From: Gammaproteobacteria bacterium
GTDB lineage: Bacteria > Pseudomonadota > Gammaproteobacteria > Pseudomonadales > Azotimanducaceae
NCBI GenBank assembly: GCA_028821405.1
Contig: JAPPGK010000057.1
Coordinates: 1-33,180, forward strand
Direction: 5' to 3'
Length of the DNA stretch: 33,180 bases
This document shows, piece after piece, positions 1 through 33,180 of the stretch; the first letter of the stretch is position 1, and every line of letters starts with the position of its first letter. Position numbers and translations under genes: made by a program. Below the pieces are notes generated by a model. The model was given only the letters and a program-made list of their open reading frames with translations, made no database searches and was not told the origin of the DNA.

Positions 1-289
1 CGCCGTTCGAGGGCACCACGGCCGGCCGCCCGATCCGCTCCGCCCACCAGCGCAGATGCGCCGTGCGGTTCTTCATCGTGCCGATCGAGCGCCCCTGGCG
101 CTGCCACTCGCGCACCAGCGCCACGGCGTGCTTGCGCCTCAGCCCCGTCGCCCGCAGGCCCTTGAAGCCGAGATCGTGCAGGGTGTTCGCCATCTGCGCC
201 AGCGCGTAGGAACGCGCCGTGCGCGTGCCGTGCGAGCCGTCGCCGTGCGCCTTCTCCAGGCGCTTCAGGTCGAAGTTCAGATCGCGCAT
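1..289 (-). CDS. Integrase, N-terminal part (runs off left edge)
   Basis: This reading frame starts at the ATG at 289-287 and stays open to the window edge, giving 96 residues. It begins MRDLNFDLKRLEKAHGDGS and includes the stretch SIGTMKNRTAHLRWWAERIG. That pattern matches the N-terminal SAM-like DNA-binding domain of the tyrosine-recombinase family covered by Phage_int_SAM_2 and Integrase_1, found in integrative elements. A strong ribosome binding site (GGAGGTGG, about 291-298) sits just upstream and fixes the start. The catalytic Arg/His/Tyr residues would lie beyond the left edge, so activity cannot be judged. It is read away from the island, whose other end abuts tRNA-Ser. Family assignment is from memory of the motif pattern; the open frame and ribosome site are seen directly. 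Confidence 0.8.
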   Translation of the reverse strand, partial: MRDLNFDLKRLEKAHGDGSHGTRTARSYALAQMANTLHDLGFKGLRATGLRRKHAVALVREWQRQGRSIGTMKNRTAHLRWWAERIGRPAVVPSNG

Positions 290-1393
290 CGTCCACCTCC
301 GACCGACGCTATACGCCTGTCCGGGAACCCGGTCTACGACCACGCTTGTAGCAATCCGCTAAGCCGGAAACCGCGCGGAACGCAGCGCGCCGAAGCGGCG
401 CCGACTGCGCCTCTGGACTTTTTTCGGCGGGGGAACGAGGGAAGCTGCCGCGCCCGGCGCCGCGTCAACGGGCCGGGCCGGCGTACGAGGTTAGTTTTGC
501 TGGGCGATCCGCCGTCCCTCGACGAGGACGATGCGGACCCGCATTGCTGCGCAAGGCCCTTTGATGCAGTTGCCGTGCCGTCGCATGCGGCGGCCGCGGC
601 GTGTCTTGCGACATGGGCGCGCGGCCTCTTGTCTGGCGGCGATGGCTTCGCGGCCTGCGGTGTCTTTCAACCGCCCACGCCAAGGATGCCTCCCTGGCCG
701 CCGCGACCGCCTCGGTCGCCGCGACAGCGTCGGCCTCGATCAAGGACGTGTCCTGTCCCGTCGTGCCCCGCGAGTCCTCGAATGGTCTCGCGAAGCCGCC
801 GCGCTGCCGCGTTCGGGATGTTGGTCTATGCCGCCAATCGGAGTGGCGGCCCATCCCGCGATCCGCCCCCGACGCCCCGCAGAGCGACATGGCGAATCCG
901 TGCCCGATGCCGGTGCATCTCCCCGGCGAACTCCGGAATGCGCTAGCATCCCGGAAGCGGCACCCGGACGCCGGTGGCCTGCCTGGCCGCCGCGCCCTTC
1001 ACGCAGGATTCCCGCCTGCCGTCCGGTTTCCCGGTCTGTCGGCGCTCCCGCCGACCATGCCGCGCAAGGGCGGCTCGAAAGTGGCTCCACCCTACCATGC
1101 GGCACCAAGGCGGCACTACCGCCGCGTGTTTAGCATCCCGCGCCGCCGCTGCGCTCCAGCGCCGTTTCGCGCGCTGTCACTACCTACTTCCACGCCACGC
1201 CGACTCTGGTCGGCGCAACGGCCGAGACGTTGTGCGACAGAGCGTGGAGGTAGTGACAGCGCGCCCGCGCCGCGTATCCGCGTATGCGTGAACGACCAAA
1301 CAGCCCATGAACCCATAGACCGCCCACCGGGTCGCCGGGTCAGCGATTCGACCGTCTAACCCGGTGTTGACCGAGTCGCTCGACCAGTCGCCC
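290..1393. other. About 1.1 kb without a convincing gene
   Basis: Several long open frames exist on both strands, but all have the Arg/Pro/Ser-rich composition of chance frames in GC-rich DNA, none has a good ribosome site, and none resembles a family I recognise. The part nearest 290 is the 5' leader of the integrase. A weak terminator-like arrangement for the plus strand lies at 387-424: stem GCGCCG/CGGCGC at 387-401, an alternative stem at 397-411, then six T at 419-424 about seven bases after the second stem. The stretch also holds the nested inverted repeat at 1169-1264, listed separately. It may be decayed island DNA. Confidence 0.5.
1169..1264. repeat. Nested inverted repeat with two internal hairpins
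   Basis: The outer arms are 1169-1195 and 1242-1264. They pair over 16 uninterrupted bases (GGTAGTGACAGCGCGC in the right arm, 1249-1264) plus 7 more (GCGTGGA) beyond a 4-base bulge present only in the left arm. Between the arms, 1198-1204 and 1209-1215 form a perfect 7-bp stem with a TCTG loop, and CAACG at 1216-1220 pairs with CGTTG at 1228-1232. As DNA or RNA this gives a branched shape with one long stem carrying two hairpins. It has no T-run at either end. It could be a small non-autonomous element, a recombination or replication site, or a structured RNA; the sequence alone does not decide. Confidence 0.75.
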
Positions 1394-2446
1394 TCACCCG
1401 CCGCCGTGGCCTCCATCCGGCGACAGCCCCGCAGCAATGTCGATGAACGGCCCGACCGACTTGCCCAGAACCGCCACGCCCGCCTCGTGCGCGAACGGCA
1501 GTCGGTACCTGCTGCGCGCGGCACCGTTGAGCGCGAAGTCGTAGCCGCCGACATTGACCACGTAGAACAACCCGTCGCGGCACTCCACCGTCGCAAGGTC
1601 GCGACGGAACGGCCATTCCCCGTCGAACTCAGCCTTGCTTACGACGACCGTTGGCCAGCGTCCCGCTTCGATGTCCTTGTCGGAACGCTTGACCCACCGA
1701 TCATCGTCCTGCTTCAGGATCTCGACCGAACGACGGTAATCCACCGTCCCGAATTCGTCGTCCCTTAGGTTTCGGAAGTCGACGTACACGACCGAGAGCC
1801 TGCGGATCTCGCCTCCCGGGTCGGGATGGCCTCCGAGCGTAAACTGCATGGAGATGGCCCGTACCAGCCGCTCCATCCGTCCAATCAGACCGCTGTTCAC
1901 CCGCGGGTAGTAGTCGCGGTAGAGCGACTCCGGATCGCCGAGATACGGCACCGGATCCTCGACGCGCGACTCCAGCGCTTCCCACTCGCCCTTCGGGTCG
2001 ATCGGCCCATGTCCCGCCCCGGCCACAACGTCCAGGTTGTAATAGCGGCCCATCTTCCCGAACAGGGACAGGATCCCGACGCAATCGTTCAGCACCGGAT
2101 CCGTCGTGATGAAATCCAGATCGCCCTGCATCAGGGGTCGTTCCGTTCCGCCATAGTGTTCCGTACAAATGGTGCCCAGCAGGCTCTCCAAGTCGTGCCC
2201 GAGCGCCTGCATCGCCCTCCTGTCCGGGTAGGCGCCGTCCCGACCTTTGCGAACCACGGCGATGTAGCACTTCATCAGGCGTTCGAGGCCGCTCGCCAAC
2301 AGCTGGTGCGGCAGGTGGTAGAACGTGCGCCCCATGTCGATTTCCTGCAGGTGGCCGAATCCGGCCTCAAGGAGCTCTCTGGATGTTTCGAGCTCGTCGT
2401 GCAGGCACACGAAGCGAATCAGGTCGTCGTCTGTCGTCATTGGCAT
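1394..2446 (-). CDS. Hypothetical protein, 350 aa, possible HEPN-like N-terminal half
   Basis: I do not recognise this protein as a named family. Composition and codon use look like a real gene, unlike the frames to its left. It starts MPMTTDDDL; ATGs at 2446 and 2440 are both possible and neither has a clear ribosome site. Residues 40-95 are helical in character, with GLERLMK at 53-59 and R77 followed after six residues by H84 in ALGHDLESLL. This recalls the RX4-6H motif of HEPN RNases, which are common in defence loci, but the similarity is slight and the idea is inference. The C-terminal half looks mixed alpha/beta, with no signal peptide or membrane segment. It diverges from the type III restriction-modification operon across 369 bp, so it may be an accessory or an independent defence gene. 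Confidence 0.75.
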   Translation of the reverse strand: MPMTTDDDLIRFVCLHDELETSRELLEAGFGHLQEIDMGRTFYHLPHQLLASGLERLMKCYIAVVRKGRDGAYPDRRAMQALGHDLESLLGTICTEHYGGTERPLMQGDLDFITTDPVLNDCVGILSLFGKMGRYYNLDVVAGAGHGPIDPKGEWEALESRVEDPVPYLGDPESLYRDYYPRVNSGLIGRMERLVRAISMQFTLGGHPDPGGEIRRLSVVYVDFRNLRDDEFGTVDYRRSVEILKQDDDRWVKRSDKDIEAGRWPTVVVSKAEFDGEWPFRRDLATVECRDGLFYVVNVGGYDFALNGAARSRYRLPFAHEAGVAVLGKSVGPFIDIAAGLSPDGGHGGG

Positions 2447-2815
2447 CCGGCTCTATGCGGACAAGCGGTCAGCTGCGGAAGCTCGCGCCCACCGCCACAG
2501 GGGCCGGTCCGTGTTCCACAACTCGTCAATACCGGAATCCGCACCCAACGGCAACGTCACCGTGTGGTCGTTGCGACGTCCTGCGACGGTTCGCGGTAAT
2601 GACGTGCTGCCCGGCAACGTTGTGCCAAGGACCAGATTTGCAGCGGAGGCGGCGCAACGAGACAATGCAGCTATGCTTCAGCCAGCCTTGTTCCGCACCC
2701 TCAAGGAAGTCCTGACCAACTGCGGTCGACCATCGCGCGCCACCGCCGACGCGGCTCTCACTGCACGTTTGGCTCTGGCTCGGCACCCCGCCACGAATAG
2801 TCCTAGGACCGCCAA
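2447..2815. other. Divergent intergenic region upstream of mod
   Basis: These 369 bases separate the starts of the 350-aa hypothetical protein (minus) and mod (plus). They should hold both promoters, but I cannot pick out a convincing -35/-10 pair on either strand. A 9-base direct repeat CGGCAACGT occurs at about 2549 and 2611. Open frames crossing the region have chance-like composition and are not called as genes. Confidence 0.4.
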
Positions 2816-4645
2816 GTGACCGAAATCAACTTCAAGGGCAAGGAATTCGTCTACAACCACCACCTCTCCGTTCCGTTCCATCCCATCGTGCCGGATCCGA
2901 CCAAGGGCATTGGCGAGCCGGCGCTTGACGGGAACCTCATCATCCACGGCGACAATCTGCACGCCCTCAAATCGCTTCTCCCGTTCTACGCGGGCAAGGT
3001 CGATTGCGTATTCATCGACCCGCCTTACAACACCGGAAATGAGGGCTGGTGCTACAACGACAACGTTAACGCGCCGATGACCAGAGCATGGCTCGACGCA
3101 AATCCCGTGGGCGAGGACGACGGCCTGCGCCACGACAAGTGGTGCGCCATGATGTGGCCGCGCCTGCGGCTACTCTACGAACTCCTCGATGATCACGGCG
3201 TCATGTTCATGACCATCGGCGATGACGAAGCCCATCGGTTGACGAACATCTGCTGCGAGCTGTTCGGCCCCGAGAATCATGTCGCCACCTTCGTCTGGCG
3301 CAAGGTGGACAGTCCAAACGACAACAAGGTCGCGATCACGCCGGACCACGACTATGTGCTCTGTTTCGCTCGAGACATCACGGCCGCCCGCTTCTCACGC
3401 ATGGCGGCGCCGTCCATCCTCGACGCCTATTCCAATCGGGATGACGAGGGGCGTCTATACAGGGATCGGCTTCTAAAAAAGAACGGCCGCAACAGTCTGC
3501 GCCGGGACCGCCCGACCATGTACTTCGGCGTGGAGAGTCCCGACGGCGAAGATGTCTTTCCGATGCACGACAACGGCGAAGAGGCGTGCTGGTCAATGGG
3601 CTCAAAAGGGGTCCAACGCCATCGCGCCGCTGGCACGCTGATCTGGAAGAAAATCACAAAGCTCGACCGGGAGGTCTGGGAGCCATATACGCGCGAATTT
3701 GCTCCGGAGGATGACCCGACCCGTCCGTTTCCCTCAATCTGGTCGGATGTCGACACCATGCGACAGGCGAAGGCCATGCTCAGGCAGATCTTCGATACCT
3801 CCGACCTGTTCGAGACACCAAAGACGGTCAAGCTGATTCGTCGAATCATCGAAATGTGCGCCGGTCCCGATGCCCTCATCCTTGACTCTTTCGCGGGCTC
3901 CGGCACAACGGGCCACGCGGTGCTAGAAGCCAACAAGCTTGACGGAGGCCACCGTCGGTTCATTTTAGTCGAGATGGAAGATTACGCCGACCGCCTAACG
4001 GCGGAGCGCCTGCGCCGCGTAAGCGAGGGCTACAGCTTCGCGGGCAAGCACAGGACCGAACTCCTACGCCAGAAGATCACCTGGTCTACGCTCCGAAGGT
4101 CCGACAAGGTGCTCGACGAAATCACGAAGATCGAGAACCTCCAAGGCCACCAGTACGACTCCATCGCCAAGACGGTCAAGAACGGAGACCTCGTCGTAAC
4201 GGGCGAGAAAGCCGTCACCGAGCGGATCGAAGGTCTGGGCGGTTCCTTCACCTATTGCACGCTCGGCGACCCGGTCGAACTCGACAGCATCTTGACCGGC
4301 AAGGCACTGCCATCCTGGGGGCAACTCGGGGCGGTCCTGTTCAACATGGCCACCAACCGCACCGCGAACCCGGCCGCGGGACGCGAGGCTGACTTCTACA
4401 TCGGCCAAGCGGATGATGGTCAGCACGTCTGGCTCATCTACAGGCCAGACCTCGACTGGCTCAAGTCCCCGGAGGCAGCCTTGACACTCTCACGTGCCAA
4501 AGGAATCGCAGCCACCGCTTCCGCCGGCCGTCATCTGGTCTTCGCTGCAGCGCGCTACGTCAGCCAGAAAATGCTGACGGAGCAACGTGTCCCCGTGGAG
4601 TTCGTCCCGCTTCCGTTTGCCCTCTACCGGATCGACCGGTCCTGA
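2816..4645 (+). CDS. mod: Type III restriction-modification DNA methyltransferase (Mod)
   Basis: Mod is the modification and target-recognition subunit of a type III restriction system. It methylates adenine in an asymmetric site using S-adenosylmethionine and is also needed for cleavage. The 609-residue protein has catalytic motif IV as DPPY at 68-71, in VFIDPPYNTGNEGW, and the AdoMet-binding motif as FAGSGTT at 359-365. Motif IV before motif I is the beta-class order of type III Mod enzymes. The region between them should contain the target-recognition domain. Length is close to EcoP15I Mod (about 640). The start is GTG at 2816, with TAGGA a few bases upstream as a modest ribosome site. The stop is 2 bp before res. 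Codons 220-222 contain an A_AAA_AAG heptamer (3475-3481), a potential slippery site. No other simple repeat of the phase-variation type is seen. Confidence 0.95.
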   Translation: MTEINFKGKEFVYNHHLSVPFHPIVPDPTKGIGEPALDGNLIIHGDNLHALKSLLPFYAGKVDCVFIDPPYNTGNEGWCYNDNVNAPMTRAWLDANPVGEDDGLRHDKWCAMMWPRLRLLYELLDDHGVMFMTIGDDEAHRLTNICCELFGPENHVATFVWRKVDSPNDNKVAITPDHDYVLCFARDITAARFSRMAAPSILDAYSNRDDEGRLYRDRLLKKNGRNSLRRDRPTMYFGVESPDGEDVFPMHDNGEEACWSMGSKGVQRHRAAGTLIWKKITKLDREVWEPYTREFAPEDDPTRPFPSIWSDVDTMRQAKAMLRQIFDTSDLFETPKTVKLIRRIIEMCAGPDALILDSFAGSGTTGHAVLEANKLDGGHRRFILVEMEDYADRLTAERLRRVSEGYSFAGKHRTELLRQKITWSTLRRSDKVLDEITKIENLQGHQYDSIAKTVKNGDLVVTGEKAVTERIEGLGGSFTYCTLGDPVELDSILTGKALPSWGQLGAVLFNMATNRTANPAAGREADFYIGQADDGQHVWLIYRPDLDWLKSPEAALTLSRAKGIAATASAGRHLVFAAARYVSQKMLTEQRVPVEFVPLPFALYRIDRS

Positions 4646-4647
4646 CC

Positions 4648-7317
4648 ATGTTCCGGCAACTCGACTATCAGGATCGCGTCCTGGCGGCGCTGGACTCCCA
4701 CATTGACCTCCTGAAGGCGAACAAGCACGAGACGGACGAGATCGCGGCGCTTGCCGCCACCAAACCACACCTGAACATCCCCGTCCCCGACTTTGCCGAG
4801 AACGCCTGGAACGCTCTCAAAGCCGAACGCAAGCTCCCTCTTTCCCGCCGTGGCGTCCCATACTCTCGGCGCAAGGACGGATGTGATCGCGCAGTCCCGA
4901 ACGTCGTGCTCAAGGTGCCCACGGGAGGCGGCAAGACCTGGCTGGCCGTCTCCGGCGTCTCTCGGATCCTGGGCAGATATCTGGAACGCAACACCGGGTT
5001 TGTCCTGTGGGTCGTTCCCAACGAGGCCATCTACAGCCAAACGCTGAAGCATTTGAAAGACCGGCAACACCCCTACCGCCAAGCCTTGGACCGCGTCGCC
5101 GCCGGCCGCGTGAAGGTCATGGAAAAAGCGGACCACCTCAATGCGCGAGATGTCGAGGCGAACCTGTGCGTGATGCTGCTGATGCTGCAATCCGCCAACC
5201 GCGAGACCAAAGACACGCTCAAGATGTTCCAGGATCGCGGCGACGTGCATGGCTTCTTTCCACCGGAAGGCGACCAGGAAGCGCACCGGCAAGCGTTGTG
5301 CGACACGGCGAACCTTGACGCCTATCGCGGGATGTTCCCCATGGTCAAGGACTCGCTCGGCAACGCCCTGCGGATGATTCGGCCTCTGGTGGTGCTCGAC
5401 GAAGGACACAAGGCGATTTCCGATCTCGCCTTCCACACCCTCTACGGATTCAATCCGTGCTATGTCCTCGAACTGACCGCGACGCCCCGGGATGTTCAGG
5501 AGCGGCGTGGCAGGAACCCCCGGCCCGCTCGCTACGCCAACCTCCTCGTCGAGGTGACCGGGCGGGAAATCGACCGCGAAGGCATGATCAAGATGCCTCT
5601 CAATCTGGATGCGAGGCAGGGGACGGATTGGCGCGCGACCCTGTACGCGGCCCTCAGCCGCCTCGATCAACTCGACGCTGCGGCGAGCACGCTTCGCGCC
5701 GAAACGGATCGCTACATTCGACCAATCATGCTGATCCAGGTCGAGCGCACGGGCTCCGACCAACGGGAAAGCGGACGGATCCACGCCGAAGATGTCCGAG
5801 AGGCGTTGCTTGGGGCCGGCTTCGACGACGCAGAGATAGCGGTCAAGACGGCGGAGACGAACGATCTCGCCCAACCCGAGAACCAAGACCTGCTCTCGTC
5901 GACCAACCGCGTGCGCGCGATCATCACCAAACAGGCCCTGCAGGAGGGCTGGGACTGTCCCTTCGCGTACCTGCTCTGCTCCCTCGCCGCGAGCTCCAAC
6001 CTGAACGCCATGACGCAGCTCGTGGGCCGCATTCTCCGGCAGCCTCATGCGAGCAAGACCGACGTCGGCGAACTCGACGAGTGCCACGTCATCACGCACC
6101 ACGCCGAGACCGCGGACGTCGTGGCTGCCATCAAGTCCGGTCTGGAACGCGACGGGCTTGGAGACCTAGTGCTTGAGGTGGGCCCACAAGACACAGGTGA
6201 CGCCTCCACACGCCGCAAACTACCTCGCCGAGCCCGGTTCGCGAAGAAGGAGATCTACCTCCCCAGAGTGATGGTCACGGACGGAACGGACGTCCGCGAG
6301 ATCGACTACGAAACCGACATCCTGTCCCGTATCGACTGGCGCGGCTTCGATCCTCGGCCCATTGCCGAACGCGTGCCGCTGGACGCCCAGTTCGCCGAGA
6401 CTCAGTTCCATCGGATTGCGATCACGGGCGGCGACGATCCCTTCACCGGCGAATCCGTCACCGGTGCGAGCGAGGCTCTCCGCTTCGACGCTTCCTACGC
6501 CGTCCGGACAATTCTCGACGTCGTTCCCAACCCTTTCGTCGGACGCGAGATCGTAGGCGGCCTTCTAGCCGCGCTCCGAGAACGTGGCTTCGACGCAGTC
6601 CACCTCGGGCGCCTTGCCGGTCTGATCATCGAGGAGGCGCGCAAAACCCTTCAAACCGAGCGCGATGTACGCGCCGAAGCTGTGTTCAAGGCCGGCGCGA
6701 CCGATGGTCGCATCCAGTTCCATTTACGCCTCGACAGCAACGACTGGCACATGCCATTCCACATCGACACAACCGCGCCCGAGAACGCGCCGCTGGTAGC
6801 CTCCAAGGCCGGCGGCCCATTGAGCAAGAGCTTGTTTGTCCCGGTGTACCAGCAGGACTTGAACAGCGACGAGCGCGAGGTCGCCGTCTATTTGGACGCG
6901 GATACGGCCCTGAAGTGGTGGCACCGGAACGTCGCGCGTGCGCAGTACGGGATCCAGGGCTGGCAAAGCCGCAGGATCTACCCCGACTTCGTCTTCGCAA
7001 TGGGAGCGGACGGCCATCCTGAGCGCATCACCGTCCTCGAGACCAAGGGCGACCACCTGGACAACATCGACACCGACTACAAGCGCAATCTCCTAGACTT
7101 CCTCTCCCGTGGTCGCTGGAGACGGTCATTGGAGATACGCGACGGGGTCGATTTGGGTTCCGTCGAGCTGCCTACGTTCCAGTTTGCGCTTGTACTCATG
7201 CGAGACTGGAAGGTCGAGTTGCCGAATCTACTATCCGGCGCCCCCAAACCCAGCACCAGCGATCATCAGGCCGAGGAGGGCAAAATCGAAGGACCAGCCA
7301 CGGAGTCCCGTGCGTGA
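4648..7317 (+). CDS. res: Type III restriction enzyme, helicase-nuclease subunit (Res)
   Basis: Res is the ATP-dependent translocase and endonuclease that, bound to Mod, cuts unmethylated foreign DNA. The 889-residue protein carries superfamily 2 helicase motifs in order: Walker A PTGGGKTW at 91-98, DEGH at 251-254, TATPRD at 277-282, and motif VI QLVGRILRQP at 457-466. The C-terminal nuclease shows a PD-(D/E)XK pattern: D780 in YPDFVFAM, then E798 and K800 in VLETKGDHL. All key residues are present, so the enzyme looks intact. The length is near EcoP15I Res (about 970). ATG at 4648 follows the mod stop by 2 bp, so the two are surely co-transcribed. The 3' end overlaps a GTG that begins the decayed AlbA_2 gene by 4 bp, which suggests a former third operon member. 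Confidence 0.96.
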   Translation: MFRQLDYQDRVLAALDSHIDLLKANKHETDEIAALAATKPHLNIPVPDFAENAWNALKAERKLPLSRRGVPYSRRKDGCDRAVPNVVLKVPTGGGKTWLAVSGVSRILGRYLERNTGFVLWVVPNEAIYSQTLKHLKDRQHPYRQALDRVAAGRVKVMEKADHLNARDVEANLCVMLLMLQSANRETKDTLKMFQDRGDVHGFFPPEGDQEAHRQALCDTANLDAYRGMFPMVKDSLGNALRMIRPLVVLDEGHKAISDLAFHTLYGFNPCYVLELTATPRDVQERRGRNPRPARYANLLVEVTGREIDREGMIKMPLNLDARQGTDWRATLYAALSRLDQLDAAASTLRAETDRYIRPIMLIQVERTGSDQRESGRIHAEDVREALLGAGFDDAEIAVKTAETNDLAQPENQDLLSSTNRVRAIITKQALQEGWDCPFAYLLCSLAASSNLNAMTQLVGRILRQPHASKTDVGELDECHVITHHAETADVVAAIKSGLERDGLGDLVLEVGPQDTGDASTRRKLPRRARFAKKEIYLPRVMVTDGTDVREIDYETDILSRIDWRGFDPRPIAERVPLDAQFAETQFHRIAITGGDDPFTGESVTGASEALRFDASYAVRTILDVVPNPFVGREIVGGLLAALRERGFDAVHLGRLAGLIIEEARKTLQTERDVRAEAVFKAGATDGRIQFHLRLDSNDWHMPFHIDTTAPENAPLVASKAGGPLSKSLFVPVYQQDLNSDEREVAVYLDADTALKWWHRNVARAQYGIQGWQSRRIYPDFVFAMGADGHPERITVLETKGDHLDNIDTDYKRNLLDFLSRGRWRRSLEIRDGVDLGSVELPTFQFALVLMRDWKVELPNLLSGAPKPSTSDHQAEEGKIEGPATESRA

Positions 7318-7738
7318 CACCCGAGCAAATCCTTGACCTCGTGGCATCCGGCGAATCCGAAACGCTGGAGCTCAAGGCCACTACGGGAACGCGCCGCGAA
7401 GCTCCCGCAACCGTGTGCGCCATGCTCAATCAACGCGGCGGACACGTCCTGTTTGCGTTTCTCCCGATGGCGCGTCGTGGGCCAACAGGTCACCGAGCGC
7501 ACCCTCGAGGATTTGGGAAGCGAAATACAGCCCATCGACCCCCCAGTCTTCCCGCAATCGAGAGAGTTCCGCTGTCGAGAGGCCGTGAGGCCGTGAGGTC
7601 GTGGTCATCCAGGTCGGTCGCGGCGCATCGTCGCCTTACCAGTACCGGGGAGCTTCCTATCGTCGGGTTGGCAACACCACGCGCGCCATGCTCGCGGACG
7701 AATACAACCGGATGCTCTTTGAACGCATGTGCCGAAGA
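7314..7738 (+). pseudogene. Decayed AlbA_2 (Schlafen-type) ATP-binding gene
   Basis: The GTG at 7314 overlaps the res stop by 4 bp. The first 50 residues (VASGESETLELKATTGTRRE, then LNQRGGHVLFAF) match the N-terminus of AlbA_2/Schlafen-domain proteins. The coding sense then jumps frames. One frame gives VVGQQVTERTLEDLGSEIQ and IDPPVFP, the next IERVPLSRGRE, and a third VIQVGRGASSPYQYRG followed by SYRRVGNTTRAMLADEYNRM. The breaks fit single-base losses near 7452 and 7468, one near 7555, and a tandem copy of CCGTGAGG at 7583-7598. Similarity ends after about 7735, where another gene fragment begins. The product was probably a nucleic-acid-linked accessory protein of the restriction operon; it cannot be made as one polypeptide. 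Clustered sequencing errors are an alternative, but the neighbouring genes are intact. Confidence 0.8.
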
Positions 7739-7749
7739 AGACGCTATAG

Positions 7750-8116
7750 ATGGAGTGGGCGGAGCAGCAGCGCTCGTTCCGAGGACCGGTCCTGATCGTC
7801 TGGGCAAGGGAGGACAGGCTGATGCCGCCCGCCCACGCCGAGCGACTGGCCGAGCACTTCGAGAAGTCGCACCTAGGGTGGGTCGACGACAGCCGGACGC
7901 TCATCCCGATCGACCAACCGGAGGGTTCTGACGAACCACCTCCGCACGTTCCTGGACCCGCAAGTGTCCCGAGCGCCGCTGGAGGCTGCCGATTCCCGGC
8001 AACGGACGGGAGACCGGCTGAAGGCACACTGCCCCGATCAGGATGTCAACGCGGGGATCTGGAAGCGCGAGATCAGTGCCGGCGCCGTCCGCGAGGACGA
8101 AACAGGGTGCGAATAG
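7750..8116 (+). pseudogene. C-terminal fragment of an alpha/beta hydrolase
   Basis: The frame from 7750 reads FRGPVLIVWAREDRLMPPAH, then AERLAEHF and DDSRTLIPIDQPE. This is the C-terminal part of an alpha/beta hydrolase, including the loop with the acidic member of the catalytic triad (ARED). At 7921-7926 an extra G shifts the frame; the restored reading LTNHLRTFLDPQ is the expected last helix and continues in frame to TAG at 8114-8116. The nucleophile elbow and N-terminal half are absent, replaced by the end of the AlbA_2 remnant, so this is a truncated, fused relic. The tail after TFLDPQ is not recognisable. No function is likely. Confidence 0.7.
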
Positions 8117-8281
8117 GATGACCGGGATATTTCAACCGCGATTCCGCCAGCGTCGACAGATCGCAAGCATCGGTCGAATGCGAGTAGCTTTCTTACATAC
8201 CCGATTTGATCGCTTGCAGCTAAACACGCACATCGGCTTCGCGTTCAATCCGCTGATCGTCTCGGATGGGGATGCGTGTCG

Positions 8282-11200
8282 CTAAAGGTCGCCTCCCACA
8301 TCCTCGGCCTCGCCAGATAACACAACTTGCCCCTCGTCCTCTGCGGCTTCCCGCCATCCGTTACCCGACAGTATCCACCCTGATGCGGTCCCGACAGGGT
8401 TTTGGATGGGCAACACGACGTACTCGTCACCTCCGATGTGCTCGACCACATACAGGTACCACAACCGACTCGCTTGCAGTTCGCCGAACGCCTTCCTCAC
8501 TTGGGCACGACTCAGCTCCACGACCTCACTTTTTTCCCACAGACACCCCTTGCCCTTGACCTCAATTAGACGCTCGACGCCACTTGCCGTATCGGTGCTG
8601 CGCAGATCCCAGCCAGGTTGACTCGCGGCGCCCAGTTTAGGCTCTCGACCACAGTTCCGCTCGTACTCCGCGGCGACCAGCCGATAGATTTCATCCCCCA
8701 ACCTCCCGTCGCCCGTGGGCCCGGCCTCCTCCTCCACCTCGGTTCCACTATCGGGCTCAGAATTGGGTGGCTCCGCCATCTCGCCAACCAGTGCTTCCCT
8801 CAACGCGTCCTTTGCGCGCCTCAGTTCCTCAGCGGCCGCACGCTGCATTGCCAGACGCCTTTCAGCCGTGAACGAGCTACTCCCACCGCCATCCTCTGGA
8901 TCCTTGGGCGTATCTCCACCCTCCGTCGCATCGCCGTCCCTCGTTGCCTCCTCCTGTTCAGGTTCCGATGATCCCTCACGAGAGCCGCCAGAATTCTGCT
9001 CGCCCCAATCCACACTTGCCGTTTCCGTCTCCTCCCCACCGTCGGATTCGTCCGACGTACCTGGGTGGCTCTGCTCTGTCTCGCGATCACCAAATCCAGC
9101 ATCCGCCTCCTCGCCGTCCTGGAACTCCGGCGCGACGAAATCCGGCGCGAAGGATCGACGGAATTTCTCAGCGGCAAGTCCAAAAGCCAGGTCGTCATCA
9201 ATCGCCATCAGCATCGCAGTCAGGTCGGCGGACAGATCCCCGCGCTGTCCGAATCCAAGCTTGTGCAGTAGTTCCTTCGCGGCATCCGCTCCGAACTCGA
9301 TCGGTCGGCCAGCAACCGTCAAGACACCATCATGCAGTCGCGCGTGTACGAGCACCTTCTCCGCTTCGCCGCCCTGAAATCTCACCTGCAGCACTAACTC
9401 TCGGGCCTTGCGCAGCGTCCACGACGTGTCGATCCCTGCCGATGTGGAACCACGCTCGCCTGCCCGCGCCCACGCAACCAGCTCGCAGACATGTCTGAAC
9501 CGCGGAGTCCAGCGCGCCGCGTCAACGGACCCGCACTCCCTCCAGTCCATGTCAACCGACTCGGATAGCAGAGGAAGGCCTAGCTCCCCTGCGACACGGG
9601 CTTGGTCTACGAGCGTCTCACCAAGATGTCCCGCTGTGACTGTCCGCACGTTTGTCGCCGCCGGAAGAAAGCGCCGGTCGTCGACATCATCCAAGAAGAC
9701 ATCCTCCGCCACGTCCGCAAGACCAACCCAACCTCGGTCCACGAAAACTGCCGCTTCCGTCACCGCCCTGCGCCAGTCATCCTTCAGAGCTGCGTCTTCT
9801 TCGCAGTCCTCCACGCAGTACGCGTACGCGAGGGGAAGCACATCGCGCACTTCGTTCGCCAGTCGGTCGGGTGATTCAACCGCCCGGCGCCACACGTCCC
9901 TCAGGAACTCCAGGGTCTGTTGCCCGGTGGTCGTCTCGGCCACCTTCACGGGAAACTCTGGCTGCTCGAGCTCGGAACGCACATCCTCCGGGAAATCTTC
10001 CAGCGGAACGACCCAGCCACCGAGCCGACCACGTAACCGGCCACCACCAACCCGGCGCACGATCCGCGCAACCGGAACGAACTCGCCCGGTTTCTGCGGT
10101 ATCCCGATGGTTCGAAGTACCTCCTCGAACAAGCCCCGTTCTTCTGTCGAGGCGACACTTGCCCGCACCTCGCGCAAGAGTTCCGCGAACGCTGTGGGCG
10201 ACAACTGATCGCCGGTCCTCTGAAGCCGCAGCAGCGCCGGCGACTCCGGGACTTCCGTCCCAAATTTCACCCCCTCAGCCTGAAGCGCAGCAACGAGATC
10301 GGCCGAGAGCACTGACGTCGACGCGTCCGGTCTTGTGGCGTCGCGCTCACTGAGCGCTTCACCTGGCCTTCGCAACTCGCCGTTACTGCATGGGACCCAA
10401 GGAAGGCTTGAGAGCTCCTTCACCCACCTACTGGCTTTCTTCCCCTTGGCGACCTTCGCGGTGCGATAGGTATAGCTGGCTTGCCTTCGCCCCTTCCCTC
10501 GTAGTGCCTCGAATCCATCGTCGAGCCAAGCGCCTACTGCCCGCCGAGTTCGAGCCGGCGCATCGAACCCCGGCAACGGTTTGATGACAAAGTCCTGCAA
10601 CGCATAGCCTGCGCTATTCGAGTACTCGTGCCCACCGAGCTCACGCCCAAGGTAGTCTCCCACGTCCTCGGACGTCCAAGCCTGCCTCTCGCGGATTGCC
10701 TCGACGACGACCCCGCCCTTGGCCCCTGCATCCTGAAAGAACACTCGCCATTCCGCCGGCTCCGCCACCGGTACGCCCTCAAGATATCGATCGGCAATCA
10801 CTGGCATGCCGGGAAAGAGGGCCTCACGATCCTGTCCGCGCACGTACGGGGCCGAGACCAGCGCACTCTCGGGAGTTACGCCGCGAAGCCCGTCCGTCGT
10901 TTCCGCCAGTACTCGAACCAGGAGGTCCCCGCGGCCTCGGTGCCTTGCCCACAGCCCCATCGACACTATGGCTGCCACATCCACCGGGTCAGCTTCATCG
11001 ACTCGGACTGCTGCGTGCCCGATCAACTCGGACAACGCGACGCTCCGCGCATTCGTCTCGAGGAACTCCCGGGCCGAAGTGTTGAATCCGCTCCGCCACT
11101 CGCGGGACGCGGCTCGCCTGATCACCTGCGTCCATGCTTCCGGTATGCACTCGCCCCAGTCGATGAAACCCTCCATGATCTCCCGAATCTCGTGGCCTCC

Positions 11201-12898
11201 TGGCTCCTCATCAGACGGAAGCGCTTCATTGAAGAAGGAGGTCTCGTGCGCCGAACGCCAAGATCCAGCCACGGTGCGCACGCAGCGAATTCCATTCACT
11301 GACCAGTTGCTTGATGTCGCGGATTCCCATAACGCCGCCCATAGCCGAAACAGCAGATCGCGCTTCTCGCCATCATCATTGCCAGCGAGTCTGGACCACC
11401 AGTGTTCCAAACCGCCCTGCCAAGCATCTTCGATGTCGCGTTGCTGCATCTCCTTCATGAGGCCGATCGCCATCAGCAACTCGCGACCGGTCGAGCCCAA
11501 CACCTTGCGGGCCAGCACGCGCCCCTTGAACAAGGATGCAGGCTTCATTGCAGGCTCATCGTCAAACGCTCGGCCCAACGGTGCGGGAGGAACGTACGTC
11601 CGGCCCGGCGTCTCGAAGGCTACCGCGCCGCTGTCGTCGGTCCACACGGGCACAACCTGAGCGTTCCTGAGTTCGTCCCGAAGCCTGTGCAGCCAACGTG
11701 GCTCCGAGAGGATTGCTTCCAGTCCGCTCCGCTCGGGCACCGGCAACCTCAGCGCGCCGTACGCGGCAGTTGCTGACTCCCGCTTCCTCAACGTTCGGGC
11801 TACCCACTTCAGGAAGACCGCAACCAAGTCCGCAATTCGGTCCGCAATGTCTCGCTGCCACGCGTCGTCCTCTATCTCTCCAAGGCTGGTTCGAGATATG
11901 TTGAGCAACCAATCGGCCTGAACGTGCAACCCAAATGGAATCTCCACGGTTGTTGGCAACGTTGCGTAAACACGCCCTCGCGTTGGCGGGGCAGGTACGC
12001 CCCGCTCGTCCAGTGGCAGCACACCGAGAACACGACGTTCCGCAGATGCTGCAGCGTAGACCTCTGCCTTGTCGGCAGCCGACGGATGGATCTGTCGGCG
12101 TTCGAGGAACTTCGCAATGGCAGCCCGCGAAGGACTGAAGGCGACGGCGAATAGACACCACTTGAGGCCGAGGTCTCCGCACAGCGCAGTCACCTGTGCA
12201 CAACCGTCTACGTCGTCATCATCGACACTGAGCGTCCATACCGAGTCACCGACAGCTAGCCGTCGTACCCCGGCGTCCGCCAGTATCGCCAGCAACGTCC
12301 TGTCTTCCGACCGCATGAACCGTGCCAAGTCGTCGGCGAGGTCGGCGTGCCGGTCCCGCCGACCATGCAACTCGAACCGTGTTGTGAAGCCTCCGTCTGG
12401 CTCCGCTATACCATCGTCCCATCGCGGCAGGACGGCACCGAGCGGGTCGATGTGAACATCCCCGAAGTCTCCGGTGGAAACGGGGATGTCGTACCGGAAC
12501 TTCCAGCCCCATCCCGACACGTGAGCAGACAGGAACCTGCCGAAGACACTCTTGAAGCCGATTCCCATGAAGCCGACAGACGCGGCACCCTTCGTCGACC
12601 GCGACACCTTGGACAGCCCCTCGACTTCCTTGGGACCGAGCGCACCCCGCCCGTCATGCTGGAACACCAGACCGTCCTGGTCGTCCGCAATCTGAACCGA
12701 TATGGACCTCGCGCCTGCATCGACCGCGTTCTGTACGAGTTCGAAAACGTAGATCCATGGATGCTCGAACGCCAGCTCCAGCAATCCCAGCATAGCCAGC
12801 CCATCGTCCGTGCCGTACTGCTCACGGTTGTTCTCGGCGAGCTGTTCTATGTACGAGCGTCGCGACAATCGATCACTCTGAGCCGCCTGCTTAAGCAC
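8282..12898 (-). CDS. Giant GHKL ATPase with C-terminal DUF3883/NOV nuclease-like domain
   Basis: This 1538-residue protein has an N-terminal Hsp90/sacsin-type GHKL ATPase. The N box is E53, N57 and D60 in FELVQNAVDAGA, the G1 box is HDGRG at 81-85 (usually DxGxG), and the G2 box is GFMGIGFKS at 109-117. The middle 1100 residues are not assigned. Residues 1260-1343 are a disordered, Asp/Glu/Gly/Ser-rich linker, followed by a helix at 1344-1371. The C-terminus (about 1395-1525) resembles DUF3883 (protein NO VEIN C-terminal): D1431 in GWDLRS, E1446 and K1448 in LIEVKGKG, then SRAQVRKA, a PD-(D/E)XK-like pattern. Start is GTG at 12898, because an in-frame stop lies at 12926-12928; the ribosome site is weak. 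Such proteins occur in bacterial defence islands, and the restriction genes nearby suggest an anti-phage role, but that is inference. It points towards the decayed genes and away from tRNA-Ser. Confidence 0.9.
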   Translation of the reverse strand: MLKQAAQSDRLSRRSYIEQLAENNREQYGTDDGLAMLGLLELAFEHPWIYVFELVQNAVDAGARSISVQIADDQDGLVFQHDGRGALGPKEVEGLSKVSRSTKGAASVGFMGIGFKSVFGRFLSAHVSGWGWKFRYDIPVSTGDFGDVHIDPLGAVLPRWDDGIAEPDGGFTTRFELHGRRDRHADLADDLARFMRSEDRTLLAILADAGVRRLAVGDSVWTLSVDDDDVDGCAQVTALCGDLGLKWCLFAVAFSPSRAAIAKFLERRQIHPSAADKAEVYAAASAERRVLGVLPLDERGVPAPPTRGRVYATLPTTVEIPFGLHVQADWLLNISRTSLGEIEDDAWQRDIADRIADLVAVFLKWVARTLRKRESATAAYGALRLPVPERSGLEAILSEPRWLHRLRDELRNAQVVPVWTDDSGAVAFETPGRTYVPPAPLGRAFDDEPAMKPASLFKGRVLARKVLGSTGRELLMAIGLMKEMQQRDIEDAWQGGLEHWWSRLAGNDDGEKRDLLFRLWAALWESATSSNWSVNGIRCVRTVAGSWRSAHETSFFNEALPSDEEPGGHEIREIMEGFIDWGECIPEAWTQVIRRAASREWRSGFNTSAREFLETNARSVALSELIGHAAVRVDEADPVDVAAIVSMGLWARHRGRGDLLVRVLAETTDGLRGVTPESALVSAPYVRGQDREALFPGMPVIADRYLEGVPVAEPAEWRVFFQDAGAKGGVVVEAIRERQAWTSEDVGDYLGRELGGHEYSNSAGYALQDFVIKPLPGFDAPARTRRAVGAWLDDGFEALRGKGRRQASYTYRTAKVAKGKKASRWVKELSSLPWVPCSNGELRRPGEALSERDATRPDASTSVLSADLVAALQAEGVKFGTEVPESPALLRLQRTGDQLSPTAFAELLREVRASVASTEERGLFEEVLRTIGIPQKPGEFVPVARIVRRVGGGRLRGRLGGWVVPLEDFPEDVRSELEQPEFPVKVAETTTGQQTLEFLRDVWRRAVESPDRLANEVRDVLPLAYAYCVEDCEEDAALKDDWRRAVTEAAVFVDRGWVGLADVAEDVFLDDVDDRRFLPAATNVRTVTAGHLGETLVDQARVAGELGLPLLSESVDMDWRECGSVDAARWTPRFRHVCELVAWARAGERGSTSAGIDTSWTLRKARELVLQVRFQGGEAEKVLVHARLHDGVLTVAGRPIEFGADAAKELLHKLGFGQRGDLSADLTAMLMAIDDDLAFGLAAEKFRRSFAPDFVAPEFQDGEEADAGFGDRETEQSHPGTSDESDGGEETETASVDWGEQNSGGSREGSSEPEQEEATRDGDATEGGDTPKDPEDGGGSSSFTAERRLAMQRAAAEELRRAKDALREALVGEMAEPPNSEPDSGTEVEEEAGPTGDGRLGDEIYRLVAAEYERNCGREPKLGAASQPGWDLRSTDTASGVERLIEVKGKGCLWEKSEVVELSRAQVRKAFGELQASRLWYLYVVEHIGGDEYVVLPIQNPVGTASGWILSGNGWREAAEDEGQVVLSGEAEDVGGDL

Positions 12899-12943
12899 GG
12901 GCTTTGGCGCGCTCTCGTGGGATGCTCAACCGCCTGTCCGGAG

Positions 12944-12960
12944 TGTGCGCAGAGCGCACA
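12944..12960. repeat. Perfect hairpin upstream of the GHKL gene
   Basis: TGTGCGC at 12944-12950 and GCGCACA at 12954-12960 form a 7-bp perfect inverted repeat around AGA, 46 bp upstream of the GTG at 12898. It lies in the 148-bp gap after the PIN gene. No T-run follows it on the minus strand, so an operator or an RNA leader structure is more likely than a terminator. I cannot assign a clear promoter next to it. Confidence 0.45.
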
Positions 12961-13046
12961 TAGATCTGTCTGAAGTCGCTCATGAGTTGGGGCCCCCCGT
13001 ACCGTGGCTCGGGCTCGACCTGGATTCCCTGCAGCTGCAGCGGAGC

Positions 13047-13481
13047 CTACGCGTCCTCGTCCGCCCTGACCTTGAGAGCGATTCCCAGCGCCTCTCTCGC
13101 AGATCGGATCGGGATGTCCTCGACATCGCCCAGTGCCAGCATGTCGCTCTTGTCGCCGGAAACCACCAGTCCCGCATCACCGGCCACCGCCGCTGCCAAA
13201 ATAGGGTCGTCTTTCGGGTCTGGTGACCTCCGGGTCACAGGAACTTCACTTAGCACGATCGCGCGCTGATGGATGGCAGCGACCATCTGCGCTGCTTCGT
13301 CCGAGTCCACGAACCTGTTCAATCGTGGCCGGGCAAGGACGTCCGTCACTTCGTCGATCTGCGCGGCGGACGTGACCAGTTCTATCTCGTTACGAAGCCA
13401 CGCCTGGTACAGTTGATCCGGCGGAGTACCCTTGGTGATTAGCGCGCTAACGAGGATGTTCGTGTCAAGGACGACCCGCAC
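13047..13481 (-). CDS. PIN-domain RNase toxin (COG1569-type)
   Basis: This 144-residue protein opens with MRVVLDTNILVSALITKGTP, the typical start of PIN-domain ribonucleases of the putative toxin-antitoxin class. The acidic metal site can be followed: D6, E44 (QIDEV), D92 (DPKDDPIL) and D110 (VVSGDKSDML). All are present, so it looks active. The start is GTG at 13481, with GAGGTGG about ten bases upstream as ribosome site. The gene overlaps the 3' end of the upstream 108-aa gene by 17 bp, the usual antitoxin-first arrangement. It probably cleaves RNA when freed from its partner. Its place between the GHKL gene and the tRNA junction suits an addiction module that stabilises an island. Confidence 0.9.
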   Translation of the reverse strand: MRVVLDTNILVSALITKGTPPDQLYQAWLRNEIELVTSAAQIDEVTDVLARPRLNRFVDSDEAAQMVAAIHQRAIVLSEVPVTRRSPDPKDDPILAAAVAGDAGLVVSGDKSDMLALGDVEDIPIRSAREALGIALKVRADEDA

Positions 13482-13791
13482 GTGCGGCGTCCACCTCGCT
13501 TTCGATGAGTTCCATGACCTCGCTTTGGTCGGAGGCTGCGACCCGGTCCTTGACGCGTTCGATGGCTGCGACCGAACTCAGGATCCCGAGGATCGCCGAA
13601 CCCACATCTTCCGCAGGCAGATCCTTGCGTCCCGGGTTGAGCGCCGCGATGCGGCAGGACTCCGCATGGACCAAGTTTTTGGCCGTCGCCTTGCTCATTC
13701 GCAACTCAACCGTGACCTCGCTGTCCGACGCGGACTGCGACGCTAGGTGGACGACCCACCGTTTCGGCGACGGATGCCTGACTGATGCCAT
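13465..13791 (-). CDS. Probable antitoxin partner of the PIN toxin, 108 aa
   Basis: This small protein starts at ATG 13791 (MASVRHPSPKRW). It has a short N-terminal beta-rich stretch (VTVELRMSKATAKNLVHAES) and a C-terminal helical half ending in VMELIESEVDAARAGRP. I do not recognise a named antitoxin fold. The role is inferred from size, position directly upstream of the PIN gene and the 17-bp overlap. It may bind its own promoter, which should lie in the AT-rich stretch at 13792-13944 containing the direct repeat at 13867-13886. The predicted ribosome site is poor. Confidence 0.75.
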   Translation of the reverse strand: MASVRHPSPKRWVVHLASQSASDSEVTVELRMSKATAKNLVHAESCRIAALNPGRKDLPAEDVGSAILGILSSVAAIERVKDRVAASDQSEVMELIESEVDAARAGRP

Positions 13792-13866
13792 GACTCAACG
13801 AGATATTCCGAGACCAATCAAGCGTATACGCTGGCGAACGTCCCAGCAAGCTGCTCATCTACACAA

Positions 13867-13886
13867 AAGTGATACGATAAGTGATA
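13867..13886. repeat. Short direct repeat in AT-rich leader of the TA pair
   Basis: AAGTGATA occurs at 13867-13874 and again at 13879-13886, a 12-base spacing, about 75 bp upstream of the antitoxin start. The surrounding sequence up to the tRNA (13855-13940) is far more AT-rich than the rest of the window. Two same-facing sites about one helical turn apart are a plausible operator for autoregulation. This is a guess from position. Confidence 0.35.
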
Positions 13887-13944
13887 ACGAAATGTCCACC
13901 ATCCCATAAACTTCAATTAAAAACAATAGGTTACTCATGTCATG

Positions 13945-14035
13945 TGGCGGAGAGGGAGGGATTCGAACCCTCGATGGGCTATCAACCCATACACACTTTC
14001 CAGGCGTGCTCCTTCGGCCGCTCGGACACCTCTCC
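13945..14035 (-). tRNA. tRNA-Ser (anticodon GGA)
   Basis: Read on the minus strand, the gene begins GGAGAGGTGTCCGAGCGGC and ends GGTTCGAATCCCTC, CCTCTCC, G, CCA. The acceptor arms GGAGAGG (14035-14029) and CCTCTCC pair fully, and the T-arm GGTTCGAATCC is canonical. The anticodon loop CTGGAAA carries GGA, reading UCC and UCU. The long variable arm is typical of serine tRNAs, giving 91 nt with CCA encoded. It lies 8 bp downstream of the SRP RNA and may share its transcript. Its 3' end faces the accessory region, so it is a natural attachment site for the island, but no second copy of the tRNA 3' end is seen in the window. Confidence 0.97.
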
Positions 14036-14043
14036 GGGAGGGT

Positions 14044-14163
14044 CGATGGAGGTGGCGTACCAGCCACACCCCGGCACCCGAAGCCGCTGCGACCGCTGCT
14101 CCCTTCCGGGCCTGACGGGGTTGACAACGGTTCGTCGCGAGGGGACCGATACGGCCACCATCG
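14044..14163 (-). ncRNA. ffs: Signal recognition particle RNA, small bacterial type (4.5S)
   Basis: The minus strand contains the conserved SRP apical sequence GTCAGGCCCGGAAGGGAGCA followed by GCGGTCGCAGCGG, the Ffh-binding helix 8 with its GGAA tetraloop. The 3' part GCCGGGGTGTGGCTGG matches the distal strand of bacterial 4.5S RNA. The ends pair: GATGG at about 14162-14158 and GTGGCGTA-like bases near the 3' end close the terminal stem, giving about 120 nt (E. coli 114). The RNA forms the particle that targets membrane proteins co-translationally. Exact ends are inferred from pairing. The tRNA-Ser follows after 8 bp. The 14164-14246 stretch should hold the promoter, but I see no strong consensus. 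Confidence 0.92.
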
Positions 14164-14246
14164 ACTCGATCACCGAGGCGGCGATGCTAATGGGTTTGGC
14201 GGCGGATTGACAGGTACCTGACGGCTCGTGGGCCCTCCCCGCCCGT

Positions 14247-15086
14247 CTACTGCCTCGGCAACCGAATGTTCGGCGCTTCGGTGTGCGAGGTTGAACGGAA
14301 CGGGTTGATGTCGATGCCACCTCGGCGCAGGAACCGCGCGTCCACGGTGAGTGCCATCGCACCGGTGGCCGCTTGCAGATCGACGAAGATTCGTTCGGTT
14401 GCCACTTCGTGGAAGTCCGCGGTCTCCCGGTAGGAGACCAAGTAACGAAGCACGGAGGCGCGGTCGAGCAAGCGGCCGTCGTAGGCGATCGCGACCGAGC
14501 CCCAGTCCGGCTGGCCGGTGACCGGGCATACGGTCCGGAACAGGTGGGTGTGGACGGCGTCTCGGCCGGTCCCGCCGAGGGTGGTGAGGAGATCGGGCGT
14601 TCGTTCGTAGCACTTGACGGGGATCGATAGGGTGTCGAGACAGAAGGTCGTGAAGTCGCTAAACGGCGGGCCGTTGCCGGCATCCCGGATCACGGCCCGT
14701 ACGGCTGAGCCGGTCTCGCGCGAAAGGTCGGTCTCTATTAGCGCACACACGGCCCGGGCGCTTTCGAACGTGGTTCGGTTGAAGCCGCCGAGATAGAGCT
14801 TGAATGACTTGCTCTCGACGATGCGTGGCGACTCTGCGGGGACATGCAATGTCAGCACGCCAATGCGGGGCAAGCCGCCGGGCGCGAGCCACGAGAGTTC
14901 GTAGGCGTTCCAGACATCCTCGCCGGAGAACGGCAGCGACTCGCCGATGCCCATCTCGTGGCGGGCGGTGCGGCGTTCGATGGTGCGCAAGGCGGACGGG
15001 TCATAGTGTCGTGGCTGCGCCGTGCGGCGGCCAAGGGGGAGATCGTCGTTCATCGGTGCGTCGTTCTGCGCAGCCCCGCGCTGCAT
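14247..15086 (-). CDS. queF: NADPH-dependent 7-cyano-7-deazaguanine reductase, bimodular type
   Basis: QueF reduces the nitrile preQ0 to the amine preQ1 with NADPH, a late step in making queuosine for tRNA. The protein (279 aa from ATG 15086) has the substrate and cofactor motif ESKSFKLYLGGFN at 91-103, the nucleophilic cysteine C187 in FRTVCPVTGQPDW with D194, and H226-E227 in DFHEVATERIF. Its length and two tunnelling-fold halves match the type II proteobacterial form. The start is uncertain: ATG at 15053 (MNDDLPLG) is 11 codons shorter, and neither has a clear ribosome site. It begins 19 bp (or 52 bp) after the stop of the ABC permease gene, so it may be read from the exporter operon, though its function is unrelated housekeeping. 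Confidence 0.95.
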   Translation of the reverse strand: MQRGAAQNDAPMNDDLPLGRRTAQPRHYDPSALRTIERRTARHEMGIGESLPFSGEDVWNAYELSWLAPGGLPRIGVLTLHVPAESPRIVESKSFKLYLGGFNRTTFESARAVCALIETDLSRETGSAVRAVIRDAGNGPPFSDFTTFCLDTLSIPVKCYERTPDLLTTLGGTGRDAVHTHLFRTVCPVTGQPDWGSVAIAYDGRLLDRASVLRYLVSYRETADFHEVATERIFVDLQAATGAMALTVDARFLRRGGIDINPFRSTSHTEAPNIRLPRQ

Positions 15087-15105
15087 CCCGGCTAGCGGGG
15101 ACCGC

Positions 15106-15819
15106 TCATCCGCCCAGCATCCGCTCGCGTCGATTGGCGCGCATGAAGGCGAGCCCCACGACCAGCGCGATGAAGATGGGGATGCCGATGCGGTTCTGCA
15201 CCGTCATGGCGAGGACCGCGGCCGGGTCGGCACTCTGAACGGCCAGTGGATTCCAGAAAGGCGATGCCCGTATGTCGTTGTTGCCGAGGATCAGCAGGTC
15301 GAAGATCAGGACGGCGACGGTCACCATCGCACCCGCGACTTCGCTGCGGAACAACGTGGCAAACGCCATGGAAAGGACGAGGTAGAAGATCGCCCCCTGG
15401 AACGCGCCGTAGAGGGCGACCGGGGGGAACTTCACGAATACGAAGTAGGCGACCAGCGCCAACAGGACTTCGGCGGCGACCAGGATTACCGCGGACGCCG
15501 CAAGTTTCGCCCACCAGACCCGCTGGCAGCCGCCGGGAACCGTGTAGGCGATCTCGAGGCTTCGGCCGTCCATTTCGCCCGCGATGATGCGCAATCCCAG
15601 GATGATGGCGAGCACGGCCATCGGGATGCCCATGAGGCCGATCTGGGCATTGACGTCAGTGAATGGGCCCGATGGGCTGATCAGCTTTTCGACCGCCCGG
15701 GCCGCAAGCCAGAGCAGGGGCAGGAAGATCAGCAGCCAAACCCAGTGGCCGGCAATGGCAAGTCCCGCCAGCCGGATCAGGTCGAGAAATGCGCGCAGCC
15801 GGCGCAGTCGAGCGATCAC
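15106..15819 (-). CDS. ABC-2-type permease, small (237 aa)
   Basis: This membrane protein has about six hydrophobic segments: residues about 19-40, 58-80, 104-127, 136-157, 161-180 and 203-225. It contains the motif GEMDGRSLEIAYTVPGGCQR in the loop after segment 2, the ABC-2 coupling region also seen in the two large permeases of this cluster (ERMVEVLDTRPV and ERMAEVLDARPV). It is probably the membrane partner of the ATPase at the end of the preceding fusion protein. The start is GTG at 15819, with a strong ribosome site (AGGAGGAGA) and a 4-bp GTGA overlap with the fusion gene stop, so expression is translationally coupled. It is the last exporter gene before queF. Upstream extensions of the frame are antisense-like and were discarded. 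Confidence 0.88.
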   Translation of the reverse strand: MIARLRRLRAFLDLIRLAGLAIAGHWVWLLIFLPLLWLAARAVEKLISPSGPFTDVNAQIGLMGIPMAVLAIILGLRIIAGEMDGRSLEIAYTVPGGCQRVWWAKLAASAVILVAAEVLLALVAYFVFVKFPPVALYGAFQGAIFYLVLSMAFATLFRSEVAGAMVTVAVLIFDLLILGNNDIRASPFWNPLAVQSADPAAVLAMTVQNRIGIPIFIALVVGLAFMRANRRERMLGG

Positions 15820-18800
15820 CTTGTCTCCTCCTGCGGCATGACCGGCGCGGGCCGCCCGTGGGTGATGAGCCAGAGATACCCGTCCTGCAATTGTGCATCC
15901 AGTGCCTCGGCGTTGGCCGTCGGCGGTTCGTCGGCGAGGATGCGCCGCACGGTGCCGCCATCGATGGTGGGCGTTTCCTCGGCCAGGATGGCGCCATCGG
16001 GTAGATCGAAGGGGGCATCGGTCGCGAAACGGCTTTCCCACACGAGGCCCTCGGCCGCTTCCGCGAGATCGGACGGGGCGCCGTCGAATACGAGCCGACC
16101 GGTGGAGAGCACCAGTACGCGGTCGCAGGCGACGGCGACATCCTCCACCACGTGGGTCGAGAAGAGCACGATCCGATCCCGCGCGAGGCGTCCCAGCAGG
16201 TTGCGGAACCGTATGCGTTCCCGGGGGTCGAGGCCCACGGTCGGCTCGTCGACGATGATCACCGACGGCAGCCGCAGCAAGGTACGTGCGACGGCGACCC
16301 GTTGGCGCATGCCGCCGGACAAGGTCTTGATCTTGTCGCCAGCCTTCTCGGCCAGGCCGACCTCCTCGAGAAGGCTCTCGACGCGTTCCCGGCGGATGTC
16401 GACGGGCAGTTCGTAGAGCGCGGCGAAGTAGCCGAGGTATTCGCGCGGCGAAAGTCCCCCCGGCAGTCCGGCGTCCTGGGGCAGGTAGCCCACCCAACGC
16501 GCCAGGACTCGCTGGATCTTGGTCAGGCGGACGCCGCCGAGATTGATGACGCCGCGGGTGGGATCGAGGATGCCGGCCAACTGGCGCAGAAGCGTCGTCT
16601 TGCCGGCGCCGTTCGGACCCAGGATGCCCACCATGCCGCGCTCGACCCGGAACGTCACCTCGGTCAGGGCGAGGACCGGTTCGATGGGCAGATCCAAGCC
16701 GCCGATCCGGCGCGCCAGCCGACGTAGCCACGTGCGGGGGTGGCGGAACGGACCGGCGAGCGCGCGTTCGCCGATGAGCCCCCGCTGCTGGCGCACCGCA
16801 CTGCGGCGGATCACTTGGCCGATGAGGATCAGCACGCCGGCGAGGATCGGCAACAGCAGGAGGACTCGGGGTTGTTCGCCGTCGAGCCGCGGCAGCACGA
16901 CCATCCAGGCGACAAACGCCGCGAGGACGCCCCACGGCAGGAACACGCGAAATGCCGTCTCCAGCCATCCCGGCCGGGCCTCGTCCTCCGTGGGATGCCG
17001 AGCGCGGCGGATTTCCGTTGCGAATCTGACGAAAAAGGCGGCAGCGACCATCCAGAGGACGAGCATCCAGCCGGCGCTGCGTACCTGTGACGACAGCAGG
17101 AGCGGCGCGGCGGTCAGGATCAGGTACGGTCCAAAGCGGCCCATGGCATCGCGCCACGCGAAGGCCCGCCGAATAGCCGTGCCGCCTTCGCGCCGGATGC
17201 GATCCGCGAAGTCGCGGGGTGCCCGGATCGCTTGGCGGATGGGACCGGGCATCCCGTAGATCTTCTTCAGGTTGCGCACGTCGAGCACCGGCGGGCCCCC
17301 GGATGTCGCGGGTTCCACCAGTTCCGGGCGCCGGAAGACCAGCACGATGACCGTGAGCAGGCTGGCAAGGACCAGCCAGAAGATCACGAACAGCCACAGC
17401 CACGAGGTGACGGTCTCGGTCTGATAGAGCCACACCAACGGGGCAAACGTTCCGCCCAGCAAACCGAGGACCAGCCAGGGACCGACCCGGCCGAAGAGTT
17501 CATCGAGTCGTCGCAGGAAGATGTAGCAGACCGGGATGACCAAGAGGGTGAGCAGCGTCGCGGTCAAGATGCCGCCGATGACCACCGTGGCGAAGGGGGG
17601 CCAGGTCTCGTTCTCCTGTCCCGTGCTCAGGGTGAGGGGCCACAGCGCCGCGATGGTGGTTGCCGCGGTCATCAATACCGGGCGCGTTCGTTCACGCACG
17701 GACGCCAACGCCGCGGCGCCCGCGGACCAGCCGGTCCTGACCCGATGTTGCATCCGATCGACGATGAGAATGGCGGGGTTGATCGCCAGACCCACCACGA
17801 CGACGACACCGATCCCCGACGTCACGTGGACGGGCGTGCCCGTCACGACGAGGAGCCAGGCCGCGCCGATTACCGCAAGCGGGACCGCCAGCAGAACGAG
17901 CCAGGGCAGCATCAGCGATTCGAAGGCCACCGCCAACACCAGCAGTACGAGCAGGCCGGCCCATAGGCCGAATTCCGCCACGGTGCTGACACCCTCTTCT
18001 TCCTCCACGGCCTCCACCGCGTAGCCCTGCGGACGGGGGGCCGATCGTATGGCCGTGGCGATCTTCTCGTCGAGGGTATCGCGGGCGGGCCCCGATTCCG
18101 GTGCCGCCGCGTCAAGGTGGTAGAAGACGCTGGTTTCGCGGCGGCCATTGCGGTGAACGATCGCCGGCGTCGGCGGCATCTGGCGGATCGTCGCGAGCGA
18201 CGAGACCGTCGTGACCCCCGAGTCCGTGTGCACGCGCAATCGGCGTAGGTCCTTGAGGCCATCCGGCTCGCGACCGTTCACCCGTTCGACGAACACCGGG
18301 ATCTCCCGACCCGACGGCAGAACATAGAGTCCGGCGTTCATTCCCCCCCGACCGGCGATCCGCAAGCCCGGCAGTACTTCGTCGACGGTGAGTTCGAACG
18401 CCTCGAAGCCACGGCGGTCCGGTTGCACCCAGACCTCGTCGTCGCCCGGTGGGGCGGATTGCCAGGCTCGCGCCACGTGATCGACGGCCTCGAGGCGTAT
18501 CACGAGGTCGTCCGCCAAGCGTTCGAGGACCTGACTCTCGGGCCCGGAAACCGCGATCTCCTCGGGACCGCCGCCCGCCAACTGGACCCCCCGGCCGCCA
18601 CCCCGGCTCTCGGCGCGTCCCCGACCGCCGCGCTCTTCCCCAGGCCGGGACACGTCGATGCCCCGCACCCGTTTCGCCGCCTCCTCCACCACCTGCCGGA
18701 TCCGGGACACGGTGAGGTCCTCGGGACGCTCGTCCAGGTCCACCAGGTTGACCGTCAACAGTGCGCGCTCCTGGTTGATGCTCGCGGTGACGTTGTCGAC

Positions 18801-20612
18801 GCCCTCGATGGCCAGCGCCGCCTGTTCCAGTTCCGCGACCGCCTCGGCGACCGCTTCGAGGGATCCCGTCCCCTTGAGCGACCGGGCGCTGAAGGCAACG
18901 CTGTCCGCGAAATCGGGATCGGGGGACGGCTGGTTCGACAGCGCGATGGGCATCGCGAATAGCAGGGTCGCCACCACCGCGACCCCGGTGCCCGTCAACC
19001 AGGACGACGGACGGCGCATGGCGTTGGCGACGAGTCCCGAGAACAGGATGCGTAGGGGGTCGGGAGCACGTTGACCGCCGGCCTTCGCCCGGGCTTCGCG
19101 TTGACGTGCGACCGCGCGGCGCGCGGCCGGTGCCGCCAGCCGGTGGGTCAACACCGGGACCAACCCGACGGCAACGAGCATGGATGCGCAGAGCGGGAGC
19201 AGGAACGCCGGGATGAACTCGCCGGCGATGGACCGGACCAAGACCGAAAGATCCATGATGCCCGCCGGCAACATCACGATGGCCGTCGTGGCGGTGGCGG
19301 CCAGGATGGCGCGGATCGTGCGTTGCAGACCGATGCGCGCCGCCTGGGGCGGATCGAGACCGCGTTCGAGGCGCCGCAGAACCGCCTCGTAGACGACGAT
19401 GCTGTTGTCGATCAGAAGACCGACGGACAGCCACAGGCCCCCCAGTGTGAACTGGTTCAGAGACAGCCCCATCAAGTAGAGCAGCGCCAGCGCGCCGAGC
19501 AGGCTGACCGGCACGGCGACGCCCACCACGGCGACCGCGCGCCATTGGCGCAGGAACAGGAACAGCACGGCAAGGGCGATGAGATAGCCGGAGAACCCCA
19601 GACGCGCCAACCGGCCGAGACTCTCCTCCACGGCTTCGGCGGCGTCGTCGCCGATCACCAGATCCACCCCCATGGGTGCGACCTCTTCCCGGAGTTCCGC
19701 CACGCGTTCCCGGAGTTCCCGGCCGAGGCGAACAAGGTTCGCGTTCTGTTCCTTGTAGACCACGATGCCCACGGCTTCCTCGCCGTTGACCCGGAACGAC
19801 GACTGTCGCGGCGCAAAGCCAAGTTCGACCTCGCCCACGTGTTTGACCTGGGTGGGTCGGTCCGGCGCGATTCGCGTCTCCCCAATCGCCGCAAGGCTCT
19901 CCGGTCGGCCATCCACGATGACTGCCAACCGGCCACCTTCCGACTCGAGGGCACCGACATAGCGCATACTGCCCGCACGGCGCGCCACCGCCTCGATCAC
20001 CTGGGCCGGCGTGACCCCGGTCGCCGCCGCCCGCGCCATGTCGACGTTGACGATCACCCGGCGCGCGGAACCGCCCCTCGCGTTGGCCTCCCCGACACCG
20101 GATACCGCCGCAAGACGGGGTGCCAAGAGTTGGTCTGCGAGGTCATAGAGGGTGTCCCGGTCGGCATCGCCCAGGACGTGGATGTCCATCACCAGGCTGC
20201 CGAACTGGGCGGTTCCCGACTGGAACGAAAACACACCTACTGAGGTGCCCCGTGGTTGCCCACGCCGGATATCGGCAGCGATGCGCTGCAGTTCGAGCTC
20301 GCGCACCTTCATGTTGGTGTCCGGCTCGAAGCGGACGCGGTAGCTACCGCCCCCGCCCTGCACCTCAGCCCAGCTCTCCGCCACGTCGGGCATCGCCGAG
20401 ACCCGGGCATGCAGCGGGAGGAGGATTTCCCGCTCGACGACTTCCTGTTCGCTGTTCGGCCGGAAGTAGCTGACGAAGAGCGTATCGCCCTCCAACGGCG
20501 GCATGAGTTCCAGGGGAATGCGTTGGTAGGCGACGATGCCCAGCACGACGAAGCCCACGAAGATCATGCTCACCGCCAACGGGCGGCGGACGGGCAGGTC
20601 GAGGAGGCTCAC
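15816..20612 (-). CDS. RND efflux pump fused to an ABC ATPase (1598 aa)
   Basis: Residues 1-1036 are a complete HAE1-like RND pump. TM1 lies at 12-30, two periplasmic porter regions follow, TM4 contains GLLIDNSIVVYE with D402, TM10 contains GLAINPAILIVD, and TM12 ends near 1034. Two further membrane segments (1042-1064, 1070-1093) lead to an ABC domain. Its first strand is PPVLDVRNLKKIYG (1107-1120). About 190 residues with four probable TM segments (1160-1176, 1180-1196, 1223-1241, 1249-1267) interrupt it, and it resumes at VLALTEVTFRVERG. Walker A is GPNGAGKTT 1332-1340, Q-loop YLPQD 1376-1380, signature LSGGM 1431-1435, Walker B VIIVDEP 1451-1457 and H-loop H1487, all intact. A Gly/Arg-rich stretch occurs at 660-683. 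Start is GTG 20612, giving the normal RND N-terminus MSLLDLPVRRP. The frame is continuous, so the fusion is real unless the assembly is wrong. Substrate unknown. Confidence 0.95.
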   Translation of the reverse strand: MSLLDLPVRRPLAVSMIFVGFVVLGIVAYQRIPLELMPPLEGDTLFVSYFRPNSEQEVVEREILLPLHARVSAMPDVAESWAEVQGGGGSYRVRFEPDTNMKVRELELQRIAADIRRGQPRGTSVGVFSFQSGTAQFGSLVMDIHVLGDADRDTLYDLADQLLAPRLAAVSGVGEANARGGSARRVIVNVDMARAAATGVTPAQVIEAVARRAGSMRYVGALESEGGRLAVIVDGRPESLAAIGETRIAPDRPTQVKHVGEVELGFAPRQSSFRVNGEEAVGIVVYKEQNANLVRLGRELRERVAELREEVAPMGVDLVIGDDAAEAVEESLGRLARLGFSGYLIALAVLFLFLRQWRAVAVVGVAVPVSLLGALALLYLMGLSLNQFTLGGLWLSVGLLIDNSIVVYEAVLRRLERGLDPPQAARIGLQRTIRAILAATATTAIVMLPAGIMDLSVLVRSIAGEFIPAFLLPLCASMLVAVGLVPVLTHRLAAPAARRAVARQREARAKAGGQRAPDPLRILFSGLVANAMRRPSSWLTGTGVAVVATLLFAMPIALSNQPSPDPDFADSVAFSARSLKGTGSLEAVAEAVAELEQAALAIEGVDNVTASINQERALLTVNLVDLDERPEDLTVSRIRQVVEEAAKRVRGIDVSRPGEERGGRGRAESRGGGRGVQLAGGGPEEIAVSGPESQVLERLADDLVIRLEAVDHVARAWQSAPPGDDEVWVQPDRRGFEAFELTVDEVLPGLRIAGRGGMNAGLYVLPSGREIPVFVERVNGREPDGLKDLRRLRVHTDSGVTTVSSLATIRQMPPTPAIVHRNGRRETSVFYHLDAAAPESGPARDTLDEKIATAIRSAPRPQGYAVEAVEEEEGVSTVAEFGLWAGLLVLLVLAVAFESLMLPWLVLLAVPLAVIGAAWLLVVTGTPVHVTSGIGVVVVVGLAINPAILIVDRMQHRVRTGWSAGAAALASVRERTRPVLMTAATTIAALWPLTLSTGQENETWPPFATVVIGGILTATLLTLLVIPVCYIFLRRLDELFGRVGPWLVLGLLGGTFAPLVWLYQTETVTSWLWLFVIFWLVLASLLTVIVLVFRRPELVEPATSGGPPVLDVRNLKKIYGMPGPIRQAIRAPRDFADRIRREGGTAIRRAFAWRDAMGRFGPYLILTAAPLLLSSQVRSAGWMLVLWMVAAAFFVRFATEIRRARHPTEDEARPGWLETAFRVFLPWGVLAAFVAWMVVLPRLDGEQPRVLLLLPILAGVLILIGQVIRRSAVRQQRGLIGERALAGPFRHPRTWLRRLARRIGGLDLPIEPVLALTEVTFRVERGMVGILGPNGAGKTTLLRQLAGILDPTRGVINLGGVRLTKIQRVLARWVGYLPQDAGLPGGLSPREYLGYFAALYELPVDIRRERVESLLEEVGLAEKAGDKIKTLSGGMRQRVAVARTLLRLPSVIIVDEPTVGLDPRERIRFRNLLGRLARDRIVLFSTHVVEDVAVACDRVLVLSTGRLVFDGAPSDLAEAAEGLVWESRFATDAPFDLPDGAILAEETPTIDGGTVRRILADEPPTANAEALDAQLQDGYLWLITHGRPAPVMPQEETR

Positions 20613-20680
20613 GGCGCGAGGCGCCAGGTGGGACGGCCAGGCGTTCGCGTTTCATCGCGGGCCCGTGGCGACGACCCTAA

Positions 20681-20698
20681 CGCGCCCGTTTGGGCGCG
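20681..20698. repeat. Hairpin in the 127-bp gap between the two RND genes
   Basis: CGCGCCC at 20681-20687 and GGGCGCG at 20692-20698 form a perfect 7-bp stem with a GTTT loop. This is the only sizeable gap inside the exporter cluster (20613-20739). No T-run follows on the minus strand, so it is not a classic intrinsic terminator. It may slow ribosomes or RNases and set relative expression of the fusion. Confidence 0.5.
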
Positions 20699-20739
20699 CC
20701 ATCGCCCGGATATCTGTAGGGCGGTTCGTTCCAAGCGGT

Positions 20740-23700
20740 TCAACGATCCCCCTCCCCGCCGCGTTGCCACGCCAGCCGGTCGAGCAGCAGATACAGGCAC
20801 GGGAGGACGAGCAACGAACCCAAGGTCGACGCGACGATGCCGCCGATGATCGTCATCGCCATCGGCGCCCGAAGCTCGGCCCCCTCCCCGCCGGCGAACA
20901 CCAGCGGTGCCAGGGCCAAGGCGGTGGTCAAGGTCGTCATCACGATGGGACGAAGTCGAATGCCCGCAGCGCCCGCCAGCGCCGAAACCCGATCCTGGCC
21001 TTCGGCCATGAGCTGACGGGCGGTGGCGAGCAGCAACACCGCGTCGTTCACCGCGATGCCGGAGAGCACGATGAGTCCCAGCATGGCCATGACGCCAACG
21101 GGCTGCCCCATGGGGACCAGCGCGACGGCGACGCCCACCAGGGCAAGGGGTATCGCGGCCAGCACGGTGATCGGCTGCAACAGCGACTCGAAGGTGCCAG
21201 CCAGCACCATGAGCACCAGGATCAGCGCCAACAAGCCGGCCAGGCGCAGTTCGTCGAAGGTCTGCGCCCGTTCCTCTTCCTGTCCGCGCAGCCGCACATG
21301 CGTACCCGGCGGCGCGGAGGTATCGCCGATCGCGGCGGTGACGGCGGCCACGGCTTGGGCCTGGGTGAACCCGTCGGCAAGCTGAGCGGTCACCTGCGCG
21401 ACCCGACGCTGGTCGCGGCGGAAGATCTCCCGCGCCCCGTCGGCCTCTTCGAAACTGGCCACTTCGCCGAGCGCGATGGGACGCCCTCCGCTGCCCAGGA
21501 ATTCCACGTCGGCCAACTGATCCCGGCGTGGCGAGGGTAGGCGCACGTTGACGATCCGTTCCTCATCGCCCAGGGACAGCCGCGTGACCTCCAGTCCGTC
21601 GAGATTCGCCGCCAACACCTGCGCCACGGTGTTGAGGTCGACGCCCAGCGCATCGGCCATGGCGGGGTCCAACGCGACGCGCAACTCCCGGGGTCCACCT
21701 TCGAAGGACGACTTGACGTTCCAGAGTTCGGGCAGGCCAGCCAGTCGATCCCGGATCGTGCCGGCACCTCGGCGCAGGTCGTCCAGGGATTCGCCGGCGA
21801 TCTCCACCACGATCGGCGGGCCACTGGCACCGAGGGCATCCGTCAGGGCGGAACGGGCGATTTCCCACTGCACCTCCGTGTCCGGCAACGCGTCGAGTTC
21901 GCCCGCCAGCCATGTCGCCACCTGTCGTCCGGTGGGACCCTCGGAGGTCATTCGCGCGATGACGCGGGCGGTGTTCTCCTCGGTCAACTCGCTGCGGATG
22001 GAACGGCCGTCCTCCGGAAGCCTGCCCACCTCCGAGAGCGTCGCGGCGAGGGTGCCGTCGGCAGCCACGGTGCCGCCGGCGGCCTGGGCGATGAGCGCTT
22101 CCACGCTGGCCGCCGCCCGGGCCGTGGACTCCACACGCTGCGCCGAGGGCCCGACCAGGCGCACCGAGAACTGGCGCGGATCCGACGGGGCCAGGAGCTC
22201 GGTACCGAGTTTCAGCAGAAGCGCCACCGCCACCGCCACGATGCCGGTTGCCAGGAGTACGACCGTTGCGGGCCGTTTCAAGAGCCGGCCCACGAATGTC
22301 TCCAACGCCGTCCGCGCCCGGGAAGCGGCTCGCTCGGTCGCCATCGAGGAACGGGAAGCCCGGGGCAGGAACCAGCGACCCAGCGCCGGGATCAGAAACA
22401 CGGCAACGGCAAGCGATGCGAGCAGGGAGACAACCACGGTGAACGCGATGCCGTCGATCAGTCGCGCGGCCAATCCTTCCACGAACAGCACGGGAAGGAA
22501 TACCACGCACGTGGTCAGGGTGCTGGCGGTGATGGCGCCCGCGACTTGCCCGGTTCCCCTCGACGCGGCGAGATCGGGCGCGTCGCCCAGTCCCAGGCGC
22601 CGGTACATCGACTCTACGACGACGATCGCGTTGTCGACCAGCATGCCGGCCCCCAGGGCAAGGCCGCCCAAGGTGACGATGTTCAGGCTGTGTTCCGCGA
22701 AGTTCATCGCGAACAACGCCGCGAGGATCGAGACCGGCACGGCCGCGGTCACGATGAGCGTCGCGCCGGCGGAACGCAGGAACAGGGCCAGGACCAGCAC
22801 GGCCAAGGCCACGCCCGCCCCGGCCGCGATCTTCAAGTCGTCCAGGGCATCGGTGATCAACTTGGCGTCGTCGGCGATCTCACGTACGTCGACGCCCGGG
22901 AGATCATCACCGAGCCCTTCGAGAGCCTTGCGTACCTCGGCGGAGACCTCCACGGTGTTGGCGCCGGCTTCCTTGTAGACGGCGACACCGACGCCTTCGA
23001 CACCATCCACCAGCACCAGGTGGTCGATTTCGGCGTTCACCACCTCCACGGTGGCAAGGTCCGAAACGCGCACCGCCTTGCTGGCACCGGTGGAGTCCGA
23101 GGTGTAGCGGACCACGACATCCGCAACGTCCTGGGCGGTCCGGTAGCGCGCTACGCCGCGCACCTGGAAGACCTGGTCGCCCTCCTCGAGGGTCCCGGCC
23201 TCGATATCCACGTTCTGGGCACCCACCCGGGAACGGAGCAGAGCGAGCGAGACGCCGAACGCCTCGAGACGGTAGCGGTCCGCCGAGACGCGGATCTCGA
23301 TGTCACGGCCCCCGGTTACGCGCGCCTCCGCGATGCCGACGAGTTGCTCCAGCGCGGGCGCCACCTGCCGGCGCACCAACTGACGAAGCTCGGCGAGATC
23401 GGGTTTCCCGGACGGTGCCACGAGGCCCAGGGTCAGAATCGGCGATTGACGCGGATCGAAGCGGCGAACCAGGACCTCGTCCACCTCCGGGTCGCCTTCC
23501 ATCGCCCCGACCGCCTTCTGCACGTCCACCAGGGCGAGATCGAGATCGGCATCCCAGTCGAACGTCACCGTCGTCACCAGCCGACCGGTTCGGGCCACCT
23601 GGACGACTTCCCGGCTACCCCGTACGGTGGTCAGCCTGCGTTCGACGGTCTGGCCGTAAAGGCGCTCCATCTCCGTCGGCGGCCGGTTGCCGGATTGGAT

Positions 23701-23856
23701 CGATACCACCACCGTGGGGCTTTGCAGGTCGGGCAGGAGGTCGACCGGCAGCTCGCGCCAGGACAGTGCGCCGACCAGGGCCACGGCCAGCGCGACCACG
23801 GTCACCGCGACGGGTCGGCGTACGGCAAACGCGGCGGCGGACTCAAACGCCGTCAC
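20740..23856 (-). CDS. RND efflux pump, HAE1-like (1038 aa)
   Basis: This is a full-length RND permease (AcrB 1049 aa) with the usual two-fold layout: TM1 at 13-31, a large periplasmic loop, TM2-6 at about 345-490, TM7 near 533-552, a second periplasmic loop, and TM8-12 in the last 180 residues. TM4 reads GAGMLVDNAIVVVE with D408, matching the first Asp of the AcrB pair while the second is Asn. TM10 reads SGIAVNDAVLLLA, so the AcrB Lys is absent. Both are common in this branch of the family. It should use the proton gradient to export a substrate captured from periplasm or inner membrane. Start is GTG 23856 with ribosome site AGGGAGAT, 18 bp after the adaptor stop. With the RND-ABC fusion downstream it may form a mixed trimer, as MdtB/MdtC do; that is inference. 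Confidence 0.96.
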   Translation of the reverse strand: MTAFESAAAFAVRRPVAVTVVALAVALVGALSWRELPVDLLPDLQSPTVVVSIQSGNRPPTEMERLYGQTVERRLTTVRGSREVVQVARTGRLVTTVTFDWDADLDLALVDVQKAVGAMEGDPEVDEVLVRRFDPRQSPILTLGLVAPSGKPDLAELRQLVRRQVAPALEQLVGIAEARVTGGRDIEIRVSADRYRLEAFGVSLALLRSRVGAQNVDIEAGTLEEGDQVFQVRGVARYRTAQDVADVVVRYTSDSTGASKAVRVSDLATVEVVNAEIDHLVLVDGVEGVGVAVYKEAGANTVEVSAEVRKALEGLGDDLPGVDVREIADDAKLITDALDDLKIAAGAGVALAVLVLALFLRSAGATLIVTAAVPVSILAALFAMNFAEHSLNIVTLGGLALGAGMLVDNAIVVVESMYRRLGLGDAPDLAASRGTGQVAGAITASTLTTCVVFLPVLFVEGLAARLIDGIAFTVVVSLLASLAVAVFLIPALGRWFLPRASRSSMATERAASRARTALETFVGRLLKRPATVVLLATGIVAVAVALLLKLGTELLAPSDPRQFSVRLVGPSAQRVESTARAAASVEALIAQAAGGTVAADGTLAATLSEVGRLPEDGRSIRSELTEENTARVIARMTSEGPTGRQVATWLAGELDALPDTEVQWEIARSALTDALGASGPPIVVEIAGESLDDLRRGAGTIRDRLAGLPELWNVKSSFEGGPRELRVALDPAMADALGVDLNTVAQVLAANLDGLEVTRLSLGDEERIVNVRLPSPRRDQLADVEFLGSGGRPIALGEVASFEEADGAREIFRRDQRRVAQVTAQLADGFTQAQAVAAVTAAIGDTSAPPGTHVRLRGQEEERAQTFDELRLAGLLALILVLMVLAGTFESLLQPITVLAAIPLALVGVAVALVPMGQPVGVMAMLGLIVLSGIAVNDAVLLLATARQLMAEGQDRVSALAGAAGIRLRPIVMTTLTTALALAPLVFAGGEGAELRAPMAMTIIGGIVASTLGSLLVLPCLYLLLDRLAWQRGGEGDR

Positions 23857-23874
23857 GTAACGATCTCCCTAGCG

Positions 23875-24960
23875 TCAGGATCCGACGACCCGAATCCGGG
23901 CGCCGTCGGTCAGGGTCTCAAGACCCCGCACGGCGACCCGGTCGCCCACGGCGACGCCGTCGAGGACTTGGACCACGTCGTCATCGCCCAATCCCAAGCG
24001 GATGTCCCGGCGACTGACCCGCTGGCCGTCGAGAACGAACGCCACCGATTTCCCCGCCCGATTGGCGATCGCGTCCCGGGACAGCACGACAACGTCCGCT
24101 CGTTGCTCGACCACCACGATCACCTCCACGAACATGCCGGGGCGCAGCAGTCGCTTCTCGTTGGCCACCGAGACCTCGGCGCGGAAGGTGTGCTTCACGG
24201 GATCGAGCATCGGCGACAGGCGAATCACCTCGCCGATGAACGACTCCTCGAAGGCGTAGTGGCGGATTCGCGCCGCGAGGCCCACTTCGACCCGGGCGAG
24301 TTCCGGCCCGATCAGGTCGATGTCCGCTACAAGCTCGTCGAGCGGCGCAATCTCTGCCACCCTGAATGCCGCTCGGACCAGTTGGCCGTCCGCTTGCGGG
24401 CGACCGTCGTTGTCCCTAGCCAAGCGGAGGATCGTACCGTCGATGGGGGTCTTCAGCGTCGCCTTAGCCTGGTTGAGCATGCTGAGTTCGAAGCTGTAGA
24501 GCGCGGTCTCGTAACGCTCCTCCGCCTGTTGGAGATCCTCTTCTTTTCCGAGATTCGCCTCATATAGTTCCCGCTGCCGCTCAAGCTGAGCTTCCGCGAC
24601 CTCCAGGGCCTGACGCGTACTCTCAAGGCGGGCGTGCAGGCGGGCGTCCTCGCCGGTAACCCGGGCCACCACGTCGCCCGCCGAGACGCGCATCCCCTCG
24701 GCCAATCGCTGTCCCTCGGCGTTCCGGGCAACCTGCAACAGTCCCGGCGTTTCGATGTCGAGGGTCACGATGCCCGTCGGGCGCAGCGTGCCGGTGGCGA
24801 CCACCAGATCCTCAACGGTTCCCGTATCGACATCCTCGACTTCGATGGGCACGCTGAACTCGGCATCCGGCTGCGACATCGGCGGCGCGCATCCACCGGC
24901 CGCCGCGAGCAGACCAATCGCCAGCACATGCCCGCCGATTGCGTTCATTCGTTGCTTCAT
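23875..24960 (-). CDS. Periplasmic adaptor (membrane fusion) lipoprotein, RND type
   Basis: Adaptors of this HlyD/AcrA class bridge the inner-membrane pump to an outer-membrane channel. The 361-residue protein starts with a lipoprotein signal (MKQRMNAIGGHVLAIGLLAA then AGGC), predicting cleavage before C24 and anchoring by lipid. Residues about 106-166 form a charged helical hairpin (LESTRQALEVAEAQLERQRE and following). The flanking halves of the lipoyl domain include VSAGDVVARV and ATLKTPIDGTI, followed by the beta-barrel (PMLDPVKHTFRAEVSV, LRPGMFVEV) and a membrane-proximal domain ending GDRVAVRGLETLTDGARI. ATG 24960 overlaps the previous gene's TGA by 4 bp (ATGA), tying it to the ABC-2 fusion gene, and the RND pump follows after 18 bp. 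No TolC-like channel gene is found in the window. Confidence 0.95.
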   Translation of the reverse strand: MKQRMNAIGGHVLAIGLLAAAGGCAPPMSQPDAEFSVPIEVEDVDTGTVEDLVVATGTLRPTGIVTLDIETPGLLQVARNAEGQRLAEGMRVSAGDVVARVTGEDARLHARLESTRQALEVAEAQLERQRELYEANLGKEEDLQQAEERYETALYSFELSMLNQAKATLKTPIDGTILRLARDNDGRPQADGQLVRAAFRVAEIAPLDELVADIDLIGPELARVEVGLAARIRHYAFEESFIGEVIRLSPMLDPVKHTFRAEVSVANEKRLLRPGMFVEVIVVVEQRADVVVLSRDAIANRAGKSVAFVLDGQRVSRRDIRLGLGDDDVVQVLDGVAVGDRVAVRGLETLTDGARIRVVGS

Positions 24961-27900
24961 CGGTCCTCCACCGAACGCCAGCGTACCGCATCGGCAATCA
25001 CCGGCGACCCCGAGGTCTGGTTGGACACCACGAGGCTCGCTTCGCCCGCCGGCAGGGAGAACTCGCCGAGATCGTTCCAGCCGACCGATGCGGCCTCGGC
25101 ATCGAACTCCACCGGTATTTCCTCACCGTCGGTGACGATCTTCATCCCGTAACTTCCCTTGGCACCACTCAGGATATTGGTCTGTATCGTGACGCTGAAT
25201 CCGCCCCGTCCGGGCGTTCGGTCCGGCTCGATTTCAGGCAGGTGGTAGTCGACGCGCCATCGACCGCCCTGCGGCAGTTGCGCGGTGAAGCGCGCCGATG
25301 CGCCGCCGTCGCCCGGGAAGGCACTTGCCGCGGTGTGGCGATACCGGCCCCACGTCCCCGGCACCTCCATGCGCATCCAACCCCTTGGCGGCGTCGTGAA
25401 CGGATTGTAGACAGGCAGACCCTGGTCGATATCCGTTTCGCCCGTCCACCAGCTTTCCTGCAGGCCGTAGCGTTCTTCGTCGTCCGGGGAGGCGTAGGTG
25501 ATCGTGAAGCCCGGATCGAGATCGTCCACCACGATGCCGGGTTCCGGCGGGGGTCGCCATTGGCTTTTCCGGCTGCCGTTCAGAGGTTCGGCATCCACCG
25601 CCGCCTTGGGGTCGACATCGGGAAGCGCAAGGCGGAAATCGTTGCGATTCAGGGACAGGTACGGCGAGATCCAGACCGTTCCCGGCGGCGTATCGACCAC
25701 CAGCCCGGCCTCCACAGACTCGCGGCCACCGATCGGGATCGGGTCGGTCCACGAGCGGATCGGCGATTCGCTTTCCGATACCGCGCCCACACGTACCAGT
25801 CCCGGCGTCGGCTCGCCGTTGTGGACGTGTACACGGACCTGGTAGCGCGGCTCGCCGCGTTCCCCGTCCTTCAAGCGCAACACCTCCGGTGTCGACGCGA
25901 CAAAGCCCGGCAACTGGGCATCTCCCAGCCAGTCACCGAGTAGCGCTCCGAGATCTACACCGGTCGCGGCAGCCACGGCGTCGAAGTCCTCCGCCGTGAA
26001 GTTCCTGCCGGCGTGGCGCCGCCGGAGTTCCGCCAGGAACTCGGCCACGATGTCGCGCCCCAAACCGTCGACAATCGACTTCGCCACGGCCGGTGCCTTG
26101 AGGGACAACACATCCAACGCGCCTACGCCGTGTTCAGCGGGATCCAGCGTGTCGAGCGGCGTACCCAGCGCACGGCTCCACACCGATGCACGCTTCGGCG
26201 CCCCGTCGGCACCGATGGTAATCGACAACGCGCCACCGCCGCTTACGAGCCCTGCAATCAACCGGCCCATCGTCTCGTTCATGCTGGAGACCGTGGAAAA
26301 CGTGCGGGGCGAGAAGTAACTGCCAGCCTCGCGGTTGTAAAGCAACCGCACCATCAGTTCATGGCAGACGTAGTCCAACGCGATCGCGCCCCGGCCATGT
26401 GCCCCGGTCTGAAACTTGAGAAAGTTGCGCGCGACGCCGTCGTGCAAGTTGCCGCCGCTGAAGTCCTGCCGGAAGAACTGCTCCAAAATGGCGATCTTGA
26501 TGCGGGCCCCCGCGCCATCGGCATTATCGGTATCGTCGGGGAGCTGACCCACCCGCCGCAGGATCCCCATCGCCGTGTCGAAGCGCGCGGTCGGCAAGCC
26601 GTATTCGCGTAGCAGCATGATGCCGGGGAGCGCTTGCACCGTATCCATCCGCCAGCCCCCGCCGAACACGCGCAGCCGCGCGGGCACCTCGACCAGGCTC
26701 AGGCCCCCGTAGGGATAAGCCAATCCCGCCTTGCCCGCGGCCGCCAAGATCTCCCCGATACGCTCTTCCACTTGGTCGATGGCATCGGCGAAGTGCACCA
26801 GGTTGGAACCGTGTCCGGGAAATAGAAGGAGTTCGAACGCTATGTCCGCAACTTCCAGATGACGGCGCTCGAACCGGGACGCCAGCAACGCGACCTCGGG
26901 TACGGGTGCGCTCGGGGCAAATCGAAACCGCCCCTCGCCCAACTCCTGCCGCCGCCCGGGTCCGGCGACAAGCCAATCAGGCGGTACTTCCACATCGAGT
27001 TCGACGTTGAAGAAATCGCGTCCGTAGCGGACCGGATCGTCACTGCCCGTGGCCGGTCCCGGCAAGGGCATCCAGCGAACCGTGGGCATCAGGGCCACGA
27101 ATCGGGGGGCGAACACCGCCGCCTCCGTGCCCAGGAGAACGACATTGCCCTGTTCCCCCTGCACCAGGTCCATGTCCAGTTCACTGTCGAGGTACCCGAA
27201 CGCGTCGTCCGGTACGCCAGCCGCCTTGACGGCCAACTCGACGCGTTCGCCCGGACCGAGCGACCGGGGCAGTGGCACCCGCAAGATCCCCAAGTCATGC
27301 GTGTATTGCGTTGCCACGCCGTCGAGCAGGAGTTCCGCGACTTGGAGCCCCGGATTGAAGCTGAACTGCAACTCGTCCATGGGTTCCGTCGCGTCGAGCC
27401 TGTAGACCAGGTCGAGGTCGAGGCGCCGTCCCGGATCGATGGCAATACTGCCCTGGACGAAGTCGAGGTCGGCCCGGGGCTCGTCCTGCGCCGCGACCTG
27501 GGCTGCGATCCATTGCGTGCGTTGCTCGCGCGCGTTCGACGCATCCACCACGATGGCACCGATGCCGGCGCTGGCCAACCCCGCGAGGGCGGCGGCAAGA
27601 CCTAAGCGAAGGCCCCGGCCTTGGCCATCGCTGCGGGGGTGGAGTGCAGCCGCGAAGACAATGAACGCCCCTGACAGGATCAACACGGAGACCCGCTGCA
27701 GGATCAGCGCGCCGTCGGCGAATTGCGGCAGCATGTCCGATCCGGTGGCCAGATAGGCCTGGAAGCTTGCGAGCCCAGGCGCCAGATAGAACGGCGTCTC
27801 CCAAGTTCCCCAGAAGTAGACGCCGAACAGGCCGAGGGCGAGAAGGACCACGATCAGCCGGTTGCGGATCGTCACCGCCAGCAGAACCACCAGCGATCCC

Positions 27901-28460
27901 CACAACGCGAGGACGGGGATGGCGTCAAGCAACAGGAAGCTCGTCAACGACACCGGTTCCAAGGTGTCGCCGCCCCACCAGTTGAAGGCCTTCGCCGTGA
28001 TTCCAAGTAGTTGGATCAGTCCCATGACGACTGCCACGGCCAGCCAGAGGACGAAGACCAAGCCGGTCAGGCGGCCAGCCAGCAAGTTCACGGTACCGAC
28101 CGGTCGCGCGTCGAGCACCTCCGCCATCCGTTCCCGCTGGTCCCGGCTGCGGATGTCGAAGGCGAGAAAGACCATGCCCACGACCATCACGATGACCATC
28201 GTCATGCCGATCGAGGACACGAGCACGCGGGGTCCGAACGACCCGAACGTGGACACGAATCCCGAGGCCGCGTGCATCAAGGAGTACTGAAGATAGGTCA
28301 GCATGCCGAGCAGCAAGGTCAGCGCGACGAACACCCAGGTCCGAGCCAAGCGACGCGCCGCACGCATCTCGGCGAGCGCGACCGCGAAGAACTCCCGGAG
28401 CAGACTCGAGGCCTGGACGTTCCCGGCACCCCTGCCCTGGTATCCGCTGCGTTCGGCCAC
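24957..28460 (-). CDS. ABC-2 permease fused to inactive M1-peptidase-like and golvesin-like domains (1167 aa)
   Basis: Residues 1-305 carry the ABC-2 permease: hydrophobic segments at about 43-60, 79-101, 131-154, 173-198, 201-218, 252-272 and 285-305, with the coupling motif RDQRERMAEVLDARPV at 107-121. About 330-860 resembles an M1 aminopeptidase ectodomain, but the GAMEN-type region reads FGGGWRMDTVQ (599-609) and the zinc helix reads CHELMVRLL (699-707). HE is kept but the second His is lost, so no peptidase activity is expected. Residues 975-1163 form a golvesin/Xly CBD-like module (GIVVDDLDPGF, later VGWNDLGEFSLPAG and VIADAVRW). The ectodomain probably sits in the periplasm. Start is GTG 28460, with AAGGAG ahead and 5 bp after the paralogue's stop. 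It is probably energised by the ATPase gene at the operon head. Confidence 0.9.
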   Translation of the reverse strand: MAERSGYQGRGAGNVQASSLLREFFAVALAEMRAARRLARTWVFVALTLLLGMLTYLQYSLMHAASGFVSTFGSFGPRVLVSSIGMTMVIVMVVGMVFLAFDIRSRDQRERMAEVLDARPVGTVNLLAGRLTGLVFVLWLAVAVVMGLIQLLGITAKAFNWWGGDTLEPVSLTSFLLLDAIPVLALWGSLVVLLAVTIRNRLIVVLLALGLFGVYFWGTWETPFYLAPGLASFQAYLATGSDMLPQFADGALILQRVSVLILSGAFIVFAAALHPRSDGQGRGLRLGLAAALAGLASAGIGAIVVDASNAREQRTQWIAAQVAAQDEPRADLDFVQGSIAIDPGRRLDLDLVYRLDATEPMDELQFSFNPGLQVAELLLDGVATQYTHDLGILRVPLPRSLGPGERVELAVKAAGVPDDAFGYLDSELDMDLVQGEQGNVVLLGTEAAVFAPRFVALMPTVRWMPLPGPATGSDDPVRYGRDFFNVELDVEVPPDWLVAGPGRRQELGEGRFRFAPSAPVPEVALLASRFERRHLEVADIAFELLLFPGHGSNLVHFADAIDQVEERIGEILAAAGKAGLAYPYGGLSLVEVPARLRVFGGGWRMDTVQALPGIMLLREYGLPTARFDTAMGILRRVGQLPDDTDNADGAGARIKIAILEQFFRQDFSGGNLHDGVARNFLKFQTGAHGRGAIALDYVCHELMVRLLYNREAGSYFSPRTFSTVSSMNETMGRLIAGLVSGGGALSITIGADGAPKRASVWSRALGTPLDTLDPAEHGVGALDVLSLKAPAVAKSIVDGLGRDIVAEFLAELRRRHAGRNFTAEDFDAVAAATGVDLGALLGDWLGDAQLPGFVASTPEVLRLKDGERGEPRYQVRVHVHNGEPTPGLVRVGAVSESESPIRSWTDPIPIGGRESVEAGLVVDTPPGTVWISPYLSLNRNDFRLALPDVDPKAAVDAEPLNGSRKSQWRPPPEPGIVVDDLDPGFTITYASPDDEERYGLQESWWTGETDIDQGLPVYNPFTTPPRGWMRMEVPGTWGRYRHTAASAFPGDGGASARFTAQLPQGGRWRVDYHLPEIEPDRTPGRGGFSVTIQTNILSGAKGSYGMKIVTDGEEIPVEFDAEAASVGWNDLGEFSLPAGEASLVVSNQTSGSPVIADAVRWRSVEDR

Positions 28461-28465
28461 GGTCT

Positions 28466-31400
28466 CTACTCCTTGTTGCTCGCGAAGCCGGCGACGGGGC
28501 GCCAGCGGATGGCATCGGCCAAGACGACGTCCCCGGACGTGCGGTTGGAGACGACGAGACGCACCTGGCCCTTGGGCAGATCGAACCTTCCTAAGTCATT
28601 CCAGCCCATCTCGGCCCGCGTTGCGTCGAACATGATCGACCGACGCTCGCCGTTGCCGAACTCCAACACCATGTCGTAGTCACCCAGCGCGGCGACCATC
28701 GCCTGGGGTTGCCCTCGCAATCTTACGCCGCGTTGCGGTTGGCGGACCAACGGCATGTGGTAGTCAAGTCGCCACTCGCCGCCGCCGGGAAGTTCGGCCG
28801 CGAATACCGCCGTGGCATGGCCGTCCGCCGCCGCGGCCCGGGCCACCGTATGCCGGTACTTGCCCCAACTCGAAGGCACTTCCTGCCGACGCCACTCGCC
28901 ATCGTGGCGCCCGTTCAACGCCAGGGCCGACAGGTAGTCCGGGATCCCGTGATCCATCTCGCCTTTCAGGTGCGGGGGCTCGGACACGAAATCGCCAATG
29001 CGGAAGCGATCGCCGCGGCCATTGCGCTCCACGACGAATCCGGCGTCCAAGTCGTCGACCACGATGCCGGGCTGCTTCGGCGGTTCCCAGTCGCTGGGCC
29101 GGCTCCCCGTATAGCCCTCGACCCCCGGTTCGTTCGCCTCCTCCACTGCGAGTTGGACATCGCGGCGGTTCAACGACAGGTAGGGCGCCATCCAGACTTG
29201 CGCGATCGGGCTTGCCGTGACCAGCGAGACTTCCACCGACGAATGGCCCCGGACACGGACGGGCTCGCTGGACAGCGTCCCGCGTCCTTTCGTCTTCCGC
29301 CACCGCGCGGTCACGTAGCGCAGGCGCAACAGACCCGGCACGGGCTCGTCGTTGCGAAGCTGAACCCTCGTCTCGAAGCGCGGACCGCCACGCGCGGTGT
29401 CGGGCAAGCGCACCGTCCTCGCCGACGACGCCAGAAATCCAGGTAAACCGGCGTCGTTCAGCCAGTCGCCGAGGAGCGGCCCAAGGTCTCCGCCGACGCG
29501 ATGCGCCGCCGCGTAGAACGCATCTGCATCGTAGCTTCCGCCGCCGTGCTCGCGCCGCAGTTCGCGCAACAACGCCCCGGTTCGCTCCCGTCCCAAGGCA
29601 TCGTAGATGGAGCGCGCGATCGCACCGCCCCGGAGTGCCAGCGCCTCTAGGACGCGGTCTGGGTCATGTTCGGGATTGAGTCCCGCGAGCGACGTACCCA
29701 GGGCCAGGTCCCAGACCGCAGGCCGGTTGGCAACCGCGTCGCGGATTCCTTGCGAGCCGCCACCGATTCCGAGCGCCTTCGATGCGCCTAGGGCGATACG
29801 ACCCAGCGATGTACTCCCGTCCGGCAGGAACACGTGCGCGGAAAAGAAGCCGGCCGTGCGGTTGAGCACCAGATCGACCAGTTCCTCCACGACGAACTCC
29901 AACGCGGTCGCCGCCATGCCGTCCGCCTCGACGCCGGTCTGAAACCGCAGGACGTTTCGAGCCATACCCACAAAGGGGTCGCCACCCGAGTAGTCGTTTC
30001 GAAGATATCGTTCTAATGCCTTGATTCTAAACTCCGCCCCATCGCTTTCGGGCACCTCCTTCTCCCCATCGCGAAACGCCACGTCGAACCGGGCGGTTGG
30101 GAAACCGCGTTCGCTCATCAGCAGGATGCCCGGCTGCGCCTGCACCGTATCCATGCGCCAGCCGCCGCCGCATCGGCGCAGGGTGGCCGGTACCTCGACC
30201 ACGCTGAGACCGCGATAGGGATACTCGATCCCGGCCTCGATGGCCTCGCCGAGTAGCTCCTCGAGGCGTTCGCTTAAGGGCTCCACGGCATTCTCGAACA
30301 GCGTCAGGTTGTCGAGATGCCCGGGGCTCATCAGGAGTTCGAGTTCGACACCGGCCACGGCAATGGCCCGTCGTTCGAACCTCGACGCGATCAGCGCCAC
30401 GGCCGGCACCGGCGAGGTCGGATTGAAACGAAACTCGCCCGCGCCTACGGCCCGGCGCAGTCCCGGCCCTGCCACCAGCCAACCGGGCGGCGCTTCCACC
30501 GTCAGGTCCACTGTGTAGAAGTCTCGCGCAACGCGCCCCGGGTCTTCCCTGCCGACATTGGCGCCGGGGCTCGGCAACCAATGCACACCGGGCATCAGCG
30601 CCACGTAGTCGGCATCGTAGATCGAGGCGTCCCGGCCGAGGTATAGCGTCGCGTTGCGCCGACCCGTGCTGTCCGCGCCAAGGTCGAAGGCACTGTCGAG
30701 GTAGGCGAAGGACGGGTCCGGCACCCCCGTCGCCAGCATATCCAGTTCGAAACTGCCATGAGTCGGCGGCGTTTCGATGCGGAGCAGGCCATCCTCGTGT
30801 AGGAACGGTGTCGGCACCCCGCTGATCTTCAAGCTCTCGACCGCCATCCCCGGGTTGAAGCTCATGACCAGCTCGCGGTCTTCCCGGGATCTGGGCCTGG
30901 CCGCGAGGCGCATGCTGATGTCGATGGTGAGTAGCCTTCCCGGTGCCACGTGGACGGTGCCGGCGATATGCTCGATATCGGCACCGCCCTTCGCGACGGC
31001 CGCCTCGTGGACGGCAAGCCAATGATCGCGGGCCTCCACACCCTCACGCGCATGGAGGAAAAGGCCGGTCATGGCCGCCGCACCGACTCCGACGAGCGCC
31101 GCAGACACCGCGAACCGGGGCGAGGAGCGGCGGCTGTCCAAGCGCGGGTGAAGCGCCGCCGCGGCGAACACGACGCCAACCGCCAGCACGACCAGGGCGA
31201 GCCGATGCAGGACGGTCGCGGCATCGGCCACCCGGGGCAGGAGATCCGAAACCAGGTCTCCGTACTGGGTCGGACCCGCCAAATGGGCCAGGTAGAGCGG
31301 TTGGGATTGTGACCACAACATCCAGATCCCCAACACACCGAACGCCGACACGGCAACGAGTAGCCGGTTGCGCAACAACACCGCCAGCAGGATCACCAGG

Positions 31401-31921
31401 GCTCCCCACGCAAGGAACATGGGAAGTGCGTCGACGAACAGGAACGTCGCGAGCGACGCGGGCTGCACCGGTTCGGTCGGTGCCCCGACGGCGCCGCCGA
31501 CGATGCCGAAGGTCTGTACGAGGAAAACGAGGACAAGCGCGGGGATGCACGCCGTGACCACCAGGCCGAGCAGCCTTCCGAGAAGCAACTCCACGTTGGA
31601 TACGGGTCGGGTATCGAGAACCTCCACCATGCGCTCGCGCTGGTCTCGACCCCGTACGTCGAAAGCCAGGAAGATCAATCCGAAGAGGAATACCAGGACC
31701 AGCGGCATGCCCACGATGGATATGACGAAACGCGGCGCGGGAAACTCGGAGACCGGCGACATCCGACTGTCCAGCGCGTGCTGCACTCCGCTGCCTACGA
31801 AGAACAAGAAGGAAACGCCGACCGCCAGCAGGCTGAATCCCCACGTGCGAACCTGGCGCCGAGCCGAGCGCATCTCCGCGAGGGCAACCGCCCAGACTGC
31901 GGCGCAAGACGAGACCCGCAC
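28466..31921 (-). CDS. ABC-2 permease fused to inactive M1-peptidase-like and golvesin-like domains (1151 aa)
   Basis: A tandem paralogue of the following gene, with the same domain order. The permease part has segments at about 27-45, 65-87, 114-140, 158-183, 187-203, 236-257 and 270-290 and the motif RDQRERMVEVLDTRPV at 92-106. The M1-like ectodomain (about 320-840) has CGGGWRMDTVQ at 584-594 where GAMEN is expected. The zinc helix is EFVVEELVDLVL at 675-686, with no histidine, so it is further decayed than its paralogue. The golvesin-like domain spans 953-1143 (GIVVDDLDAGF, MGWNDLGRFDLPKG, VVLADAIRW). The two genes likely form a heterodimeric membrane pair. Start is GTG 31921, 45 bp after the ATPase stop, with a weak ribosome site, so the exact N-terminus is less sure. 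Such proteins are often labelled permease/M1 aminopeptidase, which overstates the second half here. Confidence 0.9.
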   Translation of the reverse strand: MRVSSCAAVWAVALAEMRSARRQVRTWGFSLLAVGVSFLFFVGSGVQHALDSRMSPVSEFPAPRFVISIVGMPLVLVFLFGLIFLAFDVRGRDQRERMVEVLDTRPVSNVELLLGRLLGLVVTACIPALVLVFLVQTFGIVGGAVGAPTEPVQPASLATFLFVDALPMFLAWGALVILLAVLLRNRLLVAVSAFGVLGIWMLWSQSQPLYLAHLAGPTQYGDLVSDLLPRVADAATVLHRLALVVLAVGVVFAAAALHPRLDSRRSSPRFAVSAALVGVGAAAMTGLFLHAREGVEARDHWLAVHEAAVAKGGADIEHIAGTVHVAPGRLLTIDISMRLAARPRSREDRELVMSFNPGMAVESLKISGVPTPFLHEDGLLRIETPPTHGSFELDMLATGVPDPSFAYLDSAFDLGADSTGRRNATLYLGRDASIYDADYVALMPGVHWLPSPGANVGREDPGRVARDFYTVDLTVEAPPGWLVAGPGLRRAVGAGEFRFNPTSPVPAVALIASRFERRAIAVAGVELELLMSPGHLDNLTLFENAVEPLSERLEELLGEAIEAGIEYPYRGLSVVEVPATLRRCGGGWRMDTVQAQPGILLMSERGFPTARFDVAFRDGEKEVPESDGAEFRIKALERYLRNDYSGGDPFVGMARNVLRFQTGVEADGMAATALEFVVEELVDLVLNRTAGFFSAHVFLPDGSTSLGRIALGASKALGIGGGSQGIRDAVANRPAVWDLALGTSLAGLNPEHDPDRVLEALALRGGAIARSIYDALGRERTGALLRELRREHGGGSYDADAFYAAAHRVGGDLGPLLGDWLNDAGLPGFLASSARTVRLPDTARGGPRFETRVQLRNDEPVPGLLRLRYVTARWRKTKGRGTLSSEPVRVRGHSSVEVSLVTASPIAQVWMAPYLSLNRRDVQLAVEEANEPGVEGYTGSRPSDWEPPKQPGIVVDDLDAGFVVERNGRGDRFRIGDFVSEPPHLKGEMDHGIPDYLSALALNGRHDGEWRRQEVPSSWGKYRHTVARAAAADGHATAVFAAELPGGGEWRLDYHMPLVRQPQRGVRLRGQPQAMVAALGDYDMVLEFGNGERRSIMFDATRAEMGWNDLGRFDLPKGQVRLVVSNRTSGDVVLADAIRWRPVAGFASNKE

Positions 31922-31966
31922 GACCGCCAGCCTATCCCGCTCGTTGTCGAGGAGCCTTGGGAGAGA

Positions 31967-32950
31967 TCAGGCTGCGCCCTCCCCGCCCGTGCTGCCTTCC
32001 GCCGCCACTTCGTCGTCCTGCCTGGCCGCTTCGGAGCGGCCGCGGGCCGCCATGAACGCGAGATAGGCCTCCTCCAGGGTCGGCGTCTCGACGGGACTCG
32101 CAGCGTCGGGCATGCCGTTGGCGGTCACACCCCGCAGCGTAACCGCCGTGCCAGTCACGGCCCGGGAGACGATCTCGTAATCGCCCTCGATCCGCTCGGC
32201 GGCGGCCGCGTCCGCGGTGACTTCGAAGACGCGACCAACCGCTCGCTGGAGCAGATCTTCCGGCGGTCCCTGGTACTCGATACGGCCGCCATCCAGCAGT
32301 GCCATCTCCCGGCAGCCCCCGCCCAGGTCCGCCACGATGTGCGTGGAGAGCAGGATCGTGCGGTCCCGGCCCAGTTGGTTCATGAGTTGCCGGAAACGCA
32401 TCCGCTCCTCGGGGTCGAGGCCCACGGTCGGCTCGTCGACGATCAATACCTGGGGCTCGTGAACCAGCGCCTGGGCGACCCCGAGACGCCGCACCATGCC
32501 GCCCGAGAGTTTCTTGACCTTGCGGTCGGCAACCCCGTCGAGACCGACCATCTCCAGCGTCTCGGCCACCCGGCGCCGGCGCTCCTTGCGGTTCGAGAGT
32601 CCCGACAGGCGCGCCAGGGTATCGAGCACCTCTTCGGCGCGGTGGTGGCGCCAGGCGCCGAATTCCTGGGGCAGGTAGCCGATCAGTTCCCGGACCTCGC
32701 GTCGTTTCCGGGTGACGTCATAGCCATAGACCGTGGCCGTGCCCTTCGTCGGCACCAGCAACGTGCAGATGATTCGCATCAGGGTGCTCTTCCCGGCACC
32801 GTTGGGCCCGAGCAATCCGAAAAGCCCGGTACCGAGGGCCAGGTTGACCTCATCGAGCGCGGTGTGCCCACCCTTGTAGGTGTGACCGAGGCCGCTAGCC
32901 TCGATTACGGGATCATCGCCGATATTCGGCGGCACTACGGTTTCGGCCAT
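31967..32950 (-). CDS. ABC transporter ATP-binding protein (327 aa)
   Basis: This is an ABC-2-type nucleotide-binding subunit with all motifs intact: Walker A GPNGAGKST at 48-56, Q-loop YLPQE with Q95, signature LSGGM 148-152, Walker B VLIVDEP 168-174, D-loop GLDP and H-loop H204 in LSTHIV. A C-terminal extension (about 235-327) ends in a low-complexity acidic tail. It has no membrane segment and works on the cytoplasmic face. As first gene of the cluster, directly before the two large ABC-2 permeases, it probably drives them. The ATPase inside the RND fusion is a second, related copy; both share the phrase VDEPTVGLDP and a following R/E-rich helix. Start is ATG 32950 with ribosome site AAGGAA eight bases away. 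Confidence 0.96.
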   Translation of the reverse strand: MAETVVPPNIGDDPVIEASGLGHTYKGGHTALDEVNLALGTGLFGLLGPNGAGKSTLMRIICTLLVPTKGTATVYGYDVTRKRREVRELIGYLPQEFGAWRHHRAEEVLDTLARLSGLSNRKERRRRVAETLEMVGLDGVADRKVKKLSGGMVRRLGVAQALVHEPQVLIVDEPTVGLDPEERMRFRQLMNQLGRDRTILLSTHIVADLGGGCREMALLDGGRIEYQGPPEDLLQRAVGRVFEVTADAAAAERIEGDYEIVSRAVTGTAVTLRGVTANGMPDAASPVETPTLEEAYLAFMAARGRSEAARQDDEVAAEGSTGGEGAA

Positions 32951-33075
32951 CGTCGCGGTTCCTTGGCTTGGATTGGGGGGACCCTTCTATGCCAGACGGC
33001 TGACACGCCGGGGGCTTAACAAGTCGATCGGTATTTGAGCAAATCGCGTCGCCGCGGGGCAAATATCGAACGAAG

Positions 33076-33104
33076 ACCTTAGGACATATTATGTCTGCCG
33101 TCAA
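33076..33104 (-). promoter_or_regulatory. Probable sigma-70 promoter of the exporter operon
   Basis: On the minus strand, TTGACG (33104-33099) matches the -35 consensus at five of six bases. After exactly 17 bases it is followed by TAAGGT (33081-33076), a moderate -10. It lies about 125 bp upstream of the ATPase start, and no stronger candidate is seen in 32951-33098. The 17-bp spacer contains a perfect palindrome, listed separately. Transcription would begin near 33069 and leave a leader of about 120 nt. Confidence 0.55.
33083..33095. promoter_or_regulatory. Palindromic operator candidate between -35 and -10
   Basis: GACATA-T-TATGTC is a perfect 6-1-6 inverted repeat lying wholly within the spacer of the predicted promoter, where a bound dimer would block or reshape RNA polymerase binding. 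It is AT-rich within GC-rich DNA. The size suits a small helix-turn-helix dimer such as a TetR-, PadR- or GntR-type regulator. No regulator gene is present in the window, so the protein is unknown. Confidence 0.55.
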
Positions 33105-33180
33105 CGCCTGTGAACGCGAGGGGCGCCCTTGCATGGAACATCAGTTAACCCATTGATTCGAGGTTCAGGCGGCCCGGTCC

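Follow-up and report, generated by a model that had tools for sequence, protein, structure and literature searches.

The window, which is the whole stretch of 33,180 nucleotides analysed here, carries on its minus strand a gene whose product combines an RND permease and the nucleotide-binding domain (NBD) of an ABC transporter in one polypeptide. The frame runs from 20612 to 15816 without any stop, in agreement with the single continuous chain claimed by an earlier, sequence-only reading. The gene, its parts and its neighbours are as follows:

15106..15819, minus strand: ABC-2-like permease, 237 aa, whose GTG start overlaps the stop codon of the fusion gene
15816..20612, minus strand: RND-ABC fusion gene, 1598 aa, GTG start, no internal stops, with a family of homologues
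17505..20612, minus strand: RND permease part, residues 1-1036 (ACR_tran)
17334..17483, minus strand: predicted extra transmembrane (TM) helix pair behind the RND part, residues 1044-1093 (AlphaFold2, hydropathy)
17253..17294, minus strand: predicted first NBD strand and A-loop, residues 1107-1120 (K1117 and Y1119 in 50/50 sequences, AlphaFold2, profile test)
16677..17252, minus strand: predicted four-TM insertion within the NBD, residues 1121-1312 (homologues, AlphaFold2, hydropathy)
16053..16676, minus strand: remainder of the NBD, residues 1313-1520 (ABC_tran, conserved motifs)
20740..23856, minus strand: partner RND permease without NBD, 1038 aa
23875..24960, minus strand: RND-type periplasmic adaptor (membrane fusion protein), 361 aa (TIGR01730, 148.7 bits, cut-off 94.9)
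24957..28460, minus strand: large membrane protein, 1167 aa, Golvesin_C at the C-terminus
28466..31921, minus strand: large membrane protein, 1151 aa, sub-threshold ABC-2 match at the N-terminus, Golvesin_C
31967..32950, minus strand: stand-alone ABC ATPase, 327 aa, uninterrupted NBD

Layout of the fused chain

The first 1036 residues had been described as a complete RND permease. Indeed, the Pfam family ACR_tran matches residues 5-1033 (E 1.9e-132, exceeding its curated cut-off), and 12 TM segments are assigned to this part by homology. When compared with the multidrug RND subfamilies of NCBIfam, the fusion falls below their cut-offs, with a best score of 372.8 bits vs 1250. The AcrB proton relay, comprising D407, D408, K940 and R971, aligns through chain 7b8p to D402, N403, N945 and R977 of the fusion. 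The equivalents of D407 and R971 are kept in 49/49 and 50/50 family sequences, respectively, while Asn occupies the D408 position in 49/49 and the K940 position in 50/50; the canonical relay is incomplete in the fusion. The proposal that one chain holds two energy sources is only partly supported, with the D407 and R971 equivalents retained and the other two positions invariantly Asn. The same Asn signature is found in free RNDs devoid of an NBD (L002, L028-L031) and therefore decides nothing on proton drive.

In the C-terminal part, ABC_tran covers residues 1317-1458 (E 1.3e-27), and Walker A (1332-1340), the Q-loop (Q1379), the signature (1432-1438), Walker B (1452-1456) and the H-loop (H1487) are all present. 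K1117, Y1119, the Walker A Lys, the Q-loop Gln, the signature SGG, the Walker B Asp-Glu and the H-loop His are identical in 50/50 sequences, so that the catalytic motifs are intact, as had been stated. Within the insertion, family-averaged hydropathy shows four peaks, at 1169, 1192, 1230 and 1259, and the AlphaFold2 model of residues 1040-1598 (mean pLDDT 82.3; residue numbers are model positions + 1039) places helices at 1153-1176, 1180-1205, 1216-1243 and 1253-1276. Both methods point to the even number of TM segments that the sequence-only reading had expected, and the cytoplasmic location of both NBD pieces that it deduced agrees with the positive-inside pattern. A further hydrophobic stretch of two helices (1047-1090, family-averaged hydropathy), which that reading had overlooked, occupies the interval between the RND part and the first strand.

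The first strand of the NBD, together with the A-loop, had been located upstream of the insertion, and prediction of residues 1040-1598 alone was suggested as a check. In the resulting model, strands are predicted at 1110-1119 and 1313-1323. Furthermore, joining 14 residues from 1108 to the NBD raised the score against a profile of 21 NBDs from the same genome by 10.1 bits, the top value of 263 windows. The best first-strand window outscores every non-overlapping window in 43/50 sequences and is not top in 7/50. Since an earlier profile of 16 mixed NBDs gave no signal at the first strand, this gain depends on the reference set. Alignments of the fused NBD with the GldA, PQQ and LptB models begin at model positions 17, 15 and 17, those of the unsplit NBD of P0005 at 8, 2 and 4, whereas the DrrA model starts almost equally in both (position 6 vs 5). 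Collectively, the conserved motifs, the AlphaFold2 model, hydropathy and the profile test support a split domain; the K-x-Y motif, the profile gain and the predicted strand indicate that its sheet would be complete, including the first strand and the A-loop aromatic. As judged from motifs and model, the fused chain carries a motif-complete NBD whose predicted first strand precedes a four-TM insertion.

The identification of the insertion with a known domain was rejected, as nothing convincing was found in PDB (best E-value 0.074) or Pfam (0.0016). A cis ABC-2 half-permease made of the six extra helices was rejected as well, the profile of this region bearing no resemblance to that of the permease (hhalign probability 0.4%).

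Conservation of the fusion among homologues

Including the window protein, the family comprises 53 distinct sequences, of which 50 are open across the fusion, two are frame-broken and one is cut by a contig end. Those left out of the 50 are L071, in which a lone stop interrupts the frame near residue 700, the sequence shared by L014 and L077, with a frame change near 1400, and L087, at a contig end; L027/L051, one sequence on a contig starting at residue 516, and L086, with a match starting at 140, are included despite these gaps. The junctions are common to all 50 open sequences, in which the stretch 1105-1317 is 199-218 residues long and the four-TM insertion is always kept. The collection scan was queried with peptides from 1040-1598, so that fusions lacking the insertion would be visible only in the whole-protein search of 58 relatives. 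At 19 additional loci, the RND part continues into the NBD without a stop as far as the respective contigs extend. The comparison with homologues that the sequence-only reading had proposed also favours a single chain, since separate RND and NBD genes were seen in none of the 53 distinct sequences and 19 further loci. In a search of the Acidobacteria phylum (22 matches), every short frame begins at a contig end (L130/L187, L132/L179, L135/L182, L137/L183, L180, L181 and L186); for the matches G521 and G549 the reading covers their listed 1620-aa frames. No plasmid copies of the fusion were found at E <= 1e-50.

Conservation is highest in the NBD, whose median identity to the window protein is 75%, as against 49% for the RND part and 35% for the insertion, which ranks lowest among the regions compared. 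Nevertheless, P1226-W1227 and R1269 of the insertion are invariant in 49 aligned rows, which suggests that it is more than a spacer. The junction 1036-1107, with its two predicted TM helices, contains near-invariant residues (F1040, R1042, G1044, W1046 and W1073, among others). Since dozens of genomes share this arrangement, the fusion is real and not an assembly accident; on the strength of these sequences, it is a natural, conserved arrangement. Such a hybrid pump appears undescribed: no RND-ABC fusion was found, by title or abstract opening, among the literature matches listed, in a search whose coverage lies mostly outside subscription journals.

Neighbouring genes and possible mode of action

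The ABC-2-like permease adjoins the fusion downstream in 46/51 loci, at -90 to +135 nt from the fusion stop; in the other five, the contig ends there (4) or the permease lies in two frames (1). The 237-aa protein scores 23.4 against Pfam, under the cut-off of 27.2, and no NCBIfam model matched it. With its structural model as a Foldseek query, ABCG/ABC-2-type proteins constitute 30 of the 50 neighbours listed, as counted by hand, with a best E-value of 0.40; ABCG, NosDFYL, KpsM and Wzm entries are among those listed (E >= 0.40).

On the other side of the fusion gene, the 1167-aa and 1151-aa membrane proteins are 44% identical over the length of the former, and the stand-alone ATPase shares 39% identity with the fused NBD. 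Also overlooked by the sequence-only reading were the partner RND, which occurs together with the fusion, and the conserved modules of genes nearby. Among 58 genomes, a partner RND of 57-100% identity is present in 20/20 fusion-bearing and 0/38 fusion-less relatives, counts that are uncorrected for kinship, 15 of the 20 belonging to one genus; in G010 and G029 it was found in pieces only. When not adjacent, the partner is encoded elsewhere in the genome at 58-63% identity in 10/11 genomes searched; G427 carries the fusion and merely a partial match, 40% identical. The distant partner shares a block with the ATPase, the large permease and the adaptor in 5/5 blocks read, and the fusion-permease pair and the remaining components can be encoded far apart. 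An adaptor gene is present, and no outer-membrane channel family was detected among the window proteins scanned.

We give moderate credence to the following reading: in the fusion, the ATPase domain of an ABC-2-type exporter has been joined to an RND permease, and the exporter NBD is tethered to one subunit of a mixed RND/adaptor conduit. Together with the downstream 237-aa permease, which it would power, the fused NBD would form an ordinary dimeric ABC-2 exporter that carries a substrate, perhaps amphipathic or lipid-like, out of the inner membrane or across it. The RND part of the fusion could join the plain RND and the adaptor in a mixed trimer that takes the substrate in the periplasm and hands it outward; both pumps would be held in register by the covalent link and by the pinning of the NBD to the membrane. 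With two fused protomers and a single plain one, the ratio found in MdtB2C, such a trimer would bear exactly two NBDs, matching the need of one ABC dimer. A stronger version, tentative and somewhat doubtful, is a class of hybrid transporters with a 2:1 mixed RND trimer whose two NBDs, each pinned to the membrane by its four-helix insertion, clamp one ABC-2 permease dimer, with ATP-driven extrusion from the inner membrane and RND-driven outward passage forming a single coupled machine.

Alternatively, the NBD could drive the RND part directly, ATP hydrolysis assisting or replacing the proton motive force. Such an ATP-powered RND pump, which seems rather unlikely, would fit the invariant Asn at two relay positions, since AcrB transport is lost upon substitution of D408 or K940, as reported in PMC8277102; the higher conservation of the NBD than of the RND part and the six additional predicted TM helices flanking the first NBD strand in cis point in the same direction. 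On the other hand, the D407 and R971 equivalents are just as invariant, the ABC-2-like permease next door is an ordinary NBD partner, and the argument that ATP takes over from protons because the relay is lost is weakened by the NBD-less RNDs sharing its signature. Furthermore, ABC ATPases act as dimers, and the three NBDs that a homotrimer would bear do not fit. The fusion might also be only a tether or assembly device, with independent RND and ABC modules and an insertion that just anchors the NBD to the membrane. The low conservation of the insertion, its lack of a convincing known structure or Pfam family and the sometimes distant location of the fusion-permease pair would be compatible with this, but the consistent absence of separate RND and NBD genes and the invariant residues of the insertion speak against it, and it seems rather unlikely.

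Post-translational cleavage of the chain, or use of an internal start, leaving RND and NBD as separate proteins, is very improbable: with its predicted first strand ahead of the insertion, the NBD depends on the upstream part, and two predicted TM helices and near-invariant residues lie in the junction. An assembly or frameshift artefact merging adjacent genes has practically no weight left. The frame is broken in L071 and L077, but 50/53 distinct sequences share the junctions and the length of the 1105-1317 stretch, which refutes it.

Export driven by ATP (primary) and export driven by protons (secondary) are customarily kept apart as classes. With a conserved chain that contains both and has a membrane domain passing through its ATPase fold, it could be tested whether ATP can be coupled to an RND conduit or can power it. 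Such a chain would also reveal how the trimeric RND architecture is matched to a dimeric ATPase, and to what extent the ABC fold tolerates membrane-crossing insertions.

Comparison with known systems

The fusion locus resembles HAE-1 RND pumps, especially the heteromeric MdtBC, in its ACR_tran match, in the adaptor of its operon and in its two adjacent RND genes; MdtB2C is a 2:1 heterotrimer according to PMC4462101. Unlike in these pumps, one RND bears six further predicted TM helices and an NBD, has Asn at the D408 and K940 positions and remains below the NCBIfam RND cut-offs. Among the ABC models listed, the fused NBD scores best with those of GldA and DrrA type, which relates it to the ABC-2-type exporters (DrrAB, GldAFG, NosFY, Wzm/Wzt type); unlike theirs, it is fused to an RND, and four predicted TM helices separate its first strand from the second. 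The operon neighbours P0003 and P0004 are comparable in length to the ABC-2 permease/M1 peptidase fusions (TC 3.A.1.145) described in PMC3924187, and the N-terminus of P0004 resembles ABC-2 at a sub-threshold level. In contrast to those fusions, neither protein has an M1 peptidase match in Pfam or NCBIfam, nor P0003 in PDB, and both lie outside the fusion chain. Precedents for inserts in ABC NBDs are the regulatory insertion of CFTR NBD1 and the coiled-coil insertions of SMC/Rad50, neither of which is known to cross the membrane. The CFTR insertion sits near the N-terminus of NBD1, as stated in PMC9825563. Unlike these inserts, that of the fusion is predicted to cross the membrane four times.

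Composition of the RND-ABC fusion and its occurrence

The fusion and the permease following it are encoded by two genes whose ends overlap.

20612-15816, minus strand: RND-ABC fusion gene, GTG start, single open frame of 1598 residues
15819-15106, minus strand: putative permease gene, 237-residue product, starting inside the stop codon of the fusion gene

In the fusion protein, Pfam recognizes ACR_tran at residues 5-1033 and ABC_tran at 1317-1458, both exceeding the cut-offs. Among solved structures, RND efflux pumps are the best matches to residues 1-1036; for the C-terminal part, these are human ABCA and bacterial ABC ATPases. This composition is conserved. Scanning a genome collection with residues 1040-1598 yielded 84 relatives; of the 80 loci kept, 51 (L038-L088) constitute the fusion family, and the other 29 show similarity mainly in the nucleotide-binding domain (NBD), at 28-42% identity. 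Merging of identical sequences left 50 distinct fusions, own included, that are open from RND through NBD, which corroborates the uninterrupted frame claimed by the sequence-only reading. These include L051/L027, whose contig starts at residue 516, and L086, whose match starts at 140, and exclude L071 (single in-frame stop near residue 700), L077/L014 (frame change near 1400) and L087, interrupted by a contig end, with the remaining gene part on another contig. The broken frames of L071 and L077 are either decayed copies or assembly errors.

Among 58 related genomes, own included, the fusion is present in 20, as a single unbroken match in 18; it is frame-broken in G001, with a sequence identical to L077, and split across two contigs in G021. 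Class and phylum searches gave 19 further loci without a stop between RND and NBD (L119, L128-L140, L180, L181, L184-L186), seven of which are truncated by contig ends, including L186, starting only at residue 1136. Outside the close relatives, the class search detected the region inserted into the NBD in 2 of 369 genomes and the phylum search in 1 of 299 (own genome counted in each); with the starting genomes counted, the numbers were 3/247 and 22/297 for the phyla of a "Deltaproteobacteria" and an Acidobacteria locus, respectively.

Organization of the nucleotide-binding domain

The insertion separates the strand ending in K-x-Y-G (1117-1120) from the second NBD strand in all 50 sequences, where the stretch 1105-1317 spans 199-218 residues. 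K1117, Y1119, the Walker A Lys, the Q-loop Gln, the signature SGG, the Walker B Asp-Glu and the H-loop His are invariant in the fusion alignment. Residues 1107-1120 had been read from the sequence as the detached beginning of the NBD, and three lines of evidence, namely model start positions, a profile gain and a predicted strand, suggest that they are indeed part of it. The NCBIfam models GldA, PQQ and LptB match the fused NBD from model positions 17, 15 and 17 but the unsplit stand-alone ATPase P0005, encoded in the fusion's own operon, from 8, 2 and 4; the DrrA model shows no comparable shift (6 versus 5). Placing the 14 residues from 1108 ahead of the NBD raised its score by 10.1 bits, the top of 263 windows, when the profile was built from 21 ordinary NBDs of the window's own genome; an earlier profile of 16 mixed NBDs gave no such gain. 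Across the family, the first-strand windows (best of nine) top all non-overlapping windows in 43 of 50 sequences and fail to do so in seven. AlphaFold2, run on residues 1040-1598 with an input of 49 sequences (mean pLDDT 82.3, pTM 0.69), placed one strand at 1110-1119 and the following one at 1313-1323, and these two probably pair with each other. Foldseek with the whole model retrieved ABC ATPases (best 4yer, E 3.1e-17), and LptB chains reached a TM-score of about 0.8, normalised by target length.

In the family-averaged hydropathy, the RND hydrophobic stretches are visible, not separated into 12. Two further helices occupy 1047-1090, between the RND and the first NBD strand, and the insertion has four peaks (1169, 1192, 1230, 1259). 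Since Lys/Arg are concentrated in the expected cytoplasmic segments, which are longer (mean 2.8 to 10.4, versus 0.1 to 0.6 in the short outer loops), the first strand and the NBD would lie on the same side of the membrane, in agreement with the topology initially proposed. Searches of the insertion against known structures and Pfam families gave no convincing match, and comparison with the downstream permease revealed no similarity; within it, P1226-W1227 and R1269 are invariant in the 49 aligned rows.

Proton relay and neighbouring genes

Fusion residues D402, N403, N945 and R977 correspond to AcrB D407, D408, K940 and R971 (AcrB numbering partly after a review), with positions mapped through another RND chain, 7b8p. 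Among sequences covering each site, D402 (49/49) and R977 (50/50) are invariant, and the two other positions are Asn throughout (N403 49/49, N945 50/50). A review states that substitution of one of these relay residues abolishes AcrB transport (PMC8277102). The partner RND genes carry V-D-N at the first site (F-V-D-N in L078) and A-V-N-D at the TM10 site, wherever the pattern printed that site. The NBD-less free RNDs L002 and L028-L031 likewise have D-N and N-N; other free RNDs (L004, L032, L034, L036, L037) have the AcrB-like D-D and K-N. The reduced relay is therefore more widely spread and need not result from gaining an ATPase. The RND half of the fusion may be driven by protons.

The partner RND is immediately upstream of the fusion in 36 of the 51 loci and missing there in 12, three contigs being too short. 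Of the 12 genomes, 11 were searched (L062 left out) and ten carry it elsewhere, at 58-63% identity, their other RNDs reaching at most 31%; in G427 the fusion is present but the partner match is only partial, at 40%. In each of the five blocks read, out of ten such separate blocks, the ATPase, large permease, adaptor and RND occur together. Among the 58 relatives, the partner occurs in exactly the 20 genomes with the fusion, where it is 57-100% identical; G010 and G029 show it only as pieces. This count ignores kinship, 15 of the 20 belonging to one genus. In the 38 fusion-less relatives, RNDs of 28-31% pass the 1e-100 threshold in four and none do in the rest. The window also encodes two membrane proteins of 1150-1170 residues (24957-31921), mutually 44% identical, with Golvesin-like C-termini. 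They are alike in size to the TC 3.A.1.145 ABC-2/M1 fusions, a family described in PMC3924187, but gave no peptidase match.

A permease homologue adjoins the fusion in 46 of 51 loci, its aligned start lying -90 to +135 nt from the fusion stop; the contigs of L049, L050, L071 and L074 stop short of this position, and in L046 the permease is spread over two frames. The permease model has seven helices of at least 19 residues, the first of which we take to run along the membrane. By our own count, 30 of its 50 listed structural neighbours are ABCG or other ABC-2-type proteins, at weak E-values (best 0.40). QueF (14247-15086) comes after the permease gene; L038-L042, L044 and L077 likewise have a homologue directly downstream, and in L043 and L081 one lies a few kb off. 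Farther along lies a defence-like island (2816-12898) with a DNA methylase, a ResIII/DEAD helicase, a 1538-residue NO VEIN/sacsin-type protein and a protein with a Schlafen/AlbA_2 match below threshold; at its edge, tRNA-Ser(GGA) stands beside a bacterial small SRP RNA (13945-14151). Two small adjacent frames (13047-13791) resemble, by eye, a candidate PIN-type toxin-antitoxin pair.

Proposed assembly and known systems

An NBD requires a dimer and a permease, and an RND requires a trimer. On these grounds we propose that the system is an RND/adaptor conduit to which an ABC-2 exporter is tethered. Its composition and conservation are shown by the sequence comparisons; its assembly, subunit ratio, substrate and coupling are inferred. 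The NBD dimer would pair with the likely permease from the gene overlapping the fusion stop codon, and the RND part could form a mixed trimer with the partner RND, which accompanies the fusion in 20/20 relatives. Two fused and one plain RND subunit would thus provide two NBDs, and the exporter would load substrate into the conduit. MdtB2C is a precedent for such a mixed RND trimer (PMC4462101). Listings of the literature searched contained no description of an RND-ABC fusion. The RND and ABC parts themselves belong to known families and their combination is apparently new; in a bold reading, the fusion system would constitute a categorically new machine.
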